This document shows, piece after piece, positions 1 to 51,923 of a stretch of 51,923 bases of DNA. Location of the stretch: assembly GCA_001595385.3 (NCBI GenBank), contig LVEI03000002.1, positions 1 through 51,923 on the forward strand. The letters are read 5' to 3'. The notes under the pieces are model-generated. The model had not been told where the DNA came from, searched no databases, and worked only from the letters and a program-made list of their open reading frames with translations. Every line of letters starts with the position of its first letter. Positions within the stretch are counted from its first letter, which is position 1. Source of the stretch: Deltaproteobacteria bacterium GWC2_55_46 (GTDB lineage: Bacteria; Desulfobacterota; GWC2-55-46). Made by a program: the position numbers and the translations under genes.

Positions 1-226
1 CCACTTTCACCGGCGCCGGGAACAGGAGTCGCTCCAGGGCGCCATCATCCATCTCCGCAGGCAGGGGCCAGGAAAGCCCTGCCTGCGTCGCCCTGAACAC
101 GTACTCCCGCACCGTATTATGGGATACCGCGCAGGAACGGCTGACCTGCCGGTTACGGAGCTTCAACTCCCATTTGAGCCTCAGAATTTCTCTTATCTTC
201 CGCATGGACAACCTCTCGTTGGGCAT
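1..226 (-). CDS. istA: IstA transposase, N-terminal part (runs off window)
   Basis: This is the first 75 codons of the DDE transposase that cuts and joins IS21-family ends. Reading from the ATG complementary to 224-226, the protein starts MPNERLSMRKIREILRLKW and continues with NRQVSRSCAVSHNTVREYV, the helix-turn-helix typical of the N-terminus of IstA proteins of the IS1326/IS408 branch. The following AGLSWPLPAEMDD also fits that branch. A second in-frame Met lies seven codons in. The catalytic DDE domain and the partner ATPase IstB are not in the window, so nothing can be said about activity. Confidence 0.85.
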   Translation of the reverse strand, partial: MPNERLSMRKIREILRLKWELKLRNRQVSRSCAVSHNTVREYVFRATQAGLSWPLPAEMDDGALERLLFPAPVKV

Positions 227-327
227 CACGTTCCTCCTCGGCAAACAATGTTGCCTTGAAGGATACCTTTTGCCCGACTGGTTTATCCAGCGTCGTTGGA
301 AGGGGATCCCGGGCCGCCCTTAAAGCC

Positions 328-442
328 TGGTCAAATGGCGTAGGAATCGGTGGTCAAATTACTCCGGAATGACTGGTCAGTTTCGTCCGGAACGGGTGGT
401 CAGTTTGGAGCGGAATCGCTGGTCAGATTGGTCCGGAATACG
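328..442. repeat. Five tandem 23-bp IS21-end repeats
   Basis: Five units starting TGGTCA follow each other exactly every 23 bp (328, 351, 374, 397, 420). The second half of each unit contains a variant of CCGGAAT. IS21-family elements carry such multiple terminal repeats as transposase binding sites, so these are most likely IstA sites at the IS end. Confidence 0.8.
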
Positions 443-444
443 CA

Positions 445-694
445 TCGCAACGGCTCTGACAATCCATAGATACAAAAAAGGGGCGCTCAGGATGGAGAGA
501 AGCAGGGAATCCATGAGGTACTCAAAGACGCCTTCGGCGATGTCAAAGTAATGAAGAATTACCATCACAATGAATTCGGCAAAAGCGACTATGCCAAGTA
601 TCCTGCAGAATATGACGCCGGGCTTAAGGGGGGTGCCCTCCAGGGCAGGAACCTGTTTTAAGGGGTTAGTCTCATTGCTAATGGCTTCCTTCAT
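445..694 (-). pseudogene. Membrane sensor (histidine kinase-like) N-terminus, cut by IS21
   Basis: From an ATG at 694, about 83 native codons are read before the frame enters the IS end and stops at 377 with IS-encoded residues. The native part has two membrane segments (about residues 28-47 and 62-79). The second reads LMDSLLLSILSAPFLYLWIVR, the pattern seen just before the HAMP or PAS domains of many environmental sensor kinases and diguanylate cyclases. The signalling domains would lie on the far side of the IS, outside the window. The exact class of sensor is inferred; the truncation by the IS is seen directly. Confidence 0.6.
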
Positions 695-1019
695 GGCATC
701 CTATTTTGAAAGATATGAGTACAAAATGCCGCGTGTAGCGGAGACCTGCAGTTCTGTTTGCGGTCGCAACATGCAAGCCACCTTCCGAAGGTGTAAACCG
801 ATGCCTCAAAGATGTTCGAGATGAAAAAAGAGATAATCGCGGGGTGACTTAAAAACAGTTAGCGGGAGTTTGTAACCTGTGAGGCAACTTTATCGAATCA
901 GGACAAAAATCAGTGTCTACGCATGCAGAGGTGTTTTCAGTAGAGACTGCGACGAAACAGTTAAAAAAGATTTTTCTCTAGATCATCCTGTCATAAAGCC
1001 GGTCTCGATGTTTTTTCTA
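695..1019. other. Intergenic stretch without recognisable gene
   Basis: This is about 325 bp upstream of the disrupted sensor gene and downstream of the small gene at 1020-1253. I see no convincing coding frame, RNA or long repeat. A promoter for the sensor gene would be expected near 700-760 on the minus strand, but I could not identify one confidently. Confidence 0.5.
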
Positions 1020-1253
1020 TCATTTGTCCTTTAATTCTGACGGCACGTGATTCATCTGAGTTTTTTTGTAGCCTGCCAGTTTCTTGTTCCTCAGCCTGAC
1101 CTCACCGTTGTCTTCCTTATCGATGAATTTTATTATCCCTTCACCGGAGTCAAATGACTTTTCGAAGGAGGCAAGGGTCTGCTCGTCTACAGTAAAATCA
1201 GGCATAGCCCCCTCGCAGATTACCGTAAGATTATAGAATTTCTTTTTCATCAT
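1020..1253 (-). CDS. Small hypothetical protein (77 aa)
   Basis: I do not recognise this protein. It is a 77-residue charged protein (MMKKKFYNLTVICEGAMPDF...) with no membrane segment and no cysteine pair. The run GEVRLRNKKLAGYKKTQ is basic and could bind nucleic acid, but that is a guess. The gene starts with two consecutive ATG codons; the purine-rich GAGGA sits directly before the first, so translation may really begin at the second (1250). It lies 147 bp downstream of the HU gene on the same strand and might be co-transcribed with it. Confidence 0.55.
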   Translation of the reverse strand: MMKKKFYNLTVICEGAMPDFTVDEQTLASFEKSFDSGEGIIKFIDKEDNGEVRLRNKKLAGYKKTQMNHVPSELKDK

Positions 1254-1400
1254 TCCTCGGTCGCCTTTTTATTCGATTGAAATGTTTGTTGAGGCATAGA
1301 CCCTTCGGATACGGAATCATTGCTCCATAGCGATGATTTAGCCTCGAATAGTTTGTTGATTTGTTAATGGTCGAATAATCAAAGCCTTATACAAAGGTTC

Positions 1401-1685
1401 CTATTTCCCAAGCACCGAGTCCTTGCATGCCTTTGCCACCCTGAACTTAACGACCTTCTTGGCCGGGATCTTGATGGCCGCTCCTGTCTGGGGGTTCCTG
1501 CCCTTCCTGGCTTTCCTGTTCACAAGCACGAGCTTGCCTATACCTGGGATGGTAAAGGAGTTCTTGGCTTCTTTATAGGCGAGCCCTGCAAGGTTGGATA
1601 AGAGGTTCGAAACGTCCTTCTTTGTCAGACCTGTTTTAGCGGACAGCGCTTCAATTGCCTTTGCTTTTGTCATGGGTTTTGCCAT
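1401..1685 (-). CDS. hup: HU-family DNA-binding protein
   Basis: This is a 94-residue histone-like protein that binds and bends DNA as a dimer and helps organise the nucleoid or recombination and replication complexes. The sequence matches the HU/IHF fold throughout: an N-terminal helical dimerisation part, then SFTIPGIGKLVLVNRKARKGRNPQTGAAIKIPAKKVVKFRVAKACKDSV, shown here only to indicate the conserved GRNPQTG arm tip and the IPAKKV strand. An in-frame GGAGG lies upstream of the ATG at 1685. Genes for extra HU proteins are common on integrated elements, and the neighbours here are accessory, so this is probably the copy of the element rather than the main chromosomal HU. Confidence 0.93.
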   Translation of the reverse strand: MAKPMTKAKAIEALSAKTGLTKKDVSNLLSNLAGLAYKEAKNSFTIPGIGKLVLVNRKARKGRNPQTGAAIKIPAKKVVKFRVAKACKDSVLGK

Positions 1686-1796
1686 ACGGTTTGCCTCCGG
1701 TACGGATGATTTATTGGATGAAAATTTATCCTATCCGTAAGGGCTTGGCAAGGAGAATTTCAGGCTTGCTGGTAAGGCGAGATATAAGAGAGGAGA

Positions 1797-1830
1797 GGGG
1801 CTTGCGAACATTGCCTCGCACGCAAGCCCC
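1797..1830. terminator. Strong hairpin downstream of the 1943-2698 gene
   Basis: GGGGCTTGCG and its exact complement CGCAAGCCCC form a 10-bp stem with a 14-nt loop. It lies just past the 3' end of the minus-strand gene at 1943-2698 and before the HU promoter region. There is no clean U-run on either strand, so it may stabilise the RNA end rather than act as a full intrinsic terminator. Confidence 0.5.
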
Positions 1831-1942
1831 CTATTTGGATTTCAGAAAAACACGATAATAAAAACGACCTGCATCAGGGCGGGGATCGAAAACAGTGTTC
1901 CCCATAACAGAATCTCTCTGCTCGACGGCATTGCTGACCCTC

Positions 1943-2698
1943 CTATGTTTTTCTTTTTTTCTTGTCGTTCTTCTCTCCGGTCGCTTCCTGGTTTGCAGAG
2001 GTTGCGTCATTTGTCAGAGGAGGCCATGAGGTCTCGCCTGATTCCTGCCCGTGCTCCATCGCGCCCTGATTTATAAGTTTTTTGATGGGAGAGTCGTACT
2101 CGACCCCTATTTTTTCTGATAGCCCGGTCAGAAATTCGTCGAAATCCTCGATGATGCTCCGGTAGGCGCTGATGGACTCTTCGATTTTGTCGAACGGCCC
2201 TGTTGACCTGACATAGAGAATGTGGTTTTCCAGGATTTTTGCGGCGACGGCGAGTTGTCCTATCTCCTCGCTCCGTGGAAGGATTACGGCTACGAAGTTC
2301 CTGCCTTCTACGAGTTTCAGCTTTATATCCATGGGGTCGTTGAGCTCACGCCACCTTCTTTTGTCGAAGGAGTAGAGGTGGGGCGAGGTTTTGATGACGT
2401 AAGCCCAGATGCTTTCAATGAACTCGTCGAGGTTCCCAAGAACCTGCCTGGCGGTATCGAAGGGCAGAACGAATCCGACCTGCCTTTTAAGGGTTGTGAT
2501 CATCCTGTCGGCGACGAAAATCATCTGAACGAGCGCGTATCTCGCGGACGCAGGCTTGTCGGCCGGGATAATGCATACCGAATCTATATGATTCGTGATA
2601 ATGCTGAAGTTCTTTTTGCGGCGTTTCTCCGCCTTCTCCTTGATTATCTCTATTTCCTCCGGCGTCCTTTCCTTCCACTGTCTCTTTTCTCCGGTCAT
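1943..2698 (-). CDS. Hypothetical protein (251 aa)
   Basis: I do not recognise this family. The 251-residue protein is soluble, with a basic N-terminal 30 residues rich in E/K/R (KEKAEKRRKKN) that should be helical, a mixed central part (about 35-195), and a low-complexity polar tail ending NDKKKRKT. No enzyme motif or cysteine cluster is visible. Translation starts at an ATG preceded by AAGGGGG at a normal distance. It is the last of three minus-strand genes (NusA-like, 67-aa protein, this one) that probably form one transcription unit reading leftward from the 3650-3934 control region, which suggests it works with the NusA-like protein. That link is inferred from position only. Confidence 0.6.
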   Translation of the reverse strand: MTGEKRQWKERTPEEIEIIKEKAEKRRKKNFSIITNHIDSVCIIPADKPASARYALVQMIFVADRMITTLKRQVGFVLPFDTARQVLGNLDEFIESIWAYVIKTSPHLYSFDKRRWRELNDPMDIKLKLVEGRNFVAVILPRSEEIGQLAVAAKILENHILYVRSTGPFDKIEESISAYRSIIEDFDEFLTGLSEKIGVEYDSPIKKLINQGAMEHGQESGETSWPPLTNDATSANQEATGEKNDKKKRKT

Positions 2699-2724
2699 AA
2701 TATTTCCCCCTTTCTGTTTTTGAG

Positions 2725-2928
2725 TTATAAAGGGACCACCTGTATGAGCCCCCGTTTTTTCACGCCCCGAAGTTCTTTTCTGTATATCTCCATCGCATGC
2801 ACCGCATCCCTCGCATAGATTACGCGCGATAAGTCCAGCCGCTTTTTCGGCCTTTGATGGGCATAAGAACCGATTACCTTGAAGGGGATAAGCTTTGATT
2901 GACGATTGTCTCTGCTCTCCTCTGCCAT
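2725..2928 (-). CDS. Small basic hypothetical protein (67 aa)
   Basis: This 67-residue basic protein is preceded by GGGAGGT about nine bases before the ATG. The second half (FKVIGSYAHQRP... then RVIYARDAVHAMEIYRKE and KKRGLIQVVPL) has a strand-helix-strand look and loosely resembles the small archaeal/eukaryotic ribosomal protein LX/L18Ae pattern, in which a helix with ARDA-type residues is followed by a K-rich turn and a final hydrophobic strand. The resemblance is by eye only and may be chance. The gene sits between the NusA-like gene and the 251-residue gene on the same strand, in a probable operon. Confidence 0.55.
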   Translation of the reverse strand: MAEESRDNRQSKLIPFKVIGSYAHQRPKKRLDLSRVIYARDAVHAMEIYRKELRGVKKRGLIQVVPL

Positions 2929-3019
2929 GTGCCTTCCACCTCCCTTGTCTTCATATTTTTTTGTCTGTCCGGATTCATCGGACCTATTCCGGTCTCATCC
3001 GAAAACATGTGGCTGGTCT

Positions 3020-3649
3020 TCACAATCCCTTGATTTCGATACTTACCCCGGTGAGTTTCGCCGCCGCCGCGACGTTCTGTCCCTTCCGTCCGTAAAAGAC
3101 GGCTATGCTCGCATGATCCACATAGACCGTAAGGGCTTTAAGGTCATGAAAGCATATTACTTTTTTGACCGCTCTTTTCGGCCCCGGGAACAGGGCGCTG
3201 ACGGCGTATTCCTCGATATCGTCGGAGTATTTGACGAGGATTACATGCTCTGCCACGTACTGTTTGACTTGCGTAAGGTATGGCGCGCATAGGGCGTGCA
3301 CGTCTTTCATTGACATTTCGTTTTCAACCGCCACCGCCGCCTTGCAGAACGACGCCCCTGCGACCAGAGCAACTTTTTTAAACCGGATCTGTTTTTCCTG
3401 AATTAGAGGGGCGGTGAGGTACTCGAGAATTTTTCTGACGTATTGCGGTGATTTTTGGGAAAGGCTAATTCTGGCGCCCTGGATTTCGAAGACCGCAGCC
3501 CAACCGGCTTCCCCTACCTTATAAGCCCGGTTCGCGTACTTCCTGGGCAGTAATGCGAGCAACTCCCCGCCCTGAAGGCATACGAGATACGAATCGTAGT
3601 CCGGCATGGCTTTGACTACAAAGAAGTTGATCAGGTGTCCTATCTGCAT
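3020..3649 (-). CDS. NusA-like protein lacking the N-terminal domain (S1-KH-KH)
   Basis: The 209-residue protein lines up by eye with the RNA-binding half of transcription factor NusA. Residues about 25-85 (GELLALLPRKYANRAYKVGEAGWAAVFEIQGARISLSQ) follow the S1 domain pattern in which EALLPR, a GD-type turn and ISLSR/THP are conserved. Residues 90-145 occupy the first KH position but have lost its GxxG loop. Residues 145-209 match the second KH, including KYSDDIEEYAVSALFPG and the intact loop GRKGQNVAAAAKLTGVSIEIKG. The N-terminal domain that holds NusA to RNA polymerase (about 130 residues) and the acidic repeats are absent. In the family, these domains bind nascent RNA and modulate pausing, termination and antitermination. 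Divergent from the split sigma genes, it may give element transcripts their own antitermination. That role is inferred. Confidence 0.72.
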   Translation of the reverse strand: MQIGHLINFFVVKAMPDYDSYLVCLQGGELLALLPRKYANRAYKVGEAGWAAVFEIQGARISLSQKSPQYVRKILEYLTAPLIQEKQIRFKKVALVAGASFCKAAVAVENEMSMKDVHALCAPYLTQVKQYVAEHVILVKYSDDIEEYAVSALFPGPKRAVKKVICFHDLKALTVYVDHASIAVFYGRKGQNVAAAAKLTGVSIEIKGL

Positions 3650-3689
3650 ATCTCCCGCTAAAAAAATGAATTCATCCGTCTATTACTTT

Positions 3690-3733
3690 CTATTACCCGC
3701 CTCAGCAGAAAAAGTGCTTACGGAAGGTAATAG
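3690..3733. promoter_or_regulatory. Inverted repeat CTATTACC / GGTAATAG in divergent control region
   Basis: CTATTACC (3690-3697) and GGTAATAG (3726-3733) form an exact 8-bp inverted repeat separated by 28 nt. A further direct copy CTATTAC begins at 3680, ten bases (one helical turn) before the first arm. The site lies just upstream of the NusA-like gene and could be an operator for it or a looped site for a dimeric regulator. Confidence 0.4.
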
Positions 3734-3821
3734 ATAAACAGAGCCTTTTTCAGGACAACAAACAACGCCAATAGGTTTTCGATGATGGTTTTTTTTTGTT
3801 TTTCGCACACTGGCGATCAAC

Positions 3822-3837
3822 CTGTACGGAAGTACAG
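3822..3837. promoter_or_regulatory. Palindrome CTGTACGGAAGTACAG (LexA-like half sites)
   Basis: CTGTAC and GTACAG are exact inverted 6-bp arms around GGAA, about 100 bp upstream of the split sigma gene. The outer bases fit CTGT-N8-ACAG, the LexA box of many proteobacteria. The host lexA gene in this window seems to use a different palindrome, so the site could answer to another repressor. Confidence 0.4.
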
Positions 3838-3934
3838 CATGGGCCGCATGGCCGCATTATTAATTAATTGTTAAGAAAAAACCTTCGATGAGAGATATGG
3901 GAGCAAATACATTTTTTAAGAAAGGGGTGAAAAA

Positions 3935-4408
3935 ATGAATGGAAAGAGGAATAGACCGAAGGCTACGGAAGAGAAAGATTCATGGCGTGACGTGCAGATC
4001 CTGTACGAGAGAATGGAACCAGCCATCAATAAGCTTGCCCGCAGGCTGATGAGGTTCGATGATACTTTGGACTTCGAGGATTTGAAGCAGCAGGCGTGGA
4101 TGGCGTTGAAGGCCGCCGTCACGAAGTACAGAAAGGGAAAGGGCGGTCAAATGAAGCTGGAGACCTACGCTTATTGGTACCTCCAGAAGCATTTCCACCT
4201 GGCAGTTGATGTTGACCGCGTGATTTACGACATATATGACAGGAACGGAAACCATGTGGAGTCATTGCGAGCCCGGGAATATACCCGGCGAAAAAAGGAT
4301 ATGCCGCCAGCACATACAGTTCGTAGCAGACGCGCGTTTGTGGACCTGACTAGAAAAGACACCGATGGAGACTGGATAGAAAACGTAGCTGCGGACAAAG
4401 CTGATTGA
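3935..4408 (+). CDS. Partial sigma-70-type factor: region 2 to 3 only
   Basis: This 157-residue protein reads like a sigma-70-family factor that stops before region 4. Residues 22-95 fit region 2: YERMEPAINKLARRLMRF, DTLDFEDLKQQAWMALKAAVTKY (core-binding helix and DLxQxxxxxL pattern), and KLETYAYWYLQKHF, which matches the FSTYAYWWIRQAI segment that melts the -10 element. The C-terminal FVDLTRKDTDGDWIENVAADKAD resembles the region 3.2 linker (SLD..., D.D, ...ADE) that precedes region 4 in normal factors. No region 4 helix-turn-helix follows; instead TGA is reached and a separate gene begins 26 bp on. A good site AAAGGGG precedes the ATG. Paired sigma subunits are known (SigO with RsoA in Bacillus subtilis). 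The same arrangement is inferred here. Confidence 0.72.
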   Translation: MNGKRNRPKATEEKDSWRDVQILYERMEPAINKLARRLMRFDDTLDFEDLKQQAWMALKAAVTKYRKGKGGQMKLETYAYWYLQKHFHLAVDVDRVIYDIYDRNGNHVESLRAREYTRRKKDMPPAHTVRSRRAFVDLTRKDTDGDWIENVAADKAD

Positions 4409-4434
4409 CGGCATAGACAATAGCGAGGTGGGCG

Positions 4435-5175
4435 ATGAGTATCGCTACTGTGGAACATGACGCTCAATTCAGAAAAGACCTACTCGATAAATTACTATGC
4501 AAGAAGGTTACATATCAGGACGTTAAGAGGCACAGGCTCTCGCAACGGGAGATGGAGTATCTCCATCTTTATGACATTCTCGACCGCCGCGAGTATGTCA
4601 GGTTGGTCATGCAGGGAGGGTATTCGAAGCAGGCGGCCTACAATAAATGGAGGAGGGTCGTCAAGGAGATCATAAAGGACTTCGACCCCAAGCCCCATGC
4701 TAACCTCATCGCCTTAATCAAAAAGAACGGTGAGGATCCGTCGGTATTGGAGATGTGGCTAACAGCCAGGTGTAAAGGCGGCATACCGGTGATGGACATA
4801 CTCACCTTCAGGGATTATATAGTCGATTTTCTCGGTCGCGTCAGGGACGATCTCTATGAAAAGAACACTTGTTTCACCCGCGAGGCAGCCAAAAAACTCG
4901 GAATGAGCCGTAGACAGATACAACGGCTCGCCAAAGATGGTGGTCTGCAAAAAAAGAACCGAGGCTTGTTTCCGGTGGAACAAGTGGTGGGTTATCAGGA
5001 GCGAAAAGACCTTTATCTCAGACAGCCTGTCATCAAAACGATTGATTCGTGTATTGAGAAGATACAAGAGTCAATCAATAGCATAGGGTTTTCAGTTGAG
5101 TTGCAGAGAAGCCTTGAAAAACTAACCCGTTTCATTAAGGTCGTTTCGGTCCAGGTTGACCGGAAAGCGACATGA
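4435..5175 (+). CDS. Sigma region 4-like plus second HTH protein (partner of split sigma)
   Basis: The 246-residue protein starts at an ATG preceded by GAGGTGGGCG, so it is a separate gene and not a simple frameshift product. Residues 16-82 (LLDKLL..., LSQREMEYLHLYDIL, GGYSKQAAYNKWRRVVKEI) follow the sigma region 4 layout: LPxRExEVLxLYY, a variable turn, then SxxAVYxRxRRAxKKL as the recognition helix. Residues 145-190 (CFTREAAKKLGMSRRQIQRLAKDGGLQKKNRGLFPVEQV) form a second, MerR/excisionase-type helix-turn-helix. The C-terminal third is helical. Together with the preceding gene it could supply a complete promoter-recognising factor, with the -35 determinant and an extra DNA-binding domain on a separate chain. 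The role is inferred from domain order and adjacency. Confidence 0.65.
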   Translation: MSIATVEHDAQFRKDLLDKLLCKKVTYQDVKRHRLSQREMEYLHLYDILDRREYVRLVMQGGYSKQAAYNKWRRVVKEIIKDFDPKPHANLIALIKKNGEDPSVLEMWLTARCKGGIPVMDILTFRDYIVDFLGRVRDDLYEKNTCFTREAAKKLGMSRRQIQRLAKDGGLQKKNRGLFPVEQVVGYQERKDLYLRQPVIKTIDSCIEKIQESINSIGFSVELQRSLEKLTRFIKVVSVQVDRKAT

Positions 5176-5276
5176 GGTTTGGAGTCCAAAGTTGACTGGA
5201 AGGCGACATGGGGATGTCGCTTTGTAGTCCAAAGTTGACCGAAAGGCGACATGGGGATGTCGCTTTGGAGTCCAAG
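5149..5276. repeat. 43-bp tandem repeat with internal hairpin (parS-like or operator)
   Basis: Two full 43-bp units start at 5184 and 5227, with partial units before (5149) and after (5270); the period is exactly 43 bp. Each full unit contains the palindrome GCGACAT-GGGG-ATGTCGC, a 7-bp perfect stem. The array begins inside the last codons of the preceding gene and ends about 70 bp before the ParB-like gene. Such a site next to a ParB gene may be a centromere or an autoregulatory operator. Confidence 0.65.
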
Positions 5277-5346
5277 ACATCCAAAACTGAAATTATTCAA
5301 TTTCATCGTTTAAGGCTTTGAAACCTTAAAAGGAGGGCTCTAAGCA

Positions 5347-6519
5347 ATGGAAAGAGGCAAAACAGTTTTCATCGAGACCAATAAACTCGTGGTAACTAAT
5401 CAACCAATGGAGTCTGCGGGGACTGAGGATGTGGAAAGGCTGAAGCAAAGTATAAGGACAATAGGTCTTCTATATCCTCTTCTCATAAGGTCTCTGCCTG
5501 ATGCAGACACCTTCGAGGTCCTTGATGGCCGGACCAGATTGGGGGCGCTTACGGATCTCGGTTACACCATGGTGGAATGTTCTCTTGCGGAGTCGGCGCA
5601 ACACGCCGGGATAATTCCGTATGATACCGAGCTGTGTCGCAGACATCTGAATGCGTCGCAAAGAAAAAATTTTGAAAAAGAGCGGAACGCATTAGCAGCG
5701 AGTTCCGTTTCCACACTCGTGGACCGCTTGATCCCGTCGTTGAGAGACAAGGCTTCGAGCATGCTGGAAAAATCGGATGTGACCAAAGAGGAAATAGATC
5801 TGATCTCGTCATGGGCACAGCTGTCCGAAAGCCAACAGGAGAATGCGCTTGAGCGCCTTTCATCTGCCGCTGTGGAGACCGCGGCTCAGGAGTATGAAGA
5901 AGAGCTCAAAGATCTTAAAGCCAGTAAAAAGGAGATTGAGGGAGAGCTGGAAGAAGCCAGAGCGCAGCTTAATGATAAGGAAAAGGAGTTTGAGCAAAGG
6001 CTCAAGGACTTCGCCGATGAGGCCAAGGATCGAGTTCAGGATATGCAGGAGAGCAAAAAACTGGTCATTCCTGATGACCCTGATGAAAAGGACAAGCTGA
6101 TAAAGAAAATAGAAAAAGAGTTGGCCAAGCAATACGCGGATAGCGTCAAGCATGCCAGGGCCAACCTCGAGAAGGCCAATGAGAACTACAAAAAGCTCCA
6201 GGCAGATCTGGAAAAGAAAAAAGACGATATCGAGTCACTTAAGCGTCAGCTGAAGGATACGAAGGCTGAGAACGAGAGTTATGAGGAAAATATTGCACTT
6301 TTTAGGGAGACGCTGGAGAAGGCCACGGACATAGAGAAAACGGTTCGTAAGCTCGAAGGCGTTTGCGATGACCTGAGGACGCTTAACGAGCTGATAATCG
6401 AGCGCAAGTTCACCTTGAAAGAGATCGGCGTCCCGAAGAAGAACCAGATCAAGAAGGTGCTGACCGATATACAGGACGCGTTGTCAGGCACCATGGATAT
6501 CGTGAAGGATATCGCATGA
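5347..6519 (+). CDS. ParB-like N-terminal domain with long coiled coil
   Basis: Residues about 12-80 match the ParB/RepB/Spo0J nuclease-like domain (EDVERLKQSIRTIGLLYPLLIRSL, then FEVLDGRTRLGALTDLGYTMVEC), the part that in ParB proteins binds CTP or shares the Srx fold. From about 175 to 330 there is an almost unbroken E/K-rich coiled coil (YEEELKDLKASKKEIEGELEEAR...), unusual for plasmid ParB, which normally has a central HTH and a short dimer domain. The 390-residue protein therefore may be a DNA-organising or regulatory relative rather than a classical partition protein. No ParA gene is next to it. The start is supported by AAAGGAGGG ten bases before ATG, and the 43-bp hairpin repeats just upstream are a candidate binding site. 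Confidence 0.7.
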   Translation: MERGKTVFIETNKLVVTNQPMESAGTEDVERLKQSIRTIGLLYPLLIRSLPDADTFEVLDGRTRLGALTDLGYTMVECSLAESAQHAGIIPYDTELCRRHLNASQRKNFEKERNALAASSVSTLVDRLIPSLRDKASSMLEKSDVTKEEIDLISSWAQLSESQQENALERLSSAAVETAAQEYEEELKDLKASKKEIEGELEEARAQLNDKEKEFEQRLKDFADEAKDRVQDMQESKKLVIPDDPDEKDKLIKKIEKELAKQYADSVKHARANLEKANENYKKLQADLEKKKDDIESLKRQLKDTKAENESYEENIALFRETLEKATDIEKTVRKLEGVCDDLRTLNELIIERKFTLKEIGVPKKNQIKKVLTDIQDALSGTMDIVKDIA

Positions 6520-6667
6520 TGGCACTATCGAAGGCAGGGAGGGGGAGCTAAACGCTCCCCCTGATTTGGAGCGGTTGATAGAGAGGATAGGTGAAGGGCT
6601 GAAAAGAGGTGATATCTGTATAGAGATATTACCTTTGAATGCATCTTAAAAGTCGCAAGGATCGTAA

Positions 6668-6844
6668 ATGGCAAAGTCGATTGATAGTGTTTTTTTGGAA
6701 AAAACAAGGCAAGAATTTAGCCAGGCGTATAACGGTAAAATAAATAGGAATGACGCAAAGGAAATTGCTCGGAATGTCTTTGATTTTTTTAAATTAATTC
6801 ACGAATGGGAAATAAAGGACGACCAAAAAGGTGGGTCTAAATGA
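6668..6844 (+). CDS. Small protein upstream of recombinase (58 aa)
   Basis: A 58-codon frame starting MAKSIDSVFLEKTRQEF and ending FDFFKLIHEWEIKDDQKGGSK. The segment DAKEIARNVFDFFKLIHEWE follows a pattern I have seen in short proteins encoded beside recombinases and phage genes, where an EEA.EI..N...FF.LL.EWD helix is conserved. The function is unknown. It lies 73 bp before the recombinase start, and its stop codon is buried in the stem of the terminator at 6825-6857. Confidence 0.6.
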   Translation: MAKSIDSVFLEKTRQEFSQAYNGKINRNDAKEIARNVFDFFKLIHEWEIKDDQKGGSK

Positions 6845-6857
6845 CCCCCTTTTTTTA
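6825..6857 (+). terminator. Intrinsic terminator overlapping a stop codon
   Basis: AAAAAGGTGGGTC pairs with GACCCCCTTTTTTT around a TAAAT loop and is followed by a T-run. The TGA stop of the small gene lies in the stem, so the transcript ends almost directly after translation ends. The recombinase downstream therefore probably has its own promoter. Confidence 0.75.
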
Positions 6858-6917
6858 TTGTTTCGGAGGCTGAATTGTAATAAAATTTTCCCTAAACAAA
6901 CCAAAAGGTTTTTGGAT

Positions 6918-8387
6918 ATGCCTGAAATCAAAAAAGCTATTATTTACGCCAGGGTATCAAGTAAAGAGCAGGAAAAAGAGGGGTATTCCATACCCGCTCA
7001 ATTGAAGCTTTTAAACGATTACGCTTATTCAAACGGTGTTCTTGTCGTTAAAGAATATGTAGACGTTGAAACGGCCAAAAAGGCCGGTCGCGCCAATTTC
7101 AAGGAGATGATCAGTTTTTTGCAATCGCATGATGATGTCAAGACAGTTCTCGTCGAGAAAACAGACAGGCTGTATCGTAATTTTAAGGATTATGTAACGC
7201 TGGAAGATCTCGATTTGGATATTCATTTGGTAAAGGAAGGAGAAACCTTAAATAGAAATTCGCGATCTCATGTGAAGTTCATTCACGGCGTTAAGCTTTT
7301 GATGGCGAAAAATTATATAGATAACCTTTCTGAAGAAGTAAAGAAAGGGATGAGGGAAAAGGTCGCTCAAGGCGGCTTTCCCAATAAAGCTCCAATCGGA
7401 TATTTCAACAATAAGGAGACTCGTCGCGTAGAGATTGATAATCAGAAAGCTTTTTACATAAAAGAGATATTTGAACTCTACGCAACAGGAAAGTATTCCT
7501 TAAATATATTAAGAGAGAAATGTCTTAAAGACGGTTTTGTAACGAGAAAGTCAGAAAAAAGAATCAGCAAGAGCAATTTGGAGTATTTACTGAAGAATGT
7601 TTTCTATACCGGTCATTTCCGCTGGTGTGGTGATGTGCACAAGGGAACCCATGAACCTATTATCAGCGGAGAACTTTTTAATAAGGCCCAGGAGGCTTTC
7701 AAGATCCACAATAAGCCGGTAAAAAAGGGCATCGGAAAGAAGGAATTTGCGTTTGGTAATTTACTTAAATGCGGGCATTGTGGTTTATCGATTACCGCTG
7801 AAATAAAAAAGAACAAGTACATTTACTATCGTTGCACCGGCTTCAGAGGCAAATGCGGGCAGCCTTATGTAAGGGAAGAAGACTTACGGAGAAAATTCGG
7901 AAACGTTGTAAAGGCGATTCAAATCGGCGAGGAAAAGTTGGAATGGCTCAGAGAGGCGCTCAAGATGAGCCATCTGGATGAAAAGGCATACCATGGTAAA
8001 AAAATAAAGGAATTGCAGGCACGGTACAATAAGTTTCAGAATAGAATAGACCAGGCTTATGTGGACAAGCTCGACAAGAAAATATCAGAGGATTTTTGGC
8101 TGGTCAAAACTCAGGATTGGAAAAAAGACCAAGAGGATGTGGCTTTAAGGCTGAAGGCCCATCAAAACGCCAACATGAATTACATGTGGGACGGATTGAA
8201 GATCATGGAATTGGCTGAAAAGGCCTATGCGCTTTTCATGAAACAGGACGCCTTCGAGCAGGCTCGCCTGCTCAAAATAATACTTTCGAACTGCGACTTG
8301 AACGACGGAAACCCTTGTCCTACCTACAGAAAACCCTTCGACCTCTTTGCGGAAAACTCGAAAAAGAAAAAATGGCTGGGGGACTAG
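6918..8387 (+). CDS. Large serine recombinase (site-specific integrase type)
   Basis: This 489-residue recombinase has the resolvase/invertase catalytic domain first: KKAIIYARVSSKEQEKEGYSIPAQ with the nucleophile serine at residue 14, and VEKTDRLYRNFKDY, the E.TDR.xR motif. Then comes the recombinase domain (GFPNKAPIGYFNN..., YTGHFRWCGDVHKGTHEPIIS), a zinc ribbon (KCGHCGLSITAEIKKNKYIYYRC...KCGQPYV) and a coiled-coil tail. Such enzymes integrate and excise phages and mobile islands at short att sites. The ATG at 6918 is chosen because the conserved domain begins right after it; upstream codons overlap a terminator. AT-rich codon use differs from the core genome. The last five codons (WLGD and stop) lie in the tRNA-Gln fragment, which places its element against that tRNA gene. 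Confidence 0.93.
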   Translation: MPEIKKAIIYARVSSKEQEKEGYSIPAQLKLLNDYAYSNGVLVVKEYVDVETAKKAGRANFKEMISFLQSHDDVKTVLVEKTDRLYRNFKDYVTLEDLDLDIHLVKEGETLNRNSRSHVKFIHGVKLLMAKNYIDNLSEEVKKGMREKVAQGGFPNKAPIGYFNNKETRRVEIDNQKAFYIKEIFELYATGKYSLNILREKCLKDGFVTRKSEKRISKSNLEYLLKNVFYTGHFRWCGDVHKGTHEPIISGELFNKAQEAFKIHNKPVKKGIGKKEFAFGNLLKCGHCGLSITAEIKKNKYIYYRCTGFRGKCGQPYVREEDLRRKFGNVVKAIQIGEEKLEWLREALKMSHLDEKAYHGKKIKELQARYNKFQNRIDQAYVDKLDKKISEDFWLVKTQDWKKDQEDVALRLKAHQNANMNYMWDGLKIMELAEKAYALFMKQDAFEQARLLKIILSNCDLNDGNPCPTYRKPFDLFAENSKKKKWLGD

Positions 8388-8416
8388 GATTCGAACCTAG
8401 ATAAACGGAGTCAGAG
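8373..8416. repeat. Left attachment repeat (3' fragment of tRNA-Gln)
   Basis: Forty-four bases identical to 16677-16720, corresponding to the tRNA-Gln gene from the anticodon loop to the CCA end on the minus strand. Beyond 8416 the match to the tRNA stops, so this copy is not a functional tRNA. It marks the left junction (attL) of the island. The 3' end of the serine recombinase gene overlaps its first 15 bases. Confidence 0.92.
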
Positions 8417-8463
8417 GACTTTATCTGGACTTTCCCTAACATTCCCGAAACTGCACAAAACCC

Positions 8464-8493
8464 TTGACAATACAGCACCTTCCTTGATATTCT
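8464..8493 (+). promoter_or_regulatory. Candidate promoter for the integrase
   Basis: TTGACA (8464-8469) and TATTCT (8488-8493) are separated by 18 bp, about 165 bp before the integrase start. Arm-type repeats lie between this promoter and the gene, so integrase binding could repress its own transcription. No other good promoter is seen in the left end of the island. Confidence 0.45.
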
Positions 8494-8538
8494 CCTTCCT
8501 AAGCATACCCTGAGTTGCCTTCTGTTTCAGCTAAAAAA

Positions 8539-8637
8539 ACTGGACAGATGCTGGACAGAAAACCGGGCTGAGATAAACGGGCATTGCACACGAAGTTGTT
8601 TTTTTAGGGGTTGAAAAGCTGGACAAAGCTGGACAGG
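8539..8637. repeat. Arm-type integrase sites, left end
   Basis: ACTGGACAGATGCTGGACA at 8539-8557 holds two CTGGACA motifs 11 bp apart, and 8619-8636 holds another close pair (CTGGACAAAGCTGGACAG). The same 19-mer recurs at 16576-16594 near the other end. Tyrosine integrases of this kind use such repeated arm sites on both sides of the core. Confidence 0.7.
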
Positions 8638-8655
8638 CACCGTAAAGGAGGGTTC

Positions 8656-9876
8656 ATGGCACGATGGATAAAGGCTACTAAAGGCGTTCGTTATAAGGAG
8701 CACGAAACCCGCAAGCATGGAGTTTCAAAGGACAGGTACTACACTATTTTCTATCGAGTGAATGGCAAGCAAATTGAAGAAGGGCTTGGATGGGCCTCTG
8801 AGGGATGGACAGAGGACGAGGCAGTTGAGGTGCGAGCCGCGCTTAGAAAGAACCGTCGCAATTCAGAGGGACCCCGGACTCTTGCCGAAAAGAAAGCTAT
8901 CGAGGAAAAAAAGCGCCGGAAGGAGGCCGAGCAAAAGGAGCAAGAGGCAAGGGACAATATCACCTTCTCCGAGTATGCCCTGGGAGCTTACAAGGCAAGC
9001 AGAGACGAGAAAACCTGGACGCGGGAAGAACAGGTTATCCGTTTATGGCTTGAGTCCGTTATCGGTGCACTGCCCTTGAAGGACATAGCGCCTTTTCATT
9101 TCGAGATAATGAGAGCGAATATGGCTAAGGCCAATCGTGCCCGGCATACCGTCCGCTATGTTCAAGGGGTTGCCCGGCAGATATTCAATCATGCTATGGA
9201 GGACGAAAAGTTTACCGGCCTAAATCCTGCCCGGACTATTAAAAAGGGTAAAGGGAGGCTTAAGTTGCCGGACAATAAAAGGCTTCGCTTCCTTACAAGG
9301 GAACAAGCGGATGAGCTTCTCGCCAAACTCGCCACAATAAGCCCTGAGGTACGCGACATGAGCCTTATAAGCCTTCATACAGGCATGAGGGCCGGAGAGG
9401 TTTTTGGGCTTGTATGGCAGGACGTGGACGTTAATAAGGGACTATTGGCAGTGAAGGACACCAAGAGCGGAAAGAACCGGACGGCCTTTATGACTGAGGC
9501 CGTGAAGGAGGTTTTCAGGTCCAGGGAGCGCGGCTTGCCTTCCGAGCACGTCTTTAAGTCTACACGGGGCGGGAGGATAAAACAGATAAGCCTTACATTC
9601 GCGCGGGCGGTTGACGCGCTCAAAATGAATGAGGGAATTAAGGATCGGCGGCACAGAATTGTCTTTCATTCGTTACGCCACAGCTATGCCTCTTGGCTCG
9701 TTGAAAATGGAACGGACCTTTACACGGTCAAGGAGTTGTTAGGCCATAGCGACATAGCCATGACGCAGCGGTACGCGCACCTGGGCGAGAACACCTTACA
9801 GGCCGCCGTTAAGAAGCTGGACGCTACCCTACAGGCGCCCGGCAAGGTAGTTGCGCTGGCGAAGAAGGAGGGCTGA
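8656..9876 (+). CDS. int: Tyrosine integrase of the island
   Basis: The 406-residue tyrosine recombinase should insert and excise the island at tRNA-Gln. The N-terminal part (about 1-100) is a basic arm-binding region with a K/E-rich linker; the core-binding domain covers about 105-205 (ITFSEYALGAYKASRDEKTW...NHAMEDEKFTGLNPA). The catalytic domain shows R245 (HTGMRAGE), H338 and R341 (FHSLRHSYAS), H364 (LLGHSDIAM) and nucleophile Y373 (RYAH). The start at 8656 is chosen because AAAGGAGGG sits just upstream and a longer TTG frame would run through the arm repeats. The next gene begins three bases after the stop, so the two are probably coupled. Confidence 0.96.
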   Translation: MARWIKATKGVRYKEHETRKHGVSKDRYYTIFYRVNGKQIEEGLGWASEGWTEDEAVEVRAALRKNRRNSEGPRTLAEKKAIEEKKRRKEAEQKEQEARDNITFSEYALGAYKASRDEKTWTREEQVIRLWLESVIGALPLKDIAPFHFEIMRANMAKANRARHTVRYVQGVARQIFNHAMEDEKFTGLNPARTIKKGKGRLKLPDNKRLRFLTREQADELLAKLATISPEVRDMSLISLHTGMRAGEVFGLVWQDVDVNKGLLAVKDTKSGKNRTAFMTEAVKEVFRSRERGLPSEHVFKSTRGGRIKQISLTFARAVDALKMNEGIKDRRHRIVFHSLRHSYASWLVENGTDLYTVKELLGHSDIAMTQRYAHLGENTLQAAVKKLDATLQAPGKVVALAKKEG

Positions 9877-9879
9877 GAT

Positions 9880-10548
9880 ATGAGGAAGAAAAAAGAAATC
9901 ACGCCGTCTAGCAGCCAGAACAACATCATGTATGCCGTTGATAATGATGCCCGGATAGCCGACCATATCAGGGAAGTCAAAAATTACGCGACCGCTGACG
10001 ATGCGGTATTAAGCTGGTTGGTTGGTTGCTATGAGGAAGCTGTTAAAGACAAGAGACTCGATGGCCCCAAACACGCGGTGGAGATATTCTGGAAAAAGGT
10101 AAGCGAGGTTGCGCCGGATACTCTGAAAGCGGTATTAAACCGCGCCAGGCTGCCATATATCGAGCACGCACTGGATAATATAAGGCCGCTCGACTTCGAC
10201 CAGCTACAGGCCGTACAGGAGCTTGTGAAGATGAATCCGGCGATTCTGCGGCTGCCCTTTATACAAGATACTTTTATAAATTTGTTGAGGACGCATACAT
10301 ATACGAGCGAAGGTGGAGGAGATGAACTGCGTAATATATGGAAGGGGTTTTTACATACTCGCCCCTGCGGCAAAGTAAAACACGCACCCGATGCAATCGC
10401 AGACCTTGTAACAATGGCGGTTGAGAAGGGCGAGACACGGGTAAGCGCCTACGATACAGTAGCTTCAGGGCTGGGCGTTGGCGAGCGATTCGTCCGGGAG
10501 ATAGCCGGGGAAAAGGGTAAACGAGGGAGGCCGAAAAGTGGCAAGTAG
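9880..10548 (+). CDS. Hypothetical island protein (222 aa)
   Basis: I do not recognise this family. It begins three bases after the integrase stop and ends before a terminator. The N-terminal part is polar; residues about 75-140 are helical and hydrophobic (LKAVLNRARLPYIEHALDNIRPLDFDQLQAVQELV). The C-terminus contains SAYDTVASGLGVGERFVREIAGEKGKRGRPKSGK, in which ASGLGVGERFVREI looks like a helix-turn-helix of the kind that scans for host factors and GKRGRPKSGK is a basic AT-hook-like tail. A DNA-binding regulator of the island is possible but not shown. Confidence 0.6.
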   Translation: MRKKKEITPSSSQNNIMYAVDNDARIADHIREVKNYATADDAVLSWLVGCYEEAVKDKRLDGPKHAVEIFWKKVSEVAPDTLKAVLNRARLPYIEHALDNIRPLDFDQLQAVQELVKMNPAILRLPFIQDTFINLLRTHTYTSEGGGDELRNIWKGFLHTRPCGKVKHAPDAIADLVTMAVEKGETRVSAYDTVASGLGVGERFVREIAGEKGKRGRPKSGK

Positions 10549-10591
10549 AATAAACGAGTAACCATATTCAGAATAAAAACCTTCAAGTACT

Positions 10592-10627
10592 ATGGGAACT
10601 GTCAACACGAAGTTCCCATTTTTTTAT
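10592..10627 (+). terminator. Intrinsic terminator after the integrase operon
   Basis: ATGGGAACT (10592-10600) and AGTTCCCAT (10611-10619) form a 9-bp perfect stem with a 10-nt loop, followed by a T-run. It separates the integrase operon from the AlpA-like/primase operon. Confidence 0.85.
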
Positions 10628-10643
10628 TTCAAGGAGGTTCAAA

Positions 10644-10886
10644 ATGCAAGACGAAGTTTTCGAGCTTATGGCAAGGCAGCACGGGAGCCCGCTTGTTGCC
10701 CGCGCCGACATAAGCAAATTCACCGGAGGGGCGATAACTCCAAAATGGTGTGCGAATATGGATTCGCAAGGCACCGGGATTAAGGGCCGTTTCTTCATCG
10801 GGCGGCGCGTTGTTTATCCGGTTGCGTCGGTTATCGAATTCCTCAAGGCCCACGCGAAGGCGAGCTACAGGGGCGAGGCGAAGTAA
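10644..10886 (+). CDS. AlpA/MerR-like helix-turn-helix regulator
   Basis: This 80-residue protein follows the short prophage and satellite regulator pattern in which LVARADISKFTGGAITPKWCANMDSQGTG forms the helix-turn-helix and GRFFIGRRVVYPVASVIEFLKAH the wing and final helix. Relatives act as excisionases or as activators of integrase and replication genes (AlpA, satellite P4 Vis). AAGGAGG sits at a good distance before the ATG. The primase-helicase starts one base after its stop, so it probably heads the replication operon and may control excision. Confidence 0.75.
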   Translation: MQDEVFELMARQHGSPLVARADISKFTGGAITPKWCANMDSQGTGIKGRFFIGRRVVYPVASVIEFLKAHAKASYRGEAK

Positions 10887-10887
10887 C

Positions 10888-13161
10888 ATGGGCAAGCTGA
10901 CCCCTGACCTCGATATGGCTCGCCGTCACCTCCTCTTGCTCGATGAGGACGCAGCGGAATTTACCTTCCAGACTTTTCCCGACTCGAAGAAGGGCGGCTT
11001 GTCACTGGCGTGTAGTACTGGCGTTCTTCGCGGCACTCTTGATGAGTACGCAGCGGAATTTACCAGGCTACAGGCTCGCGGGGCTGGAGTATTCGTGGTC
11101 GTCAACAGAGGCGGGCGCACGAAGGCTCAAATCACACACGCCAGGGCTATATGGCGGGAAGATGATACAGGTGGACTCCCTCCTCTTCCTCTTGAGCCGC
11201 ATTTCGTTATCCAGACTTCACCAGGCAAGCACCACGAATATCTTTTGATTGAACCTTCCGATGACCTCGACACTACCGACGCCATAATGGAGCGCATGGT
11301 CGAAGACTACGGCAGCGACCCTCAAGCGAAAGACCGCTCCCGCGTTCTACGGCTTGCCGGATTCTATCATCTGAAAGACCCCGCGCACCCGCACCTTGTA
11401 AAGATTATCCATGAAGGCGGCGGGCTGCCGTACACCCTTGAAAAAGTGGCTGAGAGCATCCCGCCATTAAAAAAGAGTACAAAGGCTGCGGCTCGGGTAG
11501 GCGAGACAATTATCGACGGGGCGCGGGACGCTACTTTAACATCATTGGCCGGTACCATGCGGCGGCGCGGTTTTTCCGAGGCCGCAATCCTGGCCGCGCT
11601 CCGAGTAGAGAATCAAGAAAAATGTAGTCCTCCGCTCCCTGACAGCGAATTACAGAAGATTGCCAGGAGCGTTGCTCAATACGAACCGACAATCACCCCG
11701 GATGACGACTATGTTTTCAAGGCCGCCTTTGAAGGACAGAAAGGGGGCGCCTCTTTATTTATCCGGCTCAACAAGAACCGCTTTTGCTTCGACCATGCCT
11801 CAGGCGTTTGGCACACTTGGAGGACGCACTACTGGGAGCGCGAACCCCTGGGGGAACCCCTCAAGGCCGTCGATGCCGTCGCGGAACTTTTCCGGGGGGC
11901 GGCAGCGAGGTGCAAGGGCGAGATAATCGTACTCGGGCAGACTGCAAAAAGCGGAGACGACCGCGACGTCGAACTCAAGGCGACTATCGAAAAATTGCAG
12001 GCCAGGCAAAAGGCGTGTCTCACGCAGGTCTCTAATTTAAATTCACTCGGGTACAGGAAGCAAGTCATAGAATTTGCCGCGCAAGGCCCTGGGAGCCTCG
12101 GAATCACTGGCGAGGAGTGGGACCTGCACCCGTGGTTACTGCCATGCGCTAATGGCGTGGTGGACCTCAAGAGCGCGCAAATAAGGCCCGGTGCCCCTGA
12201 AGATTATTTAAAAACAATATGTCCGACACCCTATTCCCCGGATGCCGCTTGCGCTCGCTGGGAACAGACGCTATACGAAATTTTCGATGGGCAGAAGGAG
12301 CTTATCTCGTTTTATCGGCGGCTCCTCGGAGCGGCTATCGTCGGTGCGGCCATCGAGCATATCCTCCCGGTGCTTCACGGGATAGGGCGCAATGGGAAGG
12401 ATACAACACTGGAGGCGGTCTCCCATGTACTGGGGGACCTCGCCGGGCCTGTTCAATCTGAGTTGTTGCTTGAGCAGGGGCGCGCCCGGTCTTCCGCCGG
12501 GCCTTCCGCCGACATCATGGCACTGAGGGGCCGCCGTATTGCCTGGGCTTCAGAAACAAACGAAGGCCGCAAGCTGGATAGCGGTCGGGTAAAACTTCTC
12601 ACAGGGGGCGGGGCCTTAGTGGGTAGGCCGCCGTTTGGGAGGAGGGAAATATCTTTTCCACAGAGCTACACCTTATTCCTTCTTACGAATGCGAGGCCCC
12701 ATGTTAACTCCGACGATTACGCACTTTGGAAACGTCTTTTACTCATACCCTTCGGGATCTCTTTTGTTGATGACCCACAGGCCCCGCATGAGCGTCGCAA
12801 AATTCCGAATATGGCAGACACGCTAAGGCGCGAGGCTCCAGGCATACTCGCTTGGCTGGTGCGCGGTTGTCTTGCCTGGCAGCGGGAAGGGTTGAATCCG
12901 CCGGAGATCGTCAAGGTCGCCACGGAAGATTACCGCGAAGATGAGGACCTCCTTCTTCGCTTCATCGAGGACTCCTGCGAGGTTCACCATGATGCCGAGG
13001 TCGGGGCCGCGCTCCTTTACCAGGCATACACGAACTGGTCGGCGGCTATGAATATAAAGCCGATGAGCGGGACAGCGTTCGGGAGGAAAATGAGTGTGAG
13101 ATACCAAAAGGCTAAGGGGCGGTTGGGTGCTTTTTATACCGGCCTGAAGTTGGCTCTGTGA
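10888..13161 (+). CDS. P4-type primase-helicase (RepB-like primase, PriCT, SF3 helicase)
   Basis: The 757-residue protein combines three blocks. Residues about 55-190 resemble the RepB-type primase domain (GVFVVVNRGGRTKAQI, HFVIQTSPGKHHEYLLIE, SRVLRLAGFYHLKDP). Residues about 205-265 match a primase C-terminal domain (ATLTSLAGTMRRRGFSEAAILAALRVEN...ELQKIARSV). The C-terminal half is a D5_N/superfamily 3 helicase with Walker A at about 498 (GIGRNGKDTT), RRIAWASETNEG as the B region, and LWKRLLLIPFGISFVDD with the arginine finger. Such proteins start and unwind DNA at satellite, plasmid or phage origins. The ATG at 10888 is chosen because the upstream part of the frame overlaps the AlpA-like gene. 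Repeats just after its stop are a possible origin. Confidence 0.93.
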   Translation: MGKLTPDLDMARRHLLLLDEDAAEFTFQTFPDSKKGGLSLACSTGVLRGTLDEYAAEFTRLQARGAGVFVVVNRGGRTKAQITHARAIWREDDTGGLPPLPLEPHFVIQTSPGKHHEYLLIEPSDDLDTTDAIMERMVEDYGSDPQAKDRSRVLRLAGFYHLKDPAHPHLVKIIHEGGGLPYTLEKVAESIPPLKKSTKAAARVGETIIDGARDATLTSLAGTMRRRGFSEAAILAALRVENQEKCSPPLPDSELQKIARSVAQYEPTITPDDDYVFKAAFEGQKGGASLFIRLNKNRFCFDHASGVWHTWRTHYWEREPLGEPLKAVDAVAELFRGAAARCKGEIIVLGQTAKSGDDRDVELKATIEKLQARQKACLTQVSNLNSLGYRKQVIEFAAQGPGSLGITGEEWDLHPWLLPCANGVVDLKSAQIRPGAPEDYLKTICPTPYSPDAACARWEQTLYEIFDGQKELISFYRRLLGAAIVGAAIEHILPVLHGIGRNGKDTTLEAVSHVLGDLAGPVQSELLLEQGRARSSAGPSADIMALRGRRIAWASETNEGRKLDSGRVKLLTGGGALVGRPPFGRREISFPQSYTLFLLTNARPHVNSDDYALWKRLLLIPFGISFVDDPQAPHERRKIPNMADTLRREAPGILAWLVRGCLAWQREGLNPPEIVKVATEDYREDEDLLLRFIEDSCEVHHDAEVGAALLYQAYTNWSAAMNIKPMSGTAFGRKMSVRYQKAKGRLGAFYTGLKLAL

Positions 13162-13330
13162 CGGGTGTGACGGGTTTGACCCCATTTGTCATATCCTTGT
13201 TGCGCGAGAGTTTTAAAAAATGAGTTAAGGGAAAGAGTTACACAAAAGCCTCAAACCCGTCACAAGAGTAAAGGGAAAAGGCGATAACCACTTAATATCT
13301 AAGGTGTTTTTGGTGTGTGACGGGTTTGAC
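13157..13330. repeat. TGTGACGGG repeats after the primase gene (possible origin or operator)
   Basis: TGTGACGGG occurs twice in tandem at 13157-13174, then in reverse within TCAAACCCGTCACA (13251-13264), then again at 13316-13324; three copies extend to TTTGA. The first copy overlaps the primase stop codon. The spacing of about 90 and 60 bp and the AT-rich DNA between them suit an origin of replication recognised by the primase-helicase, or an operator for the genes to the right. Confidence 0.55.
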
Positions 13331-13354
13331 TGACCCAGCACCTACGGAGATAAA

Positions 13355-13621
13355 ATGGATACGGAAAAGGTGATCCCGGTACTTATGGCATGGGATTGGG
13401 GTGATGGAATTCACTGTATAACCTGGTGTGAACACTGCCGACGGTATCATTGGCATGGTCTTGGAGACGGCCACAGGTGGGCGCACTGTTCACATCCTCC
13501 TGAGACCCCTTTCATGGAGACGGGCTACATCATCAAGGTGGTGGGGCCGGTGCCGCCGGAGATAAAGAAGGATGCTGATAGGAGAAAACCAAGAGGCCCG
13601 GAGGTACCGTGGAAAAATTGA
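13355..13621 (+). CDS. Small Cys/His-rich protein (88 aa)
   Basis: The 88-residue protein carries WCEHCRRYHWHGLGDGHRWAHCSHPPETPF, a dense cluster with a CxxC pair and several histidines that should bind one zinc ion, followed by a basic C-terminus. I have seen similar small zinc proteins on prophages and actinobacterial elements, always without known function. The ATG follows GGAG closely. It is separated from the primase gene by the TGTGACGGG repeats and so may belong to a second transcription unit. Confidence 0.65.
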   Translation: MDTEKVIPVLMAWDWGDGIHCITWCEHCRRYHWHGLGDGHRWAHCSHPPETPFMETGYIIKVVGPVPPEIKKDADRRKPRGPEVPWKN

Positions 13622-13692
13622 AGAGACTACGGGCGGCCCTCTTGCGCTTCCTTTATAGCCTTCAGTGGGCGGGCAGAGCTTGTGGACTATGA
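13609..13692 (+). CDS. Possible 27-aa peptide
   Basis: A GTG at 13609, preceded by CCGGAGG, opens a 27-codon frame (EKLKRLRAALLRFLYSLQWAGRACGL) overlapping the end of the Cys/His-rich gene. The peptide is amphipathic and hydrophobic. The good ribosome site and overlap support translation, but the length is too short to be sure. Confidence 0.3.
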   Translation: MEKLKRLRAALLRFLYSLQWAGRACGL

Positions 13693-13840
13693 AAAGGAAA
13701 AGCTCAATGATATTAAGGGCTTAGGGGGTACACCGGGGTTTTCACCTACCCACGTCACGTGCGGATACCAAGGCGCGACCCCTAAAAACGTTTCAGTTTT
13801 GAAACTTGATTGCTCTGGTTGACAAAATAAGGAGGGAATA

Positions 13841-14389
13841 TTGAAAAAACTCACGCAGGCAGGCTATGCCCGGCACCTGGGCGTTTCCCGGCAGATGATA
13901 TCAAAGCTCATTAAGGACGGCACGATAAAACTTATCGACGGCCTCATAGACCCCGTGGACGCTGATCGGCGAGTTGCCGAAAACAAGAACCCTATTCACG
14001 GCGGCAAGAGGCCCGTGGTCGAACCTGACGAAACTTTTAACGAGGCGAGGACGCGAAAAGAAAGAGCATTGGCTTCGCTCAGGGAATTGGAAGCAGATGA
14101 AAAATCGCGGACCCTTGTCAACGTCGATGAGATTCGTTTCTATTTTGCGGATGTTGCCACAACAGTAAAAACCCGGCTGAGGTCCATCCCGGCGTCGGTC
14201 GCTCAGGAGTGCGCACACATGGGTAAAACTCTTGAAGGACGGGCGGCGGCGGTCGCTATTATGAAGCTGTTAACGACGGCGATCGACGATGCCCTGAGGG
14301 AGTTGGTTCAGTGGCAGCCGAAAAGGAGGTACAACGCGGATGAAGAAAAAACTAACGGCGGTTCAAAAACTGATAAGGGAAGCTCTTAA
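13841..14389 (+). CDS. Terminase small subunit-like (Nu1-type) DNA packaging protein
   Basis: The 182-residue protein begins with a TTG preceded by AAGGAGGG. Residues 3-45 form a helix-turn-helix (TQAGYARHLGVSRQMISKLIKDGTI) and residues 65-165 are helical (FNEARTRKERALASLRELEADEKSRTLVNVDEIRFYFADVATTVKTRLRSIPASVAQE), the layout of Nu1-type small terminases such as lambda Nu1, with the LRSIPASVA segment well placed. Small terminases choose the DNA to be packaged. In satellites such as SaPIs, an island-encoded version redirects the helper phage packaging motor to island DNA. No large terminase follows intact, so that role is the likeliest reading. An exact family match cannot be run here. Confidence 0.7.
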   Translation: MKKLTQAGYARHLGVSRQMISKLIKDGTIKLIDGLIDPVDADRRVAENKNPIHGGKRPVVEPDETFNEARTRKERALASLRELEADEKSRTLVNVDEIRFYFADVATTVKTRLRSIPASVAQECAHMGKTLEGRAAAVAIMKLLTTAIDDALRELVQWQPKRRYNADEEKTNGGSKTDKGSS

Positions 14390-14432
14390 ATTTTTATCGC
14401 CAAAGCATAAGGCAAAGACCTGCCGCCGGTAG
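14340..14432 (+). CDS. Possible 30-aa peptide, perhaps remnant of a large terminase start
   Basis: An ATG at 14340, preceded by AAAAGGAGG, opens a 30-codon frame (KKKLTAVQKLIREALKFLSPKHKAKTCRR) overlapping the end of the small-terminase gene, exactly where a large terminase normally begins. It stops early. Just downstream, a different frame (14406-14478) reads as plausible coding sequence ending at TGA. This could be a collapsed terminase gene or a real short peptide. Confidence 0.3.
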   Translation: MKKKLTAVQKLIREALKFLSPKHKAKTCRR

Positions 14433-14475
14433 AGGCGGCCACAGATAAGCTCATCACGATGAGCGGGAGACTTCG

Positions 14476-15183
14476 ATGAAGACGAAATACACACCGGCAG
14501 TAGCTCTATCTATGATGTTGAAGAAGATGCAGGAGTACTCGAACTCCGGCCCTGGACAGCAGCAGGTACTCGCGGACATGGGGCGCTTGGCGGGTTCCGT
14601 CGAGGCGGTTGCCACGATTGCCGAAAACCCCGATGCCGACAGCTCGCCAGAACAGCGGCAAGCTCGCATCCTGAGGGCCGCAGCGAAACTTTCTGATGCT
14701 CTGCCCGGCGTCGAGGCGCGTTTGGCAAAACTCCGCTCCGAAACGGAGGCAGGCTTTGAGGCGGCCTTTGTTCAGAACAGCGGGTTGACTACGCCACAGA
14801 CGGCAAGCGAGATAAGGGCACACCTGAAGGCGCTTAAGGACCCGGCAGATCGTTCTGTCTTTCTCCAGGAGCTTGTCAAGAACGCCGATGATGCTGGGTT
14901 GGGTTCCGTACTTTTCGCGCCTCCCTACCTTAGCGGCCTGGACAATGTAACGCACTCGCGCCTCAAGGAGCAGATAGAAATACAGCGACTCCCAGACCTC
15001 CACAAAAACCGCGAGGTCTTCGCCGAGTTATCCGGGAACCTCCAGACTGCCCTCCACGAGGCAGGCCGGGCAGCGCATGAACTTGGAAACCCGTCAAAGC
15101 TGGACTCGATAGAGAGAAGGGCGAAAGCGGCGACGGAAGCTGAGGCGAGGCTGGCCCAGGGCACTCTGCCCGGAGGTGTTTAG
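14476..15183 (+). CDS. Hypothetical island protein (235 aa)
   Basis: I do not recognise this protein. It is soluble, almost wholly helical by composition (many A, E, L, R, K), and has no cysteine cluster or membrane segment. Residues 55-100 (SSPEQRQARILRAAAKLSDALPGVEARLAKLRSETEAGF) and 150-230 could form coiled coils. The following gene starts immediately after the stop. Its place, after the small-terminase-like gene where helper phages have portal and scaffold genes, allows a capsid-redirecting or scaffold-like role, but nothing in the sequence proves it. Confidence 0.6.
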   Translation: MKTKYTPAVALSMMLKKMQEYSNSGPGQQQVLADMGRLAGSVEAVATIAENPDADSSPEQRQARILRAAAKLSDALPGVEARLAKLRSETEAGFEAAFVQNSGLTTPQTASEIRAHLKALKDPADRSVFLQELVKNADDAGLGSVLFAPPYLSGLDNVTHSRLKEQIEIQRLPDLHKNREVFAELSGNLQTALHEAGRAAHELGNPSKLDSIERRAKAATEAEARLAQGTLPGGV

Positions 15184-15606
15184 ATGGACTTCACACCATC
15201 CCAACAAGCGTTCATCGACGCTCTGATTTCCAAAAAATACGCTGAAGCATATGCAAAGGCCGTGGAAAAATATGACGCAGCCACTCCAAAGGTTGTTACC
15301 GAGCTTCAGATGAAGCTCGCCGAGGCTCACGATAGACTCCGGCTTGCCTCGATAGAGAACGCCGCTATCGAGGGCGAGGCCGTAAACCCCGGACAGGTTA
15401 CCGTGCTGGTAGGCCCGTTTATAAAGGCCGATGCCGTGGGCGTGCTATCGGTCGTAGATGAACAAGGGGAGAGGCGTTACGACGGAACGGGCGCGGCTCT
15501 GAGCGTCAAGGCGTATGTTGAGGAATTCCTCGATAGCAACAAGCACTTGCGAAGAACGACTAAGCCCATATCGAGCGGCACTGGTTTTTTAAGAAGTTTT
15601 TTTTAA
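15184..15606 (+). CDS. Hypothetical island protein (140 aa)
   Basis: This gene begins with the base after the preceding stop codon and so is translationally coupled to it. The N-terminal 60 residues (TPSQQAFIDALISKKYAEAYAKAVEKYDAATPKVVTELQMKLAEAHDRLRLAS) are helical and the rest is beta-rich and polar (VTVLVGPFIKADAVGVLSVVDEQG). The chain ends in a stretch of phenylalanines (GTGFLRSFF), a feature sometimes seen in proteins recognised by a partner pocket. The function is unknown. Confidence 0.55.
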   Translation: MDFTPSQQAFIDALISKKYAEAYAKAVEKYDAATPKVVTELQMKLAEAHDRLRLASIENAAIEGEAVNPGQVTVLVGPFIKADAVGVLSVVDEQGERRYDGTGAALSVKAYVEEFLDSNKHLRRTTKPISSGTGFLRSFF

Positions 15607-15628
15607 CCCTATATTCTGGAGGCATGAA

Positions 15629-15778
15629 ATGTTTGACGAAAAATGGCAAAAAATAGTTGGCTCGGTCGATGTAGTGGCACCCGGCCCATGCCCGACTGTA
15701 ACGGTCTTGAGGGGCGGCGTAGAGGTAGACGTCAATGTCGAGGATGTTCTACCCGACGAGAAGGTCGTGAAGAGGTAG
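15629..15778 (+). CDS. Small acidic hypothetical protein (49 aa)
   Basis: Starting at ATG 15629 with GGAGGC upstream, the frame codes for MFDEKWQKIVGSVDVVAPGP and on to VEDVLPDEKVVKR, 49 residues. It is acidic and predicted beta-rich (VTVLRGGVEVDVNVEDV). It has the length of small phage regulators and anti-proteins. It lies 22 bp after the previous gene and before a GC-rich hairpin. Confidence 0.5.
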   Translation: MFDEKWQKIVGSVDVVAPGPCPTVTVLRGGVEVDVNVEDVLPDEKVVKR

Positions 15779-15789
15779 TCCACATGGCG

Positions 15790-15811
15790 CGGCCCTTCTC
15801 CGGAGGGGCCG
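15790..15811 (+). terminator. GC-rich hairpin
   Basis: CGGCCC (15790-15795) pairs with GGGCCG (15806-15811) in a 6-bp stem, followed by TCCTTTAT. The T-run is poor, so it may be a weak terminator or attenuating structure before the next gene. Confidence 0.35.
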
Positions 15812-15839
15812 TCCTTTATCTTGATGGAGGTATTATCAG

Positions 15840-16061
15840 ATGAAACGCGTAACGGCTTTTTTGAATAACCCGGCTACCAAGAGCGCCACAGGCCGTGCTC
15901 ACCTTGTGAAGTATTCAAAGGGCGGCACGCTCACGCAGCGGCAGGCTATCCATGCGAATTGTTACGACTGCATGGGCGGCTATTCGGACGGCAAACACAG
16001 TTGCCGGATTCCGAGTTGTGCGCTTTTCCCGTGGATGCCGTATAAAGACACTGACCGATAG
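15840..16061 (+). CDS. Cys-rich small phage-type zinc protein (73 aa)
   Basis: The 73-residue protein ends in QAIHANCYDCMGGYSDGKHSCRIPSCALFPWMPYK, a four-cysteine module of the form CxxCxGG...C...CxLxP that I have met in short proteins of many prophages and integrative elements; it should bind zinc. GGAGG precedes the ATG by about ten bases. Function unknown. It starts the group of three small genes at the right end of the island. Confidence 0.7.
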   Translation: MKRVTAFLNNPATKSATGRAHLVKYSKGGTLTQRQAIHANCYDCMGGYSDGKHSCRIPSCALFPWMPYKDTDR

Positions 16062-16136
16062 CCCTGAAAACCGTTTTCTATCTTCCAGCAGGCACGCTGG
16101 AGGGCACGCTGGCGATGGAAAGGCTCTGAATGGACG

Positions 16137-16331
16137 ATGGACAGGCTCAAGGCTCTATGGGTAGAGGAAAAGAGGCTCGACCGCCTTTCCGTCCAGGCGC
16201 ATTACCGCGAGGACCGGGAAGCAATGGCCAGAATACGGCGGGAATACCTCAAGGTGGTCGATAGGCTCATATCGTTGGTGGTTCTACCGGAGAGACGGAA
16301 CACACCCGGCAAAACAGGACGGAGGTCTTAG
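16137..16331 (+). CDS. Small helical hypothetical protein (64 aa)
   Basis: This 64-residue basic protein (MDRLKALWVEEKRLDRLSV...MARIRREYLKVVDRLISL) is almost entirely helix, heptad-like and charged. No family is recognised. Its stop lies two bases before the next ATG, so the two genes are coupled. The ribosome site is weak. Confidence 0.45.
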   Translation: MDRLKALWVEEKRLDRLSVQAHYREDREAMARIRREYLKVVDRLISLVVLPERRNTPGKTGRRS

Positions 16332-16333
16332 AT

Positions 16334-16498
16334 ATGATGGTTTACGGATGCACACGATGCTCATCGGTTTTTGATTTCGTAAATAAAAAAGAAGGTCGTC
16401 TCTGTGACCATTGCGCAGCTCCCTTGAGTTTCCACGGCGAGGAGGTTTCACCCTGGGGCGAGCACCCATGCCTTAAAGATTATGATGCTGCCGTATGA
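16334..16498 (+). CDS. Two-CxxC zinc ribbon protein (54 aa)
   Basis: A 54-codon frame from ATG 16334 (GGAGG upstream) with CTRC at residues 6-9 and CDHC at 24-27, the two knuckles of a rubredoxin-like zinc ribbon, then a polar tail. Such ribbons serve in many small DNA- or protein-binding proteins, so the job here is unknown. It is the last gene before the terminators and the right att repeat. Confidence 0.6.
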   Translation: MMVYGCTRCSSVFDFVNKKEGRLCDHCAAPLSFHGEEVSPWGEHPCLKDYDAAV

Positions 16499-16533
16499 CC
16501 CTCCCCACGCCTACCACGGCTCCTTGCCGGAAG

Positions 16534-16570
16534 GCCGCTCCCTGAAAAGGTGGGCGGCTTTTTTATTTTG
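16534..16570 (+). terminator. Terminator at the right end of the island operon
   Basis: GCCGCTCCC and GGGCGGC pair (one bulged base) around TGAAAAGGT, followed by a run of six T and TATTTTG. It ends the rightward island operon. Confidence 0.75.
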
Positions 16571-16575
16571 TCCAA

Positions 16576-16594
16576 ACTGGACAGATGCTGGACA
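16576..16594. repeat. Arm-type integrase site, right end
   Basis: The 19-mer ACTGGACAGATGCTGGACA is identical to 8539-8557. It sits 82 bp before the right 44-bp att repeat. Two such sites flanking the cores agree with a lambda-type att arrangement for the tyrosine integrase. Confidence 0.7.
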
Positions 16595-16636
16595 AATACC
16601 CCTTAGAGGAAAGAGGCACTAAAAAAGAAGATAAAG

Positions 16637-16672
16637 AAAAGCCCCGTAACTCGTTAGAATTACAGGGCTTTT
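16637..16672. terminator. Bidirectional hairpin between island and tRNA-Gln
   Basis: AAAAGCCC and GGGCTTTT pair, with an inner GTAA/TTAC, around a short loop. The A-run and T-run on either side allow termination in both directions: the island operon on the plus strand and tRNA-Gln on the minus strand. Confidence 0.65.
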
Positions 16673-16676
16673 AAAT

Positions 16677-16720
16677 TGGCTGGGGGACTAGGATTCGAAC
16701 CTAGATAAACGGAGTCAGAG
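16677..16720. repeat. Right attachment repeat within tRNA-Gln
   Basis: The second copy of the 44-bp att sequence is the 3' part of the complete tRNA-Gln gene. Because the island brings an identical 3' end, the tRNA stays functional after integration. Crossover probably occurs in or near the anticodon stem-loop, where the identity ends. Confidence 0.92.
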
Positions 16721-16750
16721 TCCGTTGTCCTGCCGTTAGACGATCCCCCA
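16677..16750 (-). tRNA. tRNA-Gln (anticodon CTG)
   Basis: On the minus strand the sequence starts TGGGGGATCG and ends TCCCCCAGCCA, giving a 7-bp acceptor stem with encoded CCA. The anticodon arm is ACGGA-CTCTGAC-TCCGT with anticodon CTG, and the T arm carries GTTCGAATC. This reads CAG codons. It is the integration site of the island; its 3' end coincides with the att repeat. Confidence 0.95.
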
Positions 16751-16770
16751 GGCGTTTGGACAGATAATCT

Positions 16771-16798
16771 AATATAATTATCCTGAGCGTAAAGTCAA
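16771..16798 (-). promoter_or_regulatory. Promoter of tRNA-Gln
   Basis: On the minus strand TTGACT (16793-16798) is followed 16 bp on by TATATT (16771-16776), about 20 bp before the tRNA 5' end. The distance fits a promoter with a short leader. Confidence 0.6.
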
Positions 16799-16808
16799 GT
16801 AAATTTTG

Positions 16809-16838
16809 TTGACAATGGCGAAGGTTTTTTTGTATACT
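16809..16838 (+). promoter_or_regulatory. Strong promoter of the yceD-rpmF-fatty acid operon
   Basis: TTGACA (16809-16814) and TATACT (16833-16838) with an 18-bp spacer are near-consensus for the vegetative sigma factor. The start of yceD lies 28 bp beyond the -10. It is divergent from the tRNA-Gln promoter. Confidence 0.8.
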
Positions 16839-16866
16839 TTTAGGTCTTTATACGGGACGGCATAAT

Positions 16867-17391
16867 ATGAAGATAAACATAGACGACATACCGGAGTCCG
16901 GGTTTTCTCTCGACCTTAAAGAGGATGGGGCCGTATTCGACGGCCTTGCCGGCGGCAAACTTTACTTCAGCTTCTCTTCCCCTGTTGCCGCCCACCTTGA
17001 GATATCGAAGAAGGGCAGGAGTATCTTTGTTAGCGGTGAAATAAAGACCGGAATCCACCTTAACTGCAGCAGGTGCCTGAAGGACTTCGATTATCCCTTT
17101 GACGCCGATTTCGCCTCATATTACGAAAGGGGGGCGGAGCCGGAAAAGGAAAAAGAGCTTAAGGCCGCTGACATGGACGTGAACTACATAAGCGGCGACA
17201 CGCTCGACACCAGCGAGCTTCTCCTCGGACAGATATCCCTGGAACTGCCGATGCAGCCCCTTTGCTCTACAGAGTGCAAGGGGCTTTGCCCCAGGTGCGG
17301 CGCTGACTTAAACCTCGGCGACTGCGGCTGCGGCCGCGATGAGAAGACCGATTCGAAGTTCGCGAAGCTCAAGGATTTCAAGGTAAAGTAG
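16867..17391 (+). CDS. yceD: YceD/DUF177 family protein
   Basis: This is the 174-residue member of the DUF177 family, almost always encoded just before rpmF and linked in plants and bacteria to 23S rRNA accumulation. The sequence shows the family cysteine motif at residues 67-70 (CSRCL), an acidic central part, and the C-terminal zinc-ribbon-like CSTECKGLCPRCGADLNLGDCGC. The ATG fits the conserved start. It heads the operon from the promoter at 16809, followed by rpmF 89 bp later and then fatty-acid genes, an order conserved across many phyla. Confidence 0.93.
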   Translation: MKINIDDIPESGFSLDLKEDGAVFDGLAGGKLYFSFSSPVAAHLEISKKGRSIFVSGEIKTGIHLNCSRCLKDFDYPFDADFASYYERGAEPEKEKELKAADMDVNYISGDTLDTSELLLGQISLELPMQPLCSTECKGLCPRCGADLNLGDCGCGRDEKTDSKFAKLKDFKVK

Positions 17392-17480
17392 TTTTTTTTG
17401 TTTTTTCTTATTGAAGAGCGGTGCCAAATCCTATATAAGGATATGGACCCGGAACGAAACAGAAAAGAGAGGTTTTTCAG

Positions 17481-17666
17481 ATGCCGAATCCAAAGAAGAG
17501 ACATTCCAAGTGCAAAAGGGGGCAGAGAAGGAGCCATGATTCACTGTCCGCTCCGGCGGTCTCCACTTGCCCCCAGTGCGGCGAGCCAAAGCGCCCCCAT
17601 CACGTCTGCCCGAGCTGCGGCACCTATAAGGGCAGGACTGTGATAAAGAAGGAAGAGGCCATCTAA
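17481..17666 (+). CDS. rpmF: Ribosomal protein bL32
   Basis: The 61-residue large-subunit ribosomal protein begins [22 protein letters not shown], matching the basic L32 N-terminus, and continues with the zinc ribbon [23 protein letters not shown], so this is the zinc-binding (C+) form. It is preceded by AAGAGAGG. It is transcribed between yceD and plsX, which couples ribosome and lipid synthesis in this operon. Confidence 0.97.
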
Positions 17667-17761
17667 GGCGTGCATCCTTCAACCCAACCAGCTTCCTGGC
17701 GGGGCCACGCGCCCTGCTCCATGGGAGCGGCACACTTTTTTGCGTTCTCAGCCAAACAGGT

Positions 17762-18796
17762 ATGAAGATAGCCGTTGACGCGATGGGCGGGGACCATGCC
17801 CCCGCCGTGGTTGTTGAAGGGGCCATCCGGGCCGCGAGCGAACTGAATATCCCCATCATCCTTGTGGGCGACAGGGCGCGCGTGGAAGACGAGCTCGGAA
17901 GACACAATGCCTCCGCCCCCAATATCTCCATAGTCCACGCCTCCGAGGTGGTGGGCATGGACGAATCCCCAGCACAGGCCATACGGAAAAAGAAGGACTC
18001 GTCGCTCCGGGTCTGTTTCGACCTCGTGCGCTCGGGCGAAGCAGGGGCTGTGGTAAGCGCCGGCAACTCCGGGGCCGCCATGGCAGCCGGCATATTCCTC
18101 TTCAAGAAGATAAAGGGCGTTGACAGGCCCGCTATCGCCGTGAGCGTGCCCACCATGAAAGACCAGGCGGTGCTCCTGGACGTTGGCGGCAACGTCGACT
18201 GCAAGCCCGTGCACCTGTTTCAGTTCGCGCTCATGGGCGACGTCTACGCCAGGTACGTCCTCAGGAAGGACAGGCCCAGGGTCGGCCTCCTCTCCAACGG
18301 AGAAGAGGAGGGTAAGGGGAACGAGCTGACGAGAGAGGCCCATGCCATTTTGAAGGGCTCCTCCATAAACTATATCGGCTACGTCGAGGGCAGGGACATA
18401 TACCATGGCGAAGTAGACGTGGTCGTAGCCGACGGCTTCGTCGGAAACGTCGTCCTCAAGCTCAGCGAAGGCCTTGTAGAGGCCTTAACGACCATGCTTA
18501 AAAACGAGATCATGGCGAGCCTTCCGGCAAGGCTTGGCTACCTCCTTTCCAGGGGCGCCTTCCGGAACCTCAAGAAAAAGATGGATTACGCGGAGTACGG
18601 CGGAGCGCCGCTCCTTGGCATAGAGGGCGTGTGCATCATAAGCCACGGCAGGTCGAACGCCAAGGCCATGCGTAACGCTATTCTTCGGGCTCATGAGTAC
18701 GCCAAAAACAGGGTCAACCTACACCTCATGGAAGAGATAGAAAAATACCATGACCTTATGAAGCTGGGCCGGAGCGAGGCCGCTTCCGGGAGCTAA
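17762..18796 (+). CDS. plsX: Phosphate acyltransferase PlsX
   Basis: PlsX turns acyl-ACP and phosphate into acyl-phosphate, the acyl donor for PlsY in the first step of phospholipid synthesis; it acts at the inner face of the membrane. The 344-residue length is normal. The start [14 protein letters not shown] is the family hallmark, and the NSGAAMA and [12 protein letters not shown] segments are in place. It is separated from rpmF by a 95-bp gap and from fabH by only three bases, in the conserved plsX-fabH-fabD-fabG order. Confidence 0.97.
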
Positions 18797-18799
18797 CGG

Positions 18800-19771
18800 A
18801 TGTTGAGGTCAAGGGTCATAGGCACAGGCTCATACGTGCCCGCCAGGGTGCTCACCAACCACGACCTGGAGAAGATGGTGGAGACCTCCGACGACTGGAT
18901 CGCCACCCGCACAGGCATAAAAGAGCGGAGGATCGCGGTCGATGAGCCTACCTCCGACATGGCTTCCAAGGCGGCAAAGGCGGCTCTGAAGGCCGCCGGG
19001 GTACAGGCAAAGGATATAGATCTTGTCGTAGTAGGCACCGTAACGCCTGATATGGCATTCCCGTCAACCGCCTGCTCAGTCCAGTCCCAGCTCGGCATCC
19101 GCGCCGGGGCAGCTGCCTTCGATGTTTCCGCGGCCTGCTCAGGCTTCCTTTACGCTCTCGATATAGCAGACAAGTATCTTAAGTCAGGCGGGGCCAAAAA
19201 GGCCCTTGTCATCGGCGTTGACAGGTTCTCCAAGCTCATAGACTGGAAGGACAGGACGACGTGCGTCCTTTTCGGCGACGGCGCCGGCGCGGTCGTCCTC
19301 TCCGCTGAAAAAGGCTCAAAAGGGGTGCTCTCTACCCGCATACATTCCGACGGCAGGCACTGGGACATGCTCTATTGCAAGAGCACCTGCCCGCCGAACC
19401 CGTTCGAAGAAGGGGCCGGGCCAGAATACCTCGTGATGAACGGCAACGAGACCTTCAAGCTCGCGGTAAGGACGATGGGGCAGGCCATAAAGGAGGTCAT
19501 GGAGGAGACGGGGCTAACTTCCGAGGACATCTCCCTCCTTATCCCCCACCAGGCCAATATGAGGATAATAAACGCCGCCAGGGAACGGCTTCACCTTACG
19601 GAAGACAGGGTATTCACGAACCTCGAAAGATACGGCAATACCTCGGCCGGTTCCATCCCCATAGCCCTTGACGAGGCCGTGAGGGAAGGCAAGGTGAAGG
19701 ATAACGATATCGTCCTCTTTGTCGCCTTCGGCGGAGGGCTCACATGGGCGTCAGCAGCCCTCAGGTGGTAA
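18800..19771 (+). CDS. fabH: 3-oxoacyl-ACP synthase III
   Basis: FabH condenses acetyl-CoA (or a short-chain acyl-CoA) with malonyl-ACP to start each fatty acid chain. The 323-residue sequence shows the catalytic triad C113 (VSAACSGF), H250 (LIPHQANMRI) and N280 (YGNTSAGSIP). TRTGIKERRIA, which helps seat the CoA, is present near residue 40. The chain length is standard. It starts three bases after plsX and so is translated with it. Confidence 0.97.
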   Translation: MLRSRVIGTGSYVPARVLTNHDLEKMVETSDDWIATRTGIKERRIAVDEPTSDMASKAAKAALKAAGVQAKDIDLVVVGTVTPDMAFPSTACSVQSQLGIRAGAAAFDVSAACSGFLYALDIADKYLKSGGAKKALVIGVDRFSKLIDWKDRTTCVLFGDGAGAVVLSAEKGSKGVLSTRIHSDGRHWDMLYCKSTCPPNPFEEGAGPEYLVMNGNETFKLAVRTMGQAIKEVMEETGLTSEDISLLIPHQANMRIINAARERLHLTEDRVFTNLERYGNTSAGSIPIALDEAVREGKVKDNDIVLFVAFGGGLTWASAALRW

Positions 19772-19813
19772 GCCGTCTTTTTACTTGTTAGAGACCAGCA
19801 TGGAGATAAGCAA

Positions 19814-20755
19814 TTGAGCAAGACAGCCTTTGTTTTTCCGGGCCAGGGTTCGCAGTCCGTCGGGATGGCCAGGGGTTTTTTCGATTCTTCTGAAAGCGCC
19901 AGGAGTATCTTTGAAAAGGCAAATGATGCGATGGGCATGGACCTCGCCAGGCTCGCCTTCGACGGCCCGCAGGAGATGCTCGACAAGACCGAGTACACTC
20001 AGCCGGCCCTCCTTACGGCTTCTATAGCCGTCCTTTTGGCCTTGAGGGAGAAGAGCGCTTTTACGCCGGTCTGCTTCGCGGGTCACAGCCTTGGCGAGTA
20101 TACGGCGCTTGTCGCCGCGGGCGCGCTCGATTTCAGCGACGCCGTGCGCCTGGTGCACCTGAGGGGAAAGTTCATGCAGGAGAGCGTCCCGCAGGGCGTC
20201 GGCAAGATGTGCGCTATACTCGGACTTGACCTCGGAGCCGTCGAGGCTATCTGCGATTCCGCGAGCATGGATTCCGCCAGGGTAGTTCCAGCCAACATAA
20301 ACAGCCCCGAGCAGATTGTCATATCTGGCCACGCCGCAGCCGTCGATATCGCCGCGAACCTTGCCAAAGAGCGCGGGGCAAAGCGGGTCATCCCCTTGCA
20401 GGTGAGCGCCCCATCCCATTCGCCGCTCATGGAGAAGGCCGCTGGGAGGCTCGGTGAGGAGCTCGACAGGATAACGTTGAACGGTTTGAAGGCCCCGGTA
20501 TATACGAACGTCGAGGCCGCGCCGCTTATTGACAGCGCGAGGATAAAAGAGCTTCTGTGCCTTCAGCTAATAAGCCCCGTAAGGTGGGTGGACACCGTAA
20601 GGGCGATGAAGGCCGACGGCGTTGATACGATAATCGAGGTGGGCCCGGGAAAGGTGCTTGCCGGCCTTGTTAAAAGGATAGAGAAGGATATCAACGCCTT
20701 GAGCTTGAGCGAACCGGCTGACCTGGAGAAGGTCCTGGGCGTGCTCGGGGCGTAG
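19814..20755 (+). CDS. fabD: Malonyl-CoA:ACP transacylase
   Basis: FabD transfers the malonyl group from CoA to ACP to give the two-carbon donor of elongation. The 313-residue sequence has the nucleophile S92 in GHSLGEY, the arginine-containing VRLVHLRGKFMQ helix and H203 in SAPSHSPLM. I use the TTG at 19814, which begins SKTAFVFPGQGSQ, the conserved N-terminus; no ATG lies closer. Gap to fabH is 42 bp. Confidence 0.96.
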   Translation: MSKTAFVFPGQGSQSVGMARGFFDSSESARSIFEKANDAMGMDLARLAFDGPQEMLDKTEYTQPALLTASIAVLLALREKSAFTPVCFAGHSLGEYTALVAAGALDFSDAVRLVHLRGKFMQESVPQGVGKMCAILGLDLGAVEAICDSASMDSARVVPANINSPEQIVISGHAAAVDIAANLAKERGAKRVIPLQVSAPSHSPLMEKAAGRLGEELDRITLNGLKAPVYTNVEAAPLIDSARIKELLCLQLISPVRWVDTVRAMKADGVDTIIEVGPGKVLAGLVKRIEKDINALSLSEPADLEKVLGVLGA

Positions 20756-20787
20756 ATGTGTAAATTTTTGATCAGGGAGGGTCAGGG

Positions 20788-21528
20788 ATGAATGTAAGCG
20801 GCAGGGTAGCGCTCGTGACCGGAGGCGGCCAGGGCATAGGCAGATCGATAGCGGAAAAGCTCGCCTCTTACGGGGCGGACGTGGTCATAATAGACGTAAA
20901 CCTGGAGAAGGCCCAGGAGGCGGCTGACGCGATCAAGGCGATGGGCAGGAAGTCGATGGCCCTCAAGGTCGACGTCACGAGCCTTAAAGATTGCGAGGAG
21001 ATGGCCGAGCGTGTCTTCAAGGAGATGGAGGCCATCCATATCCTCGTCAACAACGCCGGAATAACCAGGGACGGGCTCATATTGAGGATGACGGAACAGG
21101 ACTGGGACGCGGTGCTGAACGTGAACCTCAAGGGCGCCTTCAACTGCACGAAGGCGGTGCTTAAATACATGACCAAGATGCGCTGGGGCAGGATAATAAA
21201 CATCGCCTCGGTGGTGGGTGAGATAGGCAACGCCGGACAGGCCAACTACTCCGCGAGCAAGGCGGGCCTCATTGGGCTCACCAAGACGGTCGCCAGGGAG
21301 TTCGCGAGCAGGAACATAACCTGCAACGCCGTTGCCCCGGGCTTCATAGAGACCGCCATGACAGACGCCCTCTCCGACAAGGTAAAAGAGGAGCTTATGG
21401 CGAGGATACCATTAGGCAGGCTCGGCGGCCCCGCTGACGTCGCCAACGGGGTCTTATTCCTCGCCTCCAACGCGTCGAGCTACATAACCGGCCATGTCAT
21501 CGATATCAACGGCGGAATGGCGATGTAA
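20788..21528 (+). CDS. fabG: 3-oxoacyl-ACP reductase
   Basis: FabG is the NADPH-dependent first reduction of each elongation round. The 246-residue SDR enzyme shows the nucleotide loop TGGGQGIG (11-18), NNAG at 88-91, and the catalytic S141, Y154 and K158 (YSASK). The C-terminal GHVIDINGGMAM is typical. A good GGGAGGG site precedes the ATG. It follows fabD in the operon; acpP comes next behind its own promoter. Confidence 0.97.
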   Translation: MNVSGRVALVTGGGQGIGRSIAEKLASYGADVVIIDVNLEKAQEAADAIKAMGRKSMALKVDVTSLKDCEEMAERVFKEMEAIHILVNNAGITRDGLILRMTEQDWDAVLNVNLKGAFNCTKAVLKYMTKMRWGRIINIASVVGEIGNAGQANYSASKAGLIGLTKTVAREFASRNITCNAVAPGFIETAMTDALSDKVKEELMARIPLGRLGGPADVANGVLFLASNASSYITGHVIDINGGMAM

Positions 21529-21543
21529 AGCATATCTAAAGAA

Positions 21544-21573
21544 TTGACAAGTCAACCTCATGGGTGTTATACA
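21544..21573 (+). promoter_or_regulatory. Internal promoter before acpP
   Basis: TTGACA (21544-21549) and TATACA (21568-21573) with an 18-bp spacer lie in the 99-bp gap between fabG and acpP. ACP is needed in large amounts, so an extra promoter here makes sense. Confidence 0.7.
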
Positions 21574-21627
21574 TTTGGTCTGGCTAATAATCGTTTTTTT
21601 CATGAATAATATTGTGGAGGGATATCA

Positions 21628-21864
21628 ATGTCTGTTGAGAATAAGGTCAAGAAGATAATAATAGACCAGTTGGACGTGACCGAGGAAGAGGTGACTTCCC
21701 CGGCCTCTTTCGTCGACGACCTTGGAGCTGATTCGCTCGACACGGTCGAGATGGTCATGGCCTTTGAAGAGGAGTTCGGGATCGAGATCCCGGATGAGGA
21801 CGCCGAGAAGATAAAGACAGTCCAGGACGCGGTGGAGTACATAAAGAAGAAGACAGGCAAGTAA
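21628..21864 (+). CDS. acpP: Acyl carrier protein
   Basis: The 78-residue acidic carrier shuttles the growing acyl chain on a 4'-phosphopantetheine arm attached to S36 in the DSL motif ([13 protein letters not shown]). The four-helix ACP pattern is complete and a GGAGGGAT site precedes the ATG. It sits between fabG and fabF, and all fatty-acid enzymes of this operon use it. Confidence 0.98.
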
Positions 21865-21966
21865 GCCGGTCTTCTCGCCGTTTTTTCCGCATTCTTTCAA
21901 TTCCGCCGGGAGGCCTTTAGCACAAGCCTCTGCGGCGGATTTATTTAAGACCCGGGATAATAGAAG

Positions 21967-23202
21967 ATGAGAAGGGTAGTAGTAACAGGCATAGGCATCA
22001 TAAGCCCGCTCGGCGCAGGGGTTGATAAATCCTGGCAGGCCGCTATCGAGGGGCGCTCCGGCATACGGGAGATAACCCGTTTCGATATAAAGGACTTTCC
22101 GGTAAGGATAGCCGGGGAGGTCCCTGACTTCGATCCGCTCCAGTATATCGAGAAGAAAGAGGTCAAGAAGATGGACCTCTTCATCCAGTACGCCCTTGCC
22201 GCTAGTTGTATGGCCTTTGAGGACTCCGGCTTTAAGATAACGGAAGAGAACGCCGAATCGGTCGGCGTCTGCATAGGCGCCGGCATAGGCGGCCTCCCTG
22301 CGATCGAGAACTGGTATAACGTGCTCAGGGAGAAGGGGCCCGACAGGATCACCCCGTTTTTCATACCCATGGTCATCATAAACATGGCCTCCGGTCAGGT
22401 CTCAATAAAGCTCGGCGCCAAGGGACCCAATAGCTGCGCGGTTACGGCTTGCGCTACCGGCACCCATTCAATAGGAGACGCCTGCAGGCTCATCCAGACC
22501 GGCATGGCCGATGTGATGATCGCGGGCGGGACCGAGTCGACCATCACGCCGCTATGCGTTGCCGGTTTCAACTCCATGAAGGCCCTTTCCACCAGGAACG
22601 ACGACCCTCAGGCTGCGAGCAGGCCTTTTGACAAGGACAGGGACGGCTTTGTAATAGGCGAGGGGAGCGGGGTGCTGGTCCTCGAAGAGATGGAGTCCGC
22701 CAGGAAAAGAGGGGCGAAGATATACGCCGAGGTGGTGGGCTACGGGTTGAACGCCGACGCCAACCACATGACCACGCCTGCGCCGAATGGCGAAGGGGCT
22801 GCCAGGTGCATGAAGATGGCCTTGAAGAGCGCCGGTGTAAACCCGGATGAAGTTGGCTACATAAACGCTCACGGCACTTCTACATATTATAACGACCTTT
22901 ACGAGACCATGGCGATAAAGACCGTCTTCGGGGAGCACGCCCGGAAGCTTGCGGTAAGCTCCACAAAGGGCGTGACAGGCCATCTCCTTGGCGCAGCCGG
23001 AGGCATAGAGGCGGCTTTTACGGCGCTCTCCCTTTACCTCGGCGTGCTCCCGCCGACCATCAACTATACCACCCCTGACCCGGAGTGCGACCTGGATTAT
23101 GTCCCGAACGTTGCGAGGGATGCCAGGATGAAGGTGGCCCTCTCCAATTCCTTCGGCTTCGGGGGCACCAACGGGGTCCTCGCCTTTAAACGCTTCGAGT
23201 AG
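21967..23202 (+). CDS. fabF: 3-oxoacyl-ACP synthase II
   Basis: FabF elongates acyl-ACP with malonyl-ACP and in many bacteria controls the unsaturated and longer chains. The 411-residue sequence has the catalytic C162 ([11 protein letters not shown]), H302 ([11 protein letters not shown]) and H339 with K334 ([12 protein letters not shown]), and the C-terminal [11 protein letters not shown] loop. It closes the fatty-acid group; rpiB follows after 68 bp. Confidence 0.97.
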
Positions 23203-23270
23203 GCCAAAACCCTTGTCTCGGTCTCAGAAAAGACGGATAATTTGATTATAAGCATCCAAGGGGTCTTTTG

Positions 23271-23723
23271 ATGGAAAAGATTGCCATAGCCAGCGACCAC
23301 GCAGGCAGGGAACTCAAGGATGACCTGAAGGAATTTCTCTCCTCCATGGGCGTGGATGTCCTCGACATGGGCGTTAACGACGACAAGTCCGTGGACTATC
23401 CTGACTACGGCATACCTTTGTCGGAAAAGGTCTCAAAAGGCGAGATAGCCAGGGGCATTCTGGTCTGCGGCACCGGGATAGGCATGAGCATACTCGCCAA
23501 CAAGTTCAAGAACGTCAGGGCCGCTCTCGTAGCCGATGTATTTACCGCCAGGATGGCCAAAGAGCACAATGACGCGAATATCCTCGTCATCGGCGGCAGG
23601 ATAGTCGGCAAGGGGCTCGCCAGAGAGATGCTCAGGACCTGGATAGAGACCAGGTTCGAGGGCGGCAGGCACCAGAAGCGGCTCGATAAGATAACCGAGA
23701 TAGAGAAGAGGAACCACAAATAG
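23271..23723 (+). CDS. rpiB: Ribose-5-phosphate isomerase B
   Basis: RpiB interconverts ribose-5-phosphate and ribulose-5-phosphate. The 150-residue protein has the expected IAIASDHAGRELK start (H10), and the active cysteine C66 in the CGTGIGMSI loop; N-ANK and HNDAN segments are in place. The ATG at 23271 follows AAGGGG and starts the conserved core, so I prefer it over the TTG one codon upstream. rpiB followed by glyA is a common pair in Deltaproteobacteria and Firmicutes. Confidence 0.96.
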   Translation: MEKIAIASDHAGRELKDDLKEFLSSMGVDVLDMGVNDDKSVDYPDYGIPLSEKVSKGEIARGILVCGTGIGMSILANKFKNVRAALVADVFTARMAKEHNDANILVIGGRIVGKGLAREMLRTWIETRFEGGRHQKRLDKITEIEKRNHK

Positions 23724-23778
23724 CAACCTGCGTTTTTTCTTTTTTTTGAAAGTATTTTAACACGGAGGCTCTAAAAAG

Positions 23779-25035
23779 ATGGCTCTCAAGGAATTCGACC
23801 CGGAGGTCTTCGAAGCGATACGGCTTGAAACCGAACGGCAGGAGTGGAAGCTCGAGCTCATAGCGTCCGAGAACTTCGTAAGCGAAGCCGTGCTGGAAGC
23901 CGCCGGAAGCGTAATGACCAACAAGTACGCTGAAGGCTACCCCGGAAAGCGTTATTACGGCGGCTGCGAGTTCGTCGACATAGTCGAGAGGCTCGCTATA
24001 GAACGGGCGAAGAAGCTTTTCGGGGCAGACCACGTGAACGTGCAGCCCCATTCAGGCTCGCAGGCCAACATGGCAGTCTACATGTCGACTGTAAAGCCCG
24101 GCGAGACCGTCATGGGCATGGACCTCTCCCACGGGGGCCATCTTACCCACGGGAGCCCGGTGAACTTCTCAGGCCAGCTCTATAACATAGTCTTCTACGG
24201 CGTCCGTCCCGACGACCACAGGATAGACATGGACCAGGCGAGGACGCTTGCGAAGAAGCATCGGCCAAAGCTCATCGTGGTCGGCGCGAGCGCGTACCCG
24301 AGGATAATCGACTTCAAGGCGTTCAGGGAAGTGGCTGACGAGGTCGGGGCAAAGGTCATGGTAGATATCGCCCATATAGCCGGCCTTGTGGCAACGGGCC
24401 TTCACCCGAGCCCGGTCCCCTATGCCGAGTTCGTTACCACCACTACCCACAAGACGCTCCGCGGGCCGAGAAGCGGCATGATAATGTGCAGGGAAGAGTT
24501 CGCGAAGGCCGTAGACAAGCAGATATTCCCCGGCATACAGGGCGGCCCCCTCATGCATGTGATAGCGGCAAAGGCGGTCGCCTTCAAGGAGGCGCTCGAT
24601 GCGTCATTCACCACCTATCAGAAGCAGATTCTTGCCAACGCCAAGGTCCTCGCGCAAGAGATCATGGACAGGGGCTATTCGCTCGTCTCAGGCGGCACCG
24701 ACAACCACCTGATGCTCGTGGACCTCACGAAGCAGGACATAACAGGCAAGGAAGGCGAAGAGGCCCTTGTGAAGGCCGGCATAACCGTGAACAAGAATAC
24801 CATCCCGTTCGAGACCAGGAGCCCGTTTGTCACAAGCGGCGTGAGGATCGGTGTGCCTGCCGCCACCACCAAGGGCATGAAAGAGGCCGAGATGAGTATA
24901 ATAGCCGGCTTGATCGACAGGGCCCTGAAGCAGAGGTCGGACGAGACGGCTTTGGCTGCCATCAAGGCCGAGGTAAAGGAGCTTTGCTCCAGGTTCCCGT
25001 TCTATACCAGCAGGCTCGATAAGGCTACTGTTTAG
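23779..25035 (+). CDS. glyA: Serine hydroxymethyltransferase
   Basis: GlyA converts serine and tetrahydrofolate to glycine and 5,10-methylene-tetrahydrofolate, the main one-carbon entry. The 418-residue PLP enzyme has K225 in [14 protein letters not shown], the [15 protein letters not shown] motif and [20 protein letters not shown] site precedes the ATG. It is followed by a long intergenic stretch with a structured repeat and a terminator. Confidence 0.98.
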
Positions 25036-25074
25036 GGCAGTTTCATTTTTTTGAAGTTTTGTTTTAAATCTGAA

Positions 25075-25215
25075 GGGGGCATAACGCGTAGCTCGCATAA
25101 GGCCGGGGGAAGGGCGAGCGAGCCGGGCAAACTGGAGCAAGGCTGTAAACCCGAGCGACGTAAGCGGCGAGCGAGGAGGCAGGAGGCAGACAGCGAGCGG
25201 AGCCTTATGCCCAAA
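25075..25215. repeat. GC-rich structured intergenic element after glyA
   Basis: GCATAAGGC (25095-25103) and GCCTTATGC (25202-25210) form inverted ends about 100 bp apart around a purine-rich interior with recurrent GAGCGA/GAGCGG motifs and several short palindromes. No coding frame is credible. It resembles the dispersed palindromic repeats found between genes in Deltaproteobacteria, but with one copy in view that cannot be confirmed. Confidence 0.45.
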
Positions 25216-25266
25216 AAAGCGCGGTAGCGCGCAAAAGGTCTTTTGAAAAAAAGAATTGATCAAGGT

Positions 25267-25299
25267 AAGGCCTTCCGTACCAACGGCAGGCCTTTTTTT
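25267..25299 (+). terminator. Terminator downstream of glyA
   Basis: AAGGCCT (25267-25273) pairs with AGGCCTT (25288-25294), with an inner CCGT/ACGG pairing, followed by a T-run. It ends transcription from the glyA side before the next small operon. Confidence 0.8.
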
Positions 25300-25354
25300 A
25301 TCGCTGAATTCTGACTACTTGCGCTATCCGCTGAAATCTGCTAATTGTTTGCTC

Positions 25355-25594
25355 ATGGAGTTTATCTTGGGCTTCGGCTCCGCCCACAGGGCGCTAAAGG
25401 CCGAGGAGATACTTAAAAAGGCCGGTCTCCCTTTCAGGTTGTTGCCAGTACCGAAGGCGCTCGATTCTGCGTGCGGGCTGGTCATCCGTTTAAAAGGCGA
25501 GGCCTTTGATGATGCGAAAAAGGCGCTCGAAGGCTCAGGCTTGACGCCAAGGAGCGTATACAGGAAAGAAGGTGAGGTCTATGTTAAAGTGTGA
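25355..25594 (+). CDS. DUF3343 family protein (putative Se/S carrier-like)
   Basis: This is a 79-residue member of the small family DUF3343, proposed from genome context to carry sulfur or selenium. The pattern FILGFGSAHRALKAEEILKKAGLPFRLLPVPKALDSACGLVIRLKGE fits: a TxxHALxAExxLK helix, then PxPxxLSSxCGLxxR with the single conserved cysteine. The ATG at 25355 starts the conserved region; the longer frame upstream runs through the terminator. It overlaps the next gene by 14 bp. Confidence 0.8.
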   Translation: MEFILGFGSAHRALKAEEILKKAGLPFRLLPVPKALDSACGLVIRLKGEAFDDAKKALEGSGLTPRSVYRKEGEVYVKV

Positions 25595-25748
25595 TTTCTG
25601 CGGGAAGACGACGGAGAACGTGACCAGGGTAGCCGTCGACAAGGACTACGACAGGCTTACGGTCAAGCACGAGAAGAGGTATGCCTGCCCTGAGTGCTCT
25701 GAGAAGAAGGAGAAGGAGAGGCAGGCAAGGCTCAAGGTCGTGAAATAG
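25581..25748 (+). CDS. Small zinc-ribbon protein (55 aa)
   Basis: The frame from ATG 25581 gives a 55-residue protein with CDFC at residues 4-7 and CPEC at 36-39, separated by a charged core, and a K/E-rich tail. It is a short zinc ribbon of unknown function. It overlaps the DUF3343 gene by 14 bp and ends two bases before the next start, so the three genes form one unit. Confidence 0.7.
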   Translation: MLKCDFCGKTTENVTRVAVDKDYDRLTVKHEKRYACPECSEKKEKERQARLKVVK

Positions 25749-25750
25749 AA

Positions 25751-26395
25751 GTGGGCAAGGCGGCCCTTGTCGTCATGATGAAGTACCCGAGGCCGGGCGC
25801 TGTAAAGACCAGGCTCGTCCCTCCGTTAACGAGCGAGGAGGCGGCCTCGCTTTACCGGTGTTTCCTCAAGGACACCTTCGGTAGGATAACTCCTTTAAAG
25901 GGCATCGACCCCTTTGCCGCTTACACACAGGCATCGGAGGAGGAGGTAAGGGCCCTGGTGCCTGAAGGGATATCTATCTTTGAGCAGGCCGGGGGAGGCC
26001 TTGGTGAGCGGATGAGCGATGCCTTCATGCGGCTTTTTTCAGCTGGCTACAATAGGGTCTCGATGATAGGCTCGGATACGCCAGACCTCCCAATCGCATT
26101 CATATCAGGGTCTATCCTCGCGCTTGACGGCTCGGATGTGGTCTTTGGCCCGGCAATGGATGGAGGGTATTACCTCATCGCTCTCAAAGGCCCTGCCGGA
26201 TGCCTTTTCAGTGATATCATCTGGGGCTCAAGCTCGGTGCTCGATGATTCGATCGCAAGGGCAAGGCAGGCCTCTCTAAAATGCGCCCTCCTCGACACAT
26301 GGCATGATATAGACAGGGCTGAGGACCTGAAATACCTGAAAGATAACCCGGAAGCCCCGTCGAGTGCGGGGTTTTTGAGGGAATTGGAGCTGTAG
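25751..26395 (+). CDS. DUF2064/TIGR04282-type glycosyltransferase-like protein
   Basis: The 214-residue protein matches the TIGR04282 family (arsenosugar biosynthesis glycosyltransferase-like, nucleotidyltransferase fold). Seen: ALVVMMKYPRPGAVKTRLVPPLTSEEAASLY at the start, GDLGERMSDAF-type GGGLGERMSDAFM, IGSDTPDLP and DVVFGPAMDGGYYLIAL, all in order. Its natural substrate is not known for most members. It starts with GTG two bases after the zinc-ribbon gene. Confidence 0.88.
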   Translation: MGKAALVVMMKYPRPGAVKTRLVPPLTSEEAASLYRCFLKDTFGRITPLKGIDPFAAYTQASEEEVRALVPEGISIFEQAGGGLGERMSDAFMRLFSAGYNRVSMIGSDTPDLPIAFISGSILALDGSDVVFGPAMDGGYYLIALKGPAGCLFSDIIWGSSSVLDDSIARARQASLKCALLDTWHDIDRAEDLKYLKDNPEAPSSAGFLRELEL

Positions 26396-26516
26396 CCCGG
26401 CCCCGCCCCCCCAGCCCGCACCCTAAGTTGTTGTATTGCAGAACCCGCCCCAAAATGATATTCTAAAACATACGCAAATCAACCAATTTCGGGCATAACG
26501 GACTTGTATTCCAAAT

Positions 26517-27371
26517 ATGAAAAGACTTCCACCATGGGCAAAAAAGACCCTCGGGCCCTCTGATAAGCTCCATGAGGTGAAATCCATCCTCCGGAAGAGG
26601 AACCTCCATACGGTCTGCGAGTCGGCCAGGTGCCCCAACATAGGCGAATGCTTCTCTAAGCCGACGGCCACTTTCATGATATTGGGGGACGTCTGCACCA
26701 GGACCTGCGGCTTCTGCTCGATAGATAAATCGGGCAGTCCGCTGCTGGTAGACCCCCATGAGCCGGCTAACATAGCCCTTGCGGCCTCCGAGATGAGACT
26801 CAAGCATGTGGTCATAACATCGGTCACCAGGGACGACCTTCCGGATGGCGGATCGGGGCAATTTGCCTTGACAATCAAGGCGGTTAAGGATAACATTTCG
26901 GGCATTTTAGTAGAGGTGCTGACCCCTGATTTCAAGGGGGAAAAAGAGGCGCTTTCGACCGTTCTTGAGGCCGGCCCGGATATCTTTAACCACAACCTCG
27001 AGACGGTCCCGTCCCTTTACCCCAGGGTAAGGCCGCAGGCAGACTACCAGAGGTCCCTTGAGGTCATCTGTTCTGCCCGTCGCCCGGGCATCTTGACGAA
27101 ATCCGGCATAATGGTCGGCCTCGGAGAGACCGGGGAAGAGGTCAGGAGCCTTCTAAGGGACCTTAAGAGCGCCGGCTGCGACGCGGTGACCATAGGCCAG
27201 TACCTGAGGCCCACAAGGGAGAGCCTCGAAGTAGTGGAGTACGTAGAGCCGGAGGTCTTCAAGGAATACGAGGAGTACGGCAGAAGCATAGGCTTCCAGC
27301 ACGTATACTCCGGGACTTTCGTGAGAAGCTCTTATAACGCTGAGAAGCTATTAAACAGGATATCAGACTGA
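26517..27371 (+). CDS. lipA: Lipoyl synthase
   Basis: LipA inserts two sulfur atoms into octanoyl groups on lipoyl-dependent proteins by radical chemistry. The 284-residue sequence has both iron-sulfur cluster motifs: C34, C39 and C45 ([12 protein letters not shown]) for the sacrificial cluster, and C60, C64 and C67 (CTRTCGFC) for the SAM cluster. The C-terminal RSSY ligand motif is present. No lipB is adjacent; octanoylation must be done elsewhere. The aminotransferase gene follows closely. Confidence 0.96.
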
Positions 27372-27391
27372 CTTTGAAAGGTGCGCGGGAA

Positions 27392-28585
27392 ATGGAAGAG
27401 TTCCACAGGATAAAAAGGCTTCCCCCCTATGTCTTCAACATAGTGACGGATCTTAAGGTGGCCGCCAGGAAAAGGGGCGAGGACATCATCGACTTCGGCA
27501 TGGGCAACCCCGACCAGCCGACCCCCGGACATATAGTCGACAAGCTCGTAGAGGCCGCCCACAACCCGAGGAACCACAGGTATTCGGCCTCAAGGGGCAT
27601 ATATAAGCTCAGGCTCGCCATAGCCGACTGGTACAAGAACCGGTTTAACGTGGAGATAGACCCTGAGACCGAGGCGGTGGCGACCATCGGCTCGAAGGAG
27701 GGGATAGCCCACCTTGCCCTCGCCATAATCGGGCCGGGGGACGTGGTCTTTGTGCCCAACCCCACATACCCGATCCACGCCTACTCGGTCATCATCGCAG
27801 GCGGCGACTTAAGGAGCATACCTTTGTTGCCGGGCGTCGATTTTTTCGATGAGCTGCAGAAGGCCGTAAAGCAGACCTGGCCCAGGCCGAAGATGCTGAT
27901 AATAAACTTCCCCCATAACCCCACGACCCTGGTGGTAGACAGGGACTTTTTCGTAAAGATAGTCGACTTCGCGAAGGAGAACGACCTGATGGTCGTCCAC
28001 GACCTCGCTTATGCCGACATCGTATTTGACGGGTACAAGGCCCCGAGCTTCCTCGAAGTACCCGGCGCCAAGGACGTGGGTGTTGAGTTCTTCACGCTCT
28101 CCAAGAGCTACAACATGCCGGGCTGGAGGGTTGGCTTCGCCGTGGGCAACAGGAAGATGATAGCCGCTCTCACCAGGATAAAGAGCTATCTCGACTATGG
28201 CATGTTCCAGCCGATACAGATAGCGGGCATCATAGCCCTTAACGGCCCGCAGGAGTGCGTCTCCGAGATGTGCAAGATATACGAGTCGAGGAGGAACGCC
28301 CTCATAGAGAGCTTCGGCAAGGCCGGCTGGGAGATAGAAAAGCCAAAGGCGAGCATGTTCGTGTGGGCCAAGATACCGGAGCCATTTGCCGCGATGAAAT
28401 CCATTGAGTTCTCGAAGTTCCTCCTTAACAAGGCAAAGGTCGCGGTCTCACCCGGAATAGGCTTCGGCGAGTACGGCGACGATTACGTAAGGCTCGCCCT
28501 CGTAGAGAACGAGCACAGGGTGCGCCAGGCGGCCAAGTGCATAAAGAAGGCCTTCGAGTCTTCAGTCAAGCAGGTCATCGGATGA
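27392..28585 (+). CDS. alaC: Alanine transaminase (AlaC type)
   Basis: This PLP-dependent class I/II aminotransferase probably makes alanine from pyruvate and glutamate. The 397-residue chain lines up well by memory with E. coli AlaC over its length: [47 protein letters not shown], and the PLP lysine K238 in [19 protein letters not shown]-diaminopimelate aminotransferases are close relatives, so that activity is not excluded. I choose ATG 27392 over the upstream TTG since the family core starts there. Its stop overlaps the next start (ATGA). Confidence 0.92.
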
Positions 28586-29949
28586 TCACCTCCGAAAAAG
28601 AGAATGCCGTCATGAAAGATTCCATGGCGCTCCGCGCGATAAACGTCGGGCTCATCGGCTTCGGCACCGTTGGCACGGGTGTAGTGAAGGTCTTGAAGGA
28701 GAACGCCTCTGTCATAAGCAACAAGCTGGGGTGCGAGATCGTCCTTAAAAAGATAGCCGACAGGGACGTCAACCGGGACAGGGGCATAAGAGTTGAAGAA
28801 GGCGTCCTCACCACAGATGCCAGGGATATCATAAACGACCCGGATATATCGGTCGTGATCGAGCTGGTCGGAGGCACGGGCATCGCCAAGGACTTCATAA
28901 TGGAGGCCCTCGAGCGCGGCAAGCACGTCGTCACTGCCAACAAGGCGCTTCTTTCGACGCATGGAAAAGAGATATTCACCAAGGCCGCCGAAAAGGGGGT
29001 CGACATAGGCTTTGAGGCGAGCGTGGGCGGCGGCATACCGGTAATAAAGGCGCTCCGCGAAGGGCTTGCCGCGAACAGGGTAGAGTCGATATACGGCATA
29101 ATAAACGGTACCGCGAACTATATCCTCTCGAAGATGACCAACGAAGGGGGCAAGTTCGAGGACGTATTGAGGAGAGCCCAGGAGAAGGGCTACGCCGAGG
29201 CGGACCCAACCTACGACGTGGAGGGGATAGACACCGCCCACAAGCTCGCGATACTGATTAACCTCGCGTACGGGACGTACATAAGGATAGAGGACATCTA
29301 TACAGAGGGCATATCGAGCATAAGCCAGCTCGACATAAAGTTCGCCAGGGAATTCGGTTACAGGATAAAGCTGCTTGCGATAACCAAATCGGTCGACGGG
29401 AAGATTGAGGCCCGGGTGCACCCGACCATGATACCGGCGAACCATCCTCTCGCGACCATTGACGGCGCCTTTAACGGCATCTATCTCAAGGGCAACGCGG
29501 TGGGCTCTGTGCTTCTGTACGGCATGGGCGCCGGTATGATGCCGACCGCGAGCGCGGTCGTGGCCGACATAATGGACATAGCGAGGAACATCTCCACGAA
29601 CTCCCCACGCAGGGTCCCTCCGCTGTCATGCCCTGAAGAGGCGGTGAGGGCCGTTGAGCTTAAAAGTACGGAGACGCTTGAGATACCATATTACATACGC
29701 TTCCTCGCGATGGACAGGCCGGGTGCGCTGTCGAAGATATCGGGGGTCCTTGGCAAGCACAACATAAGCATATCTTCGGTCATACAGAGGGACAGGAAGG
29801 TAGGCGGCGCGGTACCGCTTGTGATATTGACGCATAACGCCCTTGAAAAGGAGCTCAGGGCCGCGATAGCAGAGATATCGACCATGGACATAATACACGA
29901 CAAGATCGTCTACATAAGGATAGAGGAGAACCTTGGTGCAGCTAACTAG
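28582..29949 (+). CDS. hom: Homoserine dehydrogenase
   Basis: Hom reduces aspartate semialdehyde to homoserine, the branch to threonine and methionine. The 455-residue protein has the NAD(P) loop [17 protein letters not shown], the [13 protein letters not shown] motif, the [14 protein letters not shown] and [19 protein letters not shown] catalytic segments, and a C-terminal ACT domain ([32 protein letters not shown]), so threonine feedback is likely. The ATG overlaps the alaC stop; an in-frame ATG at 28612 is possible. Its 3' end overlaps thrC by 14-17 bp. Confidence 0.96.
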
Positions 29950-31006
29950 AAAAGGGCTTTGGGGCGGCGTCATTAGGGAGTTCAGGGACTTTCTCCCTGA
30001 GATAAGCGACGAGGCGATAACGACCCTCCTTGAAGGGAATACGCCCCTTATCGAGTGCGTAAACCTGAAGGACATATTCGGGGACCTGAGGCTGCTCCTT
30101 AAGTACGAGGGGCTCAACCCGACCGGCTCGTTTAAAGACCGCGGCATGACGATGGCGGTATCCAAGGCGAGGGAGGAGGGGGCAAAGGCCATCATCTGCG
30201 CCTCCACCGGCAACACCTCTGCCGCCGCTGCCGCCTACGCCTCAAAGGCAGGCATGAAGGCCTTCGTCCTCGTGCCGGACGGCTCTATCGCCATGGGCAA
30301 GCTCTCGCAGGCGATAATGCACGGCGCGCTTGTGCTGCAGATAAAGGGCAACTTCGACGAGGCCCTTCAGATCGTGAAGGAAATAACCGGCGACTATCCG
30401 GTAAAGATGGTGAACTCGATCAACCCGTTCAGGATAGAGGGGCAGAAGACAGGCGCCTTCGAGGTCTGCGAACACCTCGGGTATGCTCCGACCTACCACT
30501 TCCTCCCGGTGGGCAACGCCGGTAACATTACCGCCTACTGGAAGGGCTACAAGCAGTACCATAACGAGAACATAATCTCTAACCTGCCGAAGATGATGGG
30601 CTTCCAGGCAGAGGGCGCGGCCCCGATAGTCCTCGGAAGGCCCGTTGAGCACCCGGAGACGATAGCCACCGCCATAAAGATCGGCAACCCGGCGAGCTGG
30701 GACGGGGCGTTGAGGGCCAGGGACGAAAGCGGCGGTATTATAGATCTGGTAACCGACGCGGAGATACTCGTTGCATATAAGCTCCTCGCCTCACGTGAGG
30801 GCGTCTACTGCGAGCCGGCTTCAGCCGCCAGCCTTGCCGGGGTGATAAAGATGAAGAAGGAAGGGGTGTTGAACGACGGCGACACCGTCGTATGCACGCT
30901 CACCGGACACGGCCTGAAGGATCCTGATATAGCATTGAAATCGTCTGAGAAGCCTGTAAAGGTGCCGGCTGACACGAAGAAGATACTAAAGGTGATGGGT
31001 TTTTAA
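29936..31006 (+). CDS. thrC: Threonine synthase
   Basis: ThrC converts O-phosphohomoserine to threonine with PLP. The roughly 356-residue protein is of the short class without the N-terminal extension; the PLP lysine is K67 in NPTGSFKDRGMTMAV, followed by CASTGNTSAAAAAYA and the C-terminal CTLTGHGLKDPD. GTG at 29936 is used, with GGAG upstream; the TTG one codon earlier is an alternative. It overlaps hom and is followed by a repeat element and then the likely homoserine kinase. Confidence 0.95.
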   Translation: MQLTRKGLWGGVIREFRDFLPEISDEAITTLLEGNTPLIECVNLKDIFGDLRLLLKYEGLNPTGSFKDRGMTMAVSKAREEGAKAIICASTGNTSAAAAAYASKAGMKAFVLVPDGSIAMGKLSQAIMHGALVLQIKGNFDEALQIVKEITGDYPVKMVNSINPFRIEGQKTGAFEVCEHLGYAPTYHFLPVGNAGNITAYWKGYKQYHNENIISNLPKMMGFQAEGAAPIVLGRPVEHPETIATAIKIGNPASWDGALRARDESGGIIDLVTDAEILVAYKLLASREGVYCEPASAASLAGVIKMKKEGVLNDGDTVVCTLTGHGLKDPDIALKSSEKPVKVPADTKKILKVMGF

Positions 31007-31080
31007 TCCGTTTGTCGCGGTTCTGGTATAATCAGTACTGATCAACGGTTCAGCGGTTGCTGAAAAACACAGATTTTATT

Positions 31081-31212
31081 CAGGTTGCTCAAAAAGTTCC
31101 ATATGCGAGGCCCCCGTTAAACCGGGGAGCGAGGAATGAGGCGTACTTTTTATGTACGCCGCAGTGACGAGCGACGAAGACAACGATGCAGATGGACTTT
31201 TTCAGTAGCCTG
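31081..31212. repeat. Intergenic palindromic element with 25-bp imperfect inverted ends
   Basis: The arms 31081-31105 and 31188-31212 are imperfect inverted repeats (CAGGTTGCTC...TGC against GCA...AGTAGCCTG). Inside are two further hairpins: CCCC/GGGG near 31111-31127 and GGCGTAC/GTACGCC (31140-31160) with a TTTTTAT loop. It resembles non-autonomous palindromic repeats that I have seen between genes in Deltaproteobacteria. It ends 18 bp before the next gene. Confidence 0.55.
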
Positions 31213-31230
31213 GAGCGGAAGAGAACTCGA

Positions 31231-32442
31231 ATGAAATATATAATCTTGATAGGCGATGGCATGGCCGATAGCCCCATAGCCGAGCTCGGCGGTAAAACGC
31301 CGCTTGAATACGCGAAAACGCCCAATATCGATAGATTGGCCGGGGCAGGCAAGCTCGGCCTCTTCAGAAGCGTCCCGGATGGCTTCTCACCTGGAAGCGA
31401 TGTCGCGAACTTAAGCGTCCTCGGCTACCATCCGGCAAAGTACTATACTGGCAGGGCCCCGCTTGAGGCCGCCTCCATCGGGGTAAAGCTCGGCCCCACG
31501 GATATAGCCTTCAGGTGCAACATGGTAACGCTCATCGAGAAGGACGGCGCTGCCATCATGGGAGACTATAGCGCCGGCCATATAACGACAGAGGACGCCA
31601 GCGAAATAGTCCTTGACCTCGACAAGGCCCTCTCCAATGAGGGTGTGCGCTTCTATCCAGGCACGAGTTACAGGCACCTTATGGTCTGGAAGGATGGGGC
31701 AAAGGATTTAAAGACCACCCCTCCGCATGATATCTCTGATAAGGCTATAGATAGCCATCTGCCAAAGGGCAAGGGCGCGGAGAAGCTCGTAAGGCTTATG
31801 GAGCTATCAAGAGCGGTACTAAAGGAGCACCCGGTAAATAAGAGAAGGGTGGCTGCCGGGAAAAAGCCGGCTACATCCATTTGGCTCTGGGGGCAGGGGA
31901 GCGCCCCGGCCATGCCTACGCTTAAGGAGAGGTTCGGAGTCGACGGGGCCATCATATCGGCGGTTGACCTCATGAAGGGCATAGGCATATACGCCGGGCT
32001 CGAGGTCCTGAAGGTCCCCGGGGCGACAGGCTATATAGATACCAATTACGACGGCAAGGCAGAGGCCGCCATCAAGGCTCTTGAGAAGGGTGACTTCGTT
32101 TGCGTCCATATCGAGGCCCCGGACGAGGCAGGGCACAACGGCAACTTGAAGGACAAGCTCCAGGCCATAGAGGACTTCGACGCAAAGATAGTCGGGCCGG
32201 TATTAAAGGGCGCTGAGCGCTTAGGCGATTACGTCGTCATGGTGCTGCCTGACCACCCGACGCCGATAGCCATAAAGACCCATACCCCTGACGCGGTCCC
32301 GTTCGTCCTCTACAGGAGCGGCATGTCAGGCGGCACGGTCAAGTATTGCGAGAGGAACGCCAAGGCTTCGGGCGTGGTCGTGGATGACTGCGCCGCCCTC
32401 GCCGAAGAGTTCTACGGAAAGGCCGAGAAGGCGCTCGCCTGA
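31231..32442 (+). CDS. ApgM-family metalloenzyme, probable homoserine kinase
   Basis: The 403-residue protein belongs to the archaeal-type cofactor-independent phosphoglycerate mutase family: MKYIILIGDGMADSPIAELGGKTPLEYAKTPNID, the nucleophile S62 in DVANLSVLGY, and metal ligands in DEAGHNG and the DHPTPI segment. A subgroup (TIGR02535) encoded with hom and thrC is proposed to be a homoserine kinase, needed to supply phosphohomoserine. hom and thrC are directly upstream and no GHMP-type thrB is seen here, so I favour that role over glycolysis. The ATG at 31231 starts the conserved core; the longer frame lies in the repeat element. Confidence 0.85.
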   Translation: MKYIILIGDGMADSPIAELGGKTPLEYAKTPNIDRLAGAGKLGLFRSVPDGFSPGSDVANLSVLGYHPAKYYTGRAPLEAASIGVKLGPTDIAFRCNMVTLIEKDGAAIMGDYSAGHITTEDASEIVLDLDKALSNEGVRFYPGTSYRHLMVWKDGAKDLKTTPPHDISDKAIDSHLPKGKGAEKLVRLMELSRAVLKEHPVNKRRVAAGKKPATSIWLWGQGSAPAMPTLKERFGVDGAIISAVDLMKGIGIYAGLEVLKVPGATGYIDTNYDGKAEAAIKALEKGDFVCVHIEAPDEAGHNGNLKDKLQAIEDFDAKIVGPVLKGAERLGDYVVMVLPDHPTPIAIKTHTPDAVPFVLYRSGMSGGTVKYCERNAKASGVVVDDCAALAEEFYGKAEKALA

Positions 32443-32463
32443 GAGGTTTTTAAAAGTCTCCAT

Positions 32464-32495
32464 AAGGCCCGCAAAGAGCTTGCGGGCCTTTTTTA
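32464..32495 (+). terminator. Terminator after the threonine operon
   Basis: GGCCCGCAA and TTGCGGGCC form a 9-bp perfect stem with loop AGAGC, followed by a run of six T. It closes the lipA/alaC/hom/thrC/ApgM-like group. Confidence 0.9.
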
Positions 32496-32516
32496 CAGGA
32501 TGGGTTCTTATCAGAG

Positions 32517-33410
32517 ATGAGCCGTAAGATGAAAAAAGCCGGTTACGCCGTCCTCGCCTTTATATCCATTCTTGTAGTCCTTTATCTGGTCTTCATCCCA
32601 GGTGTCTCCAATCTCAAGAAAGAGAACCCGAAGAAGACCGCCATGATGGAGTACAGGGAGGCGGAGTGGGCGGCCAAGAAAAAGAAGCGGAAGATCTACC
32701 AGGTATGGGTGCCCTATTCCAGGATATCGCCTTACATGACCAAGGCGGTCATATTGGCGGAGGATGACAAGTTCTGGAGCCACGAAGGCTTTGACTTCGA
32801 GGCGATGCAGAAGGCCATTGAAAAGGACCTTAAGGCCGGCAAACTCAAAGCAGGCGGGTCTACGATAAGCCAGCAGCTCGCCAAGAACCTCTACCTCCGG
32901 CCGACCAAGTCGCCGGTAAGGAAGGTGAGGGAGGCTGTCATCACCTGGAAGCTCGAACGGACGCTCTCCAAGCGGCGCATACTTGAGCTTTATCTTAACG
33001 TGGCCGAATGGGGCGATGGGGTCTTCGGGGTGGAGGCCGCATCCCGCCACCACTTCGGCAAATCAGCCGCTGAGCTTACGCCGATGGAGGCCGCGAGGCT
33101 CGCCGTAGTGCTCCCTAATCCGAGGAGGCTTAACGCCTCGGGTACACAGGGCTTTGTCGATAGAAGGGCAAATCTCATCTATAGCATCATGGTCAGGCGC
33201 GGCATCGTGATACAGGAGTTTGAGGAGATCGAGGCCGAGCCAGCGATAGAGATCCCTGCCCAGCCAGAACAGGCGGCAGACCAGGGGCAGCCCGTTGAAC
33301 CTGCCCCTGCGGATCCTTTAGAGGCAGATGCAGAGCCTGTACCTGCCCCTGAGCCTGCCTCACAGAGCTTTCCCAACCCTGGGACTGACGCCGTCCCGCA
33401 AGGGAATTGA
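32517..33410 (+). CDS. mtgA: Monofunctional peptidoglycan glycosyltransferase
   Basis: This 297-residue enzyme of family GT51 polymerises lipid II glycan strands in the periplasm, with one N-terminal membrane anchor (residues 9-29). Catalytic E82 lies in ILAEDDKFWSHEGFD; GGSTISQQLAKNLYL (113-127) and RKVREAVITWKLERTLSKRRILELYLNVAEWG follow in family order. The transpeptidase domain is absent. The last 60 residues are an unusual Pro/Glu/Ala-rich tail (EPAPADPLEADAEPVPAPEP), probably disordered, that is not typical for MtgA. Confidence 0.93.
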   Translation: MSRKMKKAGYAVLAFISILVVLYLVFIPGVSNLKKENPKKTAMMEYREAEWAAKKKKRKIYQVWVPYSRISPYMTKAVILAEDDKFWSHEGFDFEAMQKAIEKDLKAGKLKAGGSTISQQLAKNLYLRPTKSPVRKVREAVITWKLERTLSKRRILELYLNVAEWGDGVFGVEAASRHHFGKSAAELTPMEAARLAVVLPNPRRLNASGTQGFVDRRANLIYSIMVRRGIVIQEFEEIEAEPAIEIPAQPEQAADQGQPVEPAPADPLEADAEPVPAPEPASQSFPNPGTDAVPQGN

Positions 33411-33444
33411 AGTCCTGGCAAGTTCATCTCAAGACAATCATTTT

Positions 33445-33477
33445 CCCCTTGCCTTTCAAAGTGAGGGGATTTTTTTG
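33445..33477 (+). terminator. Weak terminator after mtgA
   Basis: CCCCT (33445-33449) and AGGGG (33464-33468) flank a 14-nt loop, followed by ATTTTTTTG. The stem is short, but the T-run is good and the place is right. Confidence 0.5.
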
Positions 33478-33600
33478 TCTTTAAAATAGAACCCTCTAAG
33501 CCGCACGGCAGCGCGGAGAAAGGTTTTGAGAGAAAAACATATATTATTATCAAATAGTTACACAGGTTACCTCATGCTTTTTCTTCCTGCCATCATCCCA

Positions 33601-33629
33601 TTGACATCTTAAGCAAGCTGGGCTATTAT
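33601..33629 (+). promoter_or_regulatory. lexA promoter
   Basis: TTGACA (33601-33606) and TATTAT (33624-33629) are 17 bp apart, close to the vegetative consensus. The start codon of lexA lies only 21 bp beyond the -10, so the leader is about 14 nt and has no clear ribosome site. Confidence 0.8.
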
Positions 33630-33649
33630 AGGGTAACATATATTACCCT
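33630..33649. promoter_or_regulatory. Probable LexA operator AGGGTAACATATATTACCCT
   Basis: A 20-bp palindrome (arms AGGGTAA and TTACCCT, spacer CATATA) sits between the -10 element and the ATG of lexA. Autoregulation is the rule for lexA genes, so this is very likely the SOS box of this organism. Its sequence differs from the E. coli and Bacillus boxes. Confidence 0.75.
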
Positions 33650-34264
33650 ATGGAAAACACACTTACATCACGGCAGAAAGAGATACTGGACTTCCTCCGT
33701 GGGTTCATAAGGGAGGCGGGCTACCCGCCTTCCTTGAGGGACATCTGTGCGAGGTTCGGCATAAGCGGGCCAAAGAACGCGGCAAAACACCTCGACGCGC
33801 TCGTGAAAAAGGGCTTCATAAAAAGGGCGGCCGGGGCCTCGCGGGCTATAGAACTGCTCGACCCGTGGATACGGGACGGTGTTTCCATCCCTATAGCCGG
33901 AAGGGTCAGGGCAGGCGCCCCACAACAGGCTGTCGAGGATATCATGGGCCATGTCGTGCTCGACGAGCGCTTTTTCAAGTGCAGGGAGGCATTTCTCCTT
34001 AAGGTGGAAGGGGAGAGCATGGTCGGCGCCGGGATATCAGACGGGGACTTCGTTGTCGTCCGCCCACAGCCGGATGCCCTGGATGGAGAGATAGTCGTGG
34101 CCCTCGTAAATAACGAGGCGACGGTCAAGAGGTTTTCGAGGAGCGGCAAAAAGATGATATTAAAGCCGGAGAACCCGACGATGGCGCCTATCGAAGTATG
34201 CGAGGGGAACGAGTTTTCTATCGTGGGCAAGGTCATATCGGTAATAAGGCGGCTTGAGAGATGA
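33650..34264 (+). CDS. lexA: SOS repressor LexA
   Basis: LexA represses DNA-damage genes and cleaves itself when RecA is active. The 204-residue protein has the winged HTH (REAGYPPSLRDICARFGISGPKNAAKHLDALVKKGFI), the cleavage site A88-G89 (RVRAGAPQ), the nucleophile S123 (EGESMVG) and lysine K160 (TVKRF), so it is intact. It is the first gene of an overlapping operon with an unknown 77-residue protein and dinB. The palindrome before its ATG is the likely target. Confidence 0.97.
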   Translation: MENTLTSRQKEILDFLRGFIREAGYPPSLRDICARFGISGPKNAAKHLDALVKKGFIKRAAGASRAIELLDPWIRDGVSIPIAGRVRAGAPQQAVEDIMGHVVLDERFFKCREAFLLKVEGESMVGAGISDGDFVVVRPQPDALDGEIVVALVNNEATVKRFSRSGKKMILKPENPTMAPIEVCEGNEFSIVGKVISVIRRLER

Positions 34265-34494
34265 AGCTCGGCGAGCCTGTAAAGGTCGTGGCGGTCTTTG
34301 ACAAGGGGCTTAAGCCAGCCAAGTTCAAGTGGCGCGGGCGCGTATACGGTATCAAGGATATAACCTATACCTGGGCCTCCAGGGACGGGAGCGCCAAGAT
34401 ACTCCATTTCTCCGTCTCCGACGGTTCATCCCTCTACGAGCTTGCCTACAACCAGTCTACGCTCAAGTGGTCCCTTGAAGAGGTCCTGCCGTGA
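34261..34494 (+). CDS. Hypothetical protein of the SOS operon (77 aa)
   Basis: The 77-residue protein overlaps lexA by four bases (ATGA) and dinB by four, so all three are translated together. It is beta-rich (VKVVAVFDKGLKPAKFKWRGRVYGIKDITYTWASRDG... KILHFSVSDGSSLYELAY), with no cysteines or membrane segment. Small proteins of this look (DUF6504-like) are encoded beside error-prone polymerases in other bacteria; I infer a role in translesion synthesis or its control, but the function is not known. Confidence 0.7.
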   Translation: MKLGEPVKVVAVFDKGLKPAKFKWRGRVYGIKDITYTWASRDGSAKILHFSVSDGSSLYELAYNQSTLKWSLEEVLP

Positions 34495-35729
34495 CGCCCG
34501 TTATAATGCACGTCGACATGAACGCCTTTTTCGCCTCGGTCGAGCAGCAGGCCAACACGTCCTTGCGCGGGAAACCGATAGCCGTCATAGGCTCGGCGCA
34601 GAGGACGGTGGTGACGACCGCCTCATACGAGGCCAGGAAGTTCGGAGTAAAGACCGGGATGAACAAGGCCGAGGCAAAAAGGGCCTGCCCGCCGCTCATA
34701 TTCGTTATCGGGGACAACAGGAAGTATATGGATACCTCCGTATGTATGCTGGAGATATTGAAGTCGTTCTCCCCGAAGGTCGAGGCATACTCGATAGACG
34801 AGGCCTTCGTCGATATAACCGGCTGCTCATCGGCCTTCGGACCTCCGTCAGTTATCGCGGCCTCGGTGAAGGCACGGATAAGGGCGGAGATAGGTAGCCT
34901 CCTTACCTGCTCGGTAGGCATAGCCCCAAATAAGCTACTCGCAAAGCTCGCTTCTGACATGAAAAAGCCCGACGGCCTGGTAATAATCGGCGAGGAGGAT
35001 GTGCCTTCTCTCCTCGAAGGGCTGCCCGTCGGAGAGCTCTGGGGTATAGGCCCCAGGCTTACCGCGCAGCTCAACGCCATGGGTATAGCGACCTGCGGAG
35101 AGCTCGGAAGGGCACCGGCCAGTATCCTCAGGGAGCGCTTCGGCATAATAGGCGAGAGGCTTAAAGATATGGGGCAGGGGATATACGGAAGCGTGGTGGT
35201 CCCGATAGGGCAGGAAGAGGAGGCCAAGAGCGTGGGCCATTCGATGACACTGCCGGCCGACGTAGCCGACAGGGCGGCCATAAGGAAATACATACTCAAG
35301 CTATCTGAGATGGTCGGCGCCAGGGCGCGCGAGCATAATTTAAAGGGCAGAAAGGTCTGCCTTACGGTGAGGTATCCTGACTTTTATACCTTCTCAAGGC
35401 AGAAGACCCTTGCAGAGCCCACCAACGACACGCGCGCCATATATGCCTGGGTCCTTGGCATACTGGAGGCGATACGCTTGAGGACGGCTGTGCGGCTCCT
35501 GGGTGTTTCGATATCGGATATGGTCAAATCCAGCCTGCAGATACCGCTTTTCGAGGAGGACCGCGCTCGCGAGAGGCTCCTTTCGGCCATGGACGCGGTG
35601 AACAGGTCTTTCGGGGGATCGACCATTACATGGGCAACGCTCCTGGAGGAGGACCCCTGGGAGGAAAGGAGCGGTGTCATCTCGCCGTCCTGGAGGCCTG
35701 AGGGTGTAAAAAGGGTGAACGTGAAGTGA
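34491..35729 (+). CDS. dinB: DNA polymerase IV
   Basis: This Y-family polymerase copies past DNA lesions with low fidelity. The 412-residue sequence has the first metal site (D9 in VIMHVDMNAFFASVE), the YEARKFGVKTGM motif, D103/E104 (AYSIDEAFVDIT), the helix-hairpin-helix (LWGIGPRLTAQLNAMGI) and a little-finger domain. The last 30 residues do not contain an obvious beta-clamp peptide. It starts with GTG overlapping the upstream gene, and is presumably induced with lexA under SOS control. Confidence 0.96.
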   Translation: MTPVIMHVDMNAFFASVEQQANTSLRGKPIAVIGSAQRTVVTTASYEARKFGVKTGMNKAEAKRACPPLIFVIGDNRKYMDTSVCMLEILKSFSPKVEAYSIDEAFVDITGCSSAFGPPSVIAASVKARIRAEIGSLLTCSVGIAPNKLLAKLASDMKKPDGLVIIGEEDVPSLLEGLPVGELWGIGPRLTAQLNAMGIATCGELGRAPASILRERFGIIGERLKDMGQGIYGSVVVPIGQEEEAKSVGHSMTLPADVADRAAIRKYILKLSEMVGARAREHNLKGRKVCLTVRYPDFYTFSRQKTLAEPTNDTRAIYAWVLGILEAIRLRTAVRLLGVSISDMVKSSLQIPLFEEDRARERLLSAMDAVNRSFGGSTITWATLLEEDPWEERSGVISPSWRPEGVKRVNVK

Positions 35730-35823
35730 TCACAGGGAACCTTAAAAAATTGTTTTTTACCCAGAAAGACGGCTTTGCTTGTAAAACGATTTTACCCCGA
35801 GCCCCGGTTTTTCGTAAGCCGGA

Positions 35824-35937
35824 TTGACAACCCTGAAAACTGTGTTAAAGTTTTTTCAGGCGCGACTCACTGGAAGAGTTGTTGCTGTTCCCCCTCCTTG
35901 GCCGGGAGTCTAATAGACTCCCGGCCCTTTTATTTTG
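35824..35937 (+). ncRNA. Candidate small RNA with own promoter and terminator
   Basis: TTGACA (35824-35829) with TAAAGT (35846-35851) 16 bp on, then about 50 nt without a coding frame and a strong terminator at 35900. The transcript would be about 80 nt and contains a C-rich unpaired CCCCCTCC run, a feature of regulators that pair with ribosome sites. It may equally be a dinB terminator alone. Confidence 0.4.
35900..35937 (+). terminator. Strong terminator before deaD
   Basis: GGCCGGGAGTC and GACTCCCGGCC form an 11-bp perfect stem with loop TAATA, followed by TTTTATTTT. It isolates the SOS operon from the helicase gene. Confidence 0.9.
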
Positions 35938-35975
35938 TCCATTAAAAAACCCTCTTTAAAACTTAGGGTATTCCT

Positions 35976-36005
35976 TTGCCAAACCGTCTGTTTTTATGTT
36001 ATATT
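35976..36005 (+). promoter_or_regulatory. Candidate promoter of deaD
   Basis: TTGCCA (35976-35981) and TATATT (36000-36005) with an 18-bp spacer. This leads to a start near 36012 and a leader of about 40 nt before the TTG at 36051. The longer open frame beginning at 35976 would include the promoter, which argues against it. Confidence 0.55.
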
Positions 36006-36050
36006 ATACAATTGACATACAAAGCTGGTAAAAAGGAGATTGCAGGCAAA

Positions 36051-37655
36051 TTGGAAAGCAAGGAAAAGAAGGGTTTTAACGATTTCAGCTTATCAAGCGA
36101 GGTCCTGAAAGCGATCGGCTCGATGGGGTTTGAGGAGCCTACCCCGATACAGGCAAAGACGATACCGGTGCTCCTTGCGAATAAGGACATAATAGGACAG
36201 GCACAGACCGGTACAGGAAAGACGGCGGCCTTCGGCATACCGATAGTCGAAAAGATAGAGCGGGGGCTTAACGCTGTTCAGGCTATAATACTCGCCCCCA
36301 CAAGGGAGCTTGCCATACAGGCTGCCGAGGAGATGAATAAGCTCGGGGCGTTCAAGAGGGTCCACGCGTTGCCTGTCTATGGCGGCACCTCGATAGAAAG
36401 GCAGATAAAGGCCCTCGCCAAGGGGGTCCATGTGGTCGTAGGCACGCCGGGCAGGGTGCTCGACCACATCGAGCGCAAGACCCTCAAGCTCAAGGACGTA
36501 AAGATGGTCGTCCTTGACGAAGCGGATGAGATGCTCGATATGGGCTTCGTCGACGACATCACCAGGATATTGAAGGAGACCCCGGATAGCAGGCAGACGC
36601 TCCTTTTCTCGGCCACCATGCCGGAAGAGGTCCTGAGGATATCCAAGCGCTACATGAAGACCCCTGAGCGCATACGCATAGCCTCCGACACGCTCACGGC
36701 CTCCAAGATAAAACAGATAGTCTACGAGGTCAGGAACTCTGATAAGCTGGACGCGCTTTCAAGGCTCATCGACTTCGACGCCGAAGGGATGTTCCTCGTA
36801 TTCTGCCACACCAAGAGGGAAGTCGACGAGGTAGTGACTCACTTGAGGCTCCGGGGCTACGATGCTGACGCCATGCACGGGGACTACACCCAGGCTCAGA
36901 GGGAGGCGGTCCTCAAGAAGTTCAGGGCATCAAAGGTGGACATACTCGTGGCGACGGACGTCGCCGCGCGCGGCCTCGATATAAGCAACATCTCCCACGT
37001 GGTAAACTATTCGATACCCCAGAACCCTGAATCATACGTGCACAGGATCGGGCGCACGGGAAGGGCCGGCAGGGAAGGGATCGCCATAACCTTCGTCACT
37101 CCAAGGGAAGACCGCCAGCTCCGGCAGATACAGGCCGCCTCGAAGGCCGTTATAAAAAGGGGCAAGCTCCCAAGCAGGGAAGAGGTCATGGGCGCGAGGA
37201 TAACCTCGCTTGAAGAGAAGATAAACGTATTCATCGACGACAAGGGCTTCAACAAGTTCCTTGCCCTGGCCGAGCGGCTCTCCGAGAAGATAAAGCCGGT
37301 CGAAGCGCTGGCCGCGCTCCTTAAGTTCCAGTTCGAGGGCTTTGAAAAGCCTTCCGCCGAGCAGCCTGAGGCCGTTTCATTGGACGATACCGGCGCCTCT
37401 CCGGGTATGGCAAGGCTGTTCCTGACCATCGGCAAGGAACAGGGGGTAAGCCAGGCCGATATCATAACCGCCATCTCAAAGAAGGCTGACCTTCCCAGGC
37501 AGCAGATAAAGAAGGTAAGCATATTCGATACGTTCACCTTTGTCGAGGTGCCGAGGAACACGGCTGAGAAGGTCATCGAGTACCTGCACCGCTCGATAAT
37601 CTCCGGAAGAAAGGTCGCCGTGGCGCCGGCAAAGCCCAAGGCTTTCGGGAGATAA
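36051..37655 (+). CDS. deaD: DEAD-box RNA helicase (DeaD/CsdA type)
   Basis: This ATP-dependent RNA helicase probably helps ribosome assembly and RNA turnover, especially in the cold. From the likely TTG start the protein is 534 residues. Motifs in order: GFEEPTPIQ (Q), AQTGTGKT (I), PTRELA, TPGR, DEAD (II), SAT (III), TDVAARGLD (V) and HRIGRTGRAG (VI). The C-terminal 75 residues (ARLFLTIGKEQGVSQADIITAISKKADLPRQQIKKVSIFDTFTFVEVP) form a DbpA-type RNA-binding domain. Start choice is uncertain: AAGGAG stands 12 bases before TTG 36051, and the upstream frame overlaps the promoter. Confidence 0.93.
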   Translation: MESKEKKGFNDFSLSSEVLKAIGSMGFEEPTPIQAKTIPVLLANKDIIGQAQTGTGKTAAFGIPIVEKIERGLNAVQAIILAPTRELAIQAAEEMNKLGAFKRVHALPVYGGTSIERQIKALAKGVHVVVGTPGRVLDHIERKTLKLKDVKMVVLDEADEMLDMGFVDDITRILKETPDSRQTLLFSATMPEEVLRISKRYMKTPERIRIASDTLTASKIKQIVYEVRNSDKLDALSRLIDFDAEGMFLVFCHTKREVDEVVTHLRLRGYDADAMHGDYTQAQREAVLKKFRASKVDILVATDVAARGLDISNISHVVNYSIPQNPESYVHRIGRTGRAGREGIAITFVTPREDRQLRQIQAASKAVIKRGKLPSREEVMGARITSLEEKINVFIDDKGFNKFLALAERLSEKIKPVEALAALLKFQFEGFEKPSAEQPEAVSLDDTGASPGMARLFLTIGKEQGVSQADIITAISKKADLPRQQIKKVSIFDTFTFVEVPRNTAEKVIEYLHRSIISGRKVAVAPAKPKAFGR

Positions 37656-37669
37656 GGGCATCCGCATCC

Positions 37670-37704
37670 AACAAAAAGGCCCTGGTTTCCCAGGGCCTTT
37701 TGTT
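37670..37704. terminator. Bidirectional terminator between convergent genes
   Basis: AACAAAAAGGCCCTGG and the complementary CCAGGGCCTTTTGTT form a long stem with loop TTTC. With A-run and T-run on the two sides it serves deaD on the plus strand and the phospholipase gene on the minus strand, whose stop is at 37708. Confidence 0.9.
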
Positions 37705-37707
37705 ATT

Positions 37708-39249
37708 TCACCCAGTCTTTTTCCTGAAAAGGTTCTTGAGGAAGGTGATCCCCTCAGCGAAGACCGAGGCGATATCAGGCGAGAATATCTCGAATACATT
37801 CTCCTCAATGACCGCCCGATCCGGGTCGAACACAAGCTCGTCAAAGGCCTGGAGCACTTCGTTGCCGGCCAGATACGGGCTTAATGAGTGACGCTGTATG
37901 CGGTATACTTTTGTATCCGCCAGAGAGTCCAGGTAGTCGACCAGCCGCCTGTTCCTTCCGAGCCTCCGTCTGTCTACACCTTCTCCCGGTCCGATGAACT
38001 CCATCAGCAGGCCGGTCCTGAAACGCCTTATCGACCTCAGGAGCTTTAAGTCCCGGAGCGAGCATGCCTCCCATGAGATATTCAATTCAGTATCGAGGCC
38101 CATGGACCTGTTCGTGCCATTGGCCGAACCGATCGTCAGGAACCTGTCGTCCACTATCATGAGCTTTGAATGTATGTATACCGGCACCTCTTCGCCTGCC
38201 TCGTCGAAGGCGGTAGAGTAGTAGACCCCGAAGGAGTGCCCCATGCGCCTGGCCGTCTGCCTGAGCACGCTCAGTATGCGCGATTGCAGGAGACCGATGG
38301 ATATCGTCTCGACGAGGGCGTTCTGTTTTTTCGGGAGCATTATCACTATATTGAGCCTCGGGGCGGATATGTCCTCCATCCTTTCGGCAAGGGCGCGGTA
38401 TATGGCGTGGGAGCTTAAGTACTGGGTTTCGATGTAGATGAGCCGTTTCGCCGACCTTATGGCGTCTATGTAGAGGGCGCGTATCTCTTTTACCGGCTCA
38501 AGCTCCTTTATGAATGTCTTCCCCTGGGTCCTGCTGAGGGCGGCGCGGCGCGCCGATATCTCCGAGCCGATGCCGCGCTGCAGATAATCGCCTTCCAGCG
38601 GCGCTTTGAGGCCGGGGGCAACTCCGGTAGTTACTTTCCAGCGCGCCTCGAACATCTTTGAGATGGTCAGAACGAGAGGGCCGGTGAAGTAGGCCTGTAT
38701 GTCGTGGTACGGGCCGTAATGGCCGCCGTCAGGGTTTATCCTGTCGGGGTCAGTGGCGAGGTGGGCCCTGGTGTCCCATCTTCCGGCGCAGATGTCCATG
38801 CCGCCAAGGAAGGCTATTGTACCGTCTATCACGACGTATTTCTGGTGCTGGCTCGCTCCTATGGCGTGCTTGTCGTCGAAGCGGAAGTGAAGGCGTTCGC
38901 TGGTGGACCAGTTGAAGACCAGCTCCTGCATCCATTCGCGCTCGTGCATGAAGATAAGGCTGAAGTCCCAGGCGAGTATGTAGACCCTTAGCTCCGGGTT
39001 CTTCCTGCAGAGCAGGTCCAGGAACCTGAGCATCCTTACTTCGCGCCTCGCGTGCCGGGCCTCTGCCCCGCGCAGGAGCTGTACCTCGCTGTCGAACTGC
39101 CATCCAGAGATAATTATGTACTTCCGGGCCTTGAGGGCAGCGCGGTAGAAGGCGGTGTAGTACTCGCCGCCGTCCACGTAGACGCCCGCTTCATTGACGC
39201 CAGAGTTCTCAAAGCAGTTGCGGCCGGGCTTCAGTATCCTGGCCCACAT
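37708..39249 (-). CDS. Phospholipase D-family protein
   Basis: This 513-residue protein has two HKD motifs: H135-K137-D142 (HQKYVVIDGT) and H360-K362-D367 (HSKLMIVDD), the double signature of phospholipase D/cardiolipin synthase enzymes that form a covalent phospho-histidine. It lacks an obvious signal peptide or membrane segment, which points to PLD rather than the integral cardiolipin synthase. The region is encoded with the EEP phosphatase next door (31 bp gap), a pair also found together in other bacteria; they may act together on lipids or nucleic acids. Confidence 0.9.
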   Translation of the reverse strand: MWARILKPGRNCFENSGVNEAGVYVDGGEYYTAFYRAALKARKYIIISGWQFDSEVQLLRGAEARHARREVRMLRFLDLLCRKNPELRVYILAWDFSLIFMHEREWMQELVFNWSTSERLHFRFDDKHAIGASQHQKYVVIDGTIAFLGGMDICAGRWDTRAHLATDPDRINPDGGHYGPYHDIQAYFTGPLVLTISKMFEARWKVTTGVAPGLKAPLEGDYLQRGIGSEISARRAALSRTQGKTFIKELEPVKEIRALYIDAIRSAKRLIYIETQYLSSHAIYRALAERMEDISAPRLNIVIMLPKKQNALVETISIGLLQSRILSVLRQTARRMGHSFGVYYSTAFDEAGEEVPVYIHSKLMIVDDRFLTIGSANGTNRSMGLDTELNISWEACSLRDLKLLRSIRRFRTGLLMEFIGPGEGVDRRRLGRNRRLVDYLDSLADTKVYRIQRHSLSPYLAGNEVLQAFDELVFDPDRAVIEENVFEIFSPDIASVFAEGITFLKNLFRKKTG

Positions 39250-39280
39250 TTTAGTACCTCCGGAAAAAAAACTTTTTCCG

Positions 39281-40027
39281 TCAGGTGATCTCCAGCTCGG
39301 CGATAAGGGGGAGGTGGTCTGAGGCCTTTGCGGTGAGCCCGTTCCTTGGGACGTTAGTGTCCAGGACCAGGACCTCCTGGCTTGTGAAGATATGGTCTAT
39401 CCGTACCACGGGGCAGCGGCTCGGGTAGGTCTTCATCGGGCGCTTGCCCTTGAGCGACATCTGGGCGTCCCGCAGGAGCTGCCTGAACCTGCGGTAGACC
39501 GATGATATGGGCAGCGTGTTGAGGTCGCCGCATACCACAAGAGGAGGGTTGCAGGACGAATGCGCCGCCCATTTGGCTCCCAGCAGGGCCTCCGCCTGTG
39601 CGAGCCTTTCCCTCCAGTTGTGCCCGAAGTGCGTGTTTATTATCTGTATCTCCTTATCCCCGACCTGGACCGCGGCCCAGAGCGCCCCCCTTCTCTCAAA
39701 GGGACGGAACCACCATGGCGCCGGAAGGGCCCCTGCCTGCACCAGCCTCAATGGATAACGGCTCAATATGGCGTTCCCGTAGTGCCCGCTCTGTATCTTT
39801 ATAGACGGGTAAAAATGGAAGTCCATATCGAGATGCTTCGCTATCTCTTCGGCCTGATGCCTGTGTTTCGTCCTCGCCAGGCCTGCGTCAAGCTCCTGCA
39901 AAGCCACGACGTCAGGTTCATATTTCGCGATAACGTCGGCTATCCTGTAAGTCGAGACTTCACCGTCCGAGCCTGTGCAGCTGTGGACGTTATACGTCAT
40001 TATTCGGATAGTGTCTTGGCGCGGCAT
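39281..40027 (-). CDS. Endonuclease/exonuclease/phosphatase (EEP) family protein
   Basis: The 248-residue protein follows the EEP fold: IRIMTYNVHSCTG, VVALQELDAG (metal-binding E), NTHFGHNWRERLAQA, VVCGDLNTLPIS (DxN) and SDHLPLIAEL at the end. Substrates of this family range from DNA (ExoIII) to phospholipids and inositol phosphates. No signal peptide is seen. It lies upstream of the phospholipase D gene on the same strand, which suggests a phosphodiester of a lipid head group, but this is only suggested by context. Confidence 0.9.
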   Translation of the reverse strand: MPRQDTIRIMTYNVHSCTGSDGEVSTYRIADVIAKYEPDVVALQELDAGLARTKHRHQAEEIAKHLDMDFHFYPSIKIQSGHYGNAILSRYPLRLVQAGALPAPWWFRPFERRGALWAAVQVGDKEIQIINTHFGHNWRERLAQAEALLGAKWAAHSSCNPPLVVCGDLNTLPISSVYRRFRQLLRDAQMSLKGKRPMKTYPSRCPVVRIDHIFTSQEVLVLDTNVPRNGLTAKASDHLPLIAELEIT

Positions 40028-40463
40028 CTACTGCTACTTTAATTATAGGGTATCGCGGCAGAAACTCAACCGGGAGGAGGCTGGCTGATTAAGAGGGGGA
40101 GAGGAATAGAGAAACGTCTGCCATTTTTATTTAGAAAAGAATTATATCACGGCGCGCCAGTACATGAAAATTTTTTTACGCAGTAACAACGGGCCACTGG
40201 CCTTTCCATGGCCCCGAAGCCGGGCCCCGTCCTTTTAAGCATAATGGTCCTGAGAATCTCCGCCCTAACAGGATGTTGAAAAAGCCCATCCAGGACTTTT
40301 TCAACTACGATTTGGCCTGAGTGAATCAGTCCAAATTTTACAAATTGCTCGGCTTTTCAAGTCTCGCAATTTGGCAATCCGTCCATGGATTGCATTAGGA
40401 GGCTGTTTTTCAACAGCCTCCTAATGCGCCGTTTCGAGCAGAAGCTTCTTCATCTACATACCC
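40028..40463. other. Intergenic stretch with hairpin cluster, no gene
   Basis: The 436 bp between the EEP gene and the glycan-operon promoter hold no convincing coding frame. The part 40140-40260 shows only a GC-rich block (GGGCC/GGCCC short palindromes). The right half holds the hairpin cluster listed separately (40275-40427). Confidence 0.6.
40275..40427. repeat. Three consecutive perfect hairpins (dispersed-repeat-like)
   Basis: GTTGAAAAAG/CTTTTTCAAC (40275-40305, 10-bp stem), CAAATTGC/GCAATTTG (40341-40373) and GCATTAGGAGGCTGTT/AACAGCCTCCTAATGC (40392-40427, 16-bp perfect stem with a 4-nt loop) occur within 150 bp. The GTTGAAAAA and TTTTTCAACA ends resemble repeats I have seen between genes in Deltaproteobacteria. 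The last stem could also terminate transcription. Confidence 0.55.
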
Positions 40464-40491
40464 TTGACAAAGCTGAATCCTGATATAAGTT
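40464..40491 (+). promoter_or_regulatory. Candidate promoter of the glycan operon
   Basis: TTGACA (40464-40469) and TAAGTT (40486-40491) are 16 bp apart. It is the only good promoter found before a run of overlapping genes from 40699 to the right edge. The leader would be about 200 nt long. Confidence 0.5.
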
Positions 40492-40698
40492 TAGAAGAAA
40501 GAAAGCTTCGACTTGAGGAGGGCTTGAGCCGCTTTATCCGCGATTCCGTTGTGGTTTGAATGTTTCCTTTTCCCGCGGTCCGTCTGCAAGAGCTTAGCCG
40601 AAAAAACAGGTCGTTTTACCGTGCCTGGTCCCTCTTTGGATTTAGGCGGCAGGTTAAATATGGCCTCGTTCCTGGCACGACCATGTGGGAGGTGGCTT

Positions 40699-41811
40699 GT
40701 GAAAAATATCCTGATAACCGGAGGGGCCGGGTTCGTAGGCTCGCATCTGGCAGATGAGCTCCTTGGGCGCGGCTACAAGGTAAGGGCCCTCGATTCATTG
40801 ACCGAACAGGTACACGGCCCTGAAAAGAAAAGGCCTGAGTATCTCTCGCCTGAAGTGGAATTGATCGTCGGGGATATCCGGGACCGTGAAGCGGTGCGCA
40901 AGGCGCTCGAAGGGATGGATGCCGTAGTGCATCTCGCCGCCGCCGTTGGCGTCGGACAGTCGATGTACATGATAGAGGACTACGTAGATGTGAATTGCAG
41001 GGGGACGGCTGTCCTCCTTGAGACACTCATAAAAAAACCTGTTGAAAGGCTCGTTACCGCCTCCAGCATGAGCGTATACGGAGAGGGATCGTACCGGACC
41101 GAGGAAGGGGTCGCGGTCCAAGACGCGGCAAGGATGGTCGAACAGTTGAAGGCACGGGAGTGGGAGCTTAAGGACGCTGCCGGGGAAAGGCTCACTCCCG
41201 TGCCCACGCCCGAGTCCAAGCCGCCTTCCATATCATCGGTCTACGCCCTTACAAAATACGATCAGGAGAAGATGTGCCTCGTCACGGGAAGGGCGTATAA
41301 CATGCCGGTCGTGGCGCTCAGGTTCTTTAATGTCTACGGCCCGAGACAGGCCTTCTCTAACCCATATACAGGCGTGCTCGCCATATTCTCCGCAAGACTG
41401 ATGAACGGCAAGCCGCCGCTTATATACGAGGACGGCATGCAGATGAGGGACTTCGTAAACGCGCGCGACGTTGCCAGGGCATGCAGGCTCGCGCTGGAAT
41501 CTCCGGCTGCCGCGTATGCCGCCATTAACGTAGGTTGCGGAGAAAGCTATTCCATAATAGAGATAGCCGGGAGGTTGGGAAAGGTCTTCGGCAAGAGAAT
41601 AGCGCCTCAGGTCACGGGCAGATACAGGGTCGGGGACATCAGGCACTGCTTTGCCGATATAACGCTCGCGAAAAGCCTTCTGGGGTATGAACCAGAGGTA
41701 ACCATGGCCGACGGGCTCATCGAGCTTGCGGCGTGGCTCGAAGGCAAGGCCGCATGCGACCGTGTCGCCGAGGCCTGTGAGGAGCTTGCGAACCGGGGCC
41801 TTACAATATGA
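40699..41811 (+). CDS. NAD-dependent epimerase/dehydratase (sugar nucleotide)
   Basis: The 370-residue extended SDR enzyme probably alters a nucleotide sugar that feeds the glycosyltransferases downstream. Seen: the Rossmann loop GGAGFVG (8-14), DAVVHLAAAVGVGQS, ASSMSVYGEGS, the catalytic YALTK, and the DFVNARDVARA segment of the UDP-glucose 4-epimerase group. The exact product is unclear. I use GTG 40699 (GGAGG upstream), which starts VKNILITGGAGF; the longer frame has no ribosome site. Confidence 0.9.
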   Translation: MKNILITGGAGFVGSHLADELLGRGYKVRALDSLTEQVHGPEKKRPEYLSPEVELIVGDIRDREAVRKALEGMDAVVHLAAAVGVGQSMYMIEDYVDVNCRGTAVLLETLIKKPVERLVTASSMSVYGEGSYRTEEGVAVQDAARMVEQLKAREWELKDAAGERLTPVPTPESKPPSISSVYALTKYDQEKMCLVTGRAYNMPVVALRFFNVYGPRQAFSNPYTGVLAIFSARLMNGKPPLIYEDGMQMRDFVNARDVARACRLALESPAAAYAAINVGCGESYSIIEIAGRLGKVFGKRIAPQVTGRYRVGDIRHCFADITLAKSLLGYEPEVTMADGLIELAAWLEGKAACDRVAEACEELANRGLTI

Positions 41812-41822
41812 CAGGACAGTGA

Positions 41823-43100
41823 ATGATATTCGCGCTGGTATATCCGAACTGGGACTTTTCAGGCAGCGTTTATTTCGGCTGCAGGGAACCCCATTTCCCG
41901 CTTGAGCTTGCCTACTCCGGGGCGCTCCTTGAGATGGCTGGGCACAGGGCGGAGCTCGTAGACGCGCACTCCGAGGGCCTTACGCTGTTTGAGACGAAGA
42001 AGCGGGTCGAAGCGCTCAACCCTGACTTCATAGTCATCACAACAGCCCCCGGGTATCTTTTCTGGAGGTGTCCTCAGCCGGAGCTTAAGGTGCCGATGCT
42101 CCTTTTCCGTGAGATGGAGGGCATCCCGGCTAAAAAAGTCGGGGTGGGCCCGCATTGCTCGGTAACGCCAACGGCCGCGCTCAAAAAGCTCGGAGCGGAT
42201 ATCGTCGTAATGGGCGAGCCAGAGACGGTCCTCCCTGAGCTTGCGGCAAAAGACCTCGCGGAGATAAGCTCACTTGGCTACGTCTCGTCTACCGGCTTGA
42301 AGATCCAGGGCGGGCCAAGGGTGACCGATATGCCGACTCTGCCGCCGCTTAAGTGGCCGTCCAGTTATATCGACATGCACAGGCATCACCATCATCGCTT
42401 CGGCGTGCGCCCGGCAGGGGCTGGCGCCGAGGTTGAGTCGTCGCGTGGCTGTCCATATTCATGCACCTTTTGCGCTAAAAAGGAGTTCCGCAATAATTAC
42501 AGGAAACGCCCACTGCCGGTCGTCCTCGAAGAGATCGACAGGCTTATATCAGACGGGGTCGACTACATCTATTTCATAGACGAAATATTCATGCCAGACA
42601 GGAAGCTCCTCGAGGCGCTCGCGTCGAGAAGGCTCTCATTCGGGATACAGACCAGGATCGACCTCTGGAAGACTGATATGCTCGCTCTCCTCGGGGCCGC
42701 GGGCTGCGTATCCATAGAGGCCGGGGTGGAAAGCGTCACGGAGGAAGGGCGCGCGCGCCTTAACAAGCGGTGCGCGGTCTCGACAGGTGAGCTTGCGAGC
42801 CTCCTTAAAAAAGCCAGAAAGAGCGTGCCGTTCGTTCAGGCCACCTTGCTTGACGCGCACGAGGACGGCCCGGAGGCGGTCGATGCGTGGAGGTCGTACC
42901 TCCTAGACGCTGGCATATGGGTAAATAAACCCGTCCCGCTTTTCCCATATCCCGGCTCTGAGGAATATTCACGGAGATGGGGGGATCCGGATGAGTACGC
43001 ATGGGAGCGCGCGCACGAGCATTACCTCCGGGAGAACCATTCTTTCAGCGACATACAGGACGACAGGCCTGGTCCGTTAAGGGAGCTCGAGAGCATATGA
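41823..43100 (+). CDS. B12-binding radical SAM protein
   Basis: This 425-residue protein combines an N-terminal cobalamin-binding fold (about 1-150: ELAYSGALLEMAGHRAELVDAHSEG, VVGVGPHCSVTPTAALKKLGADIVVMGEPE) with a radical SAM domain whose cluster ligands are C210, C214 and C217 (CPYSCTFC). It agrees with TIGR04295-type proteins found in gene clusters with a TIGR04290-type methyltransferase and glycosyltransferases. It may methylate or otherwise modify a sugar at an unreactive carbon; the substrate is unknown. A run of histidines (H186, H188-H191) precedes the cluster. It overlaps the next start by four bases. Confidence 0.9.
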   Translation: MIFALVYPNWDFSGSVYFGCREPHFPLELAYSGALLEMAGHRAELVDAHSEGLTLFETKKRVEALNPDFIVITTAPGYLFWRCPQPELKVPMLLFREMEGIPAKKVGVGPHCSVTPTAALKKLGADIVVMGEPETVLPELAAKDLAEISSLGYVSSTGLKIQGGPRVTDMPTLPPLKWPSSYIDMHRHHHHRFGVRPAGAGAEVESSRGCPYSCTFCAKKEFRNNYRKRPLPVVLEEIDRLISDGVDYIYFIDEIFMPDRKLLEALASRRLSFGIQTRIDLWKTDMLALLGAAGCVSIEAGVESVTEEGRARLNKRCAVSTGELASLLKKARKSVPFVQATLLDAHEDGPEAVDAWRSYLLDAGIWVNKPVPLFPYPGSEEYSRRWGDPDEYAWERAHEHYLRENHSFSDIQDDRPGPLRELESI

Positions 43101-44215
43101 GCGAAGGCAGGATGCCGGAAAAGCTGCTGATGACTACAGACGCCGTTGGCGGGGTCTGGACCTATTCCGTAGAGCTGGCCTCTGCCCTGGCCTCTTCAGG
43201 GGTCAAGGTCTTTCTCGCGACCATGGGCCCCGCTGTGACGAGGGCGCAGTTAAAAGAGGCCACGTCAGCCGGTGCAGATCTCTTTGAAAGCGGCTTTAAG
43301 CTCGAATGGATGGACGACCCATGGCTTAACGTAGAGCTTGCCGGGAAGTGGCTGCTGAGGATCGAAGAGTACACAATGCCGGATATCGTCCATCTGAACG
43401 GGTATTGCCACGGCGCGCTGCCGTGGGTCGCGCCGTGCGTCATAGCCGCCCACTCGTGCGTGCTCTCATGGTGGGAGGCCGTCAGAAGGACGCCCGTCTC
43501 TTACGATTGGCGTAGATATGCCGCGGAGGTCGAAAAAGGGCTTAGTGGCGCCCGTGCCGTCGTAGCGCCTACAAACGCGATGCTAAAGAGCCTCAAGAAG
43601 CACTATTCCTTCGACGCTCCATCCGATGTCATCCCTAATGGCAGGGACAGCGCCCTTTTCAGGCCCGGTACAAAAAAAGAGGAGTTCATACTCACGGCCG
43701 GAAGGCTATGGGACGAGGCCAAGAACATCGAGGCGCTTCAGGGCGCGGCAGGCGGTCTTAGCTGGCCTGTTTACGCGGCAGGGGCGCTTGAGCACGGCGC
43801 CGAAAGCTTCAAGGCGGATGGATCGATGAGGATGCTTGGCGCGCTTGGTTCCACCGAGCTTTCAGGATGGATGGCGAGTGCTTCGATATTCGCGCTGCCC
43901 GCCCGTTATGAACCCTTCGGTCTTACAATCCTTGAGGCGGCCTTATCCGGGTGCGCCCTTGTACTGGGAGACATACCGAGCTTGAGGGAGACATGGGAGG
44001 GGGCGGCTCTCTTTGTAAATCCTGATAAACCCTCAAGCCTTGCCGTGACGCTTGAGTCCCTGTCAGCGGACAAGGCCTTGCGTGAGAGGCTTGGGGCCCT
44101 TGCGCGCGACAGGGCCCTTGAGTTTACACCCCAAAGGATGGCGTGGGGTTATATCGACATATACAGGCGTCTCCTTGCAGAAGGCGCTGAAAGGACGGAA
44201 AGATGCGTTTCGTGA
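43097..44215 (+). CDS. Glycosyltransferase family 4
   Basis: This 372-residue GT-B enzyme should transfer a sugar from a nucleotide donor. Seen: TTDAVGGVWTYSVELASALASSG near the N-terminus (acceptor side, GGVxxxxxxLA pattern), NGRDSALFRPG, LTAGRLWDEAKNIEAL, and the donor site ALPARYEPFGLTILEAALSG (E-x7-E motif). Acceptor and sugar are unknown. The ATG overlaps the radical SAM stop; the longer frame lies inside that gene. It overlaps the next gene by 13 bp. Confidence 0.92.
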   Translation: MSEGRMPEKLLMTTDAVGGVWTYSVELASALASSGVKVFLATMGPAVTRAQLKEATSAGADLFESGFKLEWMDDPWLNVELAGKWLLRIEEYTMPDIVHLNGYCHGALPWVAPCVIAAHSCVLSWWEAVRRTPVSYDWRRYAAEVEKGLSGARAVVAPTNAMLKSLKKHYSFDAPSDVIPNGRDSALFRPGTKKEEFILTAGRLWDEAKNIEALQGAAGGLSWPVYAAGALEHGAESFKADGSMRMLGALGSTELSGWMASASIFALPARYEPFGLTILEAALSGCALVLGDIPSLRETWEGAALFVNPDKPSSLAVTLESLSADKALRERLGALARDRALEFTPQRMAWGYIDIYRRLLAEGAERTERCVS

Positions 44216-45309
44216 TGTTCTATCAATCCCTTATCTCGGACTGGAACCACGGCAACGCGCACTTCCTGCGCGGCGTGGCAACCGAGCTTCTTTCGAGAGG
44301 TCATGAGGTAGAGATATACGAGCCGAGGGACTCATGGAGCTTTAATAACCTTCTATCCGCGCATGGCGACGCGGCGGGGCTTTTCCGGTCCAGGTACCCG
44401 ATGCTCTCAAGCACGCGTTACGACCTCGGGTCTATAGACCTTGAGGCGGCCATCGACGGCGCTCAAGTAGTGATAGTGCATGAATGGAACGACCATGAGC
44501 TTGTAAGGAGGATAGGGAGTTTGCGGCGGAGGTCTTCTTTCCGCCTCTTCTTCCACGACACACACCATCGCTCCGCCACAGAGCCGTGGAACATGGGCGC
44601 CTACGACCTTTCAAATTACGACGGGGTGCTCGCCTTCGGCGAGGTGATAAGGGAGACATACCTTGAGCGTGGATGGGCTTCCAGGGCATGGACGTGGCAT
44701 GAGGCGGCCGACGTGAGGGTCTTCCGCCCGATGCGCAGAGTGAACGAAGGTGACCTCGTATGGATCGGCAACTGGGGCGACGGGGAGAGGAGCGCTGAGA
44801 TCGATGAGTTTTTTCTGGGGCCGGCAAGGTCCCTGGGCTTGAGGGCGCTGGCTCATGGCGTGAGATACCCGGAGCAGGCGTTAAGGAGGCTGGCTGAGTC
44901 GGGGGTCGAGTACAAGGGCTGGCTTCCAAACTTCGAGGTGCCGGGCGTCTTCGCCGCTCACAAGTGTACTGTGCACGTCCCGAGAAGGCCTTATGCAGAG
45001 GCCCTTCCAGGGATACCGACAATAAGGGTCTTCGAGGCCCTTGCCTGCGGCATACCGCTTTTATCCGCGCCCTGGGAAGATTCCGAAAGGCTCTTCAGCC
45101 CCGGTGATTTTCTCGTCGCCAAGAACGGGCGGGAGATGGAAAGGCTCCTCCGTGATCTTTTGCATGACGAGACCATGAGGAAGGAAATGGCTGCGCGCGG
45201 ACTTTCAACCGTATTGAGCCGCCACACCTGCGCGAACAGGGTGGATGAGCTCCTCGCGATATGCTCAAGGCTTGATGTGGAGAAGGAGGCATATGAAGCA
45301 AGGGCCTGA
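44203..45309 (+). CDS. CgeB-like glycosyltransferase 1
   Basis: The 368-residue protein is a GT-B type transferase of the CgeB-like group: an N-terminal Rossmann half (MRFVMFYQSLISDWNHGNAHFLRGVATELLSRGHEVEIYE) and a C-terminal donor half ending IRVFEALACGIPLLSAPWEDSERLFSPGDFLVA, with the VFEALACG motif. CgeB of Bacillus is a spore-surface protein; bacterial relatives occur in surface glycan clusters. It begins 13 bp before the stop of the GT4 gene and is the most divergent of four such proteins in this operon. Confidence 0.85.
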   Translation: MRFVMFYQSLISDWNHGNAHFLRGVATELLSRGHEVEIYEPRDSWSFNNLLSAHGDAAGLFRSRYPMLSSTRYDLGSIDLEAAIDGAQVVIVHEWNDHELVRRIGSLRRRSSFRLFFHDTHHRSATEPWNMGAYDLSNYDGVLAFGEVIRETYLERGWASRAWTWHEAADVRVFRPMRRVNEGDLVWIGNWGDGERSAEIDEFFLGPARSLGLRALAHGVRYPEQALRRLAESGVEYKGWLPNFEVPGVFAAHKCTVHVPRRPYAEALPGIPTIRVFEALACGIPLLSAPWEDSERLFSPGDFLVAKNGREMERLLRDLLHDETMRKEMAARGLSTVLSRHTCANRVDELLAICSRLDVEKEAYEARA

Positions 45310-46369
45310 GATCGCCTTTTTCGGATCAAGCCTCGTTTCAGCGTACTGGAACGGGGCCGCCACCTATTACAGGGGGATAATCAAGGGGCTGCATGAGCTG
45401 GGGTACAGGGTCACCTTTTACGAACCGGACGCCTACGACAGGCAGAAGTACAGGGATATAGAAGACCCTCCATGGGCAAAGGTATCGGTATATGAGGCTA
45501 CCAAGACAGGGGTAGACAGGGCCCTTTCTGAGGCGAGCGGCAGCGCCCTCATCGTAAAGGCAAGCGGCGTGGGTGCTTTCGACGAGTACCTTGAAAAAGC
45601 GGTGCTGGAGACCAGGGGTGGACTCGCGGCCTTCTGGGACGTTGACGCGCCGGCGACCATGGAGCGCATGAAGGGCGACCCTTCCGACCCTTTCAGGCCG
45701 CTGGTTGAAAAGTACGACCATATATTCACTTACGGGGGCGGCGACCGGGTCGTAGATGAATATTCCAGGCTTGGCGCGGTCGGATGCACCCCCATATACA
45801 ACGCTCTCGATCCTGAGACCCATTACCCGTCCGACCCGGACGGGATGTTAAGGGCCGACCTCGGTTTCCTGGGCAACCGCATGCCGGACCGCGAGGAAAG
45901 GGTCAGGGAATTTTTCTTCAGCGCCGCGTCACTGCTGCCGGACAGAAGATTCCTGCTCGGCGGCAGCGGCTGGGACTCTATCGATATCCCGAACGTCAAA
46001 TGGCTGGGCCATGTATACACCCATGGGCATAACGCCTTCAATTCGGCGTGCATGGCCGTCCTGAACGTAAACAGGGATTCGATGGCAAGGTACGGTTTCT
46101 CACCGCCTACCCGCATATTCGAGGCCGCTGGCGCTGGAGCGTGCATCATTACCGACAGGTGGGATGGCATCGAGACATTCCTCGCACCCGGCAAAGAGGT
46201 GCTTGTGGCCGGGAGCGGCAGGGAAGTGGCCGAGCTTCTATCGGGCCTTACGCCTGAAGCCGCCGCCGCGATAGGAAGGAACGCCCTGGCGCGGGTCGCC
46301 TCAGAGCATACTTATGGCCACAGGGCAAGGCAGGTCGCAACTGTTTTGAGCTCGCTCCTGGGCGGATGA
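45293..46369 (+). CDS. CgeB-like glycosyltransferase 2
   Basis: The 358-residue protein is a second CgeB-like GT-B member: FFGSSLVSAYWNGAATYYRGIIKGLHELGYRVTFYE at the N-terminus, AFWDVDAPATMERM, the donor-side TRIFEAAGAGACIITDRWDGIETFLAPGKEVLVA, and a helical end. Start ATG 45293 overlaps the previous stop, and the longer frame is within that gene. Sequence similarity to the next paralogs is clear in the EAAGAG...W.G.E.F..PG.EVLV block. Confidence 0.85.
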   Translation: MKQGPEIAFFGSSLVSAYWNGAATYYRGIIKGLHELGYRVTFYEPDAYDRQKYRDIEDPPWAKVSVYEATKTGVDRALSEASGSALIVKASGVGAFDEYLEKAVLETRGGLAAFWDVDAPATMERMKGDPSDPFRPLVEKYDHIFTYGGGDRVVDEYSRLGAVGCTPIYNALDPETHYPSDPDGMLRADLGFLGNRMPDREERVREFFFSAASLLPDRRFLLGGSGWDSIDIPNVKWLGHVYTHGHNAFNSACMAVLNVNRDSMARYGFSPPTRIFEAAGAGACIITDRWDGIETFLAPGKEVLVAGSGREVAELLSGLTPEAAAAIGRNALARVASEHTYGHRARQVATVLSSLLGG

Positions 46370-46391
46370 ATCCCGGTTGTCAGGAGGACCT

Positions 46392-47483
46392 ATGGGGCTG
46401 CCGCCTCTTAAAATAGTAATGCTGGGCCTGTCGATAACGTCGTCATGGGGCAACGGTCACGCGACCACTTACAGGAGCCTCGTGCGGGAGCTGTCATCGA
46501 GGGGGCACGAAGTGCTCTTCCTTGAGCGCGATATGCCCTGGTACCGTGATAACCGCGACCTCCCCAAGCCGCCCTGGTGCAGCACCGGCCTTTACTCATG
46601 CACGGATGAGCTTAAAGACCGCTTCGAGGCCGATGTCATGGACGCCGATTTCGTGATGGTAGGCTCCTACGTGCCTGAGGGCGTAACTGTCGCGCGCTGG
46701 GCGCTGGATATCGCCAGGGGCGCTACGGCTTTCTACGACATCGACACCCCGGTCACCTTTGCAAAGCTGAGGCTCCGTGATTACGAGTACCTGACACCTG
46801 GGCTGATACCGAGGTTCGATATCTACCTCTCTTTTACAGGCGGGCCTATCCTTGAAAGGATCGAAAAGGAGTTTGCCTCTCCGATGGCGAGGCCCCTGTA
46901 TTGTTCGGTGGATATTGAGGTGTACAGGCCGGAGAAGATGGAGAAGAGGTGGGAAATCGGCTACATAGGTACCTACAGCAAGGACCGCCAGCAGCCTCTG
47001 AACAATCTTTTCCTTGAACCGGCGAGAAGGCTCGACGGGAGCTTTGTCGTGGCAGGGCCGCTTTACCCTTGCGATACCGTCTGGCCCGGCAACATTCAAA
47101 GGATAGAGCACCTGCCCCCGGGACAGCACCGCTCCTTTTACGGCTCCATGAAGTATACGATGAATATCACCAGGGCTCAAATGATCAGGGCCGGCTACTC
47201 CCCGAGTGTGCGCCTCTTTGAGGCCGCCGCGTGCGCCACCCCGGTGATCTCCGATTACTGGACCGGGCTGGACTGTTTTTTCAGCCCCGGCAAGGAGATA
47301 CTCGTTACGCGAAGCGCCGAGGATACGATACGCCACCTTCGCGAAATACCGGAGGAGGAGAGGGTAAAGATAGGCGAGAGGGCACGGGCAAGGGTGCTCG
47401 CAGGGCACACCTCCGTCCACCGAGTGGATGAGCTTGAGAGTTACCTGGGGAGCGTACTTAATAAACAGGAGGTACTCAAATGA
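46392..47483 (+). CDS. CgeB-like glycosyltransferase 3
   Basis: The 363-residue paralog reads LKIVMLGLSITSSWGNGHATTYRSLVRELSSRGHEVLFLERDMPWYRDNRDLPKPPW, with YDIDTPVTFAKLR, YLSFTGGPIL, LYCSVD, and the donor block VRLFEAAACATPVISDYWTGLDCFFSPGKEILVTRS. It is very close to the protein at 48238 (same blocks in the same order). AGGAGG stands before ATG 46392, so the upstream TTG is rejected. It overlaps the next gene by four bases. Confidence 0.87.
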   Translation: MGLPPLKIVMLGLSITSSWGNGHATTYRSLVRELSSRGHEVLFLERDMPWYRDNRDLPKPPWCSTGLYSCTDELKDRFEADVMDADFVMVGSYVPEGVTVARWALDIARGATAFYDIDTPVTFAKLRLRDYEYLTPGLIPRFDIYLSFTGGPILERIEKEFASPMARPLYCSVDIEVYRPEKMEKRWEIGYIGTYSKDRQQPLNNLFLEPARRLDGSFVVAGPLYPCDTVWPGNIQRIEHLPPGQHRSFYGSMKYTMNITRAQMIRAGYSPSVRLFEAAACATPVISDYWTGLDCFFSPGKEILVTRSAEDTIRHLREIPEEERVKIGERARARVLAGHTSVHRVDELESYLGSVLNKQEVLK

Positions 47484-48163
47484 CACACCATGAGCCCAAA
47501 TACTGGAGAGCAATGGAAAAGGTGAACGTTGGCAGGGCTGAGCGCGTGGCCTCTTTTCTCTTTGGCGGTTATCTGGCTGCCGGAGCCTTGAGGAAAGGGC
47601 GCCTCGGCGCCTTTCTATCACTCCTTACCGGCGGCTATCTCATATACAGGGGCGGCACAGGCCATTGCGCGCTCTACGAGAGGCTTGGCATAGATACCTC
47701 AGGCGGCCCTGTGGAGCTCGATGAGACGGTTACCATCAACAGGCCCGCCTATGAGATCTACAGGTACTGGAGGAACCTCGCCAACCTGCCTGAGTTCATG
47801 AGCCATCTTGAGGAGGTCAAGGTCATAGACGACAGGCGTTCGCACTGGGTCGCCAGCGTTGACGGCGCGAGGATAGAGTGGGATTCGGAGATAACAGGGG
47901 AAAGGGAGAACGAGTATATAGCATGGAAGTCGCTTCCCTTCTCCGACATAGACGCCGAGGGGCTCGTCGAGTTCAGGACCGCGCCCGGCCACAGGGGAAC
48001 GGAGCTGAGGGTGCGTATGATCTACAACCTGCCGGGTGGAGCGAAAGGCGCGGTGCAAAGGCTCCTTGGCGCGGTCTCCTTCAGGGAGCTGAGGGAGGAG
48101 CTTCTCAAGTTCAAGCAGTCCATGGAGGCGGTACCTCCGCCAGGCCGCGCGATGGGAGAATGA
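47480..48163 (+). CDS. YgaP-like membrane domain fused to SRPBCC domain
   Basis: The 227-residue protein has an N-terminal two-helix DUF2892/YgaP-type part (about 15-65: VGRAERVASFLFGGYLAAGAL...LGAFLSLLTGGYLIYRGGTGHCALYERLGI) and a C-terminal SRPBCC/polyketide-cyclase-like part (about 75-215: DETVTINRPAYEIYRYWRNLANLPEFMSHLEEVKVI...). Such fusions occur in many bacteria; the ligand is unknown. It is the only likely membrane protein in the glycan operon so far, sitting between glycosyltransferases 3 and 4. It could present a lipid-linked substrate, which is inferred from its position. Confidence 0.87.
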   Translation: MTHHEPKYWRAMEKVNVGRAERVASFLFGGYLAAGALRKGRLGAFLSLLTGGYLIYRGGTGHCALYERLGIDTSGGPVELDETVTINRPAYEIYRYWRNLANLPEFMSHLEEVKVIDDRRSHWVASVDGARIEWDSEITGERENEYIAWKSLPFSDIDAEGLVEFRTAPGHRGTELRVRMIYNLPGGAKGAVQRLLGAVSFRELREELLKFKQSMEAVPPPGRAMGE

Positions 48164-48237
48164 GGAAAGGCGGCAGGCGTTAAAGCGGCAGCTTCGGCCA
48201 TGATCGGCTGATCTATCTTGCCCCGCGGGGAGGGGAG

Positions 48238-49329
48238 ATGAAGCTCGTGGTATTCGGACTTACGATCAGCTCCTCATGGGGCAACGGGCACGCGACCATC
48301 TGGCGGGGGCTTCTGAGCGCCCTCTTCCAAAGGGGGCACAGGGCCGTCTTCTTCGAGAAGGACGCGCCCTACTACGCCTCGCACAGGGACATGGCCGAAG
48401 CGCCATGGGCGGAGCTCGTCATCTACAGCCGATGGGAGGATGTAAGGAAGAGGGCAGAAAGCGAGCTAAAGGGCGCGGACGTCGGTATGGTCACTTCGTA
48501 CTGCCCGGACGGACGGAGCGCCTCCGAACTTGTGCTATCCTCAGGCGCGCGCCTGAGCTCTTTTTATGACCTTGATACCCCGGTTACGATCAAGAACCTG
48601 GAAGCTGGACGCCAGGTATGCTACCTGCCAGAAGACGGGCTCGGCGGGTTTGATATCGTCTTGAGCTACACGGGGGGCAGGACGTTGAAATACTTAAGCG
48701 ATATCCTTGGCGCCAGAAACATAGCGCCGCTTTACGGCAGCGTCGACCCTTTTGCGCATGCCCCTGCCCAAAAGGCAGATGAGTACATGGCTGACCTTTC
48801 ATACCTGGGGACCTTTGCGGAGGACAGGCAGGAGGCCCTTTTAAAGTTCTTTGTAGAGCCGGCGAGAAGGTTTCCGCAGAAAAAATTCGTATTGGGCGGG
48901 TCGCTATACCCGGAAGAGTTTCCGTGGACGGAGAACATCTATTTCGCGCGCCATGTGCCTCCGCCGAGGCACCCGGCCTTCTATTCATCAGCCGCCTTGA
49001 CGCTCAATATCACAAGGGGCGCGATGGCGGAGACCGGCTGGTGCCCGTCCGGCAGGCTCTTCGAGGCTGCCGCGTGCGGAAGTCCCATGGTGAGCGACTG
49101 GTGGGAGGGTATCGACACTTTTTTTACGCCTGGCTCTGAGGTCGTTATCGTGGAGAGCACCGACGACGTGGTAGAGGCGCTTAAGATGGATGACGATGAA
49201 AGGCTTAAGATAGCGAGAAGGGCGAGGCAGAGGGCGCTCGCGGAGCATACTTCTTTTGAGAGGGCCGCCGAGTTCGAGAGGATAATGGAAGAGGCGCTGC
49301 GGCGCAAGGTGCACTCATGTGGGGGATAA
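48238..49329 (+). CDS. CgeB-like glycosyltransferase 4
   Basis: The 363-residue paralog of glycosyltransferase 3 has the same landmarks: LVVFGLTISSSWGNGHATIWRGLL, FYDLDTPVTIKNLE, VLSYTGGRTLKYL, YGSVDPF, and the donor block GRLFEAAACGSPMVSDWWEGIDTFFTPGSEVVIVES. The gene pair likely arose by duplication, with the membrane-SRPBCC gene now between the copies. It is preceded by GGGGAGG and overlaps the nucleotidyltransferase by 13 bp. Confidence 0.88.
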   Translation: MKLVVFGLTISSSWGNGHATIWRGLLSALFQRGHRAVFFEKDAPYYASHRDMAEAPWAELVIYSRWEDVRKRAESELKGADVGMVTSYCPDGRSASELVLSSGARLSSFYDLDTPVTIKNLEAGRQVCYLPEDGLGGFDIVLSYTGGRTLKYLSDILGARNIAPLYGSVDPFAHAPAQKADEYMADLSYLGTFAEDRQEALLKFFVEPARRFPQKKFVLGGSLYPEEFPWTENIYFARHVPPPRHPAFYSSAALTLNITRGAMAETGWCPSGRLFEAAACGSPMVSDWWEGIDTFFTPGSEVVIVESTDDVVEALKMDDDERLKIARRARQRALAEHTSFERAAEFERIMEEALRRKVHSCGG

Positions 49330-50060
49330 TCCCTGCCGCTGGCTCCGGCTCAAGGATACAGCCGCTGGCATTCTCAAAAGAACTGCTGCCCGTCGGGAGC
49401 CGCCTCGAAGGCGCTATCGAGCGCCCCAGGGCCGTAAGCGAATACCTTGTTGACCGCATGCTCAACGCTGGCGCCGAGAAGATTTGCTTCGTAATCTCTC
49501 CAGGCAAGTCGGACATACTGGAGTACTACGGCGGAAGCATGGGAGAGGCCGACATATGTTACGTCGTGCAGCCGGAGCCGCTGGGGTTGTGCGATTCGAT
49601 ATTCAGGGCCATGCCGCTCATAAGGCCTGACGAGTACGTGCTGGTGGGCCTGCCAGACACGATCTGGTTCCCGGAGGACGGGTTCAGCGCGCTCGGTGAC
49701 GAGGGGCTTTCTTTCCTCTTGTTCCCGGTTAAAAGGCCGGAGTACTTCGACGCCGTGGTCATAGACGGAGGCGGGAGGGTGCTTGAGATACAGGTAAAAA
49801 GGAAGAGGCCCACGACCAGGTGGGTCTGGGGCTCCTTCAAGCTCCTTGGTTCGGTCTTTATCGACCTGCACGCCCTGTGGCTTGAGCATGGCAGGAAAGA
49901 CGAGTACATAGGCACGCTGGTCAACAGATACATATCAGGTGGCGGCGAGGCGGTCGGGGTGCGGGCCGGAAGCTCATACGTCGACGTCGGCACGATCAAC
50001 GGCTACAGGGAGGCGATAAGGCTCCTGAGCCTGCCAGGAAGGCCCAGAGGAGATAGATGA
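49317..50060 (+). CDS. Sugar nucleotidyltransferase
   Basis: The 247-residue protein belongs to the RmlA/GalU-type nucleotidyltransferases that make NDP-sugars: GIIPAAGSGSRIQPLAFSKELLPVG with the G-x-G-x-R...K signature, VVQPEPLGLCDSIFRAMP, and VLVGLPDTIWFPEDGF where the second D binds metal. The short length fits the catalytic domain only. Its product probably feeds the epimerase and glycosyltransferases of this operon. It overlaps both neighbours. Confidence 0.9.
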   Translation: MWGIIPAAGSGSRIQPLAFSKELLPVGSRLEGAIERPRAVSEYLVDRMLNAGAEKICFVISPGKSDILEYYGGSMGEADICYVVQPEPLGLCDSIFRAMPLIRPDEYVLVGLPDTIWFPEDGFSALGDEGLSFLLFPVKRPEYFDAVVIDGGGRVLEIQVKRKRPTTRWVWGSFKLLGSVFIDLHALWLEHGRKDEYIGTLVNRYISGGGEAVGVRAGSSYVDVGTINGYREAIRLLSLPGRPRGDR

Positions 50061-50794
50061 TGGAAGATGAGCTTACGCCGGATGAGATAGCAAGACGCGT
50101 TGAAAGACTCGGCCCATGGTTCCAGAATATCGACCTCAAGGGGGTTCTGACCTCGCCAGAGCACTTCCTTGGCGACTACCCCATGTACAAGTGGAAGCGG
50201 TTCGCGCATGCCGTCCCAGGTGACTTAAGCGGCAGGAGCGTGCTCGATATAGGCTGCAACGCCGGTTTTTATTCGATCGAGATGAAAAGGAGGGGGGCGT
50301 CCAGGGTGCTCGCGATAGATATTGACGATGACTACCTCGCGCAGGCCAGCTTTGCCGCGAGCGTCCTTGGGGCCGACATAGAGTTCAGGAATATGTCCGT
50401 TTACGGCCTTTCAGGGCTTGATGAGAGGTTCGACCTGGTCTTGTTTTTGGGGGTCTTCTATCATCTGAGGCACCCGCTATTAGCGCTTGACCTCGTATAT
50501 GAGCACGCGGCGGCGGACTTGCTCGTCTTCCAGTCGATGCTGAGGGGCGGTAGATCCGTGGAAGGGATAGATGACGATTATCCGTTCAACGAGACCCAGG
50601 TCTTTGAGCGCCCCGGTTTTCCGAGGATGCATTTCATAGAGAAGAATTACTCCGGCGACCCGACCAACTGGTGGCTTCCGAACAGGGCGTGCGCAGAGGC
50701 CATGCTGAGGAGCTCCGGATTTGAGGTGATAGACAACCCTGAGAGCGAGGTCTTTATCTGCCGCAGGGGCGAGAGGCGGTGGGCGCTGCCATGA
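50057..50794 (+). CDS. SAM-dependent methyltransferase (TIGR04290-type)
   Basis: The 245-residue class I methyltransferase shows SVLDIGCNAGFYSIEMKRRGASRVLAIDIDDDYLAQA (motif I and the acidic end of strand 2), FDLVLFLGVFYHLRHPLLALDLV and a long C-terminal FPRMHFIEKNYSGDPTNWWLPN. This agrees with the TIGR04290 family that occurs with the radical SAM and glycosyltransferase genes seen here. It probably methylates a sugar in the glycan. It overlaps the nucleotidyltransferase by four bases and the next gene by four. Confidence 0.88.
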   Translation: MMEDELTPDEIARRVERLGPWFQNIDLKGVLTSPEHFLGDYPMYKWKRFAHAVPGDLSGRSVLDIGCNAGFYSIEMKRRGASRVLAIDIDDDYLAQASFAASVLGADIEFRNMSVYGLSGLDERFDLVLFLGVFYHLRHPLLALDLVYEHAAADLLVFQSMLRGGRSVEGIDDDYPFNETQVFERPGFPRMHFIEKNYSGDPTNWWLPNRACAEAMLRSSGFEVIDNPESEVFICRRGERRWALP

Positions 50795-51687
50795 TAGAGG
50801 CGGTCATGTTCTGGAATGAGCCCAATAACCTTTCGCACTGGGACTTTCACCTCGACCCGGGCTGGAGAATATACTCGCGCATGGTAAGGTCCGCCGCCCG
50901 GGCGGTTGAGGCTGAACAGAGCTCTCTTATAAAGGTCCTTGGCGGCATATCCCCGATAGACCCGGACTTTATCCGTAACCTCAAGGGGCAGGGCGTCCTT
51001 GATGAGATGGACGCCATAGCCGTTCACGGCTTTCCGCTCGACTGGAACCACTGGATGATAGACGAGTGGCCGGAGAAGCTCGCCGGGATCAAGGCCACCT
51101 CCGACCTCCCTGTATGGGTCTCGGAGGCCGGGGTTTCGAGCTTCGGGGCGGAGGAGGTCCAGGAGTTCGGGCTCAGGCGCTCCGCAGAGCTCCTTATCGG
51201 CAGGGCTGAGAGGGTCCACTGGTACAGCCTCTACGACCTGCCGAAGGCCTGGCCTGCCACGACCAGGCACCGCGAGGCCGAAGGGTCGGCATACTACCGC
51301 CATTTCTACATGGGGTTGCTCCGCGAGGACGGCACGCCAAAAAAGGCGCTCGATATCTTCGCCAGTTACGCTCCGGCCCTCGGCATCTGCCAATGGTTCC
51401 ATTTCGAGGACCCGAGGCTCCTCGGCGCCGTCGAGTGGCTTAAAAGGCTTGGAGTCAAAAAGTTACGCACCGGGCTCAGCTGGGCCGACAGCTTAAGGCC
51501 CGGCGCTCTATCCTGGTTCGACAGGCAGATGAAGGCGATAGAGGACTTTGACGTGACAGTGACCTTCTGCTTCACGCCAGAGGAAAAGGGGATAAAGCCG
51601 CACCATACTTCCCCGCCGCAAAGGATCGAGGAGTACGCGGATTTCTGCTCCGCGATGGTGAGGAGATATGCGCGCAAGGGAGTTTAG
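50791..51687 (+). CDS. Glycosidase-like protein with permuted clan-A barrel
   Basis: The 298-residue protein looks like a retaining glycoside hydrolase of clan GH-A (often annotated beta-xylosidase). E10 in MFWNEPNN fits the acid/base NEP motif and E112 in PVWVSEAGVSS the nucleophile. Unusually NEP stands at the very start, while the strand GVKKLRTGLSWADSLRPGALSWFDRQMKAIEDFDVTVTFCFTP, normally before it, comes at residues 220-262. This suggests circular permutation of the barrel. It may trim or remodel the glycan. No signal peptide. The ATG overlaps the methyltransferase stop; it overlaps the next gene by 20 bp. Confidence 0.8.
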   Translation: MIEAVMFWNEPNNLSHWDFHLDPGWRIYSRMVRSAARAVEAEQSSLIKVLGGISPIDPDFIRNLKGQGVLDEMDAIAVHGFPLDWNHWMIDEWPEKLAGIKATSDLPVWVSEAGVSSFGAEEVQEFGLRRSAELLIGRAERVHWYSLYDLPKAWPATTRHREAEGSAYYRHFYMGLLREDGTPKKALDIFASYAPALGICQWFHFEDPRLLGAVEWLKRLGVKKLRTGLSWADSLRPGALSWFDRQMKAIEDFDVTVTFCFTPEEKGIKPHHTSPPQRIEEYADFCSAMVRRYARKGV

Positions 51688-51923
51688 GTTCATAAAGACG
51701 TCCATGGTGGGCTATGCCCGCGAGCTTGTAAAGGATATCTTCGGGGCAAGGGTCCTCATAGTCGCGGCCCATCCTGATGATGAGGCCGCTGGCGCGGGCG
51801 CCCTCTACAAGTACCTTGATAAGGCGGTCTTCGTCCACGTAACCGACGGTGCTCCGCGAGACCTCGTAGACGCGGCCTCCCACGGCTTCAAGTCAGCCGG
51901 TGAATACGCGAAGGCGAGAAGGA
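51668..51923 (+). CDS. PIG-L-type deacetylase, N-terminal part (runs off window)
   Basis: From ATG 51668 the frame reads MRAREFRFIKTSMVGYARELVKD and then VLIVAAHPDDEAAGAGALYKYLDKAVFVHVTDGAP, with the AHPDDE zinc motif of PIG-L/LmbE enzymes that remove acetyl from N-acetylglucosamine-type sugars. GGAG precedes it. It overlaps the glycosidase-like gene by 20 bp and continues past the right edge, so the remaining motifs cannot be checked. Confidence 0.92.
   Translation, partial: MRAREFRFIKTSMVGYARELVKDIFGARVLIVAAHPDDEAAGAGALYKYLDKAVFVHVTDGAPRDLVDAASHGFKSAGEYAKARR

Follow-up and report, generated by a model that had tools for sequence, protein, structure and literature searches.

An element-borne NusA relative reduced to its S1-KH1-KH2 RNA-binding part in Deltaproteobacteria bacterium GWC2_55_46

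The DNA analyzed here, referred to as the window, is a stretch of 51,923 nucleotides (positions 1 to 51,923 of contig LVEI03000002.1) from Deltaproteobacteria bacterium GWC2_55_46. A NusA-like gene occupies positions 3020–3649 exactly, as in the initial annotation. It is encoded on the minus strand, the plus strand being interrupted by stops over the same interval, and its product is 209 amino acids (aa) long. Following it on the minus strand are a 67-aa protein without a Pfam family (2725–2928), a 251-aa protein that Pfam assigns to no family and whose homologs lie just after the NusA-like gene elsewhere (1943–2698, hereafter the partner), an HU-type DNA-binding protein (1401–1685; PF00216, E = 6e-23), and ORFs of 77 aa (1020–1253) and 105 aa (377–694), both without a Pfam match. 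A divergent intergenic region (3650–3934), in which a possible leader hairpin lies at about 3674–3743 on the minus strand, separates the NusA-like gene from a set of plus-strand genes. The first encodes a 157-aa protein with sigma-70 region 2 and without region 4 (3935–4408; PF04542, E = 1.4e-6), which scores above the Pfam cut-off (28.4 bits vs. 24). The second encodes a helix-turn-helix (HTH) protein of 246 aa (4435–5175; 51% to its counterpart in genome G014, discussed below). These two had been read as a split sigma factor. The region 2 half of that claim stands, but the HTH protein gave a sub-threshold HTH match in Pfam and no sigma region 4, and it is better described as a candidate for the second half. 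Two tandem 43-nt repeats (5178–5263, plus strand) come next, upstream of the gene for a ParB N-terminal-domain protein with a coiled coil (5347–6519, plus strand; PF02195, E = 1.1e-6). In G014, a 51-nt repeat is found twice (L036:15109-15210), just upstream of the ParB-like gene or at its start. The repeats differ in sequence between the two elements; in both they are candidate centromere or operator sites. A large serine recombinase (6831–8387, plus strand; PF00239, PF07508, PF13408) follows and is the probable recombinase of the window element.

The right limit of this element is a 57-nt repeat at 8369–8425. This is the left copy of a pair of direct repeats that stem from the 3′ portion of a tRNA-Gln (right copy at 16673–16729) and bound a second element (8369–16729). 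The second element encodes a tyrosine integrase (8611–9876) and a D5-type primase (10750–13161), and is a satellite or IME-like element adjoining that of the NusA-like gene. On the left, the element ends in repeated sequence at the start of the contig. The repeat copy at 1–444 is identical to G000:C1:312343-312786 in the same genome (G000), interrupts the element, and resembles one end of an IS21-type element. Contig C1 encodes, at its right end (L045), two proteins that by eye are ParM-like and Cas4-like and share 66% and 69% identity with G014 element proteins, with AbiE-like and efflux-type neighbors, also by eye. This end is probably the rest of the window element. The element neighbors in the window and these relatives of the G014 element confirm the accessory-element setting given in the initial annotation. 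Searches of the window's genome for TraH and TraU found neither. Thus, the window element is a fragment or remnant of an integrative conjugative element, or a mobilizable form.

The protein had been described as the RNA-binding half of NusA (S1-KH-KH) lacking the polymerase-binding N-terminal domain, and the profile matches bear this out. The NCBIfam model for NusA (TIGR01953) matched with an e-value of 6e-14 over profile positions 152–336 of 340, scoring far below the family cut-off (51.8 bits vs. 253.4). A single-sequence search matched the PDB NusA structure 2asb (E = 4.6e-8), and a family profile matched 4mtn (E = 5.7e-16). Profile-profile comparison with a two-sequence chromosomal NusA profile gave a probability of 99.2%, the aligned NusA residues being approximately 131–342. 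The S1, KH1 and KH2 parts of bacterial NusA are all present, S1 being the weakest of the three. The match begins only at position 152 of TIGR01953, and the frame measures 219 aa from stop to stop, so there can be no in-frame polymerase-binding N-terminal domain. Alignments also support the earlier observation that the first KH domain has lost its GxxG loop and that the second retains one (GRKG). In Pfam, the protein gave sub-threshold matches only, to KH_5, a NusA-type KH (0.041), and to the unrelated DnaGprimase_HBD (0.03); an NGN/KOW match was absent even at E ≤ 10. An AlphaFold prediction made with three sequences failed, at a mean pLDDT of 39, and the S1/KH fold proposed for the protein is backed by its sequence-profile matches to NusA and not by the structural model.

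Comparison with the chromosomal NusA of the same genome, a check proposed with the initial annotation, shows two separate genes. The normal NusA is a full protein of 437 aa (G000:C1:571849), encoded in what is presumably a nusA-infB region, and is 29% identical to the NusA-like protein. The NusA-like gene is a second locus, on contig C2 and not on C1. We use the name SKK for NusA relatives that are carried by elements and retain only S1-KH1-KH2, the RNA-binding module. SKK shares with bacterial NusA the order of the three parts, the match over residues ~131–342 and the KH2 loop. It differs in having neither the N-terminal domain nor a long C-terminal extension, in the loss of the KH1 loop, in forming a separate clade, and in its mobile-element setting. 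Archaeal NusA-like proteins are likewise a free-standing NusA KH pair, and their model (TIGR01952) matched residues 126–207 with E = 0.002 (18.5 bits vs. a cut-off of 74.35). In contrast to these KH-KH proteins, SKK is bacterial, has S1 in front, and matches bacterial NusA far better.

The short genes form a lineage of their own. We built a 26-row tree from rows picked among the sequences fetched; the partial sequences of G032, G183, G356 and G446, the other copies of genus g271 (discussed below) and most chromosomal NusAs were excluded. In this tree, 13 short-family rows and 13 chromosomal NusA rows are split by a branch with 100/100 support. GxxG is present in KH1 of all 13 chromosomal rows and in none of the 13 short-family rows, whereas the G-x-x-G of KH2 is kept in 12 of the 13 and lost in G467. 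Between the window gene and its G014 homolog, dN/dS is 0.152 (209 codons, dS 0.89), with values of 0.06 for S1, 0.14 for KH1 and 0.31 for KH2. Three g271 genes gave 0.099–0.146 among themselves; over these four pairs the range is 0.10–0.15. The NusA-like gene is thus part of a separate line of NusA relatives that is borne by elements and maintained by selection. A pseudogene, or a piece of chromosomal nusA that was caught by a mobile element and is decaying, would account for a protein shorter than NusA and for the broken copies in G032 and G446. Such decay is rejected by the dN/dS of 0.10–0.15 in the four pairs, the separate clade and an architecture common to several families, and we regard it as extremely improbable.

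Among 97 relatives, the window's own genome counted, the only close homologs were that of G014 (79% identical) and the copy in G032, which is broken after residue ~69; a scan of species-genome contigs returned the same two records (MGPQ01000005.1 and WGFM01000004.1). With the 251-aa partner as bait, 6 of 395 genomes of the phylum were found. NusA-like genes were seen by eye beside the bait in G198, G278 and G183, and a profile search confirmed those of G198, G278 and, later, G431. The short-protein profile itself matched 8 of the 395 genomes at E ≤ 1e-20. By lineage, the short protein occurs in 3/48 genomes of the window's own order, in 1/23 of the class of G198, and in 17/46 of the class of G278. 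The other 36 matches in the own order look as chromosomal nusA should, with frames of 349–508 aa and an alignment that begins at position 34 of the model; the frames of short-family matches are 88–265 aa.

The 17 genomes include all 12 of genus g271 (G442–G453), one of which (G446) has two internal TAG codons in the gene. The six g271 loci that were read (G443, G445, G450–G453) are chromosomal, with a gene for a 163–166-aa protein upstream and one for a small membrane protein downstream. The small membrane protein of G450 is homologous to a protein of the G014 transfer cluster (E = 7e-14). A TrbI-like name for it was considered and dropped, Pfam giving no support. There was no TraC match on the contigs of these six loci, and no type IV secretion system (T4SS) gene beside the NusA-like gene. 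In this genus it looks like an element gene that has settled in the chromosome.

Elsewhere, the NusA-like gene travels with its partner. In seven of the seven element loci that have an intact copy and a readable downstream region (window, G014, G198, G278, G431, G458 and G467), the next gene on the same strand encodes a partner of ~215–259 aa, counting past one small ORF that lies between the two in the window and G014. This small ORF in G014 (L036:17443-17784) resembles the window's 67-aa protein by eye. The partners proved homologous, the G458 copy being matched by eye to that of G278. Pfam had no model for the window copy of the partner, and NCBIfam had none for those of G198 and G431. A partner is also present in G183, where an ORF with an RRXRR domain (L062:2443-3651, PF14239), presumably IscB-like, lies between it and the NusA-like gene. 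A sigma region 2 protein was identified in the same element in five of the seven partner loci, by profile in the window, G198 and G431, and by eye in G014 and G278.

The G014 element is integrated beside a tRNA-Ala and carries a tyrosine-integrase-type gene (by eye) and ParB-like, HTH, sigma-type, NusA-like and 259-aa partner genes. The core common to the window and G014 consists of the partner, small ORF and NusA-like genes and, divergently, the sigma region 2, HTH and ParB-like genes; in the window the large serine recombinase comes after this core. Farther on, G014 encodes TraG_N (E = 3e-58), TraH (E = 2e-80) and TraU (E = 4e-102), on the strand opposite to the NusA-like and partner genes. 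In G198, TraB (E = 7.9e-46) and TraC (E = 6e-59) follow downstream on the same strand. A reverse-transcriptase-like ORF of group II intron type by eye (L063:11673-13106) lies between TraB and a DsbC-like gene there. In G458, a TraC gene scoring 634.7 bits, above the cut-off of its model, lies ~11 kb farther along the same strand, and in G467 the downstream genes are of DsbC and OmpA type, with a pilin-like gene by eye. Thus, the NusA-like gene stands ahead of F-type transfer genes in G198 and G458, and probably in G467.

The company of ParB-like, HU, SSB-type (by eye) and SLT-type genes around the NusA-like gene in some elements could also suggest an accessory protein that binds nucleic acid in DNA transfer or partition, such as one that handles single-stranded DNA during conjugation. 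Binding to single-stranded DNA is within the capacity of KH and S1/OB-type folds. Every curated match that rises above noise is nevertheless to the transcription factor NusA, and the chromosomal copies of g271 have no adjacent transfer system, so we consider this role quite improbable.

The region ahead of the gene was searched for signals in the RNA. The leaders of the window and of G014 can each be folded into a hairpin, one G-C pair being exchanged for G-U between them; the z-scores are weak (-2.0 and -1.3), and those of other leaders are +0.71 (G431) and -0.27 (G198). No boxA-like element was established, and Rfam gave no match in window positions 1–9000. When the window was scanned for terminators and promoters, the results were no higher than in shuffled sequences. 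The GTAATAGA motif occurs three times in the window against 0.77 expected, each time in the leader; L036 has four against 0.32 expected, only one of them in the leader. In G198, positions 7000–9400 contain eight terminator-like sites against 3.2 expected, which we take as a lead only; one of them, a hairpin at L063:7307-7326, lies ~80 nt ahead of the NusA-like gene.

SKK might instead act after transcription, as a regulator that binds element mRNAs, perhaps including its own leader hairpin, and controls their translation or stability with no part in elongation. An RNA-binding architecture with no polymerase-binding domain would suit this role, as would the predicted pI of 8.5–9.9 in 13/13 family members and a hairpin that can be drawn in both the window and G014 across the one base-pair exchange. 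However, the best profile matches are to NusA only, the sigma-type neighbor points to transcription, and the hairpin z-scores are weak where they are not close to zero or positive (G198 and G431). We find this reading rather doubtful.

The N-terminal domain of NusA binds the flap tip helix and the alpha CTD of RNA polymerase, and S1-KH1-KH2 is its RNA-binding module (PMC7171158). The most likely reading, to which we give a probability of about 0.42, is that SKK is an element-specific elongation (antitermination) factor that binds nascent RNA and does without the polymerase anchor of NusA. SKK would bind nascent element RNA through S1 and KH2, and would be brought to RNA polymerase by that RNA or by the partner, replacing the route through the N-terminal domain; alternatively, a free module could reach the polymerase through host NusA. 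Polymerase that has initiated with the sigma factor of the element might then be carried through the long transfer operon, in part at least because SKK displaces host NusA from the transcript. This idea of an RNA-guided elongation factor specific to an element with its own sigma is drawn from the precedents of dedicated factors: RfaH, conAn, the NusG paralogues and LoaP. Long transfer operons are served by RfaH in F-like plasmids and by conAn in pLS20-type plasmids, and the same 2022 article states that RfaH is the only such system known for Gram-negative conjugation operons (PMC8955417). NusG paralogues in tra operons have been proposed as antiterminators (PMC7593976). Like these specialized paralogues (RfaH, LoaP, UpxY, plasmid-borne NusG-SP), SKK would be a dedicated copy of an elongation factor for long xenogeneic operons, tra included; unlike them, it derives from NusA and not NusG, with no NGN/KOW match. 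conAn is comparable as an element-encoded system that heads a long conjugation operon, a place that SKK has in G198 and G458 and probably in G467. It differs in consisting of protein and RNA and in belonging to Gram-positive plasmids; SKK is likened to it by description and is known from protein genes.

The initial annotation had suggested an element-specific antiterminator or an anti-NusA competitor. The position at the head of F-type transfer operons in G198, G458 and probably G467 is consistent with this suggestion, as are, by analogy, RfaH, LoaP and conAn. A universal link to transfer operons did not hold up. In G014 the transfer genes run on the other strand from SKK and its partner, so SKK cannot simply lead the transfer operon there. 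Neither TraH nor TraU turned up in the genome of the window, yet the gene is under purifying selection, and all 12 g271 genomes carry SKK, with no T4SS gene alongside in the six loci read. The weak leader hairpin and the additional loss of the KH2 loop in G467 also speak against an elongation factor.

In its other form, the competitor idea makes SKK purely a decoy, which would vie with host NusA for nascent RNA and weaken NusA-stimulated pausing and termination, cell-wide or at the element, without specific recruitment. The RNA-binding part is kept and the domain that holds the polymerase is absent, as such a decoy would have it. LoaP antagonizes NusA and a leader hairpin is essential for its antitermination, and NusA antagonism thus suffices for antitermination (PMC12691694). 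A general inhibitor of this sort is, however, unlikely. KH1, part of the RNA-binding surface of NusA, is altered in 13/13 family members, which may therefore bind other RNA; conservation of the partner gene points to a dedicated complex; and retention in 12/12 g271 genomes would be odd.

We keep to SKK as a candidate elongation factor of the element. It lacks three defining features of NusA (the N-terminal domain, the KH1 loop and a score at family level) and may work like the specialized elongation factors. More broadly, and only tentatively, mobile elements with F-type conjugation might carry their own transcription package, made up of a split sigma factor, SKK and a partner standing in for the N-terminal domain of NusA. 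This would be the NusA-side counterpart of the RfaH/LoaP-type NusG paralogues, with one genus having taken SKK over as a chromosomal regulator. Specialized copies of NusG are well known. Among open-access papers, searched by title and the beginning of the abstract, none described a specialized copy of NusA, whether a paralogue reduced to S1-KH-KH or one from a conjugative element. A selected, free S1-KH-KH module without its anchor bears on what the RNA-binding half of NusA does alone, and SKK raises the question of whether antitermination systems of their own exist in the conjugative elements of bacteria other than enterobacteria and Gram-positives.

Searches of other collections gave little. 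Viral contigs held no relative when P0001, the chromosomal NusA, L063 or A8 was the query, and PHROGs gave no match to the NusA-like protein; a prophage gene was rejected on these grounds. Sixteen phage records matched the NusA-like query, one of them covering at least 80% of it. That one, Pseudomonas phage Y6 in a record marked UNVERIFIED, has a full bacterial NusA of 493 aa among other bacterial genes, and this reads as host DNA. A defence system was also considered and set aside: PADLOC returned nothing for the NusA-like or partner protein, and weak matches for the sigma and HTH proteins. The plasmid matches are low-identity NusA, the one that was opened (Neochlamydia) being a full nusA, and the window's sigma protein had no match among plasmids. 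One further genome of the same genus, G004, has two full-length NusA frames, of 433 and 437 aa, at L007 (G004:C41) and G004:C153, which could reflect contamination or a true second copy.

What the first reader, a model, noticed from the sequence alone, without database searches (positions are those of the whole stretch)
8373..16720. Phage-satellite-like island with perfect 44-bp att repeats at tRNA-Gln
The island is fully bounded by identical repeats of the tRNA 3' part, has integrase, AlpA-like regulator, P4-type primase-helicase and a small-terminase-like protein, and lacks all structural genes. The size (8.3 kb) and content fit PICI/P4-like satellites, which are poorly described outside Firmicutes and Gammaproteobacteria.
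Basis: partly seen in the sequence, partly recalled or inferred. Interest (0 to 1): 0.8.

Follow-up and report, generated by a model that had tools for sequence, protein, structure and literature searches.

The report
Phage-satellite island at tRNA-Gln
An 8.3-kb mobile DNA island sits in a glutamine tRNA gene of an unnamed bacterium; it appears to be a parasite of bacterial viruses that brings its own replication, DNA-packaging and capsid-scaffold genes and borrows the rest of the virus particle, and a sister island elsewhere in the same chromosome even carries its own capsid-protein gene.

Summary
A perfect 44-bp repeat (8373-8416 / 16677-16720), the 3' part of tRNA-Gln(CTG), bounds an 8.3-kb, 85% coding, one-strand island with tyrosine integrase, AlpA-like protein, P4-family primase-helicase and small terminase. 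Best reading: a PICI-like phage satellite; the anatomy is shown, the biology inferred. (1) A scaffolding-protein homologue (15184-15606) downstream of terS, lacking the C-terminal end conserved in its relatives. (2) Integrase arm-type repeats inside both ends and iterons behind the primase. (3) A sister island at tRNA-Leu in the same genome that shares integrase, AlpA-like protein, scaffold, two orphan genes, arm sites and ori layout, and carries a major capsid gene (63% identical to that of a phage fragment in a relative) but no portal, large terminase or tail. The two orphan families were found nowhere else (63 and 395 genomes). No helper prophage was found in the host; its only head-tail gene set seen is a GTA-like cluster conserved across the order. 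The island fails tested features of P4, cfPICI and PICMI and some of PICI: a new variant of a known kind. Excision, helper and packaging remain untested.

The parts
8373..8416 (.). distal att repeat (44 bp, 3' part of tRNA-Gln)
   Evidence: identical to 16677-16720
16677..16720 (.). att repeat inside the intact tRNA-Gln
16677..16750 (-). tRNA-Gln(CTG), integration target
   Evidence: ARAGORN; tRNA-Gln next to yceD in congeners
8540..8557 (+). putative integrase arm site CTGGACA-N4-CTGGACA, left end
   Evidence: 2 found in window, 0.01 expected
8619..8635 (+). further CTGGACA pair, 3-nt spacing, before int
16577..16594 (+). putative integrase arm site, right end, same 18 bp
8656..9876 (+). tyrosine integrase, 406 aa
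   Evidence: PF00589 1.2e-33, phrog_1 2.2e-66
9880..10548 (+). 222-aa protein contiguous to int, unknown
   Evidence: no significant family match
10644..10886 (+). AlpA-like small HTH protein (putative excisionase/activator), 80 aa
   Evidence: homologue in sister island 38%, 4e-14
10888..13161 (+). primase-helicase: RepB_primase + PriCT_1 + D5_N, P4 family, 757 aa
13157..13329 (.). iteron cluster TGTGACGGGTTTGA (3 exact, one of them inverted, plus one with 1 mismatch): putative replication origin
   Evidence: 4 found, 0.20 expected
13355..13621 (+). 88-aa unknown
   Evidence: no match
13841..14389 (+). terminase small subunit, 182 aa, TTG start behind AGGAGG
   Evidence: phrog_57 3.2e-33; homologues directly beside lambda-type (GpA) large terminases in L056 and L057
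14476..15183 (+). 235-aa all-helical orphan, shared only with the sister island
15184..15606 (+). scaffolding-protein homologue, 140 aa, without the conserved C-terminal segment
   Evidence: phrog_206 5e-5; hhalign E 7.8e-18 to columns 19-148 of 220; annotated scaffolds of Pelagibacter phages; alignments
15629..15778 (+). 49-aa ORF behind GGAGG, unknown
15840..16061 (+). 73-aa Cys-containing protein
   Evidence: weak match to the Cys protein of the sister island, E 0.004
16137..16331 (+). 64-aa orphan, 69% identical to its counterpart in the sister island
16334..16498 (+). 54-aa zinc-ribbon-like protein
   Evidence: weak Pfam matches only

Best explanation
A temperate phage satellite of PICI-like design. 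Integrated at the anticodon loop of tRNA-Gln, it leaves the tRNA intact. When a helper phage infects or is induced, the AlpA-like protein and the integrase, acting on the 44-bp core and the CTGGACA arm sites, excise it as a circle; the primase-helicase starts replication from the iterons behind its gene. Its own TerS then directs a helper's lambda-type (GpA) large terminase to satellite DNA, and the scaffold homologue (perhaps with the 235-aa protein) alters or competes in assembly of the helper's head. The sister island takes a related route with its own coat and scaffold proteins. Shown by sequence: boundaries, gene families, arm repeats, iterons, sister island, absence of virion genes. Inferred: excision, replication, helper identity, packaging, capsid redirection.
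For: Perfect tRNA att pair, tRNA restored on joining flanks. Integrase, P4-family primase and TerS. Arm pairs YTGGACA-N4-YTGGACA inside both ends of both islands and nowhere else in the 52 kb and 20 kb searched, expected 0.01 and 0.04. Iterons behind the primase in both. Sister island L042 (tRNA-Leu, about 10.5 kb): integrase 34%, AlpA-like 38%, 235/221-aa 27%, scaffold 38%, 64/82-aa 69%, with a major capsid protein phrog_283 3e-91. TerS homologues sit beside GpA-type large terminases in relatives. A phage fragment in G022 carries GpA-type terminase, portal, scaffold and capsid (capsid 63% identical to the sister's), and the scaffolds of both islands group with its scaffold apart from the GTA-like ones (long branches). 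A tRNA-Met island in G005, bounded by a 46-bp perfect repeat, pairs a 66-67%-identical primase N-terminus with TerS, xis and int. In three congeners tRNA-Gln beside yceD is conserved and has no island.
Against: No helper prophage found in the host genome: no PF05876 or PF03354 large terminase, and the only convincing phrog_2 hit is the GTA-like cluster; an external helper is needed. The scaffold homologue lacks the C-terminal part that binds coat protein in studied phages, so its role is uncertain. The AlpA-like protein fails the AlpA models. No repressor identified. No read data, so excision is unproven.
Confidence: 0.75

Rival explanations
1. A decayed remnant of a temperate phage or of a once larger satellite: the capsid module was lost (the sister island keeps it), leaving a truncated scaffold gene, and the element no longer moves.
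For: The scaffold ends before the conserved C-terminus and no capsid gene or remnant follows. The sister island carries an IS30-type element beside a partial scaffold ORF and its att copies are only 83% identical over 59 nt.
Against: Perfect 44-bp att, intact arm pairs, all main ORFs open, most with ribosome sites, 85% coding. Two islands at different tRNAs share the same plan; fewer nonsynonymous than synonymous changes per site between them for every shared gene (ratios 0.46-0.72, near saturation for several, so weak evidence).
Confidence: 0.15
2. A non-phage integrative element (plasmid-like or mobilisable) that picked up a terS-like DNA-binding gene.
For: RepB-type primase domain and iterons resemble plasmid replication modules.
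Against: No relaxase or mobilisation match in any ORF scanned; TerS and scaffold homologues both point to phage assembly; the sister carries a capsid gene; no similar plasmid DNA at megablast sensitivity.
Confidence: 0.06
3. The island is packaged by the host's own GTA-like particles rather than by a helper phage.
For: The GTA-like cluster is the only head-tail gene set found in the genome and its scaffold is homologous to the island's.
Against: The island's TerS type stands beside GpA-type large terminases in relatives, not the phrog_2-type terminase of the cluster; the island scaffold groups with a phage scaffold, not the cluster's (with a long-branch warning).
Confidence: 0.04

Closest known systems
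PICI, especially SaPIs with operon I (terS plus capsid switcher; PMC6092414, PMC12409344)
   Same: Site-specific integrase, primase followed by origin-like repeats, TerS, a protein related to a phage scaffold (compare CpmB/Rcm), no virion genes.
   Different: 8.3 kb instead of about 15 kb; all genes on one strand, no divergent repressor pair; the scaffold homologue lacks the C-terminus that CpmB uses to bind coat protein (PMC5644958); relationship to known PICI genes beyond int, primase and TerS not seen.
SaPIbov5 Ccm (homologue of helper capsid protein, PMC8569155)
   Same: The sister island carries a capsid-protein gene without the rest of the head, as SaPIbov5 carries Ccm.
   Different: Full-length capsid protein of family phrog_283 next to a full scaffold gene; function untested.
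P4-like satellites
   Same: Primase-helicase of the P4 family (TIGR01613), integrase, small HTH-like regulator, tRNA site.
   Different: No match to any P4 capsid or packaging gene; own TerS instead.
cfPICI and Mulch/Flayer satellites (PMC10690885)
   Same: The sister island encodes its own capsid protein and scaffold.
   Different: No large terminase, portal, protease or connector recognised in either island.
PICMI (PMC10803314)
   Same: Small, int with a contiguous unknown gene, AlpA-like protein, primase.
   Different: Other primase type (D5_N, not DUF3987/DUF5906), tRNA not fis site, carries TerS and scaffold homologue.

Membership tests
phage satellite (general) | site-specific integration with integrase and att repeats | tested here: met
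phage satellite (general) | own replication gene, no complete virion gene set | tested here: met
   no capsid, portal, large terminase or tail match
phage satellite (general) | dependence on and packaging by a helper phage | not testable with these tools
   no helper prophage found in own genome with three terminase families
PICI | int, regulator, pri/rep, ori, then interference/terS in this order | tested here: met
   order int, AlpA-like, primase, iterons, TerS, scaffold
PICI | divergent regulatory gene pair (Gram-positive) or AlpA activator (Gram-negative) | tested here: inconclusive
   no divergent pair; the AlpA-like protein has no Pfam match at E<1, its homologue only HTH_17 at 0.012
PICI | size around 15 kb (Gram-positive description) | tested here: not met
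   8348 bp
[quoted passage not shown]
   none in this island, though a scaffold homologue is present; the sister island does carry a capsid gene
PICI | phage-induced excision and packaging | not testable with these tools
   needs experiment
P4-like | P4-family primase (alpha) | tested here: met
   TIGR01613 206.4 bits over cut-off 108.7
P4-like | sid, psu, delta, epsilon | tested here: not met
   no such match in PHROGs or Pfam
cfPICI | own capsid, protease, portal, connectors, TerL and TerS | tested here: not met
   only TerS and scaffold homologue here; capsid and scaffold in the sister
PICMI | int, AlpA model, DUF3987/DUF5906 primase, fis site | tested here: not met
   D5_N primase, tRNA site, no AlpA match
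prophage | large terminase, portal, capsid, tail, lysis genes | tested here: not met

The most novel reading that the evidence does not exclude
Two sister satellites in one chromosome divide the head-assembly toolkit (one with TerS and a shortened scaffold, the other with capsid protein and scaffold) and either act together or exploit the order-wide GTA-like particle as their vehicle; the latter would be a satellite of a gene transfer agent, a kind I know no example of.
Probability: 0.06. Interest if true: 0.85.

Novelty: new variant of a known kind. Interest (0 to 1): 0.55.

Why it matters
If the reading holds, PICI-like satellites with TerS and scaffold homologues exist in a little-known lineage, and a single genome offers two related satellites that took different parts of the same head-assembly module. 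That makes a natural comparison for how satellites gain or lose capsid genes, between the TerS-plus-scaffold-relative strategy and the capsid-protein strategy known separately from SaPIs. The conserved arm repeats, iterons and orphan genes give search keys for more members.

Tried and rejected
First family scans failed for a wrong primase start, repeated with 10888. Related loci of the primase, its N-terminus and the 235-aa protein in the viral and genome collections: none, so the organism could not be named, and satellites outside the genomes searched may have been missed by these peptide-pattern scans. Structure prediction of the scaffold homologue (pLDDT 83) and of the 235-aa protein (pLDDT 73, two sequences) gave mainly helical models with no PDB match at E<=0.001. 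Remnant of a capsid gene in the island: no significant tblastn hit. A +1-frame link between the scaffold homologue and the 49-aa ORF across a T8 run was considered by eye; the 49-aa ORF has its own GGAGG, so it is taken as separate. Defence genes in the island: no PADLOC match for the proteins scanned. The second phrog_2 hit in the host (C1:2234793) lies by position in a PhoH-like ORF and was set aside. Prophage rejected for lack of virion genes; PICI membership not claimed because induction and packaging are untested and some described features differ.
Full report
Observation. The island is bounded exactly as stated. The maximal exact repeat is 44 bp (8373-8416 and 16677-16720), runs from the CCA end of tRNA-Gln(CTG) to its anticodon loop, and the tRNA at 16677-16750 (minus) is intact. 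A 24-bp core is not expected by chance, and the tRNA sequence occurs only at these two places in the host genome of 2.79 Mb in 3 contigs. Joining the flanks gives an intact tRNA-Gln; the left copy alone does not. In congeners G001, G002 and G005 the same tRNA-Gln stands beside the same yceD-like gene and the following kilobases hold other genes, with no island. The immediate left flank (a serine recombinase at 6831-8387 whose stop codon lies in the repeat) is probably another mobile element, so an aligned empty site in a relative was not available.

Genes. All main ORFs run on the plus strand, 85% coding, most with clear ribosome sites. Integrase PF00589 1.2e-33; primase-helicase with RepB_primase, PriCT_1 and D5_N, over the cut-off of TIGR01613 (P4 family); TerS phrog_57 3.2e-33 over nearly its whole length. 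The 80-aa protein is AlpA-like only in position and through a homologue in the sister island. No capsid, portal, large terminase, tail or lysis gene is recognised. The missing end holds a motif K-T-M-x-R-A-x-F-D-x-L shared by the sister-island and phage scaffolds, and a similar M-P-R-E-x-L-D-R-L in the GTA-like ones. In 80alpha and SaPI1 the C-terminal end of scaffold and of CpmB binds coat protein (PMC5644958), so the island protein may co-assemble with a helper scaffold without holding coat protein, or may be decaying; sequence cannot decide.

DNA sites. The 18-bp direct repeat CTGGACA-GATG-CTGGACA lies inside both ends (8540-8557, 16577-16594), 0.01 expected in the window. The sister island has TTGGACA-GGGG-TTGGACA inside both of its ends, 0.04 expected. 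I read them as integrase arm sites with 11-bp spacing. Behind the primase gene stand copies of TGTGACGGGTTTGA, 4 found with up to 2 mismatches and 0.20 expected; the sister island has another iteron set, built on AAACCGGACA, at the same place. The order primase then origin is that described for PICIs (PMC6092414).

Sister island. Searches with the primase and scaffold led to G000:C1 (locus L042). It is bounded by tRNA-Leu (5493-5579) and a copy of its 3' part (15986-16044, 83% over 59 nt), about 10.5 kb. It shares the integrase (34%), AlpA-like protein (38%), a primase stretch of about 80 residues (68%), the 235/221-aa protein (27%), the scaffold (38%) and the 64/82-aa protein (69%). It carries a 379-aa major capsid protein (phrog_283 3e-91; 58% identical to that of Acinetobacter phage vB_AbaS_qsb1) but no portal, large terminase or tail gene was recognised. 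The 235-aa family was found nowhere else in 63 genomes of the class, the 64-aa family nowhere else in 395 genomes of the phylum.

Helper type. TerS homologues lie directly beside GpA-type large terminases in G006 and G015. In G022 a short contig carries GpA-type terminase, portal, scaffold and capsid in a row; that capsid is 63% identical over 203 aligned residues to the sister island's. The scaffolds of both islands and of this phage group together, apart from the GTA-like scaffolds (100/99 support, but with a long-branch warning). This suggests a helper of that kind. None was found in the host genome: no PF05876 or PF03354 terminase, and phrog_2 only in the GTA-like cluster. Other terminase families were not searched.

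Related islands. G005 carries a 20.6-kb island bounded by a 46-bp perfect repeat at tRNA-Met, with a primase whose N-terminus is 66-67% identical to the window's while the rest differs, plus TerS, excisionase and integrase. G009 has the same gene order on a short contig. Mosaic exchange of primase domains and the TerS-int combination support a pool of such elements.

Mechanism. Shown: boundaries, gene families, arm repeats, iterons, sister island. Inferred: excision by integrase and AlpA-like protein, replication from the iterons, TerS redirecting a helper's large terminase, scaffold homologue and perhaps the 235-aa protein acting on head assembly. The combination of TerS with a scaffold relative works like operon I of SaPIs (PMC12409344); the sister's capsid gene recalls Ccm of SaPIbov5, a homologue of the helper capsid protein (PMC8569155, abstract). 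Neither island has the full set of capsid and packaging genes that defines cfPICIs (PMC10690885).

Verdict. A probable phage satellite, PICI-like in the way it should work, not shown to be a PICI or P4 member, best called a new variant of a known kind. The organism could not be named with the tools; a library search for phage satellites together with two guessed phyla gave no paper, which says little because the phylum is not known.

Noticed in passing
L046:14611 to L047:7553 (G000:C1, about 2219.6-2232.6 kb): A GTA-like cluster: large terminase, portal, scaffold, capsid, tail genes and a peptidase-like ORF, with no integrase or replication gene seen, between prs-hppA-ychF and lpxC-phoH. The same upstream neighbours occur in G002, G005, G010, G016, G018, G025 and G040; the portal is in 34 of 63 class genomes, all in the host's own order, identity falling with kinship; dN/dS 0.05-0.21 for four genes. 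Possibly a gene transfer agent; particles untested.
   Followed up: partly
L131 and L045/L132 (G005:C20:265791-286434): The tRNA-Met island of G005 carries a Cas12b gene (PADLOC 4.6e-175), a Cas4-Cas1 fusion, a CRISPR array of at least 14 repeats and a type I restriction system beside primase, TerS, xis and int.
   Followed up: partly
L080 spacer s5 against L050:7750-7778: One spacer of that array matches 28 of 29 nt of a primase-like gene in a prophage of congener G001, which has a GpA-type large terminase.
   Followed up: partly
window 3935-8387: A sigma-70-region-2 protein, an HTH protein, a ParB-N coiled-coil protein and a serine recombinase whose stop codon lies in the att repeat: probably a separate mobile element.
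   Followed up: no
window 2-244 minus: ORF resembling the start of an IS21-type transposase (by eye) at the very end of the contig, so the left chromosomal junction is unknown.
   Followed up: no
L042:8562-9778: An IS30-type transposase (by eye) beside a partial first scaffold-like ORF in the sister island; the full scaffold ORF follows.
   Followed up: no
L049 (G002:C1:1325000-1344999): An element with integrase, D5 primase, a protease-capsid-like protein (phrog_4523 1.3e-94) and a tape-measure-like ORF but no obvious large terminase in the stretch read.
   Followed up: no
L043:14258-20000 and L044 (G000:C2): A further D5-type primase element beside tRNA-Pro in the host; no second copy of the last 20 nt of the tRNA found within 34 kb.
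   Followed up: no
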